Shown here in pieces: positions 1-64,000 of a stretch of DNA of 64,000 nt. Position 1 is the first letter of the stretch. Each line of letters starts with the position of its first letter. This DNA is from Arsukibacterium sp. UBA3155. Lineage in GTDB: Bacteria > Pseudomonadota > Gammaproteobacteria > Enterobacterales > Alteromonadaceae. The notes under the pieces were generated by a model. It did no database searches and had not been told where the DNA came from. It saw only the letters and a list, made by a program, of their open reading frames with translations. The stretch lies in NCBI GenBank assembly GCA_002364615.1, contig DEYP01000003.1:1-64000 (forward strand). Reading direction: 5' to 3'. Made by a program: the position numbers and the translations under genes.

Positions 1-4
1 AACC

Positions 5-21
5 TTACTGCTAAGCAGTAA
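5..21 (-). terminator. hairpin just 3' of tRNA-Leu
   Basis: A perfect 7-bp inverted repeat (TTACTGC / GCAGTAA, 3-nt loop) begins immediately after the tRNA CCA end on the minus strand. It lacks a visible T tract inside the window, so it may be a terminator or a processing stem for the tRNA precursor. Confidence 0.4.
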
Positions 22-22
22 A

Positions 23-109
23 TGGTGCCCGGGGCCGGACTTGAACCGGCACGCTTTGTTAAGCGAGGGATTTTAAATCCCTTGTGTCTACCGATTTCAC
101 CACCCGGGC
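23..109 (-). tRNA. tRNA-Leu (anticodon UAA)
   Basis: Read on the minus strand this is an 87-nt class II tRNA. The acceptor stem is GCCCGGG/CCCGGGC followed by an encoded CCA, the D-arm contains the usual GG run, and the anticodon stem GGGA/TCCC encloses a loop with anticodon TAA. There is a variable arm typical of tRNA-Leu and a T-arm with GGTTCAAGTCC. Overall it closely resembles E. coli tRNA-Leu(UAA). It lies downstream of the DUF885 gene on the same strand but has its own promoter. The leu operon starts about 1.6 kb away on the other strand. Confidence 0.95.
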
Positions 110-150
110 AGAGTTGCGTTGCACTGAAAAGTGCTGGCAGAACGGCGCGC

Positions 151-179
151 ATAATAATGAACGCCGCCGGCTTATGCAA
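151..179 (-). promoter_or_regulatory. tRNA-Leu promoter with GC-rich discriminator
   Basis: On the minus strand TTGCAT (174-179) and TATTAT (151-156) are separated by exactly 17 bases and followed by a GCGCGCCG discriminator. That is the architecture of growth-rate and stringently controlled stable-RNA promoters. The expected start lies about 35 nt upstream of the mature tRNA. Regulation by ppGpp is inferred from the discriminator alone. Confidence 0.65.
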
Positions 180-188
180 GTAATTTAT

Positions 189-1499
189 TTACCATTCAAT
201 AGACGAAGGCACCCGGGGTGACGATAACAGCCGGGTAAACCGGGCCCAACGCTCGGCCTGATCATCCGTTTGCTCAACATAGTCTCTTACCAGTTGCTTA
301 CCCCAGTTATAGTTTATGACGTAAGCGCCATAGGTATCGAAAAAGCGTAGCCGCTGCCGTGCTTCGGCTTCACTGTTCAGGCTGTACTGTTGCAGCAAGG
401 CTACGGCACGTTCGCCATCAATATCGCCGTTAATATATTGGCGGGCAATTTCATTACCGGCATAGCTTAAGCGGTTCATTAACTGTAAAAAGGCCGCATA
501 TTCTGCTGCTTTTGCTGGATCCAGCCCGGCCAGCGGATACAACACATCGCGCTCAAACTGCATTTTCTGCTCGCCCGGAAACGCCATTTCAATGCCATAA
601 TTGGCGCTGCCTTCGGCTATCAGTGATTGCGGGCTGTATAGCGGATAAACGCTGAATTCCTGCCAGCCAAGCTCATCAACCAGCTTGTGTTCCAACAAGG
701 CGTTGTAAGTATGGTGCCCCGGGTAACCCTCATGGCAACCCAGGTCAACAGCACGGGAAATATCGATCGGCCGTTCACTGTTAATCTGAATTAAACTGTA
801 CGCTTTACCTTTGTACCAGTTGTAGCCGCTCCAGGGTTTATCCTGCACATATTCCAGGCTAAAATCTTCGTCCTCGGGCAGGCTAATGTGGGCCTGAGTG
901 CGCTGCTTACATTCTTCAATGGCTCGCTGAAATACCACATCAAGTTTATCGGCCGGGATCACAAAATTTTTGCGGTAAGCCACGACCCGCTCGGTTAAGT
1001 TGCCTTCTCCCGGCACCAGCTCGGCAATGCCTGCCAGCACTTCATCAAAATCTGTCAGGGTGTAATTGGGCGGCGTGGTGTCATACAAAGCCTGAGCCTG
1101 AGCTTCAAAATTCGCTTTTTTGCCGTTGCTCAGATGCTCAGCATGAAATGCCAGTGCCTGTAATTGCTTATCCAGATAATGCAGCCGCAATTTACGCATA
1201 TCGCTATCTGCCAGCGGCTGAGTATCAATTTTTTCAAGCAACGCCTTAGCCTCTGCGGCAATATCGGCTGCACTCATACCGCGGGCCACTGCCTCGTCGC
1301 GTAGTTGCCCGGGGCCATAATAAGCATCAACATAGTTGCTGTCATGCTCGCCCAGCGCTAATACCAGTTGCGTATACTGGCGGGCAATGTTGTCGACATC
1401 AACCGTTGCGGCAACCCGCGGCTCCGGCGCGTCACCACAGGCTGTTATCAGCATCAAGCTGGCGGAAAGTACCAATGGTTTAAACAGGCGTCGTTGCAT
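189..1499 (-). CDS. DUF885 family lipoprotein (putative zinc-dependent hydrolase)
   Basis: The protein has 436 residues. The N-terminus is a lipoprotein signal with lipobox I-T-A-C (lipidated Cys21), so it should be anchored in the periplasm or outer membrane. The DUF885 hallmark HEGYPGHH is at residues 255-262 and a downstream Glu sits in AEGSANYG (Glu295). Together they resemble a gluzincin-type HExxH...E metal site, though here the second His is spaced differently (HExxxxHH). DUF885 proteins are usually treated as putative peptidases or hydrolases; the substrate is unknown. The ATG is preceded by AAGGAAG at good spacing. The gene is monocistronic and divergent from the leu operon. No terminator is seen before the tRNA promoter, which begins within about 10 bp of the stop codon. 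Confidence 0.85.
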   Translation of the reverse strand: MQRRLFKPLVLSASLMLITACGDAPEPRVAATVDVDNIARQYTQLVLALGEHDSNYVDAYYGPGQLRDEAVARGMSAADIAAEAKALLEKIDTQPLADSDMRKLRLHYLDKQLQALAFHAEHLSNGKKANFEAQAQALYDTTPPNYTLTDFDEVLAGIAELVPGEGNLTERVVAYRKNFVIPADKLDVVFQRAIEECKQRTQAHISLPEDEDFSLEYVQDKPWSGYNWYKGKAYSLIQINSERPIDISRAVDLGCHEGYPGHHTYNALLEHKLVDELGWQEFSVYPLYSPQSLIAEGSANYGIEMAFPGEQKMQFERDVLYPLAGLDPAKAAEYAAFLQLMNRLSYAGNEIARQYINGDIDGERAVALLQQYSLNSEAEARQRLRFFDTYGAYVINYNWGKQLVRDYVEQTDDQAERWARFTRLLSSPRVPSSIEW

Positions 1500-1614
1500 A
1501 ATTAGCTTCCTTGGTTTGTTTTAGTTTTAATGAGTTAGAACATTATTATGTGCTTAAGCCTAGCGCGTAGCGTGCCTGCCAGCAACTTTTTCATGCGTTT
1601 AGCCATCTATACTG

Positions 1615-1643
1615 TTGCAGTTAAAAAATAACCGTGTTATTAC
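1615..1643 (+). promoter_or_regulatory. candidate leu operon promoter
   Basis: TTGCAG (1615-1620) and TATTAC (1638-1643) are separated by 17 bases. The predicted start near 1650 leaves a short leader before the attenuator peptide ATG at 1684, as expected for an attenuated leu operon. This is a consensus match only. Confidence 0.45.
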
Positions 1644-1683
1644 TATTGGCGTCTTGCTAAAAAGTAATCAATACGAGCAATTA

Positions 1684-1761
1684 ATGAATTTACAACGTTG
1701 CGTTTCTACTATCAGCCTCCTCGTGCTCCTCTGCGGCGCGCGGGGTGTGGTTTATTGGTAA
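1684..1761 (+). CDS. leuL: leu operon leader peptide
   Basis: A 25-codon ORF sits between the promoter and leuA. Translation gives an N-terminal MNLQRCVSTIS, then Leu-Leu-Val-Leu-Leu encoded CTC CTC GTG CTC CTC (1717-1731), and ends VVYW. Six of 25 residues are leucine and the run sits just ahead of RNA segments able to form competing helices. This is the classical arrangement of amino-acid-biosynthesis attenuators: a ribosome starved of charged Leu-tRNA stalls on the Leu codons and prevents termination. The ribosome binding site is weak. The peptide is presumably only a sensor. Confidence 0.9.
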   Translation: MNLQRCVSTISLLVLLCGARGVVYW

Positions 1762-1782
1762 AAAACGTAACGACCAATAACG

Positions 1783-1812
1783 AAAACCCCGTGCCACTGG
1801 CCGGGGTTTTTT
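1783..1812 (+). terminator. leu attenuator terminator (with competing antiterminator)
   Basis: AAAACCCCG (1783-1791) pairs with CGGGGTTTT (1802-1810), followed by more T: a Rho-independent terminator between leuL and leuA. The alternative helix is also present. Bases 1738-1746 at the 3' end of the leader peptide can pair with 1786-1794 over 9 bp (one G-U), using the left arm of the terminator. A ribosome stalled near 1717-1731 leaves 1738-1746 free and favours antitermination. A ribosome reaching the stop at 1759 covers it, so the terminator forms. Confidence 0.88.
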
Positions 1813-1872
1813 GCTTTTAAGTCCCCGCCACAGGTTGCAATCCAAACCGAAAAACGGAACAGGAAATACAAG

Positions 1873-4555
<2,683 letters not shown>

Positions 4556-4556
<1 letters not shown>

Positions 4557-5995
4557 TGGGCCAGGCCACTGCTAACGCACAAACCTTATATCAGAAAATC
4601 TATGCCAGCCATGTGGTCGGTAAGCTAAACCCCAGCACAGATTTGTTATACGTTGATCGTCATTTAATTCATGAGGTGACCTCGCCGCAGGCCTTTTCTG
4701 GTTTAAAGCTGGCGAAGCGCAGCGTGCGCCGGCCAGATTTAACCTTCGCCACCATGGACCACAATGTATCCACCCAGCGCCGCAGTATTGATGCGGCCGG
4801 TGAAACGTCACGGAAGCAGCTGGAAGCACTGGCGGCTAATTGCGATGAAAATCAGATCCCATTATTAGATTTAACCCACCCCGATCAGGGCATCGTCCAT
4901 GTCATTGGCCCCGAGCAGGGCTTAACCCAGCCGGGTATGATTATCGTCTGCGGTGACTCCCATACCTCTACTCATGGTGCCTTTGGTGCGCTGGCTTTTG
5001 GTATTGGCACCTCAGAAGTCGAGCATGTGCTTGCTACCCAAACCTTGCCGCAGCAGCAGGCCAAAACCTTAAAAGTCGAAATAAATGGCAAATTAAGCAG
5101 CCATGTTACGCCAAAAGACGTGATTATGGCGGTCATTGGCAAACTGGGCACTGCCGGCGGTAATGGCTATGTTGCGGAATTCTCTGGTAGTGCTATTCGC
5201 GCCATGAGCATGGAAGGACGGATGACCTTATGCAATATGAGCATTGAAATGGGCGCCAAAGCCGGCTTAATTGCCCCGGATGACACCACCTTTGCTTACA
5301 TAAAAGGCAAAGCCCATGCGCCCAAAGAAGAACATTGGCAAGGCGCAGTGCAATACTGGCAAAGCTTGTATTCAGACATTGATGCGGTGTTCGATCAGAC
5401 TGTTACGCTTGATGCCAGCAGTATTACGCCGCAAATTACCTGGGGCACTAACCCCGAGCAGGTCATGGCCGTTGACCAGAGCGTACCGGAACCTGCCAGC
5501 TTTACAGACCCAACCAAACGCGATGCCGCCGAGCGTGCCCTGGCCTATATGGGATTAGAGCCAGGGCAGAAGCTGACCGATTGCAAAGTAGATGTGGTAT
5601 TTATTGGCAGCTGCACCAACAGCCGGATTGAAGACTTACGCGCTGCCGCCAGCGTAGTGCAGGGTAAGCAGGTTGCTGCCGGCGTGCGGGCGTTAGTCGT
5701 ACCGGGCTCGGGCATGGTGAAACGCCAGGCTGAAAATGAAGGCCTGGCCAGTATTTTTAAAGACGCCGGTTTTGAATGGCGCGAACCCGGCTGCAGTATG
5801 TGCCTGGGCATGAATGATGACAGAGTTGCTGCCGGCGAGCGCTGCGCCTCGACCAGTAACCGCAACTTTGAAGGTCGCCAGGGCCGCGGTGCGCGCACCC
5901 ACCTGGTTAGCCCCGCCATGGCCGCTGCCGCTGCCATTGCCGGTAAGTTCGTTAATATCGCTGCCGCGACGACTGAAACAGGAGACCGGGCATGA
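4556..5995 (+). CDS. leuC: 3-isopropylmalate dehydratase large subunit
   Basis: LeuC is the [4Fe-4S]-bearing subunit of isopropylmalate isomerase, which interconverts 2- and 3-isopropylmalate through dehydration and rehydration. The 479-residue protein carries the cluster cysteines, one in [11 protein letters not shown] and two in the GCSMCLGMN motif, and the HTSTHGAFG segment. The N-terminus has about ten residues (GQATANAQT) ahead of the usual TLYQK start. An AGGAG site precedes the ATG, which overlaps the leuB stop. The 3' end overlaps the leuD start by 4 nt (ATGA), fitting the obligate LeuC-LeuD heterodimer. Confidence 0.97.
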
Positions 5996-6594
5996 GTAAG
6001 ATTTTTGCACAGGGTGTAGTATGCCCGCTGGATAAAAATAACGTGGATACTGATCAGATTATCCCAAAACAGTTTTTAACCAGCGTCAGCCGTGAGGGTT
6101 TTGGCCAGGCCATGTTTTTTGACTGGCGTTATTTAGCTGATGGCAGCCCCAATCCGGATTTTGTGATTAATAAGCCCGAGTATCAAGGCGCCAGCATCTT
6201 ACTAACCCGGGCTAACTTTGGTTGTGGCTCCAGCCGCGAACACGCGCCCTGGGCCATCCAGCAATCTGGCTTTAATGTGATTATTGCCGAAAGCTTTGCG
6301 GATATTTTCTTTAATAACAGCGTCAATAACGCCATGTTATTAATTCAGTTAAGTAAAACCAATATCGACCTGCTGTTTAATCGCTGCACTCAGGGGCCAC
6401 AGCACTGGCAAATTGATTTGCAAAGTCAGGAAATTATGTTCGGTAATAATGCCGCTATGGGCTTTAATATAGACGCCGATATTAAACAGCGGCTATTATC
6501 CGGCTTAGATTTTATCGGTAGCAGCGAGCAACTAAACCCGCAAATCACCGATTACGAGCAAAGCCGCAAAGCCAGCCAGCCCTGGCTGGGGTAA
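5992..6594 (+). CDS. leuD: 3-isopropylmalate dehydratase small subunit
   Basis: LeuD is the swivelling small subunit that completes the active site of isopropylmalate isomerase with LeuC. The 200-residue protein contains the [13 protein letters not shown] segment near the N-terminus and the [13 protein letters not shown] loop that binds substrate. Length and motif order match the bacterial family. The ATG overlaps the leuC stop by 4 nt and has an AGGAGA ribosome site. No clear terminator follows, so transcription may continue into the downstream small genes. Confidence 0.97.
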
Positions 6595-6613
6595 ACCATA
6601 ACAGAGGAGCAAC

Positions 6614-6646
6614 ATGCAGCAACAACATTACGGTCGGTTACGATGA
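6614..6646 (+). CDS. possible 10-codon upstream mini-ORF
   Basis: A strong site (GAGGAGCAAC) precedes an ATG that opens a 10-codon ORF (MQQQHYGRLR). Its stop overlaps the start of the next gene as ATGA. The following gene has no ribosome site of its own at proper distance except this region. The short ORF could therefore deliver ribosomes to it by coupling, or simply be incidental. No function for the peptide is claimed. Confidence 0.3.
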   Translation: MQQQHYGRLR

Positions 6647-7041
6647 TGCTGAAAATGCTGCTTCTGACATTGCTGCTGGTACCCTTAAGCGCGCCAGCCA
6701 ACGAAATCGAGCCTTTTACGTCTGATGGCTGCAGCTTATTTCCCGATGGCACCCGCGAGCAAAATGATTTGTGGCTGGCATGTTGTACTGCGCACGACTA
6801 CGCATACTGGAAAGGCGGTACGTATCAGCAGCGCCTTGCTGCGGATAACGCGCTGCAGGCATGCGTAGCAAAAGTGGGAGAGCCTGAAATTGCCCGTCTT
6901 ATGCTGGCGGGCGTCAGAGTGGGTGGCACACCCTACTTGCCCACCAAATTTCGCTGGGGGTTTGGCTGGCCATATCCCAGAGGCTATAAAGCCCTGACAG
7001 CAGAAGAAATGGCACAAATAGCGCCGTTACAAATCGACTAA
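6643..7041 (+). CDS. exported small protein with phospholipase A2-like CCxxHD motif
   Basis: A 132-residue protein with a signal peptide (hydrophobic MMLKMLLLTLLLVPLSAPA, cleavage expected near residue 19). The mature part contains DGCSLFPDG, then a CCTAHDYAYW segment resembling the CCxxHxxC/HD active-site helix of secreted phospholipase A2 folds, and a conserved-looking RWGFGWPYPRGY segment. A PLA2-like fold is inferred from the CCxxHD motif alone; the calcium loop is not evident, so catalytic activity is uncertain. Two adjacent ATG codons (6643 and 6646) are possible starts. It lies 48 bp after leuD on the same strand and may be co-transcribed with the leu operon. Confidence 0.6.
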   Translation: MMLKMLLLTLLLVPLSAPANEIEPFTSDGCSLFPDGTREQNDLWLACCTAHDYAYWKGGTYQQRLAADNALQACVAKVGEPEIARLMLAGVRVGGTPYLPTKFRWGFGWPYPRGYKALTAEEMAQIAPLQID

Positions 7042-7070
7042 TTCAAATTCAGTTAATTAAAGGGGTAGGC

Positions 7071-7418
7071 ATGCCTAAACTGTTCTCCTACGGCACTTTA
7101 CAGCAAAAGAATGTGCAGCTGGCTAACTTTGGGCGGGAGCTTACGGGCAACAAAGACATTCTGCCGGGCTATGTTGTTGGTGAAATAGCCATTACCGACC
7201 TGCGGGTGCTTAAGGAAAGTGGCAAAGCCATTCACCCGATACTGCGCTTTACCGGCAATAGCAGTGATGAAGTAGCAGGCACCGTATTTGAGCTTACTGA
7301 CGCTGAGCTGGAACAGGCCGACGATTATGAAGTGGATGCTTATATCAGGGTAAGCGCCTGTTTGAAGTCCGGCACTGATTGCTGGATCTATGCTGCCGCA
7401 GCGCCTGAACTAAGGTAA
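7071..7418 (+). CDS. gamma-glutamylcyclotransferase-like (AIG2/GGCT) family protein
   Basis: A 115-residue cytoplasmic protein starting MPKLFSYGTLQ, the YGTL signature of the GGCT-like fold. A Glu in DDYEVDAYIRV corresponds to the family's catalytic acid region. Members act on gamma-glutamyl or related amide substrates, or are uncharacterised; the specific reaction cannot be told here. AAAGGGG lies upstream of the ATG. The next gene starts 7 bp after the stop, so the two are probably co-transcribed. Confidence 0.8.
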   Translation: MPKLFSYGTLQQKNVQLANFGRELTGNKDILPGYVVGEIAITDLRVLKESGKAIHPILRFTGNSSDEVAGTVFELTDAELEQADDYEVDAYIRVSACLKSGTDCWIYAAAAPELR

Positions 7419-7424
7419 ACCGGT

Positions 7425-8015
7425 ATGGCTGAAGATAATGCTGCGTTACTGGCCAGCGTTCGTCAATGCACCTTATGTGCGCCACTTTTGCCGCTGGAAC
7501 CAAAACCGATATTACAGTGGCATCCGGCCGCCCGCATTCTGATAGCAGGCCAGGCTCCGGGTAAGAAAGCACATGATGCAGCAGTGCCTTTCGCTGATGC
7601 CAGCGGTGAGCGCTTGCGTTCGTGGCTGGGATTAACTGCTGCTCAGTTTTATAACCCCCGGCTGGTGGCGATTTTACCGATGGGCTTTTGTTTTCCGGGT
7701 ACCGGCAAAAGCGGCGATTTACCACCGCGACCAGAGTGTGCAGCAACCTGGCAGCAAGCCTTATTGCAGCAGTTAACCCAACTGCAGCTAACGGTGGTTA
7801 TTGGCAAGTATGCGCAGGCTTATCACCTGGCCGACGCTAAACCGACACTGACGGCGACCGTTGCCAGCTGGCAGGATTACTGGCCTCAGAAAATACCCTT
7901 GCCTCATCCCAGCCCACGCAACAATATCTGGCTTAAACGTAATCCGTGGTTCGTGGAAGATCTGCTACCGGTGCTGCAAATTAGAGTGCAACAGATACTG
8001 GCGAGTGGAGAGTGA
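7425..8015 (+). CDS. uracil-DNA glycosylase superfamily protein
   Basis: The 196-residue protein contains the superfamily motif 1 region AGQAPGKKAH (residues 41-50) and the motif 2-like HPSPRN (from residue 161), the two loops that shape the base-flipping pocket. A CxxC pair (Cys15, Cys18) is present near the N-terminus, but I do not see the full four-cysteine iron-sulphur set of families 4 and 5. It therefore resembles the short single-domain UDG-like proteins often annotated simply as uracil-DNA glycosylase family protein. Activity on uracil is inferred from the family, not shown. Confidence 0.8.
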   Translation: MAEDNAALLASVRQCTLCAPLLPLEPKPILQWHPAARILIAGQAPGKKAHDAAVPFADASGERLRSWLGLTAAQFYNPRLVAILPMGFCFPGTGKSGDLPPRPECAATWQQALLQQLTQLQLTVVIGKYAQAYHLADAKPTLTATVASWQDYWPQKIPLPHPSPRNNIWLKRNPWFVEDLLPVLQIRVQQILASGE

Positions 8016-8103
8016 GTAAAAGTGTCACAGAATACCGCATCATAGCTTGTATTTCTGGCCACGAATCGCTAGTTTGGCTGCTTAATTAACAGGAATGTAA
8101 TCT

Positions 8104-9354
8104 ATGTTGTACCGAGTATTTTGCGGCTTAGTAATAATGCTGGCTCAGCCGGCTGTGGCTGACACCGCGCAAAGTGTGTTCAATAATTATCAGGATGCGC
8201 TTATTCAAGTGCAGGTAATAGAAAACCAGACTCAGCGCAAGTCAGCAATAGGCAGTGGCTTTTATGTCAGTGACGATTTATTGATCACCAACTACCATGT
8301 TATCGCTGAGAAAATTCAGTCTGAACAACAATATCAGCTGATGGCTAACCTGGGTGATGACAATAAACAACAACTGCAAATTATCGCCGTCGACGTCATT
8401 AACGATTTAGCCCTGCTGCGTACCCCGCAAAAACAAAACCGCCAGTTTACCCTTGCCAGCAATTTACCTGCTCAGGGTGAGCAGGTGTTCAGCCTGGGTA
8501 ACCCCCATGATTTAGGCATGGTGGTGGTGCCGGGTACGTTTAATGGTATGAAACAGCAAAGCTTTTACCCAAGGTTACATGTAACAGGCTCAATAAACCC
8601 AGGCATGAGCGGCGGACCCAGTGTTAATAGCAATAGTGAAGTAATTGGGGTTAATGTGGCTACCGCAGGCAACCAAATCGGCTTTGTCGTACCGGTTGCG
8701 CAGGTCAATGCCTTGCTGGCCGGTGCCAACAGCACTGCGCCAGAAATAGACACATTGAAACAGCAAATTCTGCAACAGTTACTGACCAATCAGCAGCAAA
8801 TGCTTAGCCCGATGCTAAGCGAACAATGGCAAATGCAGCCGCTTGGTAAGGGCCTGGTGCCGGCAGATATCGCACCTTTTGTGCAATGCTGGGGCCACGC
8901 GACAGAGCTTGAGCAAAATAATGGTATTGATACCGCCACAGCCAGTTGTGGTCAGAGCGAGCAAATTTACCTGAACTCCGGCCTGACCACCGGTAAACTG
9001 GAAATGCAATTCGAATGGCTGGACGGTAAAGATTTATCCCCCTTGAAATTTAACCACCATTATCAAAACCGGATAAGTTATAGCGGTGCCGACAACCGCG
9101 CCGGTAAGCATGATGTCACGGGCTTTAATTGCCATAGTGATATTGTCGCGATGGCGGGCAAGGCCAGCCGGGTTATTTTTTGTGTTCGCGCCTATAAAGA
9201 GTACCCCCAGTTATTTGATGCCTTGTATCTGGCCGCTACCGTCGCTGATGGCCAGCAAGGCTTTATTAGTCATTTTACCCTGGCCGGAGTAACCCAGGAA
9301 AATGCCACAGCCTTTGCCCGTAAATTTATGGAGGCCGTGGTATGGCAATCCTGA
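8104..9354 (+). CDS. exported trypsin-like serine protease (S1/DegP-like domain)
   Basis: A 416-residue protein with a signal peptide (cleavage expected near residue 19). The N-terminal half is a chymotrypsin-fold protease with a readable triad: His65 in LLITNYHVI, Asp101 in INDLALL, Ser169 in NPGMSGGP. There is no PDZ domain. The C-terminal 200 residues are an unrecognised domain with several cysteines, where a substrate- or partner-binding module would sit. Its last 13 nt overlap the start of the FHA protein gene, implying coupled translation and a joint function in the envelope. Confidence 0.85.
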   Translation: MLYRVFCGLVIMLAQPAVADTAQSVFNNYQDALIQVQVIENQTQRKSAIGSGFYVSDDLLITNYHVIAEKIQSEQQYQLMANLGDDNKQQLQIIAVDVINDLALLRTPQKQNRQFTLASNLPAQGEQVFSLGNPHDLGMVVVPGTFNGMKQQSFYPRLHVTGSINPGMSGGPSVNSNSEVIGVNVATAGNQIGFVVPVAQVNALLAGANSTAPEIDTLKQQILQQLLTNQQQMLSPMLSEQWQMQPLGKGLVPADIAPFVQCWGHATELEQNNGIDTATASCGQSEQIYLNSGLTTGKLEMQFEWLDGKDLSPLKFNHHYQNRISYSGADNRAGKHDVTGFNCHSDIVAMAGKASRVIFCVRAYKEYPQLFDALYLAATVADGQQGFISHFTLAGVTQENATAFARKFMEAVVWQS

Positions 9355-10337
9355 TTGAGTTGTTAAATAGCCAGGGCCGGGTCACCGAGCGTCATAAATT
9401 TAACCAGCCACAAATTAGTCTGGGCAGGGGATACAACAACGATATTATCTTGCTGGATCCACACAGTTGCGCCGAACACGCCGTATTGACCCTGAACGAC
9501 CAGCAACAATGGCAGCTAACGGATATGGACTCGGTAAACGGCATGCTTAACCAGCGCGGGCAGCGGGTTAAGCAACAGCCCATAACGCAGTCTGGTCAGC
9601 AATTTACCCTTGGCAAGCAGCGGTTAAGGGTGGTCTTCAGTGATCACCCGGTGCCGGCAACCCAACGTTTACAGCCAGCTGAGCGGCTGTTTCAATGGCT
9701 TGGCTCACCACTGGTGCTAATTGTGGCGCTGTTACTGGTGGCAATTAGCTTGGGTTATGAATTCTGGCTGGACGGCATTGGCGAAGACAGTCAGTGGCAA
9801 AAACAACTACTGCTTATTCCCTTTCTCTTATTGATGTTTGCCCTGTGGCCCTTGTTGCTGGCACTGTGGGCTCGCTTCAGTAACCGCGAACCGCGCCTGA
9901 AACCGCTATTAGCGTTGACATTTTGCCTGTTAGTCATCTGGGCCGGCTGGGATATTCTGGCGGCGCTGCTTAATTTTAACCTGAACAATAGCATGCTTAC
10001 TCGAGGCTTAAGTTACTTACTCCCTACCTTACTGCTGCTGGTGTTTTTCTGGTTTAGCTTTGCCTTAGTGAATATTCAGCGCCGCTGGCTGCATATTGGT
10101 CTGACTTTGCTGTTCAGTAGCTTATACTGGGTATACCCATGGCTTGAATATTCCGATGCCCACTACTCGCCTCAATTTGAGCATCAATTGTTGCCTCAGG
10201 TTTTGTTATTGCGCCAGCCAACCGCTACCGACATTTTTATGGAGAAAACTGAGCTGCTATTTACCAACACTGCGGCTAAAGCAGAAAAAGACCGGGTTGA
10301 AAAGGCTGCAAAAAGAAGCAATGCCCCAGAGGCTTAG
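9342..10337 (+). CDS. FHA-domain integral membrane protein
   Basis: The 331-residue protein starts with a forkhead-associated domain (residues about 3-100). The phosphothreonine-binding signatures are present: GR at 28-29, the S-x-x-x-H block at 42-46 and N66-G67. The remainder (about 120-290) holds four to five hydrophobic segments and a short charged C-terminal tail. The FHA domain is predicted cytoplasmic, reading phospho-Thr signals, while the overlapping upstream gene encodes a periplasmic protease. This suggests a trans-membrane signalling or regulated proteolysis pair. I know no named system with exactly this composition. Confidence 0.85.
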   Translation: MAILIELLNSQGRVTERHKFNQPQISLGRGYNNDIILLDPHSCAEHAVLTLNDQQQWQLTDMDSVNGMLNQRGQRVKQQPITQSGQQFTLGKQRLRVVFSDHPVPATQRLQPAERLFQWLGSPLVLIVALLLVAISLGYEFWLDGIGEDSQWQKQLLLIPFLLLMFALWPLLLALWARFSNREPRLKPLLALTFCLLVIWAGWDILAALLNFNLNNSMLTRGLSYLLPTLLLLVFFWFSFALVNIQRRWLHIGLTLLFSSLYWVYPWLEYSDAHYSPQFEHQLLPQVLLLRQPTATDIFMEKTELLFTNTAAKAEKDRVEKAAKRSNAPEA

Positions 10338-10352
10338 CTAAAAAGTGCCGTT

Positions 10353-10380
10353 AAAAAAAGGCAGCCTGGCTGCCTTTTTT
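10353..10380. terminator. bidirectional terminator
   Basis: GGCAGC (10360-10365) pairs with GCTGCC (10369-10374). The stem is flanked by seven A on the left and six T on the right, so it works on both strands. It lies between the converging FHA and DUF945-like genes and should terminate both. Confidence 0.9.
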
Positions 10381-10413
10381 CGGTTGCGGGTACCTCACTA
10401 ACGCGCTGCCAGA

Positions 10414-11367
10414 TTAATTGGCAACCATTTTCAGGTTAGCAAACTCAATCATTTGCTCCGGGGTTTGCAGTTCAGCCATTAACGCACCCGATTGCACCGC
10501 TTCAAAGCTAACCGGCTCGGCAAAGTTAATATTTACCTGCAGTTTTTCTGGCTGATTAATAAAGGTGGTCAGACTTTCTTTCATTGTCAGCGGCAAATTT
10601 TCATCAGCAGTAATTGCCATTAACGCCATACCTTGTAAGGCATCCAGCGGTGGCATCTGACCCTGAGCGCTGGCCATAGCGACCAGGCGCTGAATAAAGC
10701 CATCGTTAGTAATAACCAATTCACCACTTTTCAGCGCACCTTTTACCAGATTCGCCATTACATCCGTCATGTAGCTATCTGACATACTTAAGGCTTGTTG
10801 CTCTTCTGGTGTTTTCTCACTCATGTCACGGGCAAATGCCCACAGTTCCTGCATTTGCGCGAACGAGAAGTTGTAAGCCACACTAAATTCGTCATTTACC
10901 CGGGTAACCTGGCTGAAATATAATTCACCGTTCGCTGGGGTATATTGGTAACTGTAGTCGGCATGTAACACCACACCTTTCACAAACTCGCTCATCTGCG
11001 GTGGTAACATGGCCAGCATGGGCTCGGACATTTTGGCGCCAATCAGTTGCGCGCTGCCTTTGTCGGCCAGGCCCTTAGGCTTCAAGCCCACTGCAGTTAC
11101 TTTTTCAATGGTAGCCACTTGCCCCATGCCAGCAACACTGACATCGACACCGCTAACGCTATAGCTGGACGTTAACACGTTGGCCGCCACATCCTGATAA
11201 CCAATGCTAATTGCTGGCATTAAACCGCTAGCGGCCATCTCTGCATATGACTGATTTGCCAGTTCAATTTGTTCTTTAATGGCATTTTCAGCTTGCGAAT
11301 TGGCGTAATAAAAGCCCGCAGCGGCGGCAACCACAACAATACCGGCACCAACAACTAATTTATTCAT
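10414..11367 (-). CDS. DUF945/YdgA-like exported protein
   Basis: A 317-residue protein with a single N-terminal hydrophobic segment (residues 3-24), then a SQAENAIKEQIELANQ start typical of YdgA-like envelope proteins. The rest is soluble and beta-rich, predicted periplasmic. Assignment to DUF945 rests on this N-terminal pattern and overall composition. The length is shorter than E. coli YdgA (about 500 residues), so the family call is tentative. Function unknown. The gene is transcribed leftward and ends at the shared terminator. Confidence 0.6.
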   Translation of the reverse strand: MNKLVVGAGIVVVAAAAGFYYANSQAENAIKEQIELANQSYAEMAASGLMPAISIGYQDVAANVLTSSYSVSGVDVSVAGMGQVATIEKVTAVGLKPKGLADKGSAQLIGAKMSEPMLAMLPPQMSEFVKGVVLHADYSYQYTPANGELYFSQVTRVNDEFSVAYNFSFAQMQELWAFARDMSEKTPEEQQALSMSDSYMTDVMANLVKGALKSGELVITNDGFIQRLVAMASAQGQMPPLDALQGMALMAITADENLPLTMKESLTTFINQPEKLQVNINFAEPVSFEAVQSGALMAELQTPEQMIEFANLKMVAN

Positions 11368-11488
11368 ACTAATCCTTTATTCACTATTATTTATAAAACG
11401 AATTTTTTACAAAAGCGGGAAATCGTAGCATAACACCTTAGTCTGCGAAAAGTGAGTTGCTTCACTATTTCATGATTAGCTTAACTAT

Positions 11489-11556
11489 GCTGAAATAATT
11501 GGGCTGAAATAATTGGGCTGAAATAGTTGGGCTGAAATAGTTGGGCGGTAATAATT
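11489..11556. repeat. 14-bp tandem repeat array (about five copies)
   Basis: The unit GGGCTGAAATAATT is repeated head to tail: a partial copy at 11489-11500, copies at 11501, 11515 and 11529 with one A/G variant, and a diverged copy at 11543-11556. The array occupies the divergent intergenic space between the DUF945-like gene and the TRIC channel gene. It could be a length-variable promoter element or binding-site array. The short minus-strand ORF over it is only the translated repeat. Confidence 0.9.
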
Positions 11557-11641
11557 GACCTTTGCAACGGGAAAGCATTTACCTGCTTCAGAAAGCCTGC
11601 TAGCGTAACGCTATCTTTTTCCGGCAAAATTATCTTTCGCC

Positions 11642-12274
11642 ATGGCAACGTATTTTCTGTGGTTTGACTTACTGGGCGTTGCAGTATTTGCCGTATCCGG
11701 CACCCTGGCAGCATGGCGCAATCAAATGGATGGCTTTGGGGTAATTGTGCTGGCCAGTGTTACGGCTATTGGTGGTGGCACCTTGCGCGATCTTATTTTA
11801 GATGTGCCGGTGATCTGGATAAACGATAATAGCTACTTTTATGCCATTTTAATCGCTGCCGTTGGCACTATTTTACTAGTACGTAACCGCTTAACCATTC
11901 CGCACAATACCCTGCAGCTCTTTGATGCCTTAGGCCTGGCATTCTTCGTTATTATGGGCACCCAAAAGGCGCTCGACTTCGGTACATCCACCCTGGTGGC
12001 CATTATGCTGGGTACTATGAGCGCAGTTTGCGGCGGCATGATCCGCGATGTGCTTTGCCGGGAAATTCCCATGGTATTTAGGGGTGAGTTATATGCCGTT
12101 ACCTGCCTGGTAGGTGGTGGTGTTTATACCGGTTTACTGGCGCTTGGTGCAGCCCAGTTGCCCGCGATGCTGGCCGGAATGTTGGCATTATTGCTGCTTC
12201 GCCTGGCGGCAATTAAGTGGCAAATTACTATAGCGGTTTTTGGTAAACACCATAACGAGTTAAATGAGCCCTGA
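11642..12274 (+). CDS. trimeric intracellular cation (TRIC) channel family protein
   Basis: The 210-residue integral inner-membrane protein (YicG/YadS, formerly UPF0126) shows two homologous halves. The glycine-rich helix break SVTAIGGGTLRDLIL in the first half recurs as TMSAVCGGMIRDVLC in the second. This inverted duplication of GGG/R-D motifs with about seven membrane segments is diagnostic of prokaryotic TRIC channels, which form homotrimers conducting monovalent cations. The next gene starts 2 bp after the stop, suggesting co-transcription. Confidence 0.9.
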   Translation: MATYFLWFDLLGVAVFAVSGTLAAWRNQMDGFGVIVLASVTAIGGGTLRDLILDVPVIWINDNSYFYAILIAAVGTILLVRNRLTIPHNTLQLFDALGLAFFVIMGTQKALDFGTSTLVAIMLGTMSAVCGGMIRDVLCREIPMVFRGELYAVTCLVGGGVYTGLLALGAAQLPAMLAGMLALLLLRLAAIKWQITIAVFGKHHNELNEP

Positions 12275-12276
12275 TA

Positions 12277-13497
12277 ATGCCTGCTGCCAGCCCACCTTTA
12301 ATGAACAGTAACCCCAGCCGTTTGGTGCAACTGGATATCATCCGTGGTTTTGTCATTTTAGGCATCATATTGATGAACGTATTTGCCTTCGCCAACCCGC
12401 CTGATTATTCGCACAGCCTGATTTGGCAACCCGCTATCAGTGCTTTAGATATTGGCTTGTACAACCTGCAAACGCTGTTATTTTCCGGCCGGTTTTTAAC
12501 CTTGTTTAACCTGTTGTTCGGAGTAAGCCTGCTACTTATCGTGGAAAAGTATGGTGAGCGCTATCTACGTCGCCGCTTAAACTGGCTGGTTGTTGTGGGT
12601 CTTTTGCATATCAGCTTTATCTGGTTTGGCGATATTCTGCTGTGGTATGCCGTTACTGGTTTATTAGTACTAAAACAGGGATATCATAAACTCGATACCG
12701 CTGCGCTGTGGCGCAAGGGTGCCATGTTATTTACGATTTCGTTAATAATGCCGGCTATTTACAGTGTGTATTTGCTATTGTCTCCGCCACCACCGCTGCA
12801 GCCACTCGATGCCGAGGTATTACTGGCACAGCAGCTGCTGTGGACCGGGCCTTACCTGGCTCAGTTAACCGAGCAGCTATGGCTGAACCTCATTATGCTG
12901 ATCGGTTTTGTGATGACCCTGTATTGGCTAATGGCGGCACTGATGGTATTTGGCATGGCACTTTATAAGAGCGGCTGGTTTAGCCAGGGCTATTCACGAC
13001 GCATTACCATCCTGTTATTTCTGACGTCCCTGGCAATCAGCGGCAGCACTGCAGTGCTGGATCATCTGACCGGTTACGGCTACGATCTCGCGGTATCTCT
13101 GCCGTGGGAGCAAATCAGTGCCTTATTAATGGCGCTGGCCTTTGCCAGCGTCCTGATTAATGCCCGGCAGCAGCCAGCCTTGTATCAAGGGTTGCAACGC
13201 TGGCTGGCACCTTGCGGCCGCATGGCATTTACCCTGTACTTAAGCCAGAGCCTGCTAATGGTACTGCTGTTTAAAGTGATTAAACCCGACTGGTTTGCCA
13301 GCCTGGACCGGCTATCGCTACTTGGCATTGCCATTGCCACCATTATGCTGCAACTGCTGTTTTGCCGCTGGTATCTGCAGCACTTTGCCCAAGGCCCGCT
13401 GGAATGGCTCTGGCGACGGTTAAGTCAGCAGCCGGTTGCTGCTGCCGACACTTCCGAAGCGAATACCAATACAACCAAAGATATTGAGCATAAATAA
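12277..13497 (+). CDS. DUF418 family integral membrane protein
   Basis: A 406-residue polytopic protein. The opening QLDIIRGFVILGIILMNV is the conserved start of the DUF418 family (YeiB-like), and the last quarter has the family's GRMAFTLYLSQS segment. About ten membrane helices are evident. Function is unknown; members resemble acyltransferase-like or transport proteins. The first ATG (12277) is coupled to the TRIC stop; an internal ATG at 12301 fits the family start equally well. The C-terminal tail is polar and variable. Confidence 0.85.
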   Translation: MPAASPPLMNSNPSRLVQLDIIRGFVILGIILMNVFAFANPPDYSHSLIWQPAISALDIGLYNLQTLLFSGRFLTLFNLLFGVSLLLIVEKYGERYLRRRLNWLVVVGLLHISFIWFGDILLWYAVTGLLVLKQGYHKLDTAALWRKGAMLFTISLIMPAIYSVYLLLSPPPPLQPLDAEVLLAQQLLWTGPYLAQLTEQLWLNLIMLIGFVMTLYWLMAALMVFGMALYKSGWFSQGYSRRITILLFLTSLAISGSTAVLDHLTGYGYDLAVSLPWEQISALLMALAFASVLINARQQPALYQGLQRWLAPCGRMAFTLYLSQSLLMVLLFKVIKPDWFASLDRLSLLGIAIATIMLQLLFCRWYLQHFAQGPLEWLWRRLSQQPVAAADTSEANTNTTKDIEHK

Positions 13498-13500
13498 CTT

Positions 13501-14127
13501 GTGAACCCCTACACCGAACTGGCCGCGCCGGTAGAGTATCGTCTTATTGAGAAAAATAGTGAATTTCTAAGCTTTCTGCTGCCGGTTCGCAGCCGCGATG
13601 AAGCGATGGCCCTGGTTAATCAGTACCGCGAGCAATATCGGGATGCCAACCATGTCTGTTGGGCTTATATTATTGGCAATACCCGCCAACCTCAAACACA
13701 GGCTTTCAGCGACGATGGTGAACCGGGCGGCACCGCCGGTAAACCGATGCTGCATGTGCTGACCGAACAAGAGCTGGGCAATTGCCTGGCGGTGGTGGTG
13801 CGCTACTTTGGCGGCGTTAAACTCGGTGCCGGTGGCCTGGTGCGGGCGTATTCGGCAGCGGTATCGCAGGCGGCAGCGCTGGCCACTACCACTACAGTTT
13901 TGCCACTGGTGCAGCGTATTATTACCCTGGATTTTGCCTTTGAAACCAAAGCCCGACTGTTATTAGAGCAGCAGGGTGGTCAGTTACTCAATGCCCAATA
14001 CAGCCAGCAGGTGCAGTTAACGGTTAACCTGCCACTGGCCAATATCGATGATTTTAGCCAGCAGCTGCAAAATATCAGCTCGGGCAGTGCGGGAGTTAAT
14101 GAGGTTTCGCCTTCTGCCGATCGTTAA
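13501..14127 (+). CDS. yigZ: IMPACT/YigZ family protein
   Basis: A 208-residue cytoplasmic protein with the N-terminal UPF0029/IMPACT domain. Recognisable blocks are FSDDGEPGGTAGKPML and VVVRYFGGVKLGAGGLVRAY, the hallmark of the family; a small ferredoxin-like C-terminal domain follows. The eukaryotic homologue IMPACT regulates GCN2; the bacterial role is unclear. The likely start is GTG at 13501, 3 bp after the DUF418 stop, so the gene closes a three-gene run. The SMC operon begins 129 bp downstream. Confidence 0.93.
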   Translation: MNPYTELAAPVEYRLIEKNSEFLSFLLPVRSRDEAMALVNQYREQYRDANHVCWAYIIGNTRQPQTQAFSDDGEPGGTAGKPMLHVLTEQELGNCLAVVVRYFGGVKLGAGGLVRAYSAAVSQAAALATTTTVLPLVQRIITLDFAFETKARLLLEQQGGQLLNAQYSQQVQLTVNLPLANIDDFSQQLQNISSGSAGVNEVSPSADR

Positions 14128-14169
14128 CAGGCCCTGACATAGCTATTGTTACTGCCAGCCTATTTCAAA

Positions 14170-14198
14170 CTGGCATTTGGTCGCATTCCATGGATAAT
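14170..14198 (+). promoter_or_regulatory. candidate promoter of the Wadjet-like operon
   Basis: CTGGCA (14170-14175) and GATAAT (14193-14198) are 17 bases apart, placing the start near 14205. The -35 hexamer forms the right half of a perfect inverted repeat TGCCAG (14153-14158) / CTGGCA, so a repressor binding this palindrome could control the operon. Consensus-based inference only. Confidence 0.35.
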
Positions 14199-14220
14199 AA
14201 GCCTCATTAAAACGACAATA

Positions 14221-14242
14221 GCGGCGCCGCTTTTCGCGCCGC
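14221..14242 (+). promoter_or_regulatory. GC-rich 5' UTR hairpin upstream of the SMC gene
   Basis: GCGGCGC (14221-14227) and GCGCCGC (14236-14242) form a perfect 7-bp stem with an 8-nt loop. There is no T tract, so it is not a normal terminator. It ends 14 nt before the preferred ATG at 14257 and just before the ribosome site (ACAGGA), where it could limit translation initiation of the operon. Confidence 0.5.
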
Positions 14243-14256
14243 CGACAGGATGCGCT

Positions 14257-17200
14257 ATGTCTCAGTTACTTCGTATTGTGCTTATTCACACCCACCTGCC
14301 AGGGGTGGTGGAATTGCAGCTGGATCAGCACACTAATATTTGCGGCACCAATGCCTCGGGCAAGACCACCTTACAACGTTTAGTACCGGTATTTTATGGC
14401 GAGCAGCCCAACCGGGTAGTGCCAAAAACCCGCAAAAAGTTTGATGAGTTTTACCTGCCATTTTCTAACAGCTACCTGATTTACGAATACCAGCGCGAAG
14501 ACGGCGCCCTATGTCAGGTGGTACTCACTCGCAAAAGTGATGGCGGGGTGGAATACCGCTTTGTCGGCGCAGCCTATCAGAGTGATTTTTACTTAACCGA
14601 AAGTAGCGAGGGCGTCAAAGCCTTAAGTTATAACGACTGGGCAGCAGCAATGCGCGGCCGGCCTGAGGTGCAGGTATCAGCGAAAATCAGCGCCACCAGC
14701 GAGTATCGCAGCATTATTCAGAACGATGCCGGCGCACTGCGTGGCAATAATGCCGATAGCGTTAAACTGCGCAGGTTAGCTGCCAGCTTTAGCTTAGTCA
14801 GCAGTGGCCATAAACTGCGCCATATTGAAAAACTGGTCAGTGCGGTGCATGCCAAAGAAGGCAAAATGGACACGCTAAAGTCGATGCTGGCGGCCATTTT
14901 TGAAGAAGACGGCGTTACCCTGCCCACCACCAAAGTAAAAAATACCAAAGCACGGGACTGGATATTGCAAATGCGCCAGTCGATGCGCCTCGATAAACTG
15001 CAGCAGGATTTTGGCCGCTTAAAGCAACTGGCCCAGCAACTGGACGGCAGTGAGGCCCAGCTTGCGGCGTTGCTGCCGCTGCTGGTGCAGGACGAGCAAA
15101 ACCAGAAACAACACAAAGCCGATGCAGAGCAGCAGGTGCTTAGCCTGCGCGGTCAGCTGCAAACCTTAAAAGAGCAATATAGCCAGCAACAGTTAGAGCA
15201 AAGTAGCCAGCTGGCCAAAGCCGAAGCTGATTTACATGAAACCAGTGCCCGGCTCGATCAGTTACAGCAGCGCTACGATGAGTTTGACGGCCAGGATATG
15301 CCCAAACTGCAGCGCGACACGGACGCACTGCCACTGTGGCGGGAAAATCTGGCCGAAGTGCTTGAGCAATATCAGTTAATGGTAGAGCAGCATGGCGATT
15401 TAGAGCGTCAGTTAGAGCAGCGCAAAATGAAGCTGTCTGAAAGCTTTAACCGCTTAAGCGAGCAACACCGCGCTAAGGCCCGCCAGCTGCAGCAACAAAA
15501 AGATAGCACCCGTGAGCAGCAAGACAGCAAATTATCAGAGTTAGAGCACGCCTTTAGTCAGCGACAACAACAGGCACAGCAACAGTTTAGTAGCCAGCTT
15601 ACCGATGTCAGCAGCAGTATTGCCGTGCTGCACAGCCAGTTAAAAGGGTCGATGCTAACGGCAGCCGAGCATGAAGAGCAGCGCAATGCCGACGTACGCT
15701 TAGAAGATGCTCAGCAGCAAACACAGCAGCAGGGCCGTCAGTTACAGCAGCTGCAACAGCAGTACCAGCAGGCCAGAAGCGCCCGAGATCAGGCAGATAC
15801 TGAGCTGGAGCTTAGCCGCAAAGCACTGCACAGCAGCGAGCAGCAATTACAGCAATTGCACCGTCAGCTGACACCAGAGCAAGGCAGCTTGCGCCACTTT
15901 TTACGGCTGCACTATAACGGCTGGGAGCAAAAACTGGGCAAAGTACTGGACGAGCGTTTATTAGAGCGCCAGGACTTACAACCGCATTTGGCCGATATCA
16001 GCGACAGCCTGTATGGCTTACAGCTTGAGCTGACGGCCATCGACACCCCGGATTACGCCCAGGACGAAGCCGCCATTCGCCATCGCATTCAGGCAGCTGA
16101 GCAACAACTGGAGCAGGCCACTGCCGGCAAATTTCAGGCTGAAAAAACCTTAAAAGAGCGCCACGAGCAAGCCGAGCTTAGTCGTTCTCAGGTAGAGCAA
16201 GCGCAGTGGCAGCTAACCCAGTATGAGCAAAATATCGAGTACGCCCGCGATGCCCGTAATCGCTTGCAGGCACAGCAGCGTGAACTGAATGCGCAGCGCC
16301 AGGCCAGTGTTAAAACCGAATTAGCCGCACAGCAGCAACAGCTGGAAAAACTGCAGCAGCAGCAACACGCCGATTTACAGGCGCTGCAAAGTGATCATCA
16401 AAGCCAGAAAATGGAATTAAAAGCCGACTGGCAGGCCGAGCTGCAGGTATTTGATGAGCAAATTGACGAGCTGGAGCGCCAGCTGGAGCATAAGCGCGAT
16501 GACAATAAAAACCAGATTAAAGAGTTGCAGCAGGCTTTTAATGAAGAGTTATCAGCCAAAGGCATCGACCCGCGCCGTTTAACCGAACTGAAGCAAAAAC
16601 AAGAGCAGCTAAAAGGCGACATTAAAGCGGTAGAAGCGCGTCAGGATCAGCTAACTGCCTGGCAGCAATTTATTAAACTGGACTGGCAGCAGCTGCGGCC
16701 GCAACTGTTAGAGCGGGAAACCGCACAGAAACAACAGCAGCGAACTGCCCAGCAAGCGCTGGAGCAGCAAAAAGCCAGTTACAGCAGCAATGCTAAAAAG
16801 CTGGAAGAGCAAAAACGCCAGCAGCAAGAGCGGATGAGCCAGGCCGAGCAATTACTAAACCAGATTAAACCGGCGCTGCACAAACTGCAGGAGCTGCATC
16901 TGGCAGCCATTACCCCGGCCACGTTAAGCGGTTCTGCCGATTTAATAGAACGGCTGGCGCGTGCCAATGAAGCATTAGAGCAACGCAGCAAAGCCGACAG
17001 CGCATTAAAAACTGCCATCGACCAGTTTGAAAGTATGCTAAGTAAAGATGCCGGCCCGGAGTTTTTAGACCGGCTGCAGCATGAGAAACGCAAGCTGCCT
17101 GATTATGCCGCTGAGCGGCAGCAACTGCCTATTTTGCAAAACCTGCTGGAAATATTAAAAGGTGCCCAGCAGCAATTGCTGGAAATGGGCGAGAATATTG

Positions 17201-17922
17201 GCGGCGATCTGAAAAAGTTCTTTACCGTGTTTAGTGATATTAACCGGCGTATTGCGCTGCAAAGCCGCCGGTTAAGCGAAGCCGTCGCCGACGATTTAGT
17301 ACTGGAGGGCATCAGCCGCTCAGAAGTGCGCATTTTGTCTACCATTGACGAGCTGGGTTTCTGGCAGCCGTTAAAACACTTCGCCAAATTATATGATGAC
17401 TGGGGTGCATCGGGCAAAGCGCTGCCCTCTGAGCAGTACTTAAATGCCTTAGCCGACGTGGTAGAACTGCTACGTAGCGATGAGCAGTACAGCATTGAAT
17501 CCTTGCTGCGCCTGGAGCTGCATTTAAGCGAAGGTGGCTCAGAGCTGGTGATTAAAAACGACCGCCAGCTGCTGGAGTCGTCCAGCCATGGTATGGCTTA
17601 CCTGATTTTATGTAAGTACTTACTGGCCTTTACCCGCCTGCTGCGTGGCGATGCCAAGGTGGCCATTCATTGGCCGATTGATGAAATCGGCACCCTGGCC
17701 TATCACAACGTAGAGAAGTTATTTGCCGCCTGTAGCAGCAATAATATTGTCATTGTCGGCGCCTTCCCTAACCCGGAGTCTGACGTATTAATGCTGTTCA
17801 GCCATCGCTATTTAATTGAGCCGAGCCAGCAAGACCCGAGCAAACGCCAGTTAAAACGCATTCAACCTAAAGTCAGCCGGCTGGCAGAGCGGTTGGCCAG
17901 TAAACAGCAGGAGGCAAGCTGA
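14257..17922 (+). CDS. jetC: Wadjet-like SMC ATPase (JetC/MksB type)
   Basis: The 1221-residue protein has the full SMC layout. An N-terminal head carries Walker A GTNASGKTT (residues 30-38). A long, very Gln-rich coiled coil follows (about 250-550), then a small hinge (about 555-640) and a returning coiled coil to about 950. The C-terminal head has a degenerate signature ESSSHGMAY (about 1107-1115) and Walker B HWPIDE ending at Glu1143. The MukB-like head and small hinge fit JetC of Wadjet or MksB of MksBEFG, ATP-driven loop extruders that sense plasmid-sized circles. I chose ATG 14257 over a TTG 37 codons upstream because it has a ribosome site and the family-like start. The stop overlaps the next ATG (TGATG). 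Confidence 0.88.
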   Translation: MSQLLRIVLIHTHLPGVVELQLDQHTNICGTNASGKTTLQRLVPVFYGEQPNRVVPKTRKKFDEFYLPFSNSYLIYEYQREDGALCQVVLTRKSDGGVEYRFVGAAYQSDFYLTESSEGVKALSYNDWAAAMRGRPEVQVSAKISATSEYRSIIQNDAGALRGNNADSVKLRRLAASFSLVSSGHKLRHIEKLVSAVHAKEGKMDTLKSMLAAIFEEDGVTLPTTKVKNTKARDWILQMRQSMRLDKLQQDFGRLKQLAQQLDGSEAQLAALLPLLVQDEQNQKQHKADAEQQVLSLRGQLQTLKEQYSQQQLEQSSQLAKAEADLHETSARLDQLQQRYDEFDGQDMPKLQRDTDALPLWRENLAEVLEQYQLMVEQHGDLERQLEQRKMKLSESFNRLSEQHRAKARQLQQQKDSTREQQDSKLSELEHAFSQRQQQAQQQFSSQLTDVSSSIAVLHSQLKGSMLTAAEHEEQRNADVRLEDAQQQTQQQGRQLQQLQQQYQQARSARDQADTELELSRKALHSSEQQLQQLHRQLTPEQGSLRHFLRLHYNGWEQKLGKVLDERLLERQDLQPHLADISDSLYGLQLELTAIDTPDYAQDEAAIRHRIQAAEQQLEQATAGKFQAEKTLKERHEQAELSRSQVEQAQWQLTQYEQNIEYARDARNRLQAQQRELNAQRQASVKTELAAQQQQLEKLQQQQHADLQALQSDHQSQKMELKADWQAELQVFDEQIDELERQLEHKRDDNKNQIKELQQAFNEELSAKGIDPRRLTELKQKQEQLKGDIKAVEARQDQLTAWQQFIKLDWQQLRPQLLERETAQKQQQRTAQQALEQQKASYSSNAKKLEEQKRQQQERMSQAEQLLNQIKPALHKLQELHLAAITPATLSGSADLIERLARANEALEQRSKADSALKTAIDQFESMLSKDAGPEFLDRLQHEKRKLPDYAAERQQLPILQNLLEILKGAQQQLLEMGENIGGDLKKFFTVFSDINRRIALQSRRLSEAVADDLVLEGISRSEVRILSTIDELGFWQPLKHFAKLYDDWGASGKALPSEQYLNALADVVELLRSDEQYSIESLLRLELHLSEGGSELVIKNDRQLLESSSHGMAYLILCKYLLAFTRLLRGDAKVAIHWPIDEIGTLAYHNVEKLFAACSSNNIVIVGAFPNPESDVLMLFSHRYLIEPSQQDPSKRQLKRIQPKVSRLAERLASKQQEAS

Positions 17923-18542
17923 TGTTACAACACGGACCGATACTCGAGCGCCTGCTGGCCGGCAATTTTATTTGTCAGATAAGCGACGAAGATGCCTTTC
18001 GCCATTTAAGCAATGAGCAAACCCAGCAGGACATTAACCACTACCTGCGGCCGTTAAACCGCCGCCTGGTCAGTAACGACGATAACAGTGTGTTTTTTCT
18101 GGGTTATCATGAGCTGAACAAAGACGCCCGTGAGCAGTTAAGCAGCCAGTTTTCGTTAACAGTGCAATCGCTGATGCCATTATTAGAATGGCTGCAACTG
18201 GTGCAGGAAACCCTGGGCCGCGACAGCGCGCTCACCGCGGGTGACACCATTAAGCTGCAGGAGTTTGTGCTGCGCACCGAAGATAACCAGAGCCTGCGCC
18301 AGCGCTTAAACCAACTGGCCAGCGACCGCTTTTTTAATAGCCAGAGTGAGCAGCTGGATAACCAGGTAAAGCTGATTTTCCGCCGCTTAAAAGAGCACGG
18401 CTATTTGCTGCAGCCGCATCATGATCGCCAGTACTATGTGGTCACCGGCAAAATTGACTATTTAATTGATGTGATACGCTTTATCCGGGATGAAGAGCAA
18501 TTACCGGTAGAAGACACCCCGAATCAGGAGGCCCTGCTCTGA
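17922..18542 (+). CDS. jetB: Wadjet-like KITE subunit (JetB/MksE type)
   Basis: A 206-residue protein between the SMC and kleisin genes, overlapping each by one base. Sequence is consistent with a MukE/JetB-type KITE subunit: small, acidic, with predicted tandem winged helices, including IFRRLKEHGYLL followed by YVVTGKIDYLIDVIRF near the C-terminus. It should dimerise and bind the kleisin inside the SMC complex. Recognition rests on context, size and fold pattern more than on a strong motif. An AGGAGG site lies upstream inside the SMC gene. It lacks the large N-terminal extension of some MksE proteins. Confidence 0.78.
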   Translation: MLQHGPILERLLAGNFICQISDEDAFRHLSNEQTQQDINHYLRPLNRRLVSNDDNSVFFLGYHELNKDAREQLSSQFSLTVQSLMPLLEWLQLVQETLGRDSALTAGDTIKLQEFVLRTEDNQSLRQRLNQLASDRFFNSQSEQLDNQVKLIFRRLKEHGYLLQPHHDRQYYVVTGKIDYLIDVIRFIRDEEQLPVEDTPNQEALL

Positions 18543-19801
18543 TGGCAGCATTAGACTCTGGCTCAACAGCGGGCACGGCCTCTAACCTGTTTAATATTGG
18601 CAGCGAGCGTCTGGCTTTGCTCGGCAAACACCATAAAGCCTTAATGCAGGGTTATCTGGACGGTTTTATTGATGAAACCGCCTTTAGCGAAGGTGCATTA
18701 AAAAAGTTGATCGCTGCGCGTATTTTATGGCGGCCAGATGAGCAGCAACCCCTGGCATTGCGGCCATTAGTCAGCGAGCTGATTGCCAGTATGGTGGCCG
18801 ATGAAAACCGCCGGCAAATTAACGCCGACGTAGCGGAGAAGCTGGAGCAAATTCGCAACCGGGTACAGGCTTATCGTGATGCCCAGTATAAAGGCGATTA
18901 CAGTGTGGCCGAGCTGCAACTGCAACGCTTAACCGAGCATGTGCATGATTTAAGCGGCCAGTTTGAAGAGGCCATCGACAGTTTGTGGCACCGGCTAAAC
19001 AGTGACTTCGGCTTTGTCGCGAGCTTAGATGATAAAATTCGTGAAAACGAACGGGCCCAAAAACAACTACGGCGCTTACTCGATGGTCTGGACTTACTCG
19101 ACTTCAGCGAGTTAATTGAGCTGTCTGAGGGCAACAACCATTTACGTAAATTGTTGGTCAGCCAGCTGCAAAACCAACTAAGCTCGCACCACAGCAGTTT
19201 GTTAGAAGTGCAAAAACGGCTGGTCGAATTACTGGCTAAGTTTCGCCAGCAACAGGCACGCTCGCTGCTTATCAGCAATATGGCGGCCTTTTTACGCCAG
19301 CACCCAAAGTATCAGCCAGCCGATTACCCTAACCGCTCAGAATTGCCCGCCCTGTTTAACCAGGCCGCAGCCATAATACCGCAAGCGTCCATTGCGCTCG
19401 ATAAAGCCAGTGAGCGGCAAACCCTGGCCGAATTAGTGCGGGCGCTGCCGCGTTCCAAGCCGGTTAACCTGCTCGATAACCAAAGCGCCAGCTTTAGCAG
19501 TGTCTGGGTAGATGAAGAAATTGCTGCCCGCCAGCAGGCCCTTAAAACCGACGTCGAGAACTTCTACCTTAGGGTGATTGACCAGGGCGGTAAACTCAGC
19601 GCGTTAAGCTACCTGGAGCAACAGGCATTAGAATGGGACAGCGAGATCTGGTTATATCAGATCATCGCTGAATATCAGGCGCTGCCGCAGGATGAAAAGC
19701 AAATGTTCGCCATACTGCGCGACGAAGCCCCGGCCAGCGCCATGAATCAGCTGTTGCTTATCCGCGATATCAGCCTGCAGTTACAAGTACAGGCGGCGTA
19801 A
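18542..19801 (+). CDS. jetA: Wadjet-like kleisin subunit (JetA/MksF type)
   Basis: A 419-residue protein with helical N-terminal winged-helix-like region (about 15-90: ALMQGYLDGFIDETAF, then LRPLVSELIASMV), a central coiled-coil/helical bundle (about 90-270) and a C-terminal region expected to contact the SMC head. Together with its neighbours this is the kleisin (MukF/JetA) role: bridging the two SMC heads and carrying the KITE dimer. No catalytic motif is seen, as expected. Start and stop overlap the flanking genes by one base each (TGATG and TAATG), and an AGGAGG site precedes the ATG. Lack of an easily read signature limits certainty on the exact family. Confidence 0.78.
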   Translation: MAALDSGSTAGTASNLFNIGSERLALLGKHHKALMQGYLDGFIDETAFSEGALKKLIAARILWRPDEQQPLALRPLVSELIASMVADENRRQINADVAEKLEQIRNRVQAYRDAQYKGDYSVAELQLQRLTEHVHDLSGQFEEAIDSLWHRLNSDFGFVASLDDKIRENERAQKQLRRLLDGLDLLDFSELIELSEGNNHLRKLLVSQLQNQLSSHHSSLLEVQKRLVELLAKFRQQQARSLLISNMAAFLRQHPKYQPADYPNRSELPALFNQAAAIIPQASIALDKASERQTLAELVRALPRSKPVNLLDNQSASFSSVWVDEEIAARQQALKTDVENFYLRVIDQGGKLSALSYLEQQALEWDSEIWLYQIIAEYQALPQDEKQMFAILRDEAPASAMNQLLLIRDISLQLQVQAA

Positions 19802-20670
19802 TGAGCTACCCGCCGCTAAGCGCGCAGGCACTGCGTTTCTTGCAGCAACTGCAACAGCGCCTGAACGCCAGTGGCAGTGAGCGGGTAAACACCAGCGTAA
19901 AAGCAACACAACAGGTGCTGCTGTGGTGTATTGAACATGAATTGGTGCCGGGCAACAGCAATAAGCTACCGCACTTTACCTTTAGTCTGGCCTTGCTAAA
20001 AGATATTGCCGTTGTGCAACGAAAATTGCAGCAAGCTTGCTTTTTGGATGATTTAAGCCATAGCAGCCGGCTGAATAATGCCAATTCCAGCCAGCAAGAG
20101 CTAAAAAGTATTGGCCTGCAACCGCGCCAAAACAGGGTATTGCTGCGGCTTAATACGGTGGTAGATACCAACCTCGGCATAACCGCAGAGTTTATCGATA
20201 CCAATTGGCAGCAGCTGCCGCTGGCGCAGTTTGATGCGCTGTTAATAGTAGAAAACCTTGATTGCTTTTATCAGCTAGACGCCTTTTCGCTAGCGCTGCC
20301 CTATCAGCAACCGCTGATTATTTATCGCGGCGATGCATTGTATAGCAGAGGCTGTAAGGCACTAAAAGTTGCCTGGCTTACGCAAAATAAACCGCTATTG
20401 TACTTCGGTGATTTTGACGCCAAAGGCGTTAGCATAGCCTTAAACGAAGGCTACAGCGCCATACTGCTACCGGACTTTACCAACTTGCAACAACACGCCA
20501 GTGCAGCCATGCTGCCAGACAACCAGTTAAGCTTTATCACCGGGATAGCAGCTAAAACACCAGCAACTGAATTTAAGCCATATCAGCAGTTTTTGTGTCA
20601 GCAGTTAAAAGGGCTTAGGCAGCAAAATATGCAGGGAATATCGCTGATACCGGTTAATCTGCTCGGCTGA
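19801..20670 (+). CDS. jetD: Wadjet-like TOPRIM nuclease (JetD/MksG type), short form
   Basis: A 289-residue protein with a C-terminal TOPRIM domain of the DUF2220 type found in JetD/MksG. The catalytic Glu is in LLIVENLDCF (Glu151) and the DxD is in YFGDFDAKG (Asp204, Asp206). These residues coordinate the metal that cleaves DNA after the SMC motor has classed it as a small circle. The N-terminal arm (about 140 residues) is much shorter than in JetD proteins of about 390 residues that carry a DUF3322 domain, so DNA or kleisin contacts may differ. The start overlaps the jetA stop (TAATG). This gene separates a nuclease-armed defence operon from a housekeeping MukBEF. Confidence 0.86.
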   Translation: MSYPPLSAQALRFLQQLQQRLNASGSERVNTSVKATQQVLLWCIEHELVPGNSNKLPHFTFSLALLKDIAVVQRKLQQACFLDDLSHSSRLNNANSSQQELKSIGLQPRQNRVLLRLNTVVDTNLGITAEFIDTNWQQLPLAQFDALLIVENLDCFYQLDAFSLALPYQQPLIIYRGDALYSRGCKALKVAWLTQNKPLLYFGDFDAKGVSIALNEGYSAILLPDFTNLQQHASAAMLPDNQLSFITGIAAKTPATEFKPYQQFLCQQLKGLRQQNMQGISLIPVNLLG

Positions 20671-20690
20671 ACGGCTTGCTTAGAACGTTG

Positions 20691-20712
20691 GGGGTCAGAT
20701 CCATTTGTTACT
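20691..20712 (+). repeat. 22-bp GGGGTCAGATC repeat, left copy
   Basis: Starts GGGGTCAGATC and ends TTGTTACT. It is a direct repeat (20 of 22 bases identical) of 24239-24260 at the other end of the AT-rich segment. It lies 20 bp after the jetD stop. Related degenerate copies occur at 22916-22939 and 44639-44657 on the opposite strand, so it may be a dispersed repeat rather than a dedicated attachment site. Confidence 0.75.
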
Positions 20713-20786
20713 AAAGCGCGCTAGCAAAGTTTAAAAGGGACCGCTATATTTGCATACATGTGTAGCTTTAATTGGAGCCGGGATAT

Positions 20787-22166
20787 TTGTTGCGATATTT
20801 TTATATTTTAATTCTGCTAGTTGCGTTTAATACGCATGCAACTTCATGGAAAGAGCATAAAGTTGATGACCCCATAAAGTCAGGTTCAGAGTGTTTAGTC
20901 AATAATGTGCGCAGCTTTGGTGGCTACGTGTATGACTGGCCATCAAAATATGATCAGATTTTCTTTCCATACACGTCTTCTTTAGCGATTTGGTTCTGTA
21001 ACGATTCGGGTTTTATTGCATTTATAGGCGACTTCGACAATATCACAGCTGCAGAAAAGACAAAGATATCTGAATATCTGCAGGAAAACCCTCCACTGAA
21101 TATAAAAAGCCTTTTTTCAAAGTTGAAATTACTGGAGAAGATTTACTCTTTTAGAACGCTCTCTGCTGAATCCAGCAATACTCAAAAGAGAGTATTCGCC
21201 TACCTGTATGAACAAATTAATGAATTTGAGACCGCTAACAAATTTCGCAGCGCTGCCTTGCGTGACATTTACCAGCTGTTGAATACAGATCTGGCAACAC
21301 ATAAGAGACTTGAGTATTTTTATATAGCAGCTAATTACGAACGCCAACTCGGCAATATTGTTAACAGTAAATTGGCATTGAGCCGCTTGCTAAAAGAGAT
21401 AGAAAGTATAAAAGATGATGAGCTAAAGAGTTTTGGTAATTACTTATTAAACTTATCCAAAGAAACGCCATTTATCGAACCGGGCGGTAAATTGGCACCG
21501 TTATTAGAAAAAGATACAACACCAAAACCTGAAGACGAAATTTATTATCTGGTAAAGAAATTCCCCGAAGCGTGCCACGAAGAATTACAAAAATTTTTTA
21601 ATAATATAAAACCGATGTTCACATCTCACTTTAATCACACTTTAATCGAAAAGAACATCGTTGAGCTATTAAATATCAGAAGAGTGTTAATTGATACTGG
21701 ATCTATACCTCACAGCACTCTCGCTGACTATCACAGATACGAAGGAATTGAGCCTGACTTAAATGAAAAGGGAGAAAGTTGGAAAAGTAAATCATCTTCA
21801 ATGTGCCGGAGTGAGGTTAATGAATTCTATGATATTTTTTTGCTAGAAAGCTCCCGACATATAGCAAATGTTGTCTCAATGATAGCTACGGAACTTACTG
21901 GCGTTAAAAGCAATTCTGATTACAAAGATACAGAGATAACCTTAGAGGACATTGACCAGCTTTTAGTCAAAAAGAGCATGTTTTATTTATACTGTCCGGC
22001 TCAAGATTATGACGTAACTGAATATGAAGTTTGCCCCGAAAGATCAATGCCTTACAAAAATATATTTATAAAACTGAAAGCTGATATTTTAAAATCGCCA
22101 TTGAAGGTTAATGATCGAGATGGAATACAGAGATTATTTGCAGGTTTTTCATCGTTGGATATTTAA
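20787..22166 (+). CDS. exported protein of unknown function
   Basis: About 460 residues. It begins with a signal peptide (LLRYFYILILLVAFNTHA, cleavage near residue 20), then a soluble, charged, AT-rich-coded chain with no transmembrane segment. Helical stretches near the first third (EQINEFETANKFRSAALRDIY and following) could be tetratricopeptide-like. The best start is TTG 20787 (with TTG 20790 adjacent), 9 nt after GGAG; TTG 20772 is an upstream alternative. There are several Cys but no recognised catalytic motif. Base composition is clearly more AT-rich than the operon before it, suggesting separate acquisition. It follows jetD in the same direction but with 116 bp and a repeat between. 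I do not recognise the family. Confidence 0.7.
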   Translation: MLRYFYILILLVAFNTHATSWKEHKVDDPIKSGSECLVNNVRSFGGYVYDWPSKYDQIFFPYTSSLAIWFCNDSGFIAFIGDFDNITAAEKTKISEYLQENPPLNIKSLFSKLKLLEKIYSFRTLSAESSNTQKRVFAYLYEQINEFETANKFRSAALRDIYQLLNTDLATHKRLEYFYIAANYERQLGNIVNSKLALSRLLKEIESIKDDELKSFGNYLLNLSKETPFIEPGGKLAPLLEKDTTPKPEDEIYYLVKKFPEACHEELQKFFNNIKPMFTSHFNHTLIEKNIVELLNIRRVLIDTGSIPHSTLADYHRYEGIEPDLNEKGESWKSKSSSMCRSEVNEFYDIFLLESSRHIANVVSMIATELTGVKSNSDYKDTEITLEDIDQLLVKKSMFYLYCPAQDYDVTEYEVCPERSMPYKNIFIKLKADILKSPLKVNDRDGIQRLFAGFSSLDI

Positions 22167-22267
22167 GCGAAGTCATCAACAGGGCCAGCCCCTGCTTTTT
22201 GCCACCTGTCTCTAAAATCCATTACACTTCGTCTATTGATCTCTTTTGATACTTCAGGAGACAACGA

Positions 22268-22882
22268 ATGAAACAATCAGAGCCACCACTGCCTGCGCCA
22301 CCAACCCATGGCCTGAATATTGTGCCGTTCGCTATTATGGCAGGCGGGTGGCTTGGTCCGCTGCTGATGTTCTGGTTGTATGCCTGGGGGCCGCTCAGGC
22401 CTTTTAAGTATGCTGCCGGTAACCTGTTGCCGGAGGCATGGTTTCTTGTTCCTGTCGTTGCCTGCTTCGCCCTCTGGTGGGTATTGCCGGATAGCTACTT
22501 TAACATCTATCGCTTCGAACGCTCTGGCAACATTTATGAGAAGTTGGGCGTACTTACTTTTCGAAAGTTTGTTCCTAATGGCGACTTTGCAAATAGGTGG
22601 GACCGGCGCACAGATCCTCGCTTCAGAATGATCAGATGCAAAAACTCAGCAGCTGACTTCATCGGTCGTACCAGACAAAGCGAGCGTGGTCACATCGTTC
22701 TATTAGCGTTTGGTGCCGTTACATCGGCGTATGCATGGCGCCTGGGCTGGCATGGTTGGGCTATTTATCTCAGTGCAGGCAATATAGTCGTGAATTTCTT
22801 TCCCATTATGCTGCAACGCTATACCCGCAACCGCATTAAAAGGGTTTTAGCAAAAGATTACGGGAGATCGGCAAAAAAGTAA
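22268..22882 (+). CDS. small integral membrane protein (possibly CrtO acyltransferase-like)
   Basis: A 204-residue protein with four hydrophobic segments (about 20-40, 60-78, 140-155 and 162-180) and a loop NIYEKLGVLTFRKFVPNGD. That loop resembles the YxxLGxxxFKxxxPxGD pattern of glycosyl-4,4'-diaponeurosporenoate acyltransferase (CrtO)-like proteins, and gene finders often give this label to such proteins. No carotenoid genes are nearby, so the enzymatic meaning is doubtful. A good AGGAG site precedes the ATG. It lies inside the AT-rich segment but its own composition is closer to the genome. Confidence 0.6.
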   Translation: MKQSEPPLPAPPTHGLNIVPFAIMAGGWLGPLLMFWLYAWGPLRPFKYAAGNLLPEAWFLVPVVACFALWWVLPDSYFNIYRFERSGNIYEKLGVLTFRKFVPNGDFANRWDRRTDPRFRMIRCKNSAADFIGRTRQSERGHIVLLAFGAVTSAYAWRLGWHGWAIYLSAGNIVVNFFPIMLQRYTRNRIKRVLAKDYGRSAKK

Positions 22883-22915
22883 CCTTTGAGGGCAGATATC
22901 GCTTTTGTTACCTGC

Positions 22916-22939
22916 AGTTACAATCAATGCCTCTGACCC
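22916..22939 (-). repeat. degenerate inverted copy of the GGGTCAGA repeat
   Basis: On the minus strand it reads GGGTCAGAGGCATTGATTG then TAACT, matching the 20691 and 24239 copies apart from two inserted bases and a few changes. It lies between the membrane protein and the XRE gene. Confidence 0.45.
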
Positions 22940-22961
22940 TTTTGCACTCTTTTGATCTTAA

Positions 22962-23002
22962 TTGTCGCCGACAAAACTGGACTATGTCGTGATTTTGTCG
23001 TG
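22962..23002. promoter_or_regulatory. candidate operator cluster upstream of the XRE gene
   Basis: TTGTCGCCGACAA (22962-22974) is a near-perfect palindrome, followed by two direct TGTCGTG elements (22985-22991 and 22996-23002) just ahead of a TATAAC sequence. Three related half-sites in front of an XRE regulator suggest autoregulation. Binding is inferred. Confidence 0.45.
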
Positions 23003-23057
23003 TTATAACAGGACTAAAACTGCCATAAAGAGTTGTACAGTTGCAAAGGGAAAATAC

Positions 23058-23417
23058 ATGGATATTCAACAACGACGTCAAGCAAAAGGATGGACTCAAG
23101 AAGATCTGGCTCGCCATTCAGGACTCAGTACTCGTACTATTCAGAGAATAGAGAGCGGCCAGAGTGCTGGATTGGAGTCCCTAAAATGTATTGCTGCTGT
23201 ATTTGAAGTTTCTACTCACACTCTTATGCAGGATAAAATTATGAATGAACAACATACTGAAGAACAATCTAAGCTAACAAAAAAAGAGCAAGACGCAGTT
23301 GAATTGGCTCGATTAATCGTTAAAGGTCCACAAAAAGGTTTGCAAGATCCACTTTTGCCCGTCGAGAGAAAGGCAATTGATAAAGTGAAGCGCTTATATA
23401 AAGCGTTTATCAGATGA
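23058..23417 (+). CDS. XRE-family transcriptional regulator
   Basis: A 119-residue protein. Residues about 3-55 form a typical HTH_3 domain: RRQAKGWTQEDLARHSGLS, then STRTIQRIESGQ. The C-terminal half is charged, lacks a known ligand domain and ends in a basic helix (DKVKRLYKAFIR). I start it at ATG 23058 because it has GGGAAAA upstream and begins exactly at the domain; upstream in-frame sequence overlaps the operator-like repeats. It is followed 107 bp later by a CPBP protease gene in the same direction, a pairing seen in many accessory loci. Confidence 0.85.
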   Translation: MDIQQRRQAKGWTQEDLARHSGLSTRTIQRIESGQSAGLESLKCIAAVFEVSTHTLMQDKIMNEQHTEEQSKLTKKEQDAVELARLIVKGPQKGLQDPLLPVERKAIDKVKRLYKAFIR

Positions 23418-23422
23418 CAGTG

Positions 23423-23452
23423 CGGATACGAGGATCACGGACACGAGGGTCA
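23423..23452 (+). repeat. two 15-bp imperfect direct repeats
   Basis: CGGATACGAGGATCA (23423-23437) is followed directly by CGGACACGAGGGTCA (23438-23452), 13 of 15 identical. The second leads into another GGGTCAG motif. They fill the gap between the XRE and CPBP genes; meaning unknown, possibly remnants of a REP-type element. Confidence 0.6.
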
Positions 23453-23524
23453 GGCTTTGCGTCTTGCAACTGCTTTCCAGAATCAACGCAACTAACCCTT
23501 TTGATCTAATCAAAGACCAATGAA

Positions 23525-24223
23525 ATGATCGGACCGATACTCATCATAATTTCGTGGATTCTTCTTCGGGTACAACGTCGTCCTTTGTCCGTTTTGGGCT
23601 TTAACAAGCCGTCACAACGAACAGCAGAGTTTGTATGCGGACTAATGGTTGCCGGAATTTTTGCTTCAATTCAGTTTCTTCTTATCTCGTATTTTTCTGA
23701 GTTCAAATGGGTAAGAAGCCCTGATTTCAACGGTACTATTTTGCTCGAAAGCCTGCGCTGGAACATCAACTCTGTGCTCTATGAAGAGTTAGTTTTTCGT
23801 GGCTATTTGCTCTACAAGGCCATTGAGTTTTTTGGTGTCAGAAAAGCCTGCTTTTTATCGGCCTCGGTCTTCGGTGTCTACCATTGGTTTTCTTACGGTG
23901 TATTTGGGTCTGTTGTCCCAATGGCTTATGTTCTCTTACTTACAGGCTCTTTTGGTCTGATGCTGGCGTACTCGTTCGCCCTGACTAAGTCAGTGGTGCT
24001 ACCGATTGCATTGCACCTTGGTTGGAACATCGTCTCAATAACAATTTTCTCAAATGGCCCTGTCGGGGCGCAGTTACTTCTTCCACATCCGGAAGAGCCA
24101 GCAGCAATGAGTATGCACGAACAGCTAATTACCAGTCTGCTGGTGCCAGCAACTCTGGTTCTCCTGGTGTTTTGGGTTCTAACGAAAAAAGTCCGTGAAG
24201 AGGGTGTCAGCTCAGGGCCTTAA
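23525..24223 (+). CDS. CPBP-family intramembrane glutamic endopeptidase
   Basis: A 232-residue polytopic membrane protein with all three motifs of the CAAX/Abi protease family: EELVFRGYLL (Glu87-Glu88, Arg92), FGVYH (His120) and HLGWN (His164, Asn168). Bacterial members cleave within the membrane, for example in bacteriocin self-immunity, maturation or signalling. No bacteriocin precursor is evident here, so the substrate is unknown. The ATG has a weak ribosome site. The neighbouring XRE regulator makes a controlled accessory function plausible. Confidence 0.88.
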   Translation: MIGPILIIISWILLRVQRRPLSVLGFNKPSQRTAEFVCGLMVAGIFASIQFLLISYFSEFKWVRSPDFNGTILLESLRWNINSVLYEELVFRGYLLYKAIEFFGVRKACFLSASVFGVYHWFSYGVFGSVVPMAYVLLLTGSFGLMLAYSFALTKSVVLPIALHLGWNIVSITIFSNGPVGAQLLLPHPEEPAAMSMHEQLITSLLVPATLVLLVFWVLTKKVREEGVSSGP

Positions 24224-24238
24224 AGCTAGGGAACTTTA

Positions 24239-24260
24239 GGGGTCAGATCAAATTGTTACT
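24239..24260 (+). repeat. 22-bp GGGGTCAGATC repeat, right copy
   Basis: Direct repeat of 20691-20712 with two mismatches, located 15 bp after the CPBP stop codon. The two copies bracket about 3.5 kb of mostly AT-rich sequence. Confidence 0.75.
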
Positions 24261-24317
24261 CAGTTGTGTTTGTCTTTGATCTGCTGCCCGGCTATTACGC
24301 CGGACAGGAGGCGGGCA

Positions 24318-24461
24318 CTAAATTCTCAGACCAAAAAGCTGAATAACACCTACGGCGATAAGATAGATAGCCACAACATAGTTCAAAATTTTCGGCTTAA
24401 TCAATATCAAAATACCGGCAATGATCGAGAGTATTGGAATAAGTTCAATATGCAGCGTCAT
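24318..24461 (-). CDS. DUF3096 family small membrane protein
   Basis: A 47-residue ORF on the minus strand: start MTLHIELIPILSIIAGILI, then a Lys-Pro-Lys break and a second hydrophobic stretch (LNYVVAIYLIAVGVIQLFG). This two-helix hairpin with an IAGILIL...P..LNY.VAIYLI pattern matches DUF3096 proteins, tiny membrane proteins of unknown function. A strong AAAGGAAAGG site lies just upstream of the ATG. The plus-strand ORF over the same interval has no such support. Confidence 0.85.
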   Translation of the reverse strand: MTLHIELIPILSIIAGILILIKPKILNYVVAIYLIAVGVIQLFGLRI

Positions 24462-24639
24462 AATCCTTTCCTTTTATGATGAATGTTAGTCTCGCTTAAC
24501 AAAATCATTGTGCGACCAAGCATCGATTATAGCAATCCATTTCACTGCAACACGCCACTGAGCGTGCAACTGCAAAGCAGGTCGCGATAGCTTTGCTATA
24601 CTGACTGCTGACTTATTAATTACAGGCAGGAGCTATTTT

Positions 24640-25779
24640 ATGCGCCGACAGCTAGTTGCGCTTCTTATCGGTATATTTATCACATGCTTTGCATCGGCAC
24701 AGGATAACCTGCCGTTCAAGGTTGAGGAAATCAGTCAATTTGATGAGCCATGGTCGATGGCCTTTTTGCCGGATGGCCGCATGCTGGTCACGGAAAAGAA
24801 AGGGCGACTGCTCATTGTCAGCCAGCAAGGAGAGAAATCGCTGGTCGGCGGTATGCCGGATGTGGATTACGGCGGCCAGGGTGGCCTGGGCGATGTCGCA
24901 TTGCATCCGGACTTTGCCAGCAATAAGCTGGTTTATCTCAGCTATGCCGAAGCCGGTATTGGCGGGGTGCGCGGAGCAGCCGTGGCGCGCGGTACTTTAG
25001 TTGAAGAAGGGCGCAGAAGCTCGCTGCAAAACCTGCAGGTAATCTGGCGCCAGTACCCCAAAGTACTGGGCTATGGCCACTATGGTCATCGCCTGCTGTT
25101 TGATAATGACAAGTATTTGTGGATTTCCTCAGGTGACCGCCAGAAATTCACTCCTGCCCAGGATATGCAATCATCTATGGGTAAAATTTTGCGTTTACAT
25201 GACGATGGTTCGGTGCCTAAAGACAACCCCTTTGTTCATTACCGGCAGGACAATGCGTTTGTCGACGACGAAGCTATTTATCCGCAGATTTGGTCACTGG
25301 GCCATCGCAACCCACTGGGTATGGCGTTCGATTTGAATGGCAAATTGTGGGTAATTGAGATGGGCCCCGCTGGCGGCGATGAGCTTAATTTAATTAAACG
25401 GGCCGCTAATTATGGCTACCCGGAAGTCTCGAATGGCAAACACTATGATGGCCGGGCTATCCCCGACCACAGCACCCGGCCCGAGTTTGCAGTACCAGCA
25501 ATCAGCTGGACACCGGTGATTTCACCGGCCGATATGATAGTTTACCAAGGCAAGCTTTTTGCTAACTGGCGCGGTGATGCCTTAGCGGCAGGTCTGTCAT
25601 CCCAGGCTATAGTACGCATTAAGTTCAATGGCGAAAAAGCAACCGAAGTAGAGCGTTATGAAATGGGTGCCCGTATCCGTGCCGTTAGCGAGGGCCCGGA
25701 TGGTGCGCTTTGGGTATTGGAAGATGAGCGTGCACAAAGCAAAGGACGCCTGCTGAAGTTAACGCCGAAACCCCGGTAA
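24640..25779 (+). CDS. PQQ-dependent aldose sugar dehydrogenase (YliI-like)
   Basis: A 379-residue periplasmic enzyme with a signal peptide (cleavage after CFASA, about residue 20). The body is the six-bladed beta-propeller of soluble PQQ sugar dehydrogenases: EEISQFDEPWSMAFLPDG at the start, GGQGGLGDVALHPDF (propeller and catalytic His region), HYGHRL and GHRNPLGMAFD. It oxidises aldoses and passes electrons to the respiratory chain through PQQ. No PQQ biosynthesis genes are in view. AGGAG precedes the ATG and a compound terminator follows. Confidence 0.92.
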   Translation: MRRQLVALLIGIFITCFASAQDNLPFKVEEISQFDEPWSMAFLPDGRMLVTEKKGRLLIVSQQGEKSLVGGMPDVDYGGQGGLGDVALHPDFASNKLVYLSYAEAGIGGVRGAAVARGTLVEEGRRSSLQNLQVIWRQYPKVLGYGHYGHRLLFDNDKYLWISSGDRQKFTPAQDMQSSMGKILRLHDDGSVPKDNPFVHYRQDNAFVDDEAIYPQIWSLGHRNPLGMAFDLNGKLWVIEMGPAGGDELNLIKRAANYGYPEVSNGKHYDGRAIPDHSTRPEFAVPAISWTPVISPADMIVYQGKLFANWRGDALAAGLSSQAIVRIKFNGEKATEVERYEMGARIRAVSEGPDGALWVLEDERAQSKGRLLKLTPKPR

Positions 25780-25782
25780 TGA

Positions 25783-25845
25783 AAAAATGGGGCGCATGAC
25801 ATTGGGAGTTGAAGCCCATTCAACTTAACTGTCACGCCCCTTTTT
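25783..25845. terminator. compound bidirectional terminator
   Basis: An outer stem GGGGCG (25789-25794) / CGCCCC (25835-25840), extended by TGACA/TGTCA, encloses an inner stem AGTTGAA (25807-25813) / TTCAACT (25819-25825). Six A precede it and five T follow, so it should terminate the sugar dehydrogenase and the convergent MNT gene. Confidence 0.85.
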
Positions 25846-25849
25846 CACT

Positions 25850-26164
25850 TTAATTAACCACCAGCTTTTGTTGCTGGATAACCTGCCGGAACCGCTCTGA
25901 CGTTGTGGCCCAATCGACTAAATCTACTTTCCAGGGTAAATCTGATTCACTAAAGGCTTCGGCTACTTCGGCCAGCAGTGACAGTGGTAAAGGTTGCTCG
26001 CTGATTATGGCGAGATCCAAATCTGAGTAAGGCTTGGGTTTGCCGTTAACCCGCGAGCCAAAGGCCCATACCGGGTATTCAGTCAGATAGTGCTGCAGAA
26101 TCTCAGCTACCTGCTGCCATTGCTGCTCAGTAATTTTCAGGGTAGCAGGCTTAACCATTGGCAA
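25850..26164 (-). CDS. MNT-type nucleotidyltransferase antitoxin
   Basis: A 104-residue minimal nucleotidyltransferase with the pol-beta signature GSR...SDLDLAI (Gly36-Ser37-Arg38, catalytic Asp48 and Asp50) and a third acidic residue in KVDLVDW. Such MNT proteins are antitoxins of HepT toxins; in the studied Shewanella pair the MNT protein AMPylates HepT near its active site to silence it. The gene overlaps the HepT-like gene by 14 nt and is translated second, so the pair forms a compact toxin-first module. Confidence 0.9.
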   Translation of the reverse strand: MPMVKPATLKITEQQWQQVAEILQHYLTEYPVWAFGSRVNGKPKPYSDLDLAIISEQPLPLSLLAEVAEAFSESDLPWKVDLVDWATTSERFRQVIQQQKLVVN

Positions 26165-26561
26165 GCCGTTGTTGTAACTGACTTACCAGAAACTCTGCCT
26201 CGTTGATAAAAGCCGGTATACCCGCGACGACCTGCAGGGCAATATCTTCATCATAGGTGTGGCTGGTTTTGCTGCGCATATCACGGTAGCCGCGCCAGGC
26301 GGGCCAGTCACCCTGCAGCAAACCTTGCTCATTAGCACTGCGTATCAGATCGGCAAACGGCATCACGTCGAATTGTTCAGGAGACGCGGAACTGTGCTCA
26401 AGATAACGTTTCAGCATCTTGTGACTGATTTCATAGGTAAACTCAAACCGCTGCACCAGACCGTCACGGATCTGAATATCGCTGATATCTAACTGATAGC
26501 GCTGCCAACCTTCCTGCAAACGGGTAATGGCGTTAAGTAACGGGCTAATATCCAATGGCAT
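26151..26561 (-). CDS. HepT-like ribonuclease toxin (HI0074/DUF86 superfamily)
   Basis: A 136-residue helical protein with the HEPN RNase motif R-x4-H-x-Y readable as RSKTSHTY (Arg96, His101, Tyr103). It matches the HI0074 nucleotidyltransferase-substrate-binding subfamily of HepT-like proteins. With the overlapping MNT gene it makes a HepT/MNT toxin-antitoxin pair. The Tyr of the motif is the residue the partner modifies in characterised pairs. Ribosome site is weak. Toxicity in this strain is inferred. Confidence 0.88.
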   Translation of the reverse strand: MPLDISPLLNAITRLQEGWQRYQLDISDIQIRDGLVQRFEFTYEISHKMLKRYLEHSSASPEQFDVMPFADLIRSANEQGLLQGDWPAWRGYRDMRSKTSHTYDEDIALQVVAGIPAFINEAEFLVSQLQQRLANG

Positions 26562-26596
26562 GGGCTAATCCAGTAAGTAACAAAGCGGTTTGTCGG

Positions 26597-26745
26597 TTAG
26601 CTTAACGTAGAGATGCTACGCTTGCCACTGTCACCAGTTAACAACATCACACCAAACCAAAAAAACCACAATAATTGCAGTAAACCAAAAGCATCTTTCA
26701 GATAAGGCACAGTATGCAGCACGGTCAGAATTCCCAAACTGCCAA
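26597..26745 (-). pseudogene. C-terminal fragment of a small membrane protein
   Basis: The minus frame ending at 26597 encodes two hydrophobic segments (IGSLGILTVLHTVP and LLQLLWFFWFGVMLL) that look like the end of a membrane protein. Upstream of about 26745 the frame runs antisense to an AraC fragment and loses this character. I read it as a remnant whose 5' part is lost. Family not identified. Confidence 0.4.
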
Positions 26746-26950
26746 TCAGACGTTGCAACAATCGTTCTACGATTACATTAATGAAGCCAGAATAGCGGCG
26801 GCAAAACACTTATTGCTACAAACAAATGACAGCGTGCTGACCATTGCTATGGCCGTTGGTTTTAACGCCCGCTCATCTTTCTATAAAGCTTTTAAAATCT
26901 ATACAGGCCTGACACCGGCCCAGTACCGGACAACTCACGCCCAGCGCTAA
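26714..26950 (+). pseudogene. C-terminal fragment of an AraC-family regulator
   Basis: From about residue 13 the 78-residue frame is the second half of an AraC/XylS DNA-binding domain: QSFYDYINEARIAAAKHLLL, then SVLTIAMAVGFNARSSFYKAF and TGLTPAQYR. The first helix-turn-helix and any sensor domain are missing, and the ATG at 26714 has no ribosome site. Most likely a truncated, non-functional relic. Confidence 0.75.
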
Positions 26951-27273
26951 TTAACATCAATACTGCCGTGTTTAGTCTGGGTATACAGGGTGTAAGGCAG
27001 TACAGCGGTATCGGCGACGAAGGAGAAGGTGCCATCGATAATAAAAAACGGCACATTGTTAAAGCTACTACCCAGGTTAACCTGCCGGCTTGGTTCACCA
27101 TTAAACTTGCATAAGTTATAGGAAAAGCCGCTGTAAATCCGCGGTATGCTCTGACAGTAACTTTGCTTGCCTTCGTGCTCAATGCTGACATGCGTTGTGC
27201 TGGCAGGCAGTGTTTTTACCGTAGCACAGCCTGTCAGGCTAAGTATTATCAATGCTGATCCTAGTGTTTTCAT
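26947..27273 (-). CDS. YceK/YidQ family lipoprotein
   Basis: A 108-residue lipoprotein: MKTLGSALIILSLTGC signal with lipobox LTGC, then the family pattern CQSIPRIYSGFSYNLC and a C-terminal DGTFSFVADTAVLPYTLY. These match the YceK/YidQ (DUF1375) family, small outer-membrane-associated proteins of unknown role. I choose the ATG at 27273 over one eight codons upstream because it begins the signal peptide and has GGGA upstream. The stop overlaps the AraC relic's end. Confidence 0.85.
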   Translation of the reverse strand: MKTLGSALIILSLTGCATVKTLPASTTHVSIEHEGKQSYCQSIPRIYSGFSYNLCKFNGEPSRQVNLGSSFNNVPFFIIDGTFSFVADTAVLPYTLYTQTKHGSIDVN

Positions 27274-27454
27274 TGCATCGTCCCTGTATTTAAGCAAGCG
27301 CCGAGTTTAGAGTTAAGTAAACTTAAAGTAAATAAAAATCAGGTACAAACTGGTGACCGGAGACTACCAATTATCTGCACCTTCAATGCAGCCGGGTAAA
27401 GTTGTACTACTATCTTGAGGTGGTGAATTTAATACTTCTCGTAAGGAGAATGAA

Positions 27455-27964
27455 ATGGCTGATCTTTTATCAATTGCCAATATCGTTGCGGCTTTTGCGG
27501 CTATTGGCACAGCATGGCTGGGTATTGACACTTACCGCCGGCAAAAAGAGATTGATCTTGAATATCACAAGGAACAGCTGGAGCGCGAGGCTGTTACTGA
27601 ATATTTGGCTTCACTGGATACATTAATTAATCATGCAGCTTACTGCGAGGGTCATGGCGCTCACGATCAAGCAGATAAGATACTATTATGCAAAAAGAAT
27701 ATTAATAAAATATACATATATGCACCGGCTGAAGTCGTTAAGGCTATGGATAACTTACTGACAGAAGCCACAGACCTGGCCAGTGTTATTTCCAAAATCC
27801 CAAATGCTGAGATGTTTGATAAAGATAAAGAGGCGCTGTACGACAACGAACGAACTAAAACCCAGAATGCTTACCTAGTGGCCGTTAACGTGGCAAGAAA
27901 ACATGTCGGCTTACATAAGCAACCGGTTAGTGCAGTTCAATTGTTTTTGCTTGGTAAAAAGTAA
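27455..27964 (+). CDS. hypothetical protein with N-terminal membrane anchor
   Basis: A 169-residue protein. One hydrophobic segment (about residues 6-24) is followed by a basic, highly charged helical region (YRRQKEIDLEYHKEQLERE) and a long helical domain, so it is probably a single-pass inner-membrane protein facing the cytoplasm. A very good AAGGAGAATGAA site precedes the ATG. No family recognised. More AT-rich than neighbours and probably an accessory gene. Confidence 0.7.
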   Translation: MADLLSIANIVAAFAAIGTAWLGIDTYRRQKEIDLEYHKEQLEREAVTEYLASLDTLINHAAYCEGHGAHDQADKILLCKKNINKIYIYAPAEVVKAMDNLLTEATDLASVISKIPNAEMFDKDKEALYDNERTKTQNAYLVAVNVARKHVGLHKQPVSAVQLFLLGKK

Positions 27965-28050
27965 TTGTGGCTCGTGCAACTTGCCAACAGCTAAATATAC
28001 CGTGTACCTTGGCGCTAACCTCTTAAAAGCAATGAAACAGGAAGCGTGAT

Positions 28051-28269
28051 ATGGCAACAGCATTTAAAGAGTACAAAATGATTTATATTGCCGAAGGCGG
28101 CTGCGGCACTATTTTTCTGGGTGCGTCGGGTTTACCGCTAAAAAAGGTAGAAGCCGAGCTGAACGCCCAGGCAGCACAGGGCTGGCAGGTGGTGTTTCAG
28201 CTGATTGAACAAAAGCGTTTCTGGCTGTTCTGGAGCCGTGAAGCCATGGTCGTTACCTTGGGACGCTAA
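28051..28269 (+). CDS. DUF4177 family protein
   Basis: A 72-residue protein whose pattern (KEYKMIYI at the start, VEAELNAQAAQGWQVVFQL in the middle) matches DUF4177: a short beta-hairpin, a helix with LN..a..GWxvv, then strands. Function unknown. It starts a tight cluster with yidD (1 bp gap) and a TM2 protein. AGGAAG precedes the ATG. Confidence 0.75.
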   Translation: MATAFKEYKMIYIAEGGCGTIFLGASGLPLKKVEAELNAQAAQGWQVVFQLIEQKRFWLFWSREAMVVTLGR

Positions 28270-28270
28270 A

Positions 28271-28531
28271 ATGCAGCGGTTATTGTTATGGCTAATTCGT
28301 CGCTACCGTAAAACCGGTGGCGGCATGCGCTGGTTTGGCATTGACTGTAACTTTGAACCAAGTTGCTCCGCTTACACTTACACCGCTATTAAACGGTTTG
28401 GTTCGCGCAGAGGCATTGCCCTGGGCTGGCAGCGGATTAAACGTTGTAACCGCCATGACAGCTTTTGTAAATGTATAGAACCGGTGCCACTGGCTGGAGA
28501 AATTAGCAATGTTGAATCGGCAACAGGTTGA
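28271..28531 (+). CDS. yidD: membrane protein insertion efficiency factor YidD
   Basis: An 86-residue basic protein with the YidD signature GGGMRWFGIDCNFEPSCSAY, AIKRFGSRRGIALGWQRI and RC. YidD is a small membrane-associated factor thought to help YidC insert membrane proteins. Unlike the usual rpmH-rnpA-yidD-yidC context, here it sits between DUF4177 and TM2 genes, so it is likely a second or relocated copy. The start is ATG 28271; an upstream in-frame ATG lies inside the previous gene. The 3' end overlaps the next gene by 23 nt. Confidence 0.9.
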   Translation: MQRLLLWLIRRYRKTGGGMRWFGIDCNFEPSCSAYTYTAIKRFGSRRGIALGWQRIKRCNRHDSFCKCIEPVPLAGEISNVESATG

Positions 28532-28895
28532 TGCCGAAGAAGAACGGCTGCGCGAGCTGGTTGCCGCCCTGCCGGCTGAACAGCGCAAAATATTTTACCA
28601 GCAGTTAAAGCCTCTGCTGCGCGACCCTGATACTTACGCCACATTGAACTGGTGTTTTTTAGCCGGTCTGCACCATTTTTACCTCGGCCTGTGGGGCCGG
28701 GGACTGGTTAATTTACTGGTTTTTATTGCTGGGGCGGTCTTACTGTTTACCCCTCTTGTTTTAGTGGGTATTGTTTTGCTGCTACTGATTAGTGTAGTGG
28801 AACTGTGGGCGCTGTTTCGCGCCCAGATTATTATTCAGGACTGGAATAATAAGATTATGCGCCGCTTATTGCAGCGCTTAGCAGCGAAGGCTTAA
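28509..28895 (+). CDS. TM2-domain-like membrane protein
   Basis: A 128-residue protein with a charged N-terminal helix (1-40), a TM2-like module LNWCFLAGLHHFYLGLWGRG with two membrane segments (about 47-95), and a basic C-terminus. It overlaps yidD, so the three genes form an operon. The TM2 family is functionally undefined. The stop codon overlaps that of the convergent VNG-repeat gene by 4 nt. Confidence 0.8.
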   Translation: MLNRQQVDAEEERLRELVAALPAEQRKIFYQQLKPLLRDPDTYATLNWCFLAGLHHFYLGLWGRGLVNLLVFIAGAVLLFTPLVLVGIVLLLLISVVELWALFRAQIIIQDWNNKIMRRLLQRLAAKA

Positions 28896-29557
28896 AAGCG
28901 TTCAACCACTTTGGCCTGCATGGCCGGGTTGGCCAGTTTCAGCTCTACCGGTTGCTCCAGAATAATCTGGCCTTCTACCACAGCATCGGCGGCAATATGC
29001 AGGCTAGGTTTGTTATTATTGTTCCAGCCAAAAAATGATTTCTTTTTACCCGCTTTTTTAAATACCACATCGCCCTTTACCACGGTGTTGCCTGCCAGGG
29101 TGATATCACCATTTACCGTACTGATATTCTGCGCCAGCTGAGCACTTTGCAGCGTTATATCGCCATTTACTGTACTGACATCACCAGCAACAACCGCGTT
29201 ATCGCCCAGCTTAATTGCACCATTTACTGTGCTAAGGCTTTGATTAACAGTAAAGTTACGGCCGGCTTCAATTGACCCATTGACTGTTTCAGCACTATCA
29301 ACTAAGACATCGTCACGCATCTTAATGCCGCCATTTACCAGCGATACGGTTTTGGCGCTGCTATTGCTGGCCATTTTCACACTGCCATTTACCAGTGACA
29401 CATTGCCATAGTGCTCACCGCTGCCGACCACAGCACTGCCCATCACTTTGTCGATATTGCCAAAAGCGCTATCAGCCGCCGCGCTGTTAAAGACGCCGCT
29501 ATACATGACTGCAGCAGCAATGAAGGTGGTAATAGTGGCAAATTTCAAGAATTTCAT
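28892..29557 (-). CDS. exported VNG-repeat protein (bactofilin/DUF4097-like beta-helix)
   Basis: A 221-residue protein with a signal peptide (cleavage near 28). The mature chain is built of six to seven repeats of about 17-20 residues with the core V-N-G (LVNGSVKM, LVNGGIKM, TVNGSIEA, TVNGAIKL, TVNGDITL twice), ending in a Lys-rich segment and a short tail. Such right-handed beta-solenoid repeats occur in polymer-forming or adhesin-like proteins. Whether it polymerises is unknown. AAGGAAATAACC lies upstream of the ATG. Confidence 0.8.
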   Translation of the reverse strand: MKFLKFATITTFIAAAVMYSGVFNSAAADSAFGNIDKVMGSAVVGSGEHYGNVSLVNGSVKMASNSSAKTVSLVNGGIKMRDDVLVDSAETVNGSIEAGRNFTVNQSLSTVNGAIKLGDNAVVAGDVSTVNGDITLQSAQLAQNISTVNGDITLAGNTVVKGDVVFKKAGKKKSFFGWNNNNKPSLHIAADAVVEGQIILEQPVELKLANPAMQAKVVERF

Positions 29558-29731
29558 GGTTATTTCCTTATTGGTTGTTTATTGCTGCTTGTACTGCAAA
29601 AGCGCTGCCACAAGTTAAACCATTAATAAATAACAGATAAAACCATCTCCCCGTCTGCACCATTCCAAGTTTTCGCCATTATTTGGTGAAAAACACCACT
29701 TAATAGAATAATAGCGCGATTCGACAGACCA

Positions 29732-30292
29732 TCATGGCATTATTCTGGCCAGTACCGTTGCAGGGGTGGTAAGAGGTAACGCCAGAATGGCCGCCTCACC
29801 CGAAGCAGGAAAGTAGCCGGTCAGAGCGGTAAAGTTAACCTGATGGCTAACCAGTACGGTTGGTGCCGGCAGCTTAGACAGGGAAAACCGTTGTACTAAG
29901 GCTGTCGTCTGCTGCTGTCGATCGCCCTGGCCAGCAAAAAAAGAATTAAGCGCCGGCATAGCTTGTACCTTGGCGATGGCCATTAATTCAGCTGTTTCCA
30001 GGCAACGGCACCACTGGCTACTGTATACTGCAATATCTTCTGCAACCTGCTGGCGCAGTAGCTCCCCAAAGGCTTTTGCCTGTTGCCGGCCCTGGTTATT
30101 TAAATTGCGCTGCGTGCTGCAATCAGCCAGCTCAAAACCTGCCGGATCACCGGTGCCTGGCGCTAACGCATGGCGCATAATGAGCACAGCCTTACCCTCA
30201 CGCCAGGCAGCCCAAGCCGCGCCATTAGCCGCATCATTGGCATATAGCACACCGCTAAATAAGGTGCATAGAAGTATTATTACGAGTTTCAT
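29732..30292 (-). CDS. exported histidine phosphatase family protein
   Basis: A 186-residue protein with a signal peptide (MKLVIILLCTLFSGVLYA). The catalytic block reads LIMRHALAPG, so the RHG motif is RHA; downstream SSQWCRCLETAE and VLVSHQVNF supply the second Arg and the second His expected of the phosphohistidine phosphatase fold. It is probably a periplasmic phosphatase of unknown substrate. I prefer ATG 30292 (after AAGGG) over the one seven codons upstream. Confidence 0.85.
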   Translation of the reverse strand: MKLVIILLCTLFSGVLYANDAANGAAWAAWREGKAVLIMRHALAPGTGDPAGFELADCSTQRNLNNQGRQQAKAFGELLRQQVAEDIAVYSSQWCRCLETAELMAIAKVQAMPALNSFFAGQGDRQQQTTALVQRFSLSKLPAPTVLVSHQVNFTALTGYFPASGEAAILALPLTTPATVLARIMP

Positions 30293-30515
30293 TGGCATCC
30301 CTTGTTGCTTCAAAGTTACCTATGCTACGGCCGATAGCGGTGGCAGGTTTACCACAATGTCCATCACACTAGTGCACTACAGCTCTGTAAGACTTACCTG
30401 CTTATACTAAAAATATTACGTCCTTCGTCCGTCAGCGTAGCAGCTAATCGTTGCACTAGCGGTTTTTACTGGTCTGCGCCCTGTTTTGAATGTGGTATCG
30501 GTATTGCTTTACTCT

Positions 30516-30545
30516 TTGCAGTCTTATTTAAACATCCTGCATAAT
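30516..30545 (+). promoter_or_regulatory. candidate promoter of the SDR gene
   Basis: TTGCAG (30516-30521) and CATAAT (30540-30545) with an 18-base spacer, 26 bp before the ATG. Consensus match only. Confidence 0.4.
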
Positions 30546-30570
30546 TTTAGCTTAATAGAGGACAACGACG

Positions 30571-31260
30571 ATGAGTAACGACAAAAACGCAAAAGTAGTA
30601 CTGATTACCGGCGCTTCCAGCGGCATTGGTGCAGCAACGGTGCAAAAAGTGGTCGCCGCGGGACACCAAGCGGTTATTACCGCCAGAAGCGCTGACAAGT
30701 TAAATGACCTTGCCGATCGTCTGGGTACCGATAAGGTATTAGCGGTCACTGCCGATGTGTCAAAACTGGCTGAAATTAGTCATGTGGTACAAAAAGCTAT
30801 AGATAAGTTTGGCCGTCTGGACGTGGTGTTCGCCAATGCCGGCACGGGTGTCAATACCGCAGGCATTGCTGACGGAGACCCGAGTGAATGGCAAACCATG
30901 CTTGATGTCAATGTGAATGGCCTGTTGTTCACTGCTAAAGCCAGCCTGCCAGCGCTGAAGAAAACACAGGGCCACTTTATTGTGACCAGTTCAGTGGCAG
31001 GCAAAATAACTCTGCAAGGGTCTGTCTATGGCGCATCCAAGTGGTTTGCATATGGCTTTGGCCAGAATTTAGCCGCTGAAATGAAACAGTGGAACGGCCG
31101 CTGCACCACCATTTGCCCTGGCATGGTGAATACGCCGTTTTTTGACGAAGCTAAACCCGACAAGTTACAGCCGGAAGATATTGCTGATGCCGTCATGTTT
31201 GCTATTTCAGCTAATCCGCGGTGTGATGTGCGGGAAATAACTCTGATGCCCGCCAATTAA
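30571..31260 (+). CDS. short-chain dehydrogenase/reductase (SDR)
   Basis: A 229-residue cytoplasmic oxidoreductase with the classical SDR features: TGASSGIG cofactor loop (residues 13-20), NAG (89-91), catalytic Ser near 140 and YGASK (Tyr153, Lys157), and PGMVNTPFF after it. Arg39 after the second beta strand (ITARS) suggests NADP preference. Closest in style to YdfG-like serine/3-hydroxy acid dehydrogenases; substrate not determinable. GAGGACAACGACG precedes the ATG. Confidence 0.92.
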   Translation: MSNDKNAKVVLITGASSGIGAATVQKVVAAGHQAVITARSADKLNDLADRLGTDKVLAVTADVSKLAEISHVVQKAIDKFGRLDVVFANAGTGVNTAGIADGDPSEWQTMLDVNVNGLLFTAKASLPALKKTQGHFIVTSSVAGKITLQGSVYGASKWFAYGFGQNLAAEMKQWNGRCTTICPGMVNTPFFDEAKPDKLQPEDIADAVMFAISANPRCDVREITLMPAN

Positions 31261-31452
31261 CTAAGTCACAATGCGTTATTACTATCGAACTAAACTGGAC
31301 AGCGCGACAGCAAATTCAGGCTTTATTGCGGCGTTTCTGCCTGGCTAAGCGATCATTTCTTGCCAATACAACCGCGCTACAGGTAAGTTAGGACTTTGCA
31401 ATTACGCTACAACGTGCAATACGCACGGTCTGATACTAACCATGAGATATTT

Positions 31453-32076
31453 ATGACTGACTCAAAATGGCTTGTGCTGTTAACAGCATTACTGATGACG
31501 GGTTGCGCCGGGATGGACAAATCGCAGTGCCTGACTGCTGACTGGCGTACTATTGGCTTTGAAGACGGCGCCAATGGTAAGCCTGAAACGGCCATCGCTA
31601 CTTATCGGCAAGAGTGTGCCGATCACGGTGTCACCCCTGAGCTGAATGCATACCGGCTGGGCCACCGCGCAGGATCAGAGCGTTTTTGCACCCGGGTTAA
31701 TGGCTTTAATGTGGGTAAACGGGGAACAAGTTATCAGAACAGTTGCATGCCAGATTTAGAAGCAGAATTTTTGCCGGGTTACCGTGATGGCAAAGCCTTA
31801 TATGACTTGCAACGTGGTTTAAATTTCGCCCGCGCGGCTGTCGATAAGCAACATCGCCTGATTAGTGCGCTGGAGCAGGATATCGTGAGCAACACTGAGT
31901 TGCTGGTGGCAGACGGTTTAAGCCGTGAGGAAAGAGTGCAGCTATTATATGACATTGAAATGCTGAAAACCGAGCTAGGTAATGCGATAAACCTGCTGCC
32001 TGCATTGGAGCATGATGCCTATTTGGCTGAGCAGGCTTATATTAAGGCTGAGCAGCGTTTGCGGGATCACCTTTAA
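31453..32076 (+). CDS. DUF2799 family lipoprotein
   Basis: A 207-residue lipoprotein starting with a signal and lipobox MTGC. The mature part follows the DUF2799 pattern: W(R)TIGFEDGANGK, CADHGVTPELNAYRLGHRAG, YCxx-like cysteines and FLPGYRDGKALYDL. The C-terminal third is a long charged helix. Function unknown. The start ATG 31453 puts the signal peptide at the N-terminus; the longer frame upstream lacks a ribosome site. The 190 bp in front of it show no other feature. Confidence 0.8.
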   Translation: MTDSKWLVLLTALLMTGCAGMDKSQCLTADWRTIGFEDGANGKPETAIATYRQECADHGVTPELNAYRLGHRAGSERFCTRVNGFNVGKRGTSYQNSCMPDLEAEFLPGYRDGKALYDLQRGLNFARAAVDKQHRLISALEQDIVSNTELLVADGLSREERVQLLYDIEMLKTELGNAINLLPALEHDAYLAEQAYIKAEQRLRDHL

Positions 32077-32160
32077 ACCGCATTTATTATAAAAATATGT
32101 TTACCTTACAATAACACCAGAGTTATTATTTTAACTCGCGTTATTAGCAAGGAGCCTAAG

Positions 32161-33027
32161 GTGAAAAAAATAATAGTGTCATTGCTATTCAGTGGCAGTG
32201 TGTTGGCCAATTCTGCTCAGCAGGAACAGCAAATTAATATGATGCTGACCATGATGGAAAGCATGGGAGAAATGACCCGGATGGCAGAATGTATCGACCT
32301 GCCACAGGCCCGCCTGAAAAATGTCTACCAGCAAACCTTGATGGAATGCGGAGTGGGAGACATGGCAGCAGAAGAGCCTGACCCGCAACACACCGCCTGC
32401 CTGAAAAGCAGCCTGGTGAAGCGCAGCGGCGTGCCAGCGGACCGTTGGCTTGCATGTGAAAACAGTGATGAGGAACACGAAGACCCGTTAATGGCCGAAC
32501 TGGATGCGCTAAATGAGCAGATAGGTGAACGGGAACCGACCGCCGCCGAGCAACGTCAGATGGACCAGATCATTGAGCGAATGCAACAACGTGGCGTTGC
32601 TGACATGCAGCAGATGGTAGATGCAATGATTGCAGGCAGCCAGGGCTCAGAAGCATCTGTTACCCTGCCGGTGTATCCAGAGGCGAAATTACTGATTAAT
32701 ATCCCCTCCCAGGGCGACATTGAAATTGCAGAACAACGTTACATCACCTTACCGGGGGCTTCATTTGTAACAACGGCAAGCCCAGCCCAGGTATTGGAAT
32801 TTTATCGTCAGCAATTACCCGGCTACCGGATACACCGTTCAGCATTATCGGCGGCAACCGATGTCGCTTATATGCAAAATATACCGGTAGATTTTGATTA
32901 CAGTCGAGATTTTGGCCGGGCTTTCAGTATTCCACACATTTATATTCAGCCTGCTAAAGCGGGTTCGCAACAGCAGTTACCTGGCGCACAAACGTTGTTT
33001 TTTGTGTACTACCAACCCGCTGAATAA
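32161..33027 (+). CDS. exported protein of unknown function
   Basis: A 288-residue protein initiated at GTG after a perfect AAGGAG. Signal peptide MKKIIVSLLFSGSVLA, then a helical, Met- and Gln-rich region (about 20-160) containing four cysteines, and a C-terminal beta-rich domain (about 165-285) with the phrase SPAQVLEFYRQQLPGYRI. That phrase is common in periplasmic proteins whose C-terminal domain compares surface-exposed lipid or polymer. Family not recognised. Confidence 0.75.
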   Translation: MKKIIVSLLFSGSVLANSAQQEQQINMMLTMMESMGEMTRMAECIDLPQARLKNVYQQTLMECGVGDMAAEEPDPQHTACLKSSLVKRSGVPADRWLACENSDEEHEDPLMAELDALNEQIGEREPTAAEQRQMDQIIERMQQRGVADMQQMVDAMIAGSQGSEASVTLPVYPEAKLLINIPSQGDIEIAEQRYITLPGASFVTTASPAQVLEFYRQQLPGYRIHRSALSAATDVAYMQNIPVDFDYSRDFGRAFSIPHIYIQPAKAGSQQQLPGAQTLFFVYYQPAE

Positions 33028-33030
33028 GCA

Positions 33031-33885
33031 CTAATCGTCCTGGTCCGCGGCAACGCGGGCCCGGCGTTCTTCCTCTTCGGCAAATGCGGCTTTAATTTGC
33101 TCCAGCACCGAATCCACATCAGCAGCGCTTTCGTCAGCAATAAATTCACCGGTCAATTCGGTATCCGGGGTAAGCTCGCCGGCTTCGTACAGCGCCCAGA
33201 TCTCGCCGGCGTAGTTAGTACTCAGTAATTCAGGCGCATAGAGGCCGTAGTAGTCGCGCATATTGTTAATATCGCGCTCCAGCATCCATTTGGCATTGTT
33301 ATTGGCGGCGGCGTCTACCGCTTGCGGCAAGTCAATAATCACCGGGCCGTAATCGTCGACCAGCACATTAAACTCAGACAAGTCGCCATGCACCAGGCCC
33401 TCGCACAACATCATTACCACGTATTGCATCATGGTCGCGTGATCGGCCAGCGCAATCTCTTCCGCCATAGCAACATCGCCTAAGCGCGGCGCGACCATAC
33501 CTTCATCATCGCATACCAGTTCCATCAGCAGCACACCGTCATAACAGCCATAAGGTTGCGGCACCCTTACCCCGGCTTTGGCCAACTTAAACAAAGCGTC
33601 TACTTCGGCGTTCTGCCAGCTTTGCTCTTGCTGGGCCCTGCCGAATTTTGAGCCTTTTTCAATAGCACGGGCCCGGCGGCTATTGCGCCCTTTTCGGCCT
33701 TCCTGATAGAGAACTGCCTGTTTAAAGCTACGTTTGTCCGCTTCTTTATAAACTTTGGCGCAGCGAATATCCTCGCCACAGCGGACGATATATACGGAGG
33801 CTTCTTTGCCACTCATCAGTGGCCGGATAACTTCATCCACCAGACCTTCGTCGACCAGCGGCTGAATACGTTTCGGTATTTTCAT
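33031..33885 (-). CDS. RIO1-family atypical serine/threonine kinase
   Basis: A 284-residue cytoplasmic kinase with MSGKEASVY (nucleotide-loop equivalent, 24-32), Lys44 in RCAKVYKE, the flexible RSFKQAVLYQEGRKGR loop, catalytic loop VHGDLSEFN (Asp168, Asn173) and metal-binding Asp185 in IIDLPQAV. RIO1 kinases are best known from archaea and eukaryotes, where they act in ribosome maturation; bacterial members like this are patchily distributed and poorly understood. The C-terminal 50 residues are acidic. Stop codon 1 bp from the convergent exported gene. Confidence 0.93.
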   Translation of the reverse strand: MKIPKRIQPLVDEGLVDEVIRPLMSGKEASVYIVRCGEDIRCAKVYKEADKRSFKQAVLYQEGRKGRNSRRARAIEKGSKFGRAQQEQSWQNAEVDALFKLAKAGVRVPQPYGCYDGVLLMELVCDDEGMVAPRLGDVAMAEEIALADHATMMQYVVMMLCEGLVHGDLSEFNVLVDDYGPVIIDLPQAVDAAANNNAKWMLERDINNMRDYYGLYAPELLSTNYAGEIWALYEAGELTPDTELTGEFIADESAADVDSVLEQIKAAFAEEEERRARVAADQDD

Positions 33886-34052
33886 AGCGCCCTTATACCC
33901 TAGTTAACAACGCCAGGGAATATGCCAGCGGGGTCCAGACGTGAAAAAAGTTAGTTAATAAGTTGGTCAAGAAGCCAACGTAGCGTAGCTAAGGCCTGCA
34001 ATATTTACTGCCTCCAGTAACTTTTTACGGGTCTGTGAAAGGTCGCCATAAC

Positions 34053-34080
34053 AAAAAGCCAACAGCTGCAAGCAGTTGGC
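34053..34080 (-). terminator. probable minus-strand terminator upstream of the copper protein gene
   Basis: On the minus strand GCCAACTGC...GCTGTTGGC (34058-34080, small internal bulge) is followed by TTTTTG (34053-34057). It would stop transcripts coming from the MAPEG gene after they pass antisense through the copper-storage gene, and shield the RIO kinase. Confidence 0.55.
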
Positions 34081-34148
34081 GCATTGGCATGAAGTTCGCT
34101 TCTGTTGCTTATGCAAGAGTTCAGAAACTTTTACTATCTGGAGGTTTT

Positions 34149-34478
34149 ATGTCACATGAAAAATATGATACCTGCATTGATGCCTGTAATACCTGCGCCA
34201 ATGCCTGCGACCATTGCTCTACTGCTTGTCTGCAAGAAGACAGTGTCGCAGATATGGAACGTTGTATCCGGCTCGATATAGATTGCGCTGCGCTATGTCG
34301 TTTAGCTGCAGCAGCGATGTCCCGCAGCAGCGAGCATGTTGCTGATATCTGTCGCCTGTGCGCGACACTTTGTGAAGCGTGCGCTACAGAGTGCGGTAAG
34401 CATCAACACAGCCATTGTCTGGAATGTGCCGACGCCTGTCGTACCTGTGCGCAAACGTGTCAGGCAATGGCGGCCTGA
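34149..34478 (+). CDS. four-helix-bundle copper-storage protein (Csp/DUF326)
   Basis: A 109-residue protein with 19 cysteines arranged in C-x2-3-C patterns along four helices (CIDACNTCANACDHCSTAC at the N-terminus, CADACRTCAQTC near the end). This is the DUF326/Csp fold in which the cysteines line the bundle core and bind many Cu(I) ions. There is no signal peptide, so it resembles the cytosolic Csp3 type. The start is ATG 34149 (CTGGAGG site); the longer upstream frame is not supported. Likely copper-detoxifying or storage protein. Confidence 0.92.
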   Translation: MSHEKYDTCIDACNTCANACDHCSTACLQEDSVADMERCIRLDIDCAALCRLAAAAMSRSSEHVADICRLCATLCEACATECGKHQHSHCLECADACRTCAQTCQAMAA

Positions 34479-34505
34479 GTAGCGCCTCGCCAGTTAGCTT
34501 AGTAG

Positions 34506-34901
34506 TTAACTTAGCAGGGCTCTGCTGCCATACAGCATAAAAATGGCCAGCGCTGCCAGCAACAGTACTGCGAAGGTCAGGATCATACCAAAGACCCTGT
34601 ATTTTAATGGTTCCTGTTGCTGGCTTACGCCGTAAGCGTGCGACAAGCGCCCCACAAGCAAAGCAACGCCCAGAATATGCAGATATACCGCGGCCAGGCC
34701 ACTGTATTCAGCCAGAAACATCAGCAACAGGGCAAAAGGTACGTATTCGGCAAAGTTAGCCTGCACTCGTATTGCCCGCTCAAGTAATATCTGGCCATCA
34801 CTGCCTATCGCTACCTGATACTGATTTCGTCTGTTAATAACCCTGATACTTAATACAATAAACAAGATTGCCAGTATGCCGGCGTATAAAGCGGTTGTCA
34901 T
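34506..34901 (-). CDS. MAPEG family membrane protein
   Basis: A 131-residue four-helix membrane protein with the MAPEG core ERAIRVQANFAEYVPFALLLM and the GRLSHAYG segment, as in the glutathione transferase-like bacterial relatives (YecN type). Glutathione-dependent detoxification is possible but not shown. I start at ATG 34901, where the first helix begins; the longer frame adds a non-homologous leader. It converges on the copper-storage gene with only 27 bp between stops and no hairpin there. Confidence 0.88.
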   Translation of the reverse strand: MTTALYAGILAILFIVLSIRVINRRNQYQVAIGSDGQILLERAIRVQANFAEYVPFALLLMFLAEYSGLAAVYLHILGVALLVGRLSHAYGVSQQQEPLKYRVFGMILTFAVLLLAALAIFMLYGSRALLS

Positions 34902-35100
34902 GATGCCATACCCTATTATTACAGCAGGCCCGGTGCCGTGCTGGTCGCTAGCAGTATAAGCACAATTATATGAAATTGTGTGATACCGGATGTTTAAAAT
35001 CACCTGGCCAAAGCTAGCGTAAATTTACTTCCCCGCTTGGTTGGGATAATCTCTTTGCAACAATTACTTAATTCTAATATCTAAATCAGGGAATAAATGC

Positions 35101-36153
35101 ATGGCTGTACTGAAGACTGTGGCCCGACGCACCGTTAAACTCTTGCTCGGGTTGTTTTTGCTGGTTACCGCTTTGTATTTAATTCTGCTGGTTATTAACT
35201 GGCAGGACGCTAAACCCAATGCCGACAGTTTGCATATGCAAAGCCTGTTGCAGCAGGATGCGATACCAGCAGAGCAAAATGGCTACCACTATTACCTTGC
35301 CCACAATGCCAAAAACGAGCTTTTATTAAGCGGACCACTAGAAGAGCTTTATCGCCAGTGCAACGAAGCAGAGGCTTGCAAAGCATCGCTAAATGCCGAA
35401 ACTGACTTAGCGGCGCAGGTAGCTGAGCAACATCAGTTAATGGCGTTTTATCGGCAGTTATTGCAATACCCACAATGGCAGGAACCGCCACCGACAATAC
35501 AGAGCATACCTGCCTATCAGGGACTATTGCATGGCCAGCGTTTATTTCTATGGCAAACCTGGCTGGAAGCTCAGAACGGCAACATTGAACAGGTTAACGC
35601 TGCCCTGCAAGCAGATTACCAGTTCTGGCATACCGTGTTGACTAACAGCAATAGTCTGATCACCAAGATGGTCAGTAGCGGCGCACTCAAGCACCATTTT
35701 CAGTTTGCTCCCGATATAATCAAGCAACTGCCCAAAGAGCAACGCCCGGCAGCGGTGCCGGCAGCCTGGGCGAGCGCCTTAAGTGATAAAGCCTTGAGCC
35801 TTGAACTGGTGATGGCGGGTGAATGGCATTACGGATCTGATATTATATACAGCGCTTGGAAAGACATTCCCCCGTCAGAGGCTGGTGATAGCAGTGTTTC
35901 GGAAATGCTGTTGGTCTGGCTATCCCGGCCACTGTGGCTACCAGAAGACACTAAAAACATTCGCGCCACACAACTGCTGCAACTACAACAGGATGAGGCT
36001 CATCAACCTGCTTCCGCCACCTGGTATAGCTGGCTGCGCAATCCGGTGGGTAAGTTGTTTATGGCAACCGGCACTGTGACCTATACAGACTATCAGCAAC
36101 GACTGTTAAAACTCGAGCAGCAGCGCCAGGATGTCTTGCAGAACCTGAGTTAG
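35101..36153 (+). CDS. hypothetical protein with N-terminal membrane anchor
   Basis: A 350-residue protein. Residues about 10-33 form one membrane segment after a basic N-terminus, and the remaining 315 residues are soluble, helix-rich and Gln/Trp-rich, expected in the periplasm. No motif is recognised. It is monocistronic: the convergent ohrR gene ends 4 bp away. GGGAATAAATGC lies upstream of the ATG. Confidence 0.75.
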   Translation: MAVLKTVARRTVKLLLGLFLLVTALYLILLVINWQDAKPNADSLHMQSLLQQDAIPAEQNGYHYYLAHNAKNELLLSGPLEELYRQCNEAEACKASLNAETDLAAQVAEQHQLMAFYRQLLQYPQWQEPPPTIQSIPAYQGLLHGQRLFLWQTWLEAQNGNIEQVNAALQADYQFWHTVLTNSNSLITKMVSSGALKHHFQFAPDIIKQLPKEQRPAAVPAAWASALSDKALSLELVMAGEWHYGSDIIYSAWKDIPPSEAGDSSVSEMLLVWLSRPLWLPEDTKNIRATQLLQLQQDEAHQPASATWYSWLRNPVGKLFMATGTVTYTDYQQRLLKLEQQRQDVLQNLS

Positions 36154-36157
36154 CAGG

Positions 36158-36622
36158 TTAAAGCTTATCAGCCGTGGCCGGGCTGCAACTGGCCGCTGCG
36201 CTAACCTGTTGCTGTAATTGCTGCGCCAGTTGCCGTAACTGCACCAGCTGATTATCTTCCATTGCTACCTGGCAGCGCAGTGCCTGCATTACCCCACTAA
36301 TTTCTTGCTGCAAGGCTTTACCAGCAGGGGTTAGCACCACCTGCTTTACCCGTTCGTCATGCGCGCTTGGCAGGCGCTGCAATAATTGCTTTTGCTCCAG
36401 CTTTTTGACTAATGGCGTTAAGGTGCCAGAATCAAATAAGGTGGCCTGCCCGAGCTTACCCAAACTGATATTGTCCTGCTGCCATAAAGCCAGCAATACC
36501 ACGTACTGCGGGTAGGTCAAATCGAACGGCTGCAACAGTGGCCGGTAAAGTCGCACCATCGCATTCGACACACTGTATAGCGCAAAACATAATTGTTGAT
36601 CAAGCGGTAAAGTCAGGCTCAT
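36158..36622 (-). CDS. ohrR: organic peroxide-sensing MarR repressor OhrR
   Basis: A 154-residue MarR-family regulator. The N-terminal LPLDQQLCFALYS carries the reactive Cys12 that is oxidised by organic hydroperoxides in OhrR; the winged helix spans about 45-110 (ISLGKLGQATLFDSGTLTPLVKKLE). Oxidation releases DNA and derepresses ohr, located divergently. The start ATG at 36622 matches OhrR length; the longer frame would cover the shared promoter. Confidence 0.93.
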   Translation of the reverse strand: MSLTLPLDQQLCFALYSVSNAMVRLYRPLLQPFDLTYPQYVVLLALWQQDNISLGKLGQATLFDSGTLTPLVKKLEQKQLLQRLPSAHDERVKQVVLTPAGKALQQEISGVMQALRCQVAMEDNQLVQLRQLAQQLQQQVSAAASCSPATADKL

Positions 36623-36664
36623 ATCAGGGTCCGGGTTAGCAAAGCACTGCCGCGTAGTATAGCG

Positions 36665-36710
36665 ACTTGCAATTAAGCAGTACACAACAAACTTGCACAC
36701 AAGATTATTG
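36665..36710. promoter_or_regulatory. candidate OhrR operator region
   Basis: The 142-bp space between divergent ohrR and ohr contains CTTGCAATTAAG (36666-36677) and CTTGCACACAAG (36692-36703), two imperfect palindromes sharing TTGCA. OhrR typically binds AT-rich inverted repeats with TTGCAA-like halves between the divergent genes. Binding is inferred. Confidence 0.4.
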
Positions 36711-36764
36711 CATGCTAACGTGTTGTCACTTACCGAAGCATTTATCATTAACTTAGGAGTTACC

Positions 36765-37181
36765 ATGGATATTCTTTATAAAGCAGTTGTTACCTCTACC
36801 GGCGGCCGTAACGGCGAAGCAAAATCAGATGATGGTTTATTGAATGTAAAATTATCTGCCCCGAAAGAGCTTGGTGGTGATGGCGGTGCCACTAATCCGG
36901 AACAACTTTTTGCCGCTGGCTATTCTGCCTGCTTTATTGGTGCATTAAAGGCCGTTTCGGCAAAAACCAAAACCAGCCTGCCAGATAACTTAAGCCTGAC
37001 CGCCGAAGTGGGCATTGGCAAAATTGAAGGCGGCTTTGGGTTAGATGTAGATTTATATATAAAACTGCCGGGTATGGACCAGGCTGCCGCCGATAAGCTG
37101 GTTGAGCAGGCGCATCAGGTGTGCCCGTATTCAAATGCGACCCGTGGCAATATTGAAGTGCGGTTGCACGTTTCAGTATAA
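36765..37181 (+). CDS. ohr: organic hydroperoxide resistance protein Ohr
   Basis: A 138-residue thiol peroxidase of the Ohr/OsmC family. The two catalytic cysteines are in SACFIGAL (Cys56) and VCPYSNATRG (Cys120); Arg15 in TGGRNG and the GGDGGATNPEQLFAAGY region complete the active site. It reduces organic hydroperoxides using lipoylated proteins as reductant in characterised members. ATG 36765 has TAGGAG upstream. Followed by a clear terminator. Confidence 0.96.
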   Translation: MDILYKAVVTSTGGRNGEAKSDDGLLNVKLSAPKELGGDGGATNPEQLFAAGYSACFIGALKAVSAKTKTSLPDNLSLTAEVGIGKIEGGFGLDVDLYIKLPGMDQAAADKLVEQAHQVCPYSNATRGNIEVRLHVSV

Positions 37182-37195
37182 GCACTGACTGAACC

Positions 37196-37227
37196 AAAAG
37201 CGCAGGCTATGGCCTGCGCTTTTTTTC
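37196..37227 (+). terminator. ohr terminator
   Basis: AAAGCGCAGGC (37197-37207) pairs with GCCTGCGCTTT (37212-37222) with a 4-nt loop, followed by a T run. Classical intrinsic terminator for ohr; the A run on the left may also serve the convergent PHB depolymerase gene poorly. Confidence 0.92.
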
Positions 37228-37269
37228 TTTATAGTAGTGCTCTTTACTACGGTTCTTTAATGCGGATCT

Positions 37270-39207
37270 TTACTGCGGACAGGCTCCTGTTTGCCAGAAA
37301 GTGCCGTCATCCGATGACAACGTAGTCACCCCCCAGGTAGAGCCCGCCATTGCCGCATTACTGCCGTTAGCAAAATAGTTTGGCGTGTAAAAGTTGCCGG
37401 TACTGTAGGCCCGACCCGCCACTTTATGGCTGTAATTATTGGTAGTAAAAACAACACAATCGGTTGCAGGTGGCGGGTTGTCATTATCACCACCATCATC
37501 ACCATCGCCCGGATTAGCGCTGCTACAGGTCTGAGCCGGGCCAAAACAACTGGCATCTTCATCCTGCCAGCGACACTGGTTGCCGGTGATCACGTTTTCA
37601 CGTAATACAAAGCTGGCCGTGCTGTATTCCAGATAGCAATTAGCATAATTGGTATAATCCAGCCGGCCGGCACTAATATGTTGCGCCAGGGTGGCATTCT
37701 GACCGGCATCAATAGTAAAGCTTAGCGGCTCAGCACTGAATAAGCCGCCAACATCGGTCGCGGTGATTAAGGCTGTTTGCTCGCCCCCCGCCAGCTGGCA
37801 TTGCTGTGCACTAAACCTATCACCGCTGATGTCGGCGGTAACAGTGGTGCTGTTAAATTCCACCGCTACCGTATCGAGGTTACGATTTAAGTCAAACACC
37901 CGACCGCTTATTACAGCGCACTGGCCATCTACTGCCACAGCCAGTTCTGACAATTCCGGTGGCGCAGCCGCCGGCGGCGGACCAATTAACAGCTGCTCGG
38001 TATAAGCGGTACTGACCAAACCGCCGCTGTCGGCTGCTGTGACAGTAAGTTGATACCAGTCATCTGCCAATACCGGGCTGTTAAGGCTGAAATCACCAGA
38101 CGAGCCGGGCACAGTGCTTACCAGCTGTTGCTGACCAACACTATCGGTAAAGCTGGCCGTTACGGTGATAGCATCACCATCAACATCGTTTGCATTGCCG
38201 GTTATTGTGACGATGCTGGCTTGCTGGTTTACACTAACGCCGCTAAGTTCAGGTGCACTGTTACGATTAACCCGCTGGTTATTATCCTGAAAATACTGGC
38301 CCAGATAGCTAGCGTAATTAATGCTGTTGCCATTAATGTAAGAGCCGCTGGCACCCTGGCCACCCGACCAGGCATGATCAACATTATTAAACCACAACAT
38401 GGAGACACGACCATCCTGCCACAATGATTCGTCAGCGGTGCGGCCAGCGCCACTACTGATCAGATTTTCACCACTAAGACGCGATACATTGTATAAATCG
38501 GCCAAGCCATTAGCGTTTTGCTCGTTGTAGCACAAATTAACGGTGGTATCGTTGCGCCCTTGAGCAATCGAGGCAATCTGGCTGTCAAAATGACCAGAAA
38601 AACTGCCGGCATACTGAGCACAGCGGCTAGCGACATTGGCGGTTTCACAAGGCCCGATAGCACCGCTTGAACTGGTGCCGATGCTGGGGCCGGCGCTAAT
38701 ACCCATGCCAGCAAACACATCGGGTGCCAGGCAAGCGGTAGTATTGGCAAAAGCAGCACCGGAGGATAGCCCCGCGATATACACCTGATTGGGGTCAATC
38801 TGGTAGTTAACATCAGCAACCAGATTATTGGCCAGGGTAATTAAATTTTTGTAGTCACCAGCACTGCGGGCTTTGGTGCCCTGCCAGTAAGACCAGCAAC
38901 CAAAACCGGCTTTGTTCATGGCATCAGGTACCGCAATCACCAGGCCATATTGCTCTGCAGCCTGGGTTAAATTGGCAGTTAAATAAGCATCAATAGACTG
39001 AGTACAGCCATGCAGCACCAGCAGTAAACCGCGGCCCTGGCCAATGGCGGATACGCTGTCTGGCGAATACAAATGCACTTTATTAAAACCGCCTACCCTG
39101 ACATTCTGTTGCCAGCTGCCTGCTATTGCCGGGCTGGCAAGTAAGCCAGTGGCGAGCAATAAACCGGCTAGCATGCGCCTGGCCCGGCTAAGATTCTGAA
39201 TTTTCAC
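37270..39207 (-). CDS. extracellular PHB depolymerase family esterase, multidomain
   Basis: A 645-residue secreted protein (signal peptide to about residue 29, GTG start after AAGGAA). Residues 35-310 are an alpha/beta-hydrolase of the PHB depolymerase/feruloyl esterase group: oxyanion region VLHGCTQ (64-70), nucleophile GLSSG (Ser148) and a late His in NNVDHAWSG. Then two immunoglobulin-like/cadherin-like modules (about 325-420 and 425-510). A Cys-rich C-terminal part follows, with an acidic GDGDDGGDND linker and a terminal carbohydrate- or polymer-binding-like repeat. It probably attaches to and hydrolyses an insoluble polyester or acylated polymer outside the cell. Confidence 0.88.
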   Translation of the reverse strand: MKIQNLSRARRMLAGLLLATGLLASPAIAGSWQQNVRVGGFNKVHLYSPDSVSAIGQGRGLLLVLHGCTQSIDAYLTANLTQAAEQYGLVIAVPDAMNKAGFGCWSYWQGTKARSAGDYKNLITLANNLVADVNYQIDPNQVYIAGLSSGAAFANTTACLAPDVFAGMGISAGPSIGTSSSGAIGPCETANVASRCAQYAGSFSGHFDSQIASIAQGRNDTTVNLCYNEQNANGLADLYNVSRLSGENLISSGAGRTADESLWQDGRVSMLWFNNVDHAWSGGQGASGSYINGNSINYASYLGQYFQDNNQRVNRNSAPELSGVSVNQQASIVTITGNANDVDGDAITVTASFTDSVGQQQLVSTVPGSSGDFSLNSPVLADDWYQLTVTAADSGGLVSTAYTEQLLIGPPPAAAPPELSELAVAVDGQCAVISGRVFDLNRNLDTVAVEFNSTTVTADISGDRFSAQQCQLAGGEQTALITATDVGGLFSAEPLSFTIDAGQNATLAQHISAGRLDYTNYANCYLEYSTASFVLRENVITGNQCRWQDEDASCFGPAQTCSSANPGDGDDGGDNDNPPPATDCVVFTTNNYSHKVAGRAYSTGNFYTPNYFANGSNAAMAGSTWGVTTLSSDDGTFWQTGACPQ

Positions 39208-39430
39208 GTCTGTAGTTCCTTATTTTTTTAGGTTAAGTGAACACCGCAGCGACGCTACTTTTCCTTGTTTCGACCTCTGACTCCCCGTAGCAAGCTGGGG
39301 TGCCCAACAACTATAGAAGCCGATCAGCAATAACGGTTTAGTACTTTAGTGCTGCCCCCGGTTTTGCATCTGCTCGCCAGCAAACCCGGAATAACGTAAA
39401 CTGCCTGCAACATAGCAAACAGCAGCTTTT

Positions 39431-40318
39431 ATGAATAAACCCGCCAAACTTCACCCGCGTAACCTGCATCACGGCCGCTATAATTTAGCGGAGCTTTGCC
39501 GCAGTTATCCGGCGTTACAAGCCTATCTGGTGTTAAATCCTGCCGGCGAGCAAACCATTAACTTTAGTGAGCCGGCGGCAGTACAAGCTTTAAATGCGGC
39601 CTTGCTTAAGCACTACTATCATGTTGACTACTGGCAGTTACCGCCGGGGTATTTGTGTCCGCCTATTCCGGGCCGGGCCGATTATATTCACACTGCCGCC
39701 GATTTGCTGGCCGGGCCGGATGGCGTACCAACGGGCAAACAAATTACCCTGCTGGATATAGGCTGTGGTGCCAACCTTATTTACCCGATAATTGCCAGTC
39801 GCAGTTATGGCTGGCGCTGTATTGGCAGCGACATTGACACGGTGGCACTCAAAGCAGCGCAGCTAATTATCGACAGTAACCCGCCATTAAAAGGCCAGAT
39901 CAGCCTGCGCCGGCAGCCAGACAATAATGCTATTTTGCGCGGTATCATCAAACCGGATGACCAATTTGCTTTAACGGTGTGCAACCCGCCATTTTATGCT
40001 TCAGCGGTAGAAGCAGCGGCGGCTAATCAGCGCAAACGATTCAACCTGAAGCTGGCTGACAGCCCACAACAACGTAATTTTGGCGGCCAGCAACACGAGC
40101 TATGGTGCCCGGGTGGTGAGTTAGCCTTTATTGGCCAGATGATCAGCGAAAGCGTGGCCTTTGCCAGCCAGGTTGGCTGGTTCAGCAGTCTGGTGTCGCA
40201 GCAAAGCCATCTGAAAACATTGTTGGCAAAGGCGCGCCAGGCCGGTGCAGCGGAGGTAAAACAAATAAACATGCAGCAGGGACAGAAAAGCAGTCACTTA
40301 CTGGCGTGGCGTTTTTAA
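39431..40318 (+). CDS. rlmF: 23S rRNA (adenine(1618)-N(6))-methyltransferase
   Basis: A 295-residue SAM-dependent enzyme with the RlmF start LHPRNLHHGRYNLAELC, the SAM-binding LLDIGCGANLIYP and the N6-adenine methylase motif VCNPPFYAS. Arrangement and length fit RlmF (YbiN), which modifies A1618 of 23S rRNA. The ATG has little ribosome-site support but starts the conserved block. No operon partner. Confidence 0.94.
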   Translation: MNKPAKLHPRNLHHGRYNLAELCRSYPALQAYLVLNPAGEQTINFSEPAAVQALNAALLKHYYHVDYWQLPPGYLCPPIPGRADYIHTAADLLAGPDGVPTGKQITLLDIGCGANLIYPIIASRSYGWRCIGSDIDTVALKAAQLIIDSNPPLKGQISLRRQPDNNAILRGIIKPDDQFALTVCNPPFYASAVEAAAANQRKRFNLKLADSPQQRNFGGQQHELWCPGGELAFIGQMISESVAFASQVGWFSSLVSQQSHLKTLLAKARQAGAAEVKQINMQQGQKSSHLLAWRF

Positions 40319-40336
40319 GCGACCCATAAAACGTGC

Positions 40337-41377
40337 TTACCAGCGCGCAAAATGATCCTCCGCCAGCCCCTGCTGACCGCTGCAACTGATTTTCTGACCA
40401 TCACAGAGGGTGATGGTGCCATGCCAGCTGCCACAATACTGCCGAAAATTACTGGCCAGCAGCCCCAGGTTAAGCCGCTCTTGGCGTTTTACCGCCGGAA
40501 TAAACTGTAATTGCACCGTGCCACACTGACTGAACACTTGCCAAGATGCATCGGGTTGCTGGCGGTTAAACACAAATTGCAGCGGTGGTAATAGATAGCG
40601 CTTACCGTTTAACCAGCAACAGTTCTCAGTACCGCCGGTTTCATTAACCCCGGCTGCCAGGTTGAAACCGATCCGGTGCTGGCCGTCATAGCCACTTAAA
40701 CTGCCCCAACGCCAACTGGTTTCCCGGCGCATATAACCTGCTGAAAAATCATAGCCGCCGAGCGCACTGTCTAGCGCTATCGGCTGTTGCTTTAGTTGTA
40801 TCTCGCCGCTTACCTGCAAGGCATTGTGTTTTTGGGTGTAGGTCCAGCCGCTATAACCGGTAGGCAAACACAGCGCCAGTGGCTCTGCGGCTTCGCCCGG
40901 CGTTAAGTGTAAATTAGCACTGAGCTCAGCGCTTTGTAGCGTCAGCTGCCAGCTAAAGCCCTGCGGCTGAATACTGATACGATTCGCGCCCCCGGTAATC
41001 CGCGCCAGCCCGGCAGTGGGAGAATCACTCATCCGGCTATTGCGGGACAACGGTTGCAGCAATTTGAATTCAGTTAGGCTGGCATCTTCGCGCTGATACA
41101 AATAGGCAAAACCAGAACACAAGTAGCGAATATCGGCAATGGCTGCCGCCAGGATCCAGTCGGGGTGGCAGATACTGACAAACTGAAATTGCTTATAATG
41201 CGCCCAACGTGCCAGCCGGCTGGCGAGCTTGTCCATCGGCGTACGGTAGATAAAATCTGCCTGGTTCAGCTCGGTAACCGGCTGCTTAAAGATACCAAAT
41301 TGTGGCTGCCCATCAGGTTGGATCAGCTTAAAAGGGCGGGGTTGTGCGCTGGGATCTGAAGGAACCGTGATTGCCAT
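40337..41377 (-). CDS. DUF2804 family protein
   Basis: A 346-residue, beta-rich, soluble protein ending with the DUF2804 signature GLAEDHFARW. Conserved aromatic and Gly-rich segments (GGYDFSAGYMRRETSWRWGSLSG) resemble lipocalin-like AttH/DUF2804 proteins. Function unknown. No signal peptide. Convergent with rlmF, 18 bp between the ends. Confidence 0.85.
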   Translation of the reverse strand: MAITVPSDPSAQPRPFKLIQPDGQPQFGIFKQPVTELNQADFIYRTPMDKLASRLARWAHYKQFQFVSICHPDWILAAAIADIRYLCSGFAYLYQREDASLTEFKLLQPLSRNSRMSDSPTAGLARITGGANRISIQPQGFSWQLTLQSAELSANLHLTPGEAAEPLALCLPTGYSGWTYTQKHNALQVSGEIQLKQQPIALDSALGGYDFSAGYMRRETSWRWGSLSGYDGQHRIGFNLAAGVNETGGTENCCWLNGKRYLLPPLQFVFNRQQPDASWQVFSQCGTVQLQFIPAVKRQERLNLGLLASNFRQYCGSWHGTITLCDGQKISCSGQQGLAEDHFARW

Positions 41378-41642
41378 AATGCTTCCGAGAGTAACAATTC
41401 GCCGATTAATCTAAACGTTACGCCGTTACTCCGCACCCCTTTTTTAACAAAAATACCGTTTAACAAGCGTATGTTTAGATTAGATTATGAAACGGTCGAT
41501 GTCGCACACAATTATCGATTGCCGATTTGCCGCAACTTTGCTAACTTTCCGATGTCAATTACTTACATTTGCCCAACTGATTTGTTAACAACTTAACAAG
41601 CAACGTGGGCCTTCATTTTAAGCAATGGTGGTAGGGTTACCC

Positions 41643-43280
41643 ATGTTAAAACGCAGCTTGTTAATCTCTTCTGTTTTTTTACTCACTGCCTGTGGTGGTG
41701 GTGGTTCTGGCAACATCGGTAGCGGTGGTGGCACAGGCGGTGGCTCAGGTGTGACGCCGCCTACCTGGACCGCTGGCGTATTCCCGGCAGAAAGTAATTT
41801 TAAAAATTACTGTGCCACACCGCGCACCGGCACCGATCCTTTTAATAATAATCAGCCTTTCCCGGACAGGGCTGGCACCAGCATGCATGAAAAAATGTGG
41901 CTGCGATCCTGGAGCAACAACACCTACTTATGGTACCGAGAGCTGCCTGATAATAATCCGGCAAATTTTAATACGGTAAAAGCCTTTTTTGACCAACTGA
42001 AAACCGACGAGCTGACCGATTCCGGCGCCGAAAAAGACAATTTTCACTTTTCTGAAAACACAGCCAGTTATAAACAACGCACCCAGTCGGGTGTCAGCTC
42101 AGGTTATGGCATTAGCTGGTCGTTTGGCAGCACCACGCCACCGCGCTCATTACTGGTCGCTTATACCGAGCCAGATTCACCGGCAGCCAATGCCAATATA
42201 TTACGTGGCGCTGATTTAGTTGAAGTAAATGGTGTGGATTTTGTTAATGACAATACCAATGCTGGCGTTAATGCAATAAATGCCGCGCTGTTTCCTGAGA
42301 GCGCCGGCGAGCAGCATGAATTTGTGTTTTTAGTAAACGGCGGTGAAACCCTTACCGTGACCCTGACCTCAGCTGATGTTGCCAGTAGCCCGGTGCAAAA
42401 TGTCCAGATACTGGATACCGATGCCGGCAAAATCGGCTATTTACAATTTAACAGCCATATCTCGCTGGCACAGGGCCAACTAATTAATGCGGTAGACAGC
42501 TTTGCTGATGCCAATGTCAGTGAGGTGGTGCTTGACTTACGTTATAACGGTGGCGGTCTGCTGGCGCTGGCCTCGCAATTTGCCTATATGGTCACCGGCG
42601 ATGCCATTATTCAGGACCGGATTTTCGAAAGAACCATTTTTAATGATAAATACCCCAACCGTGATCCGGTAACCGGCCAGACCTTAAGCCCGATGCCGTT
42701 TTACGGCTTTGAAATTGACTATGAAGCAGGTCGTTTAACTAATACCCCTTTGCCGGCACTTAACCTGAACCGGATTTTTGTGTTGTCGACCGGCGATACC
42801 TGCTCGGCCAGCGAAGCCTTTATCAACGGCCTGCGCGGTATTGATGTCGAAGTTATTCTGATTGGTGACCAAACCTGCGGTAAGCCTTACGGGTTTTACC
42901 CAACCGATAACTGCGGCACCACCTACTTTACCATTCAGTTTAGCGGCGCCAATGCTAAGGGGTTTGGTGAATATGCCGACGGTTTTTATCCGACCCCGGT
43001 ACCCACTTTTGCCGCAGACGTAAAGGGCTGCCAGGTAGCGGACGATTTCTCGGCCCAGCTTGGCGATCCGAACGAGAATATGCTGGCCAGCGCGTTGCAC
43101 TACGCCACCTTTGATAGCTGTCCGGTAGGCGTTGCAAGCCAGAGCCTGAACAGCCAGCAACAGCGGCAAAATGACGACAGCGGTCTGAGCATTCGCCGCC
43201 ATGATCCGCGGATGGAAGCCTTTTTACTGGAAGATAAAATTAATCAGCCAATTAAACCGGCCCGGGATACCCAACAATAA
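41643..43280 (+). CDS. S41 family peptidase lipoprotein (C-terminal processing protease-like)
   Basis: A 545-residue lipoprotein: signal and lipobox LTAC (Cys17), then a Gly-rich flexible linker. After an N-terminal helical region comes a PDZ domain (about 150-240, GYGISWSFG to VNGVDF) and the S41 protease core: GKIGYLQFNSHIS, LDLRYNGGG, TCSASEAF (Ser388/Ser390 as nucleophile region) and a Lys in TCGKPYGF. This is a tail-specific-protease-like enzyme anchored in the envelope. ATG 41643 begins the signal; an upstream frame is not favoured. Confidence 0.92.
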   Translation: MLKRSLLISSVFLLTACGGGGSGNIGSGGGTGGGSGVTPPTWTAGVFPAESNFKNYCATPRTGTDPFNNNQPFPDRAGTSMHEKMWLRSWSNNTYLWYRELPDNNPANFNTVKAFFDQLKTDELTDSGAEKDNFHFSENTASYKQRTQSGVSSGYGISWSFGSTTPPRSLLVAYTEPDSPAANANILRGADLVEVNGVDFVNDNTNAGVNAINAALFPESAGEQHEFVFLVNGGETLTVTLTSADVASSPVQNVQILDTDAGKIGYLQFNSHISLAQGQLINAVDSFADANVSEVVLDLRYNGGGLLALASQFAYMVTGDAIIQDRIFERTIFNDKYPNRDPVTGQTLSPMPFYGFEIDYEAGRLTNTPLPALNLNRIFVLSTGDTCSASEAFINGLRGIDVEVILIGDQTCGKPYGFYPTDNCGTTYFTIQFSGANAKGFGEYADGFYPTPVPTFAADVKGCQVADDFSAQLGDPNENMLASALHYATFDSCPVGVASQSLNSQQQRQNDDSGLSIRRHDPRMEAFLLEDKINQPIKPARDTQQ

Positions 43281-43368
43281 AGCGTGGGTTATTATTGAGC
43301 TGATTGGTGGCGAGCCGGTAAAGCTGGCAAATAGCTATTGCCAGCCGGCTGCTATATCCGGGCAGTCA

Positions 43369-43989
43369 TTAACGTCTGACTGCTCCGGCTGAAGCAAAAA
43401 ACATCAGATAGACTAGCCGGGAATCTTCAGGGGTTGAACCAAACGACTCGCCGGCAGAGTGCCATAACCAGGGCCGCAGCAAAATCAGTCGGTTAAAGCG
43501 CATCGGGATCCGGTGCGTCATCTCCCACTTGGAATCATCGTTCGAATCGGTTGCCAGCAGGTCAGAAATCCACTTTTTCGCAGAAGGCGCGCCAAATCGT
43601 TGCATGGCTTCCTGATCGTTATATGGCACCCGCTCGGTATTGGTGGCTTTATGGCGAAAAAACTCAGTACCACCTTTGCAATCTTCCGGCCGCGACATAT
43701 ACAAAATACCTGACCAGTGCGAGCTATCAACGTGTACTTTAGCCGTCCCAACATCATTTGCAGAAGCAAGCCGAAACTTACCATGCGCCTGATTATGCGC
43801 CATGGCCATTAACGGCTCGCCTACCAGACGGGAAACCTGCTCGTTCAACCCTTCAAGATTTAAACGCTGCGCAGAGTTCCTGCCCGGATACGGTCCTTGC
43901 GCATCAGGATAGTTTAAGCTAAGCCCTGCATCCCGTAACTGATGCGGGTTATCCAGAAAGTCGTCTACTACAATAAATGAGGTGGGCAC
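43369..43989 (-). CDS. DUF6445 family 2-oxoglutarate/Fe(II) oxygenase-like protein
   Basis: A 206-residue cytoplasmic protein with a readable double-stranded beta-helix iron site: HxD in KVHVDSSHW, distal His in WLWHSAGES and the 2-oxoglutarate Arg in DSRLVYLMFF. The DDFLDNP start and overall length match DUF6445. In Alteromonadales such genes often neighbour tryptophan halogenase or TonB receptor genes; none is seen here. GTG start after AGGATTTT. Substrate unknown. Confidence 0.82.
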   Translation of the reverse strand: MPTSFIVVDDFLDNPHQLRDAGLSLNYPDAQGPYPGRNSAQRLNLEGLNEQVSRLVGEPLMAMAHNQAHGKFRLASANDVGTAKVHVDSSHWSGILYMSRPEDCKGGTEFFRHKATNTERVPYNDQEAMQRFGAPSAKKWISDLLATDSNDDSKWEMTHRIPMRFNRLILLRPWLWHSAGESFGSTPEDSRLVYLMFFASAGAVRR

Positions 43990-44067
43990 TATAAAATCCT
44001 TTGTTATTTTTTTTGTAGTGCCAGTCTAGGCCGTTCATCCTTAGTAGATCAACCCATTTAATTTGTC

Positions 44068-44568
44068 TTAATGCACCTTGCCGGCAACTTGCTCAATATC
44101 ATGCTGTAGCTTTTTACGAAAGCCAAGGCTAAAACCAATTTCCGCCACCACAAACAACGGCCCGACAAACAGCCCGACGATATCGTCGACAAAAGCTGGT
44201 TTTTTACCTTCGTAATAGTGGCCGATAAACTGTAACACCCAGCCAGCCATAAAAATAAGCAGTGAGCTGCTAAGCCAGATAGCAAAAGGTTGGGCGGCGA
44301 GCAAAGTGGCCAAAGCGAAGCAGCTGCCGCTAAATACCAGCATCACCAGGCCGAATCGCAGGTCGAGTCGGAAATAAAAAATGGCCGTAGCCACAAACAA
44401 TAATAACGCTGGGGTAAGCATCACACCCGCCAGGCTAAACATCGGCAATGATAACAGGCTGAAAATAGCCACGATAATAAGCGGGATGCCAACATAATGA
44501 GTTGTAACATTGCGATGGTCGCGATGGTACAACGCATACTGGCTTAAATGCTCCGTCAGGTTTTTCAT
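44068..44568 (-). CDS. Mpo1-like (DUF962) membrane protein
   Basis: A 166-residue membrane protein with the DUF962 start YHRDHRNVTTHYVGIP, three to four helices and WVLQFIGHYYEGKKPA. The invariant His residues match yeast Mpo1, an Fe(II)-dependent dioxygenase that oxidises 2-hydroxy fatty acids. A similar lipid role is possible in bacteria but unproven. Confidence 0.9.
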   Translation of the reverse strand: MKNLTEHLSQYALYHRDHRNVTTHYVGIPLIIVAIFSLLSLPMFSLAGVMLTPALLLFVATAIFYFRLDLRFGLVMLVFSGSCFALATLLAAQPFAIWLSSSLLIFMAGWVLQFIGHYYEGKKPAFVDDIVGLFVGPLFVVAEIGFSLGFRKKLQHDIEQVAGKVH

Positions 44569-44638
44569 CGTTAGTGGCTCCGATTAACAAAGGGTTGGGC
44601 AAGAATAGTTTTTGCTAACAACTGATGCTGCCGTTTTT

Positions 44639-44657
44639 AATAAATCACTCTGACCCA
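44639..44657 (-). repeat. copy of the GGGTCAGA repeat family
   Basis: On the minus strand it reads GGGTCAGAGTGATTTATTA, similar to the repeats at 20691, 22916 and 24239. It lies in the 129-bp gap between the Mpo1-like and endA genes. This makes it likely that the motif is dispersed in the genome. Confidence 0.45.
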
Positions 44658-44697
44658 TTTTTTTTATTTTAGTGTAATTGAGGGTACTAATGCCAGT

Positions 44698-45438
44698 TTA
44701 CTGGCTCACTACCAAACCATAGCCAGTGGGGCGGTAGCCAAGGTGCCATTCGCGGTTGCCGCTGATAAAGGGGTTGTCGTGGCCCATATGTTGGCGGGTA
44801 CGCTGGTTAAGCTGCAACTCTGCCGGGCTTACCGGGTCGAGTTTATGCCAGGCCATAAATAATTGCTGTTGGGCGCGGGACAGGCTCAGGTTGTATTTGT
44901 CGGCCATATAAAAGTAGGTGCGGGCGATATCACCACGTACGGTTTGCGGCGGCTCGAATACCCTTTGTTTAAAGTCGACTTTTACCGGGCAGGCGCCATG
45001 CTGCGCCGGTGCAGCGGGTAGCATACCAAAACGGTAATTGCTGCGATCGCCGTTTACTTCGCCAATCGCCGGCACCAGGTTATATAAATCTGCCTCCATT
45101 GCCTTAAACGCACTGTCGGTTTTAACACAGTTTTTGCGTCCGCCGTTTTGCCAGCACTGGCGCTGATGGCCAAAATGATGGGCCGGTACCACATGCTCCC
45201 ACTCAATACGGCTCGCGCGCGGGCCATTTTTACGAACCTGATAACCGCAACCCGTAAGGTCGGGAATACCTTTACTACCCTGCCAGCGAATGGCGCAGTC
45301 GCAATAAAAGCTTGTCGCTTCTGGCGCATGAATACGCTGTGCCAGTTTTTTCGCCTGATCAAAATTAGCCGGCGCCGCCTGGGCAACAGCTGATAACAAC
45401 AGCAGTACGCTGCTGCCAACAAACATAAGAAACCGCAT
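44698..45438 (-). CDS. endA: periplasmic endonuclease I
   Basis: A 246-residue exported nuclease (signal peptide to about residue 21, ending AQA) with the endonuclease I features: FYCDCAIRW, the His-metal motif IEWEHVVPAH, DLYNLVPAIGEVNGDRSNYRF and RGDIARTYFYM. Eight cysteines are likely paired. EndA/NucM-type enzymes degrade extracellular or periplasmic DNA non-specifically. Adjacent exported hydrolases fit a nutrient-scavenging or biofilm role. Confidence 0.94.
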   Translation of the reverse strand: MRFLMFVGSSVLLLLSAVAQAAPANFDQAKKLAQRIHAPEATSFYCDCAIRWQGSKGIPDLTGCGYQVRKNGPRASRIEWEHVVPAHHFGHQRQCWQNGGRKNCVKTDSAFKAMEADLYNLVPAIGEVNGDRSNYRFGMLPAAPAQHGACPVKVDFKQRVFEPPQTVRGDIARTYFYMADKYNLSLSRAQQQLFMAWHKLDPVSPAELQLNQRTRQHMGHDNPFISGNREWHLGYRPTGYGLVVSQ

Positions 45439-45532
45439 TCACTACCACTTACTTCAGTGAAACTAACCGCCGCCAGTGTAACGCTAAACACTGAACAGCG
45501 GCTGATTAACTTTAGCCTAATTTGGGTGGGCT

Positions 45533-46903
45533 TTAGTTACCAAAAGAGCCTGCGGCACCGGGAAATACTACCGGGCTTTCAATCCCGTGCTGGCTGATGC
45601 TGGCTACGCCAAAGAAGTAGTTATCAATCACTACATTTTCCAGGGTGAATTCAGTCACCTTGCCCACTTCACGACTGAATTGCCAGTTCGGCGCATCGGT
45701 ATAGCGCCAGTAAATTTTATAGCCTTTCACCAATTCAGCTTCCTGCGGCAGAGGTTTGGCCCATGACAAGGTGGTGTCGGCAGACACGGCACCTTTTATG
45801 GTTACGTCAGCCGGTGGATTTGGCGCCCAGGCCAAACTGGCCAGGGTTACCGCATTTAACGCAGTAAGTTTAGCGGCATAAGCAAAGTCGACGCCGTCGA
45901 TGGTATCACCGTATACAACACCATTTTCGGTGCGCAAGTCCTGATGCTGGCGGTCATAATGCTCGTTGGTCTCCATAATACGCACCGCCGGATACCCTAA
46001 GTCATTGAATGGCCGGTGATGGCCACCACGACCAAAACGATCCAGCCGGTATACCGGCATCACATCCAGATTAGGGATGTAACGATCGGCAATGACATCG
46101 ATGTAACGGGCCAGGTTACGGGTGGGCGAGTCGTTCTCACCACCCGTAAAACGGCGTTGCCGTGCTTCCTGCTCCGTTTCGTTAGCCCGGGTACCTTCGG
46201 CAAACACGCGGGCGGTGGTGTTATCGATTACGCCATTTATACCGGCAGTGTTACCGATCATGTCATTGTTCAGCACGGCTTTAATTCGCCAACCCGCTTC
46301 TTTTGCCTGTGCTGCCAGAATTTTGCCACCAAACAAGCCTTGCTCCTCGCCAGACAACGCCGCATAAACAATGGTGCCATTAAACTGATACTTGCTCAGC
46401 ACCCGCGCTGCTTCCAGTGCGCCGGCCACACCCGAGGCATTATCATTTGCACCTGGTGCATCGCTGGTGTAATTCATTACATCGCTAACCCGTGAGTCGA
46501 TATCGCCGGCCATAATGACATAACGGCCAGGATCAGTCTTGCCGCGCTGCACGGCAATAACACTTACCACATCGGTGGCATTAGGTATGCGGGCTTCGCC
46601 TTCGATAACTGCACTGGAGTAAGACACTTCCAGGCAGCCGCCACACTCGGCAGAAATACGCTCAAATTCAGCTTTGATCCAGCGCCTGGCGGCACCAATA
46701 CCTCGGGTATCCGACTTAGTTTCTGACAAGGTATGGCGGGTGCCGAAACTCACCAGCTTAGCAATATCGCGCTCAATATTTTCCGCCGACGGGGCAGTGG
46801 CTATTGCATGCAGCTGCTGGGTCTTGTCGTCGCCAGGCGCAGCATAAAGTGGCAGTGCGCTAAACAACAACACGGGCAGTAATGGGTTTCTGCAAAACAT
46901 AAT
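45533..46903 (-). CDS. M28 family zinc metallopeptidase with C-terminal FN3 domain
   Basis: A 456-residue exported protein (signal MFCRNPLLPVLLFSALPLYA). The M28 core shows metal ligands and catalytic residues in YVIMAGDIDSRV, GANDNASGV and LSGEEQGLFGG, with a later RFGRGGHHRPFNDLGYPAVRIME segment. Residues about 360-456 form a fibronectin type III domain (PPADVTIKG, LVKGYKIYWRY). It is probably an aminopeptidase acting outside the cytoplasm. I prefer ATG 46903 after CAGGACA over one eight codons upstream. Confidence 0.9.
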   Translation of the reverse strand: MMFCRNPLLPVLLFSALPLYAAPGDDKTQQLHAIATAPSAENIERDIAKLVSFGTRHTLSETKSDTRGIGAARRWIKAEFERISAECGGCLEVSYSSAVIEGEARIPNATDVVSVIAVQRGKTDPGRYVIMAGDIDSRVSDVMNYTSDAPGANDNASGVAGALEAARVLSKYQFNGTIVYAALSGEEQGLFGGKILAAQAKEAGWRIKAVLNNDMIGNTAGINGVIDNTTARVFAEGTRANETEQEARQRRFTGGENDSPTRNLARYIDVIADRYIPNLDVMPVYRLDRFGRGGHHRPFNDLGYPAVRIMETNEHYDRQHQDLRTENGVVYGDTIDGVDFAYAAKLTALNAVTLASLAWAPNPPADVTIKGAVSADTTLSWAKPLPQEAELVKGYKIYWRYTDAPNWQFSREVGKVTEFTLENVVIDNYFFGVASISQHGIESPVVFPGAAGSFGN

Positions 46904-47203
46904 ATGTCCTGAAATAGTCAACGTCATATCTACTATACGGCTTTTTCAGCATGCTGGTGGTTGCTTCTGGCGTTATCTGTGGCATTTTGCCAGCCGTTTA
47001 TCTTATTTTGCAGGCCTTGCCGTTCCCAACATTTATAAACTGTAAACCAGTTGTCATATTGGCGTGAAATGACAATATTTCAGCGCAACAGCTCAGTATG
47101 CTGGTGCGGTGTTAAAGGGGTTAAGTTGTCACTAACACTTCGCTGGCGTTGCTGGCGGCTCATGCACGGATGTCTTGAAAACAATAAATTACAGGACGAA
47201 AAC
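46904..47203. other. intergenic region between divergent M28 and amylase genes
   Basis: About 300 bp without a supported gene. It should hold both divergent promoters. A plus-strand frame extends through it into the amylase gene but lacks a signal peptide start and a ribosome site. I see no riboswitch or clear MalT-type box. Confidence 0.5.
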
Positions 47204-48613
47204 ATGCGAGCTTTTACTTTAGGTTGTCGCAGTATGCTGCTTGGCACACTGCTGTTTATCACGCCACAGGCGCTGGCCGACGTTATTTTACATGCCTTCG
47301 ACTGGCATTATAACGAGGTAGCCAACCGGGCAGAGGAAATTAAAAATCTGGGTTATAAAGCAGTACTGGTAGCCCCACCCTTAAAATCAAACGCCGGCAA
47401 CTGCGCCTGGTGGCAACGTTATCAACCGCAGGATATCCGGGTTATTGATCACTGCAAAGGCAATAAGCAATCGTTTCAGGCGATGATTAATGCCCTGAAC
47501 GACAGCAATCCGGCACGGCGGGTTGAGGTGTACGCTGATATAGTATTAAACCATATGGCCAATGAGCGCAGTGCAGCTACCGACTTTCCCGGCCAGGCAG
47601 CGCTTAATAATTATGCCAGTAACCCTACTTACTGGAATAACCAGCGCTTATTTGGCAATTTAACTCAGGGGTTATTCAGCCCCTGGGATTTTAACCCCGC
47701 CAATTGCATTCAGAATTACAACGATGTCTGGCAAGTGCAGAACTGGCGTTTGTGTGGCGGTGGTGGCGATACTGGTTTACCGGATCTCAACCCGAACAGC
47801 TGGGTAGTACAACAACAACGCGCCTACCTGCAAGCCTTGAAAAATATGGGTGTGAAAGGCTTTCGGGTTGATGCAGCCAAGCATATGACTATCTGGCATA
47901 TTAACCAGATCTTTACCAGCACGATCAAAAGCGGCATGTACGTGTTTGGTGAAATTATTACCAGCGGCGGCGCCGGCAATAATGAATACAACAGCTATCT
48001 GGCGCCGTATATTCAAAACACCGACCATAAGGCCTATGATTTTCCGCTATTTGAAAGTCTGCGCCGGGCATTTAACCCCAGCGGTAGTATGAATGAGCTG
48101 GTTGATCCCGGCGCTTATGGCCAGGCACTGGCCAATAGCCGGGCGGTAACCTTTACCATTACCCACGATATTCCCACTAATGATGGGTTTCGCTATCTGA
48201 TCATGAACCCAACCGACGAGTATCTGGCGTATGCCTATGTGCTGGGAAGGGACGGCGGTAAGCCGTTGGTATTCAGTGACAGTACCGGCACCGACAATAA
48301 CCGTTGGGTTAACGCCTACCGCGCAACCTCTGTGCAGCGGATGATTAACTTTCATAACCGGATGCAGGGACAGGGCATGGAAGTACTGGCATCAAGCAAC
48401 TGTGCTATTTTGTTTCGCCGCGCTCAGGAAGGGGTAGTTGGCATTAACAAATGCGGTAGTCAGGTTACCTTCAACGTCAATACCAATGGCCGCTTTTACT
48501 GGTACCGCACATATCGGGATGCACTCAGCGGTGGCGCCACGTTCAGTATTGGTGGCAGTAACCACAGCTTTAGTATTCCGGCCCGTCAGGCCAGAATGTG
48601 GTACGCCGATTAA
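47204..48613 (+). CDS. secreted GH13 alpha-amylase
   Basis: A 469-residue secreted enzyme (signal peptide to about residue 25, ALA). The four GH13 regions are readable: ADIVLNH (111-117), GFRVDAAKH with nucleophile Asp223, VFGEI with acid/base Glu250, and TITHD with Asp322. There is an N-terminal HAFDWHY start common in microbial alpha-amylases. The C-terminal beta domain C ends with SIPARQARMWY; no starch-binding module is attached. It cleaves starch-like alpha-1,4-glucans outside the cell. ATG 47204 has AGGAC upstream. Confidence 0.94.
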   Translation: MRAFTLGCRSMLLGTLLFITPQALADVILHAFDWHYNEVANRAEEIKNLGYKAVLVAPPLKSNAGNCAWWQRYQPQDIRVIDHCKGNKQSFQAMINALNDSNPARRVEVYADIVLNHMANERSAATDFPGQAALNNYASNPTYWNNQRLFGNLTQGLFSPWDFNPANCIQNYNDVWQVQNWRLCGGGGDTGLPDLNPNSWVVQQQRAYLQALKNMGVKGFRVDAAKHMTIWHINQIFTSTIKSGMYVFGEIITSGGAGNNEYNSYLAPYIQNTDHKAYDFPLFESLRRAFNPSGSMNELVDPGAYGQALANSRAVTFTITHDIPTNDGFRYLIMNPTDEYLAYAYVLGRDGGKPLVFSDSTGTDNNRWVNAYRATSVQRMINFHNRMQGQGMEVLASSNCAILFRRAQEGVVGINKCGSQVTFNVNTNGRFYWYRTYRDALSGGATFSIGGSNHSFSIPARQARMWYAD

Positions 48614-48622
48614 ACAACATCT

Positions 48623-49714
48623 TCATAGTGCCGGCAGTATGTACTGCCGGATAAGCGCCATCGCAGCGTTAGTCTGACCGGGTACGCCGGCCTGAAAATT
48701 CTGCAACAGCACAATTGTCAGATTTTGCTGGGGTATGGTCAGGATAAATTGTCCGCCAAACCCCCAGCCTAACTGAAAATCTCCGGCATTGACGCTGCCC
48801 AGCCACCACTGCCGACCATAGCCGGTTAAATTCAGCCCCCCCAGAGGTTGATTAAGTGGCTGACTTACTTCAGATGCCTGGATGACCCAGCTGGCAGCAA
48901 TGATTTGCTGGTTTTGCCAGCGTCCTTGTTGCTGCAGCAATACTGCTATTTTAGCTAAATCCCGGGGCCTCAGTGTTAATCCGGCAGCGCCATTGGTAGT
49001 ACTGTTATGCAGGGTTTCCCAATTAAACTGACTGATACCAAGCGGGCTAAACAAATATTGTTCAGTAAAGTCAGCCAGAGAGCGGCCTGTAGACTTAGTG
49101 ATAATATAGGACAGTAAATGTGAAGTACCTGAATTATAGTTAAAGCTGCTGCCAGGCGCACTGACAACCGGCCGCTGCAATACATAGCCAACTTGATCAG
49201 TGGCAGTCACCCAGTTGTTGTATCCCTGGGCTGTACTCTCGTCCCAGTCAATACCACTACTCATATCCAACAGGTGCGCTATGGTGAGATCAGCCTTATC
49301 CGTCAGAAATTCGTTATAGTCTTCAGTGAAAAAATCGGTAATTGGTTGATGAACCGAGCTAATCGCACCAAGCTCAATAGCCTTACCGATCATCAGCATA
49401 GTGATGGTTTTGGTTACAGAACGTAAGTGCTGTAATGAATCCCGCTGCTGCCCATGATAATAGGCTTCGCCAACCAGCTTGCCATTTCGCAGCACCAATA
49501 ACCCATGCATTGGGCTTAGTTCAGCCGCCTGATTAAATGCTTGCTGTAGTAAAGCTGCATCCATTGCTTCAGCCGCTGCCGTACTGACAGGCCAGTCACC
49601 TGCCACGGCCGGTTGCCAGTTTACATTGGCCACAGGCATGTCGCTGACAGCGCTATCACTTCCGCCACATGCGCTGACACAAAAGCAAAGTATTAAGCTT
49701 ATAAACAGGCGCAC
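48623..49714 (-). CDS. beta-lactamase-fold serine hydrolase lipoprotein
   Basis: A 363-residue lipoprotein (VSAC lipobox, GTG start) of the class C beta-lactamase/esterase superfamily. Motifs: nucleophile SxxK as RSVTK, Tyr in FNYNSGTSHLL (YxN) and a late WGFGGQF region in the KTG position. Such proteins act as esterases, peptidases or D-stereospecific hydrolases; real beta-lactamase activity is not implied. Its 3' end contains the palindrome above. Confidence 0.88.
   Translation of the reverse strand: MRLFISLILCFCVSACGGSDSAVSDMPVANVNWQPAVAGDWPVSTAAAEAMDAALLQQAFNQAAELSPMHGLLVLRNGKLVGEAYYHGQQRDSLQHLRSVTKTITMLMIGKAIELGAISSVHQPITDFFTEDYNEFLTDKADLTIAHLLDMSSGIDWDESTAQGYNNWVTATDQVGYVLQRPVVSAPGSSFNYNSGTSHLLSYIITKSTGRSLADFTEQYLFSPLGISQFNWETLHNSTTNGAAGLTLRPRDLAKIAVLLQQQGRWQNQQIIAASWVIQASEVSQPLNQPLGGLNLTGYGRQWWLGSVNAGDFQLGWGFGGQFILTIPQQNLTIVLLQNFQAGVPGQTNAAMALIRQYILPAL
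48631..48650. repeat. near-perfect 20-bp palindrome at convergent gene ends
   Basis: CCGGCAGTA (48631-48639) and TACTGCCGG (48642-48650) are separated by two bases. It overlaps the last codons of the minus-strand serine hydrolase and lies 18 bp after the amylase stop. No T tract, so not a typical intrinsic terminator, but it may block read-through or be a protein site. Confidence 0.7.
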
Positions 49715-49885
49715 AGGCAGTTCCGCAAAGTTGATTTACCGTTCAGCCTAAGCGCTGAAATAACAAATAGCAAACCCTTGTGACGTAAAGACGCTTAACA
49801 GGGATAAGCGGCATTTTACGGCGCTTTTGCTGGGCTTTTTACTGCCGCTGTGGCAGGCTGACGATACTAAATTCAGGAGCTGTCA

Positions 49886-50299
49886 ATGAAGAAAGCCTTT
49901 GCCCCCGCTAGCCGGTTTACATTATTTTCTGCTGTTATTATCCTTAGTATCAGCAGCCTCACATCCTGCTCTGATCCTAGCCCTGATGCCAGTCAGCAGC
50001 AACTTATTGCCAGCCTGAGCGAACCACAACGGCTGCTATTTGAACAGGGCCAGCTAAAAGCATACAGCTGCGCAGCGTGTCATGGCCGTAATGGTATCTC
50101 CAGCCACCCAAACTATCCCAGCCTGGCTGGCCGCTCTGCCACTGAGTTAGCCAGCGCGCTAACAGCTTATCGCACAGGAGAGCGCAAGCATGCATTGATG
50201 ACGCCACAAGCAAGAGGTCTTAGCAACACGGATATCGACGCGCTGGCGTATTATTTTTCATTGCAACAACCGATGGTAGCGAGCAAGCAAGCTGACTGA
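49886..50299 (+). CDS. class I cytochrome c lipoprotein
   Basis: A 137-residue protein with a lipoprotein-type signal (LTSC) and a single haem c site CAACH followed by GRNGISSHPNYPSLAGR, the pattern of cytochrome c4/c553-like domains. Met in ALMTPQARGLS is the probable distal haem ligand. It should be a membrane-tethered periplasmic electron carrier. AGGAGCTGTCA precedes the ATG. Confidence 0.92.
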   Translation: MKKAFAPASRFTLFSAVIILSISSLTSCSDPSPDASQQQLIASLSEPQRLLFEQGQLKAYSCAACHGRNGISSHPNYPSLAGRSATELASALTAYRTGERKHALMTPQARGLSNTDIDALAYYFSLQQPMVASKQAD

Positions 50300-50334
50300 T
50301 TATTACGCCTCAGTATTAGCCCACCATTCACCAT

Positions 50335-50362
50335 AAAAAAGGGCAGCTGCTAGCTGCCCTTT
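50335..50362. terminator. terminator between convergent genes
   Basis: GGGCAGCT (50341-50348) and AGCTGCCC (50352-50359) with a 3-nt loop; six A on the left give a U run for the minus-strand gene, while only TTT follows on the plus side. It mainly terminates the exported protein gene at 50389 and perhaps the cytochrome. Confidence 0.85.
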
Positions 50363-50388
50363 GGTATTGCAAAGCGAGCTTTAAACGC

Positions 50389-52113
50389 TTACTGAGCGCC
50401 ACCTATAGTCATTTCGCTATTCATCACAACACCCTGATCATCAATATCCATATTAACCTGAATTTGCATATCCATATCGGTCAGTGCCTGTAATTCATCT
50501 GGCACCGGCTGGCCACTGGCCTGCATTGTCTGGGTCATAATGCTGAAAAACCGGGAGTAATCCATGCCAATGCTTAGCATGCCGTTCTTCTCAATAGCCT
50601 GGCCTAAAGTCGCTTTTGCCTGAGAGGTACCTTTATCACCGGCATACACCACCAGATGCGAATCATTTACCTGCAGCATTGGCGTAACGCCAAACGCGTC
50701 CAGCATCGGCAATACACTGTTTAACGCCAACTCTTCACCATCCGCTGGCAGTTCAATTTCAGCCATACCCGGTACCATCCCTTTTAAGCCTTCCAGGTAG
50801 CTACGGGCATTTTTCACGGTAACGCTAAGCATGGCATCCACTGCAGATAGCTGCATGGTGTTAGGGTCCAACACTAAATCGTTAATGGTTACCGACGCTC
50901 CGCGAACCGCATTCACCATAGCACCTGCAGCCAACATGGCCATCGGGTTTGCCTGCTGCATTTGCTGCTGCAGCTCTGCCAGTTGCGGGCACTGATAAGC
51001 CGGTTGGGTTAAACCACGCCATATTTTGGTCATCGCCGGGGCAAACTCGGCCATATCTAAACCCAGCGCCATGCTAAATACCGCACCGTTCATGCCCTGT
51101 GCCACATGGCTGGGGACAAAGCCACGAATGCCACTTAGGGTAGTCACGGTTTCGGTATTGCTGGTAGGCACCAGCATTTTACTGCGAACATGAGTGCTCT
51201 GGCCGGCTTTGCTGTCAATCTTGCTATCCAGATAAATACCCGGCCAGCTGCTGGTAATCGCGGTAAGATCCTGCTGACATTCAGCACTGCGCCACGGCTC
51301 CATCATGGCATTAAATTGCGGGTTAGCCATCAACTGCACATCGTTTGCCAGGCGGTTGCCATCGGTGGTGGTCAGGCCGGTTACAATTTGCTGAAAACTG
51401 ATAAAACCAACAGCATTCGGATTTAACTTATACTGTGACACCATATTGGCCAGTTGGTTATCGCTGGTAATGTTACGCTCAGGCTTGGCCGCCATTAACA
51501 CCAGCTGGCGGGTTTGTTCACCCTGAATAGGCAGCACCAGCGCCATATTACCCCAACCCTCGGTAACCGACACCAGCAGCTCTGCGCTGAACTCTCCCAT
51601 CGTAAAGCTGTACGAGCGGTAGCCACCGTCATCACCGGGTATAGCCTGATGACTGATACCACTGGCCTCTTCAGCGCGGTCGAATAATTGCCAGAATGCC
51701 GCCTCATTTGCCAATTCAATCCGCATCACCGGTGCCAGCCCCACCAGATAGCTTAGCGAGCGCACCTGCGGTTTAATGCCGGTGAGCACCTCTAGCTGCT
51801 CGGGTTGTGCTACTGCCCGCATATAGTCGTGCGCTAAACTAAAAAGAAACTGAAGTTGTGGCTCGTCAGAATTCGCTGTAAGTTCTGCCAACTGTTGCAG
51901 GCTGGTTTCACTGTAATAATCCGGGCTTAAACCAAACGCATTAAGGTAGGCCACAAAATCTACCGGCTCTAATTGCGCAGATAAAAAAGCGGTGTCTGCC
52001 GGCACATATTCCAGCTCAGCGTGGTGCACAACGGCACTGTCTGTTCCGGTGAGTTTGATATAACCATAAACCGCGCCGGCAATAATAGCCGCCACCACGA
52101 GTAATTTACGCAT
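50389..52113 (-). CDS. large exported protein of unknown function
   Basis: A 574-residue protein with a single N-terminal hydrophobic segment (about 3-19), then YVPADTAFLSAQLEPVDF, a phrase typical of periplasmic DUF3352-like proteins that monitor a membrane or lipid surface. The rest is soluble and Met-rich. A strong AAGGAGACAGTA site selects ATG 52113; the longer frame starts in non-coding sequence. It shares overall style with the DUF945-like protein at 10414-11367 (short anchor, then beta-rich body), but I cannot show homology. Confidence 0.75.
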   Translation of the reverse strand: MRKLLVVAAIIAGAVYGYIKLTGTDSAVVHHAELEYVPADTAFLSAQLEPVDFVAYLNAFGLSPDYYSETSLQQLAELTANSDEPQLQFLFSLAHDYMRAVAQPEQLEVLTGIKPQVRSLSYLVGLAPVMRIELANEAAFWQLFDRAEEASGISHQAIPGDDGGYRSYSFTMGEFSAELLVSVTEGWGNMALVLPIQGEQTRQLVLMAAKPERNITSDNQLANMVSQYKLNPNAVGFISFQQIVTGLTTTDGNRLANDVQLMANPQFNAMMEPWRSAECQQDLTAITSSWPGIYLDSKIDSKAGQSTHVRSKMLVPTSNTETVTTLSGIRGFVPSHVAQGMNGAVFSMALGLDMAEFAPAMTKIWRGLTQPAYQCPQLAELQQQMQQANPMAMLAAGAMVNAVRGASVTINDLVLDPNTMQLSAVDAMLSVTVKNARSYLEGLKGMVPGMAEIELPADGEELALNSVLPMLDAFGVTPMLQVNDSHLVVYAGDKGTSQAKATLGQAIEKNGMLSIGMDYSRFFSIMTQTMQASGQPVPDELQALTDMDMQIQVNMDIDDQGVVMNSEMTIGGAQ

Positions 52114-52302
52114 TACTGTCTCCTTGATATTGTTGTTAAATCCTGAGTTTTCACTTACCAGTATTGTTCTGCAGCCGCCGCGGTTCTGCAACGCAGGTGG
52201 GGCAATGGCTGGCACTTGGCCCGCTAAAAACGCATCAATATTACATTCTTAACGGCTTAATAACAATGCAACGGCGCTGGCTTCAACCATTTTCTGGCAG
52301 GC

Positions 52303-55300
52303 TTATTCGTCGCTGGAGAATAACGCCAGTAAGTCTGCCGCTTCACCCTGCCATAACTGGCCTTTACTGCCGCCTAATAACTGATCGGCAAGGCCCTGCT
52401 TAAAGCTTTGCAACTGCTGAACTTTTTCTTCAACGGTGTTGCGGGCGATCAGTTTATAAACAAACACCGCTTTATCCTGACCAATACGATGCGCCCTATC
52501 GGTTGCCTGTTGCTCTGCCGCCGGGTTCCACCACGGATCATAGTGAATAACCGTATCGGCAGCCGTCAGGTTTAAGCCGGTACCGCCCGCCTTTAAGCTA
52601 ATTAAAAACACTTCGGTCTCACCATTTTGAAACGCATCAATCTGGGTCTGGCGTTGTTTGGTCTGGCCGGTTAGCTTGCTATAGCTAATGCCCATGTACT
52701 GCAATTCCTGCTCAATTAAATGTAGCATGCTGGCAAACTGACTGAATAATAATATGCGCCGTCCCTCTTCCAGCATCTCCGGCAGCGTGTCACGCAGCCA
52801 TTGCAATTTGGCGTTATGCCGCACTGTTTGCGCCTGCTCTATCGGCACTAAGCGGGCATCACAACACACCTGCCGCAATTTTAATAAGGCATCTAAAAAC
52901 TCAATCTGGCTGGCCGCCACCCCTTTGCGCACAAACAACTCACGCACTTTTGTTTCCATAATTAAACGGATACTTTCGTAAAGGTTGCGCTGATCAGCTT
53001 CCAGTTCCAGCAACTGCACTATTTCGGTTTTTTCCGGAAGTTCAGTCGCTACCTGGCCCTTAGTGCGGCGCAGCATAAACGGCGCTATTTTCTGGCGCAA
53101 TACCCGGGCCCGTTCGGCGTCGCCGTGTTTCTCTATCGGCTTACGGTACACCTGGCTGAAATGTTGCTCGGTGCCTAGCAAACCTGGCAGCACAAAATCA
53201 AACAACGACTTTAACTCACCCAGATGGTTTTCCAGCGGGGTGCCGGTTAATGCCAGGCTGAAGTCGCGATGCAGCACCCGCACGCTTTGCGCTGCCTGGC
53301 TGCCAGCGTTTTTAATGTGCTGCGCTTCATCCAGCACCACGACACTAAAGCGATGCTGACGGTACAGGGCAATGTCGCGCACCAGTAGCGGATAACTGGT
53401 GACAATAAGCTGATAATCCGCCAGCTGCTCAAATAACGGACGTCGTTTCGGCCCATACACCTGCAGTACTTTTAAATCAGGGGTAAAACGACGTGCTTCC
53501 TGCTGCCAGTTACCCAGCAAGCTGGTCGGGCAAACAATTAATGCCGGTTGGTTAAGCTCACCCTTTTGATACTGCTTTAAGATAAAACTCAGCGTTTGCA
53601 GGGTTTTACCCAGCCCCATATCATCAGCCAGCACGCCGCCTAAGCCATACTGTTTTAAAAATGTCAGCCAGTTCAAGCCCTGTTGCTGGTATGCCCGTAA
53701 GGTTGCCTGCAGATTATCAGGCAAGGCAACATCGGTAATACCACTGAAATTATGCAGTTGCTGGTTAAGGCTGGCGAGGCGGTTAGCATTCAGGTATTGA
53801 ATCTCAGCCGCACCGGGTGGCGGTAAAATCGCTGCTTTAAAGTCCGGCAATTCCAGCGTTAGCGGCGCCTTATGCATATTCAGCAACTCGACAATCGTAT
53901 CGATTAATGGCTGAATTAAGGTCATTGGCAGGGCCAGTTTACCCTGGGGCAAACTAAGCCAGATTTGCTGCTCTGCGCCAGGCAGACCATTCTGGCGCAG
54001 CCACTGGCTGATTAACGGTAGTAAGGGTACCTGCTGGCCGTCAATATCGACCTGAATACCCAGTTCAAAACCGGTTTTTTTACCGTCCTGCACCTGCAAA
54101 TAAGGGGTTGCCGCCAGAATATCCAGGTTAAAGTCACTGGCCTGCTCTACCTGCCAGCCATCATCGCGCAGGCTATCAAGTTGCTGTAACAATGGTTGCC
54201 ACAACTCGGGGTTGTCGGGGCCATCGCCCACCCCAAACGCCGCTTGTTGTTCGTTCGGGGCCGGCAAAGCAGGCAGGCTTAGCAGCTCCAGCTCCAGTAA
54301 CACTTCCAGCGCCGCAGTTTCGCTGGGCCGGTGTCGTTTGACAAAATAGGTACGCGAGCCTTGTTGCACCTCAGTTTGTGATGCTTGTAAATCCAGCGGC
54401 AGCCGCTGCTTGTCGTAATCAAAGCTAAGTAAGGCTACGGGCTCCTGCCGCCCTTTGCTGTGGCGTGGTAACATTTTTAACTGCAGTACCGGAGTCGGCT
54501 TAACGTTAATTTGCTCAACCCCTAAACCTGCTGGCATTGGCAGGCTTATTTTGGGCAATAATTGCTGTAACCGACCCAACCGACTTTGTAATAGTGCGGC
54601 CGGGGCCGGTGGCATTTTCGATAGTAGCTTTAATTCGCGGCCACTTAATGGCGTTACCAGTAACCCCAACTGATAAGTATCGGTATCCAGATAGCAGGGC
54701 GGATCGGTAAATACCAGCACGCTATTGTGATCATCGCCAATTTGCCAGCCTAATTGCTGACCGGCTTTGCTATTGTGCCAGCTTAATTCCAGTGGCCGTT
54801 GTTCACCCCAGCTTAGTGGGTAGCGGGCTTCGCTGAACATACAGCGTTCGGTGGCCAGCAACTGTTGCAACAACTGATAGCCCCAGTTATCTTCCAACAC
54901 CGACTGGTCGGCCAGGTTATGGCTGCGAAACAGTGTCAGCAACTGATAGTCGCTGTCATTCAGCCAGGAGGGCGGCTGCGGACTAACTAAATCGTATTTG
55001 CCAATTGTCTGGCCTTTGGTGTAGCCGCCCTTTTTCATCGGCCTAACCCGGCGCGGATACAGCTGTAAGCCGGCCTGGCCGTAGCTTAGTAAATACAGCA
55101 CGGTGTCGCCACTGTCATCCCGCACCGGTTGCTGCAGCTGTTCCAGCTCGGTAAACCAGTTATCCAGTTTAAGTTGCGGCAGCTGTTTTATGCGCAATTG
55201 CTGCTGAGAATAGTCACGTTTTAAGCGTAGCAACACCGCCAGAATATGTTTGCACCTATGGCCCACCGGGCAACTGCAGCTGTCACGCAGCGCCCAGCCA

Positions 55301-55557
55301 GTGTCGGTTTGTGCCAGTACAATATTTTGCCGGTACGGCGAAAAGCCCGCCCCCCATACCTGAGCACTGATCTGGCTTAAATCATCGCTGTACTCCAGCT
55401 TCAGCACTTTGCCGGCTTGCAAATACGCCCGGGCCCGATGCAGGGTGGCACTGTCAAACCATTGCAGCAAACGGTCTTCGTCCAGGGGGAAAGCATGCTG
55501 TTCGGTGGGGTTATTCAAAATATCGTTAACTCTTACTGAAGTGACTTCTGGCGGCAA
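52303..55557 (-). CDS. SNF2-family helicase with N-terminal SWIM zinc finger
   Basis: A 1084-residue protein. The SWIM finger CxCx5CxH is complete (Cys94, Cys96, Cys102, His104). The SNF2 motor occupies the C-terminal half: motif I DDMGLGKT (about 640), motif II DEAQHIKN, motif III LTGTPLENHL, motif V LKAGGTGLNLTAAD and motif VI QATDRAHRIGQ. Such HepA/RapA-related proteins remodel nucleoprotein, for example stalled polymerase or repair intermediates. The start appears to be TTG with AGG upstream, so its N-terminus is uncertain. Confidence 0.92.
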   Translation of the reverse strand: MPPEVTSVRVNDILNNPTEQHAFPLDEDRLLQWFDSATLHRARAYLQAGKVLKLEYSDDLSQISAQVWGAGFSPYRQNIVLAQTDTGWALRDSCSCPVGHRCKHILAVLLRLKRDYSQQQLRIKQLPQLKLDNWFTELEQLQQPVRDDSGDTVLYLLSYGQAGLQLYPRRVRPMKKGGYTKGQTIGKYDLVSPQPPSWLNDSDYQLLTLFRSHNLADQSVLEDNWGYQLLQQLLATERCMFSEARYPLSWGEQRPLELSWHNSKAGQQLGWQIGDDHNSVLVFTDPPCYLDTDTYQLGLLVTPLSGRELKLLSKMPPAPAALLQSRLGRLQQLLPKISLPMPAGLGVEQINVKPTPVLQLKMLPRHSKGRQEPVALLSFDYDKQRLPLDLQASQTEVQQGSRTYFVKRHRPSETAALEVLLELELLSLPALPAPNEQQAAFGVGDGPDNPELWQPLLQQLDSLRDDGWQVEQASDFNLDILAATPYLQVQDGKKTGFELGIQVDIDGQQVPLLPLISQWLRQNGLPGAEQQIWLSLPQGKLALPMTLIQPLIDTIVELLNMHKAPLTLELPDFKAAILPPPGAAEIQYLNANRLASLNQQLHNFSGITDVALPDNLQATLRAYQQQGLNWLTFLKQYGLGGVLADDMGLGKTLQTLSFILKQYQKGELNQPALIVCPTSLLGNWQQEARRFTPDLKVLQVYGPKRRPLFEQLADYQLIVTSYPLLVRDIALYRQHRFSVVVLDEAQHIKNAGSQAAQSVRVLHRDFSLALTGTPLENHLGELKSLFDFVLPGLLGTEQHFSQVYRKPIEKHGDAERARVLRQKIAPFMLRRTKGQVATELPEKTEIVQLLELEADQRNLYESIRLIMETKVRELFVRKGVAASQIEFLDALLKLRQVCCDARLVPIEQAQTVRHNAKLQWLRDTLPEMLEEGRRILLFSQFASMLHLIEQELQYMGISYSKLTGQTKQRQTQIDAFQNGETEVFLISLKAGGTGLNLTAADTVIHYDPWWNPAAEQQATDRAHRIGQDKAVFVYKLIARNTVEEKVQQLQSFKQGLADQLLGGSKGQLWQGEAADLLALFSSDE

Positions 55558-55659
55558 CGGTCAAGCCTGACACCAACGAAAACTCCCATGCTAGCTTACT
55601 TTGCCGGCAGACCAAAGCGTCTTCGTCAGTTACTGGTCGTTTTTCAACGAAATGGGGTA

Positions 55660-57348
55660 TTAAAAATAGTAGTCCAGGCTTAACTCAATATAGTCATCAC
55701 GGCGCAGATTATAGAGTACATCAGTGACATCATCGCTTTGAAACAACCAGCCATTCAGGCGAAGTCGCAGGCTGTTCGTTAACCGCATCGAGGCTTCAAG
55801 CCTGGCACTGCGGCTATCACTACGGTCCAAATCCTGCAATACCCCAAATAATAGCTCGCTGCCGGCCACATCATTCAGCGCCAGCCGCCAGCCAACAAAA
55901 ATGTCATTCTGTCCGGTAACCGGCGCCTGTAAACCGCGGCTGTCATATTGATACTCTGCCAGCCAGCCTAAATCCCAGCTGCGGTTAAATACTCCTACCC
56001 GGGTATACTCATAGCCCACGGTTGTCGCCACAAACTCTTGCGGGCCACTGCGCCGGTAAATACTCTCCAGTTTCCATAGCCAGTCACCTGCCACGTATTG
56101 GGCATCGACGCCAAATTGCTGCATCTGAAAGTAATAGGGTTGCAGTTGTTGTGCTGCAGGTTGCGGTATCAGCAGGGGCTCGCGGCTGTTGCCGGCAAAA
56201 TAACTGAGTCCCAAATCCAGTGCACTGAAACGCTGCGACCAGCGCAGGGCAACATCCAGGTTGCTACGCTTTTCACTGGACTCATACAATGCGATATCTT
56301 GTTCAACCGGCCAGGGCGTGGTCAGCCGGCCAGCGGGATCGGCAAACAAACGTTCTCTGAAATACGGCAGTAAATATAGCTCGAGGGTACCGGCGCTATT
56401 CCAGCCTTTGAAACTGAGCATTGGCTGGCCCAACCGGGCTTCCATATCCACGCCGCCCGCCATATCTACCTGGTTTATCACATCGACCAGGCGCTGTGAT
56501 TCACTTACCCCCCAGAACACGATGTCGTTGCCGGCTTTAAACTCCCAGTTACTGGCCGCATAGCGCCAGTAAGCCTGGCGCAAATCCAGTAAGTTGCTGG
56601 CGCTGTCGCGTTGGTGCCAGCGTAAAAACGGCGTAAGCTGAAAATGCTGACTGCCATCGTCATTCTGCCATGACCAGTCTGACAACACACTAAGCAGAGT
56701 ATGCGCCCGGGCCTGACCGGCAGCGCCGGTTTGGCCGAAATAGCGCTGCGCGGCGCTTAGCTGATGCTGTTGGCGTAAACTAAAGCGTGCTGGTAACGGC
56801 TCTGGCTGCGCTGCTGCGGTTGTGACCGCCGGTTCTGCGCTCTGAGCTGTGGTAGCAACAGCCGCTGGCGCCGTTGGCGCAACAACTGGCTCGCCGCTGG
56901 CTTGTGGCTGCGGCACTGGCGTTGGAAGTGCTGAGGCTGGCGGTGCTTCGGCGAGCGGCACTGTGGTTGGAGGTGTCGCAGGGACAAGCGCCGACATGCG
57001 CTGCCCTCTGATCGCCTGATAATACCAGGCCCGGGCTGCAGCAACCTCTGTTGCCAGCATATCGGCGCGGCTCGGCACTTGCAGTACCATGCCGGTACGT
57101 AATTTATTAATGTCGCCATCGACAAAGGCCGCAGGATTACTGCGCCATAACGCATACACCACCTGCGGCATACTGACGGTATCATCTGGCTGGGCCTGCA
57201 CCGCCACCCGCCATAAGGTATCGGTCGATACCACCGGGCCAAGCTCACGGGCCTGCAATGCATAGCCTGGCATCGCTGTCGTCAGCGCTATTAGCAGCAA
57301 TAAACCGGTCACCGTGGTTCGGTGCAACTGCGCAGCGAAGTTAATCAT
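55660..57348 (-). CDS. FimV/LysM-like N-terminal domain fused to DUF1302-like beta-barrel
   Basis: A 562-residue exported protein. After a signal peptide comes a FimV-type peptidoglycan-binding segment (about 30-105: LGPVVSTDTLWRVAVQAQPD, VVYALWRSNPAAF, LRTGMVLQVPS). A Pro/Ala-rich linker (115-185) follows, then about 370 residues with alternating aromatic strands typical of outer-membrane barrels (ending IELSLDYYF). Third gene of the RND operon, 30 bp after the LolA-like gene. It may connect the outer membrane to the cell wall; the combination is unusual. Confidence 0.7.
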   Translation of the reverse strand: MINFAAQLHRTTVTGLLLLIALTTAMPGYALQARELGPVVSTDTLWRVAVQAQPDDTVSMPQVVYALWRSNPAAFVDGDINKLRTGMVLQVPSRADMLATEVAAARAWYYQAIRGQRMSALVPATPPTTVPLAEAPPASALPTPVPQPQASGEPVVAPTAPAAVATTAQSAEPAVTTAAAQPEPLPARFSLRQQHQLSAAQRYFGQTGAAGQARAHTLLSVLSDWSWQNDDGSQHFQLTPFLRWHQRDSASNLLDLRQAYWRYAASNWEFKAGNDIVFWGVSESQRLVDVINQVDMAGGVDMEARLGQPMLSFKGWNSAGTLELYLLPYFRERLFADPAGRLTTPWPVEQDIALYESSEKRSNLDVALRWSQRFSALDLGLSYFAGNSREPLLIPQPAAQQLQPYYFQMQQFGVDAQYVAGDWLWKLESIYRRSGPQEFVATTVGYEYTRVGVFNRSWDLGWLAEYQYDSRGLQAPVTGQNDIFVGWRLALNDVAGSELLFGVLQDLDRSDSRSARLEASMRLTNSLRLRLNGWLFQSDDVTDVLYNLRRDDYIELSLDYYF

Positions 57349-57378
57349 AATACCTCAGTATTTTCCCGGCGTGCCCAA

Positions 57379-58188
57379 CTAGCGCAGCCGATCCAGTACA
57401 TTAACGTCAAAATCAGCGGCACTGCGGCCCACGTCAAATTGCAGCTCTTCTATCACCAAATCGGTACTTTTGCCGGTTTGATGGTTTTGCATCCGCAGCA
57501 GCATTGGCCGCCAGTATTTATCCTTAAATAATTTATAATCAGTGGCAACTAAGGTTTTCAGTAAGCTTTGTTTTTTATCATAAAACTCTATTTTCTGCAC
57601 CCGGTAATGCGCTTTGTCTACCCAGGCAATGGTTTTACTATAGCCCGAAAATTTGTCGGCCGGGATCCGCTCAATCACGTAACACATGACGCCGTTGACT
57701 TCCTCATCGCGCAAATAGCGAAACTGATATTTTTCCAGTTCAAATGAAGCCATGTCCTCGTATGCAAATTCGCTGGCCATAAAAGGCCCGGACTTATTAC
57801 GGCTGGCAATGCGCCGGGTACGCTTGATCGCCGGTAAAAACAACCACTGGTCGTCTTCGGCCGTGGGGTGAGAATGACTTAAAAATGCGGAGCCCCGCAC
57901 ATCACGCGGCTCATCAAATATAATCAGCGATTTATCGCCATCGCCTATCACTTCCAGTGCCAGAGTGCGCATGCGCCGGATACTTTCATCACCGCCGGCG
58001 TCTCGCAAAATCATCAGTACTTTACTTTCACTGTCACCCCAGCCGGTATCCCGCTTTTTCTGTTCAGTAGCAATTTGCAGGCCTTTTTCTGCTGAGCCTT
58101 CTGTCGGATCGGCGTGAACCGGTGCAACAAGCAGCAGACTGATGGTCAGAAAAAATATGCCTAAGCGGACGGTGTTATGGTGTGCCAT
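57379..58188 (-). CDS. LolA-like outer-membrane lipoprotein-sorting protein
   Basis: A 269-residue periplasmic protein (signal peptide ending VHA). The pattern DEPRDVRGSAFLSHSHPTAEDDQWLFLPAIKRTRRI and YRVQKIEFYDKKQSLLKTL is typical of the LolA-fold proteins annotated as outer membrane lipoprotein-sorting proteins that accompany RND/MMPL transporters. It may carry a lipid between membranes. ATG 58188 fits AAAGGAG at 10 nt spacing and overlaps the RND stop by 14 nt. Confidence 0.88.
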   Translation of the reverse strand: MAHHNTVRLGIFFLTISLLLVAPVHADPTEGSAEKGLQIATEQKKRDTGWGDSESKVLMILRDAGGDESIRRMRTLALEVIGDGDKSLIIFDEPRDVRGSAFLSHSHPTAEDDQWLFLPAIKRTRRIASRNKSGPFMASEFAYEDMASFELEKYQFRYLRDEEVNGVMCYVIERIPADKFSGYSKTIAWVDKAHYRVQKIEFYDKKQSLLKTLVATDYKLFKDKYWRPMLLRMQNHQTGKSTDLVIEELQFDVGRSAADFDVNVLDRLR

Positions 58189-60487
58189 CAGTTTTATACT
58201 CCTTTGCATCAAATTTTAATAAGCAGGCGGGCAGAAACAGAAAATCGATAATCAGTGCCACCAGGATCACCAGTGCGGTTAACATGCCCATATCAGAATT
58301 AAGCCGGAAGCCGGAGAGCATTAATACCCCAAAACCGGTTATTAGTACCACGGTGGTGATCCACAGCGCCCGGCCAACCGTGGTAAAAGCATAGCGTATG
58401 GCTTGCTCGGTTGCCTGCCCTTCCAGCCTGGCGGCCCGGTATTTACTTAGAAAGTGTACGGTATCGTCGACAATAATACCCAGACTCATGCCGGCCACTA
58501 CCGATAATGCCAGATTTATTTCACCACTTAGTACTCCCCATAAACCAAACGCGACCAGCGCCGGGGTAATATTAGGAATAAGGCTGATTAACCCCAGGCG
58601 CCATGATCGTAAACTAAAGACCAGCAGCAGCGAGATTAATAGCAGCGCTAATGGCAGTGTTTGCAGCATTGATGCCATATTTTTCTCGCCAATATGGGCA
58701 AACATCAGCGCGGTACTGGCAGCAGTTGCTGAATATGCACCGGCGTTTTCAGCCAGATACGCCAGCGCGCGCGTTTCAAAAGCAGTGAGCTGCTTACTGC
58801 CAAGGTTATGCAAACTAACGGCTACCCGGGTCGCGCTTTTATCCAGGTTTAACTGGTTATTTAAATCCAGGCCAAAGGGCAGCGACATTTCATACATTAG
58901 TAAGTACTGCGCGCTTTGCTGCCGGTTATCTGGCAACCGATAAAAGGCCGGGTCGTCCAGATTCATATTTTTATTCAGTCGCCGTATGGTATCCGTAATA
59001 CTGTTGACATGCTGCACCTCTGGCTGACGTTGCAGCCAGCTGGCAAAATCGGCTACTGCCTCTAAAAATTCCGGCTCATTCACCGCACCGGCTTCATTGC
59101 CGCCGATAACAAAATCAACCGTAGTGGCGCCAGTCAGGTTTTGCTCCAGAAAATCGTTAGCCTGACGAAACTCGGTATCGGCAGCAAAGTACTTAACCGC
59201 CTCATCGTTAATGATATTGCGACTGATTAAACTGCTGCAACCGAGGATTAGCAGGGTCATGCCCCAGAATAGCGGCTGTTGCCAGCGGATTACCTTGTTA
59301 GCCAGCCATAACATGCTTTTATCACTGCTTCCGGCGGCGCTGTGCTTACCCTGCCCGGCACTGATCGGCATAAATAACAGCAATGCCGGCAGCAGTACCA
59401 GACTGAACAGGCACGCAAGCATCACCCCTACTGCGGTCATATTGCCCAAGTCACGCAAAATAGGGACTTCAGAAAAATTCAGAGTTAAAAAGCCTATTGC
59501 GGTGGTGGCGCTGGTAATAAATACCGGCATACTGTTGCGCTTTAAACTGTACTGTATTGCCTGCAACCTGCTGTCACCGCGGCGCAGGGCAAATTGCATG
59601 GCGGCAATCAGATGCACCGAATCGGCGACCGCCAGTGTCATTAAAATCGTTGGCACATTCACCGTTGCCGTACTTAAAAACAGCCCGGCCCAACCAGCCA
59701 ATCCCAGGGTGCTGACTACAGTAACCACAATAATTACCAGCGTAGCCAGCGAGGCCAGTAGCGAGCGCAACAACCAGGCCAGCATCAGCAAAATAGCTGC
59801 AAACATGACTGGAATCAGAGTTTTTACGTCATTTTCGGCTTCATAGGCGAACGCATAGTTCATGGCCACCACGCCACTAACATGAAACGCCGTATCCGGA
59901 TGCGAGGCCTTAAACGTCTCCAGCATGGCCGAGATGGCCTGCCATACTTCTTTAACTTCGTGCTGCAGGTTTTGCTCTGGCAACTGCAAGGTAATATTAA
60001 TTGCCGTCACACTGCCATTGGCCGATACCAGGCGCTTCTTCAGCACCGGTTCGTTTAATGCCACGCCAGCTATCTTATTCAGCTCCGTATTATTAAGCTC
60101 AAGCGTTTCGCCAACCAGATCAGCGACCCATAAATCATCAGCAATGGCTTCGGTGTGTTGATAATTACTTAATGAATCTACCCGGATAGAATAGGGTGTT
60201 TGCCAGGCCGCTTCTGTCAATTGCCTGACCAGATCCAGAGTTTCTGCACTGAACACCTGTTTATCGGCCGGCGCGATAGCGATCAGGATATTATCGCTTT
60301 TATTAAACTGCTGCTGCATTTGCTCAAAGGCCTGCAGTTGCGGATTATCGTTGCTGAAAAAAATCCGGTAATCGCCACGAAAGTATAAATTGCCTATCCC
60401 CCAGCCACTGCCAACGATTATTAGCAGGCACAACGCTGTGACAACGCGCGGATACCCCAGAATATGCTGCAGAGCGCGTTGAATCAT
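58175..60487 (-). CDS. RND superfamily transporter of the MMPL/hopanoid type
   Basis: A 770-residue inner-membrane protein with two repeats of one helix, a large periplasmic loop and five helices; the duplicated SSD-like regions include LMTLAVADSVHLIAAMQFA in the first half and GMSLGIIVDDTVHFLSKYRAA in the second. The Asp in VADSVH/VDDTVH is the RND proton-relay type residue. Context with a LolA-like protein and a barrel points to lipid or hydrophobic compound export to the outer membrane. First gene of the operon; divergent from comM. Confidence 0.9.
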   Translation of the reverse strand: MIQRALQHILGYPRVVTALCLLIIVGSGWGIGNLYFRGDYRIFFSNDNPQLQAFEQMQQQFNKSDNILIAIAPADKQVFSAETLDLVRQLTEAAWQTPYSIRVDSLSNYQHTEAIADDLWVADLVGETLELNNTELNKIAGVALNEPVLKKRLVSANGSVTAINITLQLPEQNLQHEVKEVWQAISAMLETFKASHPDTAFHVSGVVAMNYAFAYEAENDVKTLIPVMFAAILLMLAWLLRSLLASLATLVIIVVTVVSTLGLAGWAGLFLSTATVNVPTILMTLAVADSVHLIAAMQFALRRGDSRLQAIQYSLKRNSMPVFITSATTAIGFLTLNFSEVPILRDLGNMTAVGVMLACLFSLVLLPALLLFMPISAGQGKHSAAGSSDKSMLWLANKVIRWQQPLFWGMTLLILGCSSLISRNIINDEAVKYFAADTEFRQANDFLEQNLTGATTVDFVIGGNEAGAVNEPEFLEAVADFASWLQRQPEVQHVNSITDTIRRLNKNMNLDDPAFYRLPDNRQQSAQYLLMYEMSLPFGLDLNNQLNLDKSATRVAVSLHNLGSKQLTAFETRALAYLAENAGAYSATAASTALMFAHIGEKNMASMLQTLPLALLLISLLLVFSLRSWRLGLISLIPNITPALVAFGLWGVLSGEINLALSVVAGMSLGIIVDDTVHFLSKYRAARLEGQATEQAIRYAFTTVGRALWITTVVLITGFGVLMLSGFRLNSDMGMLTALVILVALIIDFLFLPACLLKFDAKEYKTDGTP

Positions 60488-60619
60488 TTGTTGCTACCTT
60501 TGTTCGTGTGAATGGCATGGCGTTAGCCTTTGAGCTTAGCAGGCTATTGGTAAAGTGGGGAATAAGCAACTGTATTCATGCCGCTTTTGCCGCGCGGCCA
60601 CCCTGTAGCTTGCATTAAA

Positions 60620-60648
60620 TTAACAATATGCTAAACATAATGCATTAT
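60620..60648 (+). promoter_or_regulatory. candidate comM promoter
   Basis: TTAACA (60620-60625) and CATTAT (60643-60648) with a 17-base spacer, 24 bp before the ATG. In the 184-bp space shared with the divergent RND operon. Consensus match only. Confidence 0.4.
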
Positions 60649-60671
60649 TTAAGTAAAATATCGGAGACAGG

Positions 60672-62177
60672 ATGTCACTGGCCGTTGTTTACAGCCGGGC
60701 TCGCCATGGCCTGGATGCACCACTGGTTACCGTTGAGGTGCACATTAGCAATGGCTTGCCGGCGTTTCAGCTGGTAGGCCTGCCTGAAACGTCGGTAAAA
60801 GAATCACGCGACCGGGTGCGTAGCGCCATGGTTAACAGCGGTTTTGCGTTTCCCGATAGAAAAATAACCGTTAATTTAGCCCCGGCCGACTTACCCAAAG
60901 AGGGCGGCCGTTTTGACCTGCCTATTGCCCTTGGCATTATCGTCGCCAGTGGCCAGCTGAATGAACAGTGTACCGGCGAGTACGAGTTTTATGGCGAGCT
61001 GGCGTTATCTGGCGAAATACGGCCCATTCTGGGTGAGATCCCGGTGGCGGTGGCCTGCCGCGATGCAGGCCGGGCTGCGCTGATGCCAATGTTAAATGCC
61101 CAGCAGGCGCAGCAGGTACCGAAAGCAAAAATTCATGGCGCCGAGCATTTATTGCAGGTGCACAGCTTTTTACTGGCACAGCAGGCGTTGCCTGCAATTC
61201 CGCCGTTGCCCGAGCGACCGGTACAACATATGGCCGATTTAGCCGATGTACGCGGCCAGGGTCATGCTAAACGGGTACTGGAGATTGCAGCTGCCGGTGA
61301 GCACAATATGTTAATGCTGGGCCCGGCCGGTACGGGTAAGTCGATGTTGGCACAGCGCCTGCCCGGAATTTTACCGGCATTGACTGAGCAGGAAGCGCTG
61401 GCTACCGCCGCTATTTATTCCATTGCCGGCTTGCAGCGAAACCTGACCGACTGGCAACAGCGGCCTTTTCGCAGCCCGCACCACACCAGCTCGGCGGTGG
61501 CATTGGTCGGTGGCGGCTCAGTACCGCGACCGGGTGAAATATCACTGGCCCACCACGGCATTTTATTTTTAGACGAACTGCCGGAATTTCCACGTAAAGT
61601 GCTGGACGTGCTGCGCGAGCCGCTGGAAACTGGCATTGTGCATATTTCCAGAGCCGCCCGCCAGGCCGAGTTTCCGGCGCAGTTTCAGTTAGTGGCGGCG
61701 CTTAATCCCAGCCCGACCGGCCACCATGAGGATGGTCGCGCCACACCCGAGCAGGTTATGCGCTATTTAAACCGGTTATCGGGGCCGTTTATCGACCGGA
61801 TAGAATTACAAATTGAAGTGCCGTTATTGCCCAAAGGCATGCTAAGCCAGCAACACAGCACAGAGGAGAGTAGTGCCAGCGTCAAACAGCGGGTGGTGGC
61901 GGCCAGGGATATACAGCTGGCGCGCCAGGGCAAAGCCAATGCCCGGTTAAGCGGCAGCGAAATCGCTGATTTTTGCCCGCTAAAGCAGGATGATGCCCGC
62001 TTTTTAGAAGACACCATTCACCGCTTTAAATTATCGGCCCGTACCTACCATAAAATTATCAAAGTGGCGCGCACCATCGCCGACCTGCAGCAGCAACCGA
62101 ACATCAGCCGCGCCCATTTGATGGAAGCACTCAGCTACCGCGCACTGGAGCGGCTGCTGAGTTATTTAAAGACCTAA
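60672..62177 (+). CDS. comM: ComM/YifB family Mg-chelatase-like AAA+ ATPase
   Basis: A 501-residue protein with an N-terminal Lon-like domain (SLAVVYSRARHGLDAP, VGLPETSVKESRDRVRSA), then an AAA+ module: Walker A GPAGTGKS (about 217), Walker B LFLDELPEF and a C-terminal Mg-chelatase-type lid. ComM is a hexameric helicase that drives branch migration during natural transformation. Its presence is common and not proof of competence. GGAGACAGG precedes the ATG. Confidence 0.95.
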   Translation: MSLAVVYSRARHGLDAPLVTVEVHISNGLPAFQLVGLPETSVKESRDRVRSAMVNSGFAFPDRKITVNLAPADLPKEGGRFDLPIALGIIVASGQLNEQCTGEYEFYGELALSGEIRPILGEIPVAVACRDAGRAALMPMLNAQQAQQVPKAKIHGAEHLLQVHSFLLAQQALPAIPPLPERPVQHMADLADVRGQGHAKRVLEIAAAGEHNMLMLGPAGTGKSMLAQRLPGILPALTEQEALATAAIYSIAGLQRNLTDWQQRPFRSPHHTSSAVALVGGGSVPRPGEISLAHHGILFLDELPEFPRKVLDVLREPLETGIVHISRAARQAEFPAQFQLVAALNPSPTGHHEDGRATPEQVMRYLNRLSGPFIDRIELQIEVPLLPKGMLSQQHSTEESSASVKQRVVAARDIQLARQGKANARLSGSEIADFCPLKQDDARFLEDTIHRFKLSARTYHKIIKVARTIADLQQQPNISRAHLMEALSYRALERLLSYLKT

Positions 62178-62220
62178 CTCAAATACAGAGACTACAGCAA
62201 CCGGTTTGCTCACATCAACA

Positions 62221-62279
62221 CGCCGTAAATACTTCCCTGTAGGCTCGATTCGGCCATCCAGGCCTGCAACGGTCGACTT
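62221..62279. repeat. candidate dispersed intergenic repeat
   Basis: Between the convergent comM and pyrC ends lies a segment with CGTAAATACTTCCCTGTAGG, CTCGATTCGGCCATCC and AGGCCTGCAACGG. I recall similar 'TACATCCCTGTAGGCTC...GGCATCC' intergenic motifs in marine gammaproteobacteria. Some self-complementarity (GGCC...GGCC) is visible. Only one copy is in the window. Confidence 0.4.
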
Positions 62280-62314
62280 AGAGCAAGCCGATTACTGTCT
62301 TTGAAAACTAAGCG

Positions 62315-63346
62315 CTATACCAGCTTCCAGTTTAACATCTGGCCGGCATAAAACGGTACTATCGGCAGGCCATTAGGCAGGGTAATTTCTGCAGGCACCT
62401 GCCACTGTTGGCGCTGCAAAGTTACCGTACCTTCGTTACGTGGTAAACCGTAAAAATCCGCACCATAGTGGCTGGCAAAACCTTCCAGTTTGTCCAGGCA
62501 ACCCAGCTCGCCGAACACCTGAGCATATAGCTCTATTGCGCTATGCGCACTGTAGCAACCGGCACAACCACAGGCTGACTCTTTGCGATGCTTCTCATGC
62601 GGCGCTGAATCCGTACCGAGGAAAAACTTGGCAGAGCCACTGGCTACAGCTGCGCGCAGCGCTTCCTGATGGGTGCGGCGCTTTAATACCGGTAAACAAT
62701 AATTGTGCGGACGCACCCCGCCGACCAGTAAGTCGTTGCGATTGAGCAGTAAATGTTGCGGGGTAATGGTGGCGGCCACGTTGCTACCCGCTTCGCTGAC
62801 AAAACTAGCCGCATCGGCGGTCGTAATATGCTCAAACACCACTTTTAACTGCGGCAGCCGGGCGACAATATGCTGCAGGTAGCGGTCGATAAAGACTTTT
62901 TCCCGATCAAAAATATCAATATCATGGTCAGTGACCTCGCCATGTACCAACAGCAACATACCGTGTTCTGCCATTGCTTCAAATACCGGATACAGTGAGT
63001 CCAGCGCGCTGACTGCGGCGCTGGAATTGGTGGTGGCGCCAGCGGGGTATAACTTAGCTGCGACTACGCCGGCAGCCCTAGCATCAATAATTTGCTGGCG
63101 GCTGGTTTTATCGGTCAGGAACAAGGTAAGCAACGGTTGAAACTCGCTACCAACGGGCCGGGCTGCCAGAATACGCTCACGGTACGCCACAGCCATCTCG
63201 GCGGTGGTAACCGGCGGCACTAAGTTTGGCATAACAATAGCGCGGGCAAACTGACGGGCCGTGGCGGGAACCGTTTCCAGCAACATATCGCCATCACGAA
63301 AATGCAAATGCCAGTCGTCTGGGGTTTGGATAGTTAAGTGGCTCAT
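62315..63346 (-). CDS. pyrC: dihydroorotase
   Basis: A 343-residue zinc amidohydrolase of pyrimidine synthesis (carbamoyl aspartate to dihydroorotate). Motifs: metal-binding HLHFRD (His13, His15), the carboxylated Lys98 in [19 protein letters not shown], and LGTDSAPH near the end. Size equals the E. coli class II enzyme. ATG 63346 starts the conserved [18 protein letters not shown] block with GGAGCTGCTG upstream; the longer frame covers the promoter region. Confidence 0.96.
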
Positions 63347-63489
63347 CAGCAGCTCCGGGCAGGTCAGGTAAAAAATAATGGTCGCTATAATAGCAAGGAA
63401 TCCGCAGTGGTGAAATCGACCGCGATTGGAAATAACCAGCGGGCAGCGGTTTTTATTCAACGTCGGCGGTTTAAACCAGCCACTGCTGT

Positions 63490-63517
63490 TTGCTACACTG
63501 GTAATAGAACTTATAGC
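63490..63517 (+). promoter_or_regulatory. candidate promoter of the CSGGAC small protein gene
   Basis: TTGCTA (63490-63495) and TATAGC (63512-63517) with a 16-base spacer, 39 bp before the ATG. Consensus match only. Confidence 0.35.
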
Positions 63518-63555
63518 AGTCACCACGAGCACTGCCGCAAACAGGAGTTAACAGC

Positions 63556-63720
63556 ATGTCTGATTTTGATTCTGAACTGGATTTTGATTTAAACAACCTT
63601 GATTTTGACGGTGCTGAAGCTGCGCTGGCGAAACAGCAAGCAGAAGCCGAAGCAAAAGCCGCCGAACCACAATTTGGTGATGACGACGACGAATGCAGCG
63701 GCGGCGCATGTAAAATTTAG
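63556..63720 (+). CDS. small acidic protein with C-terminal CSGGAC motif
   Basis: A 54-residue ORF with a strong CAGGAG site 6-8 nt upstream. Composition is very acidic: an N-terminal half rich in Asp/Phe (SDFDSELDFDLNNLDFDG), an Ala/Gln/Glu-rich helix, then FGDDDDECSGGACKI at the end. The CSGGAC pair resembles a metal- or thiol-binding tail. Codon use matches the neighbours and it has its own promoter-like sequence, supporting a real gene. Family not recognised. Confidence 0.75.
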   Translation: MSDFDSELDFDLNNLDFDGAEAALAKQQAEAEAKAAEPQFGDDDDECSGGACKI

Positions 63721-63774
63721 TGTTTGTTGTTGATAAGGGCTTATACTGTCAGAAAATAGTCCCTGGATAATAAA

Positions 63775-64000
63775 ATGAAGAAAACCCGTATTATTACGAC
63801 TGATGACATCCTGCTAACGCTGTGTCAGGCAGTTAACGGTGTGCTGTCGGCCGCTGGCAACCCGGCGATCAGCCACTCACCCATGGTGCAGAAAATTCAG
63901 AAAACCTGCCTGCGACCTGATCTTGGCTGCTTTGTGTTATTTGACGGCGGCTTTTCCGGGCTGGTTATTATTAACTTCACAGCACCCGCCGCGCTGGAAA
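63775..64000 (+). CDS. N-terminal part of an unidentified protein (possibly DUF3334-like), runs off the window
   Basis: An open frame from ATG 63775 to the window end gives 75 residues: KKTRIITTDDILLTLCQAV, then ...MVQKIQKTCLRPDLGCFVLF DGGFSG. This resembles, from memory, the N-terminus of DUF3334 (CheX-like) proteins of Alteromonadales. No ribosome site better than GGATAATAA is seen. The identity needs the rest of the gene. Confidence 0.6.
   Translation, partial: MKKTRIITTDDILLTLCQAVNGVLSAAGNPAISHSPMVQKIQKTCLRPDLGCFVLFDGGFSGLVIINFTAPAALE

Follow-up and report, generated by a model that had tools for sequence, protein, structure and literature searches.

A putative SMC-KITE-kleisin operon of reversed gene order and its short, often missing TOPRIM subunit

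The window, that is the whole 64,000-nucleotide stretch of DNA analysed here, carries at positions 14257-20670 four genes in the order C-B-A-D. Their sequences point to a complex in the MksBEFG/Wadjet superfamily, from a separate lineage that is largely without a name. In relatives, C, B and A are often kept where D is broken or missing, and the pattern of loss and selection suggests that C-B-A serves some purpose even where D is absent. We consider it probable that C-B-A is a loop-extruding MksBEF-like complex with a D-independent, most likely chromosomal, job, to which an optional Wadjet-type nuclease acting against small circles would be added.

Operon layout and gene products

ORF calling gave four consecutive genes, and alignment placed the catalytic residues:

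14257..17922, + strand: C, SMC ATPase of the DUF3584 family (MksB/JetC-like), 1221 aa (PF12128)
14344..14370, + strand: Walker A of C, GTNASGKTT, residues 30-38 (alignment of C)
17581..17685, + strand: ABC signature (SSSHG, from S1109 on) to Walker B (D1142, E1143) of C (alignment of C)
17922..18542, + strand: B, KITE subunit of the MksE family, 206 aa (PF21980; TGATG overlap with C)
18542..19801, + strand: A, probable kleisin subunit, 419 aa (weak Foldseek matches; position; TGATG overlap)
19801..20670, + strand: D, short TOPRIM protein, JetD/MksG/Topo VI-A-like, presumed nuclease, 289 aa (PF23947; PF09983)
20251..20253, + strand: codon of D Glu151, the TOPRIM glutamate (VEN), invariant in 14/14 and 20/20 aligned D
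20410..20418, + strand: codons of D Asp204-Asp206, the TOPRIM DxD (GDFD), invariant in 14/14 and 20/20 aligned D

Neighbouring genes overlap by one base, at TGATG (C/B), TGATG (B/A) and TAATG (A/D) junctions, as given in the preliminary description. The longest ORF over C begins upstream, at 14146; the 1221 residues are counted from the ATG at 14257. The promoter scan returned 8 promoter-like sites (5.7 +/- 2.6 in shuffled sequence), and the terminator scan 16 terminator-like sites (10.1 +/- 3.6).

Pfam assigned C to PF12128 (DUF3584; 812 bits, cut-off 31, E 1.2e-243, residues 8-1188), B to PF21980 (MksE; 36.6 bits, cut-off 27) and D to both PF23947 (DUF7281; 63 bits, cut-off 27) and PF09983 (JetD_C; 33.3 bits, cut-off 22). 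NCBIfam gave no match above cut-off for the operon proteins. The ATPase residues of C are conserved across the aligned family SMCs; the names Walker A, ABC signature and Walker B follow general usage for ABC ATPases. The residues of D were read in one alignment of 14 D and another of 20 intact D from the genus of the window. The SMC, KITE-like and TOPRIM subunits that had been proposed from the bare sequence were thus all recovered.

The fourth proposal, a kleisin-like subunit, held in a weaker form. Pfam yielded no match to A above cut-off, and its AlphaFold model is of low confidence (pLDDT 71). The first three Foldseek ranks for this model were chains of the MukE-MukF complex and MukF(1-287), with E 0.005-0.015 and TM-scores below 0.25. 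These weak, model-based matches suggest that A is probably a kleisin. Sequence searches of the PDB gave no useful match for A and B; with C, a single sequence found no match and a profile returned coiled-coil and ABC noise only.

Gene order and placement among SMC systems

The order C-B-A was found in 118 of the 118 loci holding all three genes, with D last wherever it was found. For this survey 120 family loci were read in six frames; in two of them the contig ends before all three genes are covered. Genomes already in the set contributed nine of the 118 as second copies, leaving 109 non-redundant loci. The sample consists of the best 79 matches plus the relatives and is not random. Among 27 canonical loci, 19 read A-B-C-D (kleisin-KITE-SMC-JetD by gene size), 8 were not fully readable and none read C-B-A-D; these are 26 of 39 PF09983 matches plus one JetC2 locus and make no census, because JetD models favour canonical JetD. 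The reversed order and short JetD of the preliminary description are therefore real. D has 274-310 aa in 23 of 24 family loci (the remaining one is a 343-aa start call), compared with 375-493 aa for canonical JetD (n=27), so it is shorter by about 100 residues, and its residue 110 lines up with position 218 of MksG.

The possibility that the operon is unique to the window genome was ruled out, since order and short D are family-wide. Members occur in Rheinheimera/Arsukibacterium/Alishewanella, Halomonadaceae, Paraglaciecola, Idiomarina, Oceanospirillum, Marinospirillum, Ectothiorhodospira, Stutzerimonas, Shewanella and E. coli, on plasmids and elsewhere. Against the rest of the superfamily that we saw, the order stands out; within its own family it is the rule.

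The superfamily of MukBEF, MksBEF(G) and Wadjet is marked by SMC, KITE and kleisin genes in one operon, optionally with an MksG/JetD-type TOPRIM nuclease; the window has the first three (A by weak fold match and position) and the fourth. The Wadjet types, which reportedly go back to Doron 2018, fit less well. With PADLOC 2023 models, C reached 13.4 bits at best, A matched none, B scored 24.7, and D 26.7 (JetD1) and 23.9 (JetD3). Four other family SMCs scored 0 to 24 bits with JetC models, and six controls, all of them type I JetC (hmmscan), 661-1627. By these scores the operon falls outside the models of types I-III, type III being judged by model scores alone.

It also lacks the jetA-jetB-jetC-jetD order of type I, and its SMC does not group with JetC2 of type II, of which a single sequence was compared. 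In a tree of SMC head domains (54 sequences, 479 columns, rooted on four Smc, with neither a type III SMC nor PAO1 MksB), the 27 SMCs of the family group together in a separate clade (UFBoot 100). On the other side (UFBoot 84) lie 18 type I-clade JetC, 6 of them typed by PADLOC, together with the JetC2 and four MukB, the latter two joined at 86. Eight of 26 Wadjet loci were left out of this tree, as the rule used gave no SMC ORF. The family clade is separate; with branches this long, the deep branching order is uncertain. A scan of five genomes with PF21980, meant to place PAO1 MksB, matched in two, both times an own-family copy by position.

Of the described systems, Wadjet type I (JetABCD) resembles the operon in its SMC, KITE, kleisin and TOPRIM nuclease genes and in the PF09983 domain of its nuclease, but differs in gene order, nuclease length and SMC clade. 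The MksBEFG operon of Corynebacterium glutamicum instead reads mksFEBG, according to the part of PMC10123090 available to us, and its MksG is longer than D by about 110 residues at the N-terminus. MksBEF is said to have been described in a 2011 paper, and its order in Pseudomonas aeruginosa PAO1 is presumably F-E-B. As a KITE condensin it resembles C-B-A; it acts beside Smc-ScpAB in segregation (PMC7485682, available portion), and it is described as lacking JetD (PMC10586767, in part). MukBEF is likewise a KITE-type condensin free of MksG/JetD (PMC7617805, accessible sections), but MukB groups with JetC, away from the family clade.

The idea of an undescribed Wadjet subtype survives only in part: no PADLOC type matched, yet the sequence families are known to Pfam and are not rare, and PGAP labels the E. 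coli copies MksE, DUF7281 or JetD-domain. Our literature search found no paper on DUF7281, DUF3584 papers had no SMC or defence title, and none of the Wadjet/Mks papers was recognised as covering this C-B-A-D branch. The available sections of PMC7617805 present a survey of co-directional MksB, MksF and MksE matches with an optional flanking MksG, including several Wadjet-group members lacking MksG; C-B-A-D loci may already be in its supplementary list. Several distant MksBEF families exist according to the portion of PMC7485682 at hand.

Loss of D, constraint on C-B-A and mosaic D sequences

We studied 60 genomes (that of the window and 59 relatives), 31 of them from its genus. B was found in 38, C over cut-off in 39 (one partial) and D over cut-off in 25; D over cut-off never occurred without C-B-A. 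Within the genus, A, and with it C-B-A, is present in 28 of 31 genomes and D over cut-off in 20. C-B-A is wholly absent from G007, G011 and G021, which indicates that it is not essential.

An intact D is missing from 13 of the 38 C-B-A genomes: eight in the genus (out of 28 carriers), three in other genera of the family and two in other families. In all eight D-less congeners C, B and A are full length and the ATPase motifs of C are intact. Searches with tblastn revealed D remnants after A in five of them, with differing breakpoints: codons about 1-27 are missing in G002, 1-26 and 72-127 in G008, 1-24 in G014, 270-287 in G017 and 1-74 in G029, where a C-terminal piece is still there. No D trace follows A in G018 and G025. 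D-like start codons are retained in G017 and G026 (by eye). D-less genomes are scattered beside D-carrying sisters on both the C-B-A tree and the rpoB tree (rpoB found in 27 of 31 genus genomes), with G017 by G012 on the former, G026 by G004, and G008 and G029 near G024.

The 109 non-redundant SMCs comprise 84 with an intact D, 3 with a split D and 22 without an intact D. On their FastTree tree the 22 make up 19 maximal D-less clades (18 Fitch changes). We infer that D was lost about 19 times, assuming that it is ancestral and was never regained. Shuffling the tips gave a mean of 20.4 D-less clades; a count so near random suggests that most D-less lines arose recently and might not last long.

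Two other explanations were rejected. Contig ends do not account for the missing D, as at least 7,678 bases follow A in all 22 D-less loci, and a different nuclease hidden there is contradicted by the next genes, which differ among most loci (by eye). In L178 the next gene encodes a globin; G018 and G025 share a small gene pair after A, which lies about 3 kb away in G014.

Selection was estimated from pairs of relatives. Where at least one member of a close pair lacks D and dS is unsaturated (eight pairs), dN/dS was 0.008-0.046 for C, B and A; the pairs in which both lack D (G002/G014 and G008/G029) gave 0.008-0.026, as low as D-carrying pairs. Onishia pairs, estimated separately, gave 0.036-0.085. 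Since breakpoints differ, part of the divergence in close pairs may predate the losses of D. In two further pairs dS was saturated for C and A. Long survival without D can be judged only from two pairs of D-less sisters, each with support 1.0 and C-B-A intact. In Idiomarina L201/L203 C is 82% identical and dS is saturated; in G031/G034 C is 66% identical, dS is saturated in C and A, and B has a dN/dS of about 0.10. C-B-A has lasted long without D in both, if each goes back to a single ancestral loss; separate losses are possible.

D behaves differently. In ten D-carrying pairs dN/dS was 0.010-0.162 for C, B and A (the highest being A in G003/G005) and 0.115-0.308 for D, which within each pair is 2.6 to 11 times the value of C. 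Over the 171 pairs of 19 D-carrying genomes, mean identity was 85% for C, 88% for A, 91% for B and 60% for D, and the identities of D and C correlated at r 0.42, compared with 0.87 for C and A. The trees of C, B and A are incompatible with the D data (AU p <1e-30, logL differences 479-580). These three also reject one another (AU p from 0.02 down to 2e-20, logL differences 12-163), so some recombination touches all of them. The D of the window matches that of its sister G028 at 72-85% per window over roughly the first 180 residues and at 38-57% thereafter, while A and B are 98% and 99% identical. G015/G030 show the reverse, with 33-57% first and then 75-90%. D is thus the faster-evolving gene, and its sequence is pieced together from exchanged parts.

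Proposed mechanism, alternatives and mobile copies

By analogy with Wadjet/MksBEFG, for which loop extrusion followed by cutting of small circles is reported (available parts of PMC10586767 and PMC10123090), two C subunits with kleisin A and KITE subunit B would form an ATP-driven DNA loop extruder. Completed extrusion on small circular DNA would activate D, and the activated TOPRIM nuclease would cut the circle. The D-independent job of C-B-A, most likely that of organising or segregating the chromosome alongside Smc-ScpAB, would keep C-B-A conserved; D, conditionally useful, sometimes harmful and fast evolving, would be repeatedly lost and have its parts swapped between species. The anti-plasmid role initially proposed would then probably be just half of the function: the Wadjet/Mks-type parts are there, but relatives shed D and keep the SMC core.

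That the second job is chromosomal is a guess by analogy with MukBEF and with MksBEF, whose segregation role in P. aeruginosa is taken from PMC7485682 (in part). Smc exceeded the cut-off in 46 of 60 genomes, among them 37 of the 38 with C-B-A and none of the nine with MukB; these nine are the only genomes with MukB over cut-off, none of them carries the family SMC, and MukB occurs in 0/38 C-B-A genomes. As proof of condensin function this exclusion was rejected, since its p of 0.005 (one genome per genus, outside the window's own genus) ignores phylogeny, and E. coli, with its 11 carriers of the family, is a species known for MukBEF; we keep it only as a hint.

The strongest rival, which we regard as unlikely, is a plain Wadjet-type defence operon whose D-less loci are dying copies, with the effector lost first and the rest to follow. 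Its patchy distribution agrees with this, from the three congeners without C-B-A to the mobile copies. In E. coli, family copies of C-B-A were found in 11 of 5,426 genomes, all chromosomal. In strain RM14723 the operon is flanked by gsp/yghD genes on one side and, on the other, by an island containing helicase, TerB-domain and AbiEii-type genes. The E. coli copies resemble an accessory island, and this, with their rarity, fits plain defence better. D of RM14723 is annotated as two pieces, and IS911 sits in C of two of ten listed E. coli copies (by annotation).

C-B-A-D in this order also occurs on plasmids of 213 and 207 kb, and one of 50,697 phage records matches B, namely Dolichospermum phage Dfl-JY45 (209 kb), which carries all four genes. 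Both plasmids are larger than roughly 100 kb, the size at which Wadjet activity reportedly ends (PMC10586767, in part). In the plasmid collection, the window's D had no match, and no record covered 80% of its C in one place, with 45 matching in part. Pattern scans of viral contigs with the B and C alignments gave no relative. Most D-less tips are young, and recent relaxation would hardly be visible in their dN/dS. Against plain defence stand the full-length, motif-intact C-B-A of all eight D-less congeners, the low dN/dS of G002/G014 and G008/G029, and the intact genes of G031/G034 and L201/L203.

Somewhat less plausible still is that C-B-A defends without D, either by compaction or silencing of circular or viral DNA or with a nuclease in trans. 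The constraint on C-B-A in D-less genomes is compatible with this, and Smc5/6 silencing of extrachromosomal DNA offers a precedent (PMC10586767, available part), but the varying gene after A at most D-less loci (by eye) speaks against it.

A D that acts as a chromosome-side, Topo VI-A/Spo11-like helper of a condensin and not as a defence nuclease is very improbable, even though Topo VI-A tops its fold list and Spo11 is its closest solved sequence by profile (E 0.0055; MksG E 0.61). The 14 aligned D have no invariant Tyr ahead of the TOPRIM part, which fits a nuclease rather than a topoisomerase. We presume from its sequence that D is a TOPRIM nuclease.

The reading of C-B-A as a motor with a job of its own may extend to a broader picture, for which we would put the chances at slightly below even. 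The family would be a further deep KITE-type SMC lineage beside Wadjet/MukBEF and Smc-ScpAB, in which a lasting motor with its own role is loosely coupled to a plug-in nuclease that was lost some twenty times in the present sample and exchanged its N- and C-terminal parts under plasmid-borne evasion pressure. If so, one genus holds extant forms that stand between an anti-plasmid machine and a condensin, and the family may show how defence machine and chromosome organiser interconvert. That MukBEF and MksBEF condensins arose from anti-plasmid Wadjet by nuclease loss is an open proposal (PMC10586767, in the part available).

In general, the operon is of a defence type whose SMC and kleisin escape PADLOC models, and the exchanged parts of D are a lead to plasmid countermeasures. 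D-carrying and D-less relatives also form an unusually clean natural experiment, with the motor kept and the nuclease present or missing. As close environmental species and strains differ in the nuclease beside a near-identical motor, the question of condensin origin becomes testable with matched strains: two strains named Onishia taeanensis have nearly the same motor, one with D and one without it.

The upstream gene and D in close relatives

Upstream of the operon stands a gene of the UPF0029 family, which we take to be YigZ-like.

Window, 13501-14127: UPF0029 family gene

Between the window and its sister genome (G028), this gene is 78% identical, and 86-99% identity was found for duf418, trim, duf945, sorb and the operon's C-B-A genes (SMC ATPase, KITE and probable kleisin). 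Only D, which encodes the short TOPRIM protein, fell below the UPF0029 family gene, at 69%.

The state of D also differs between two strains named Onishia taeanensis.

L181 and L188, about 10001-16453: C-B-A(-D) loci of the two strains

D is intact in As1101 and reduced to a remnant in BH539, and the flanking genes of the two loci are alike.

Operons on a phage and a plasmid

A complete operon is carried by the jumbo cyanophage Dfl-JY45, where its products are annotated as hypothetical proteins.

L293 (PP438435.1), 3298-9653: C-B-A-D operon, proteins of 1233, 205, 411 and 272 aa

With the window's B as query, Dfl-JY45 was the single match among 50,697 phage records; its own C matched none of these records beyond Dfl-JY45 itself.

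The IncC plasmid pVIM-Exn692 (L246) has a C-B-A-D operon of the family next to genes for Tn7-like transposition. An IS256-family element breaks the operon's SMC gene.

A possible sole condensin and Escherichia copies

Genome G045 carries a divergent C-B-A-D operon (L038), and neither Smc nor MukB scored over the cut-off there (stated completeness 100). This operon is possibly the genome's sole condensin.

Escherichia albertii NBRC 107761 (L150) also has C-B-A-D, its C being 56% identical to that of the window. At the DNA level, this C is about 90% identical to the E. coli copies, which occur in 11 of 5,426 genomes.
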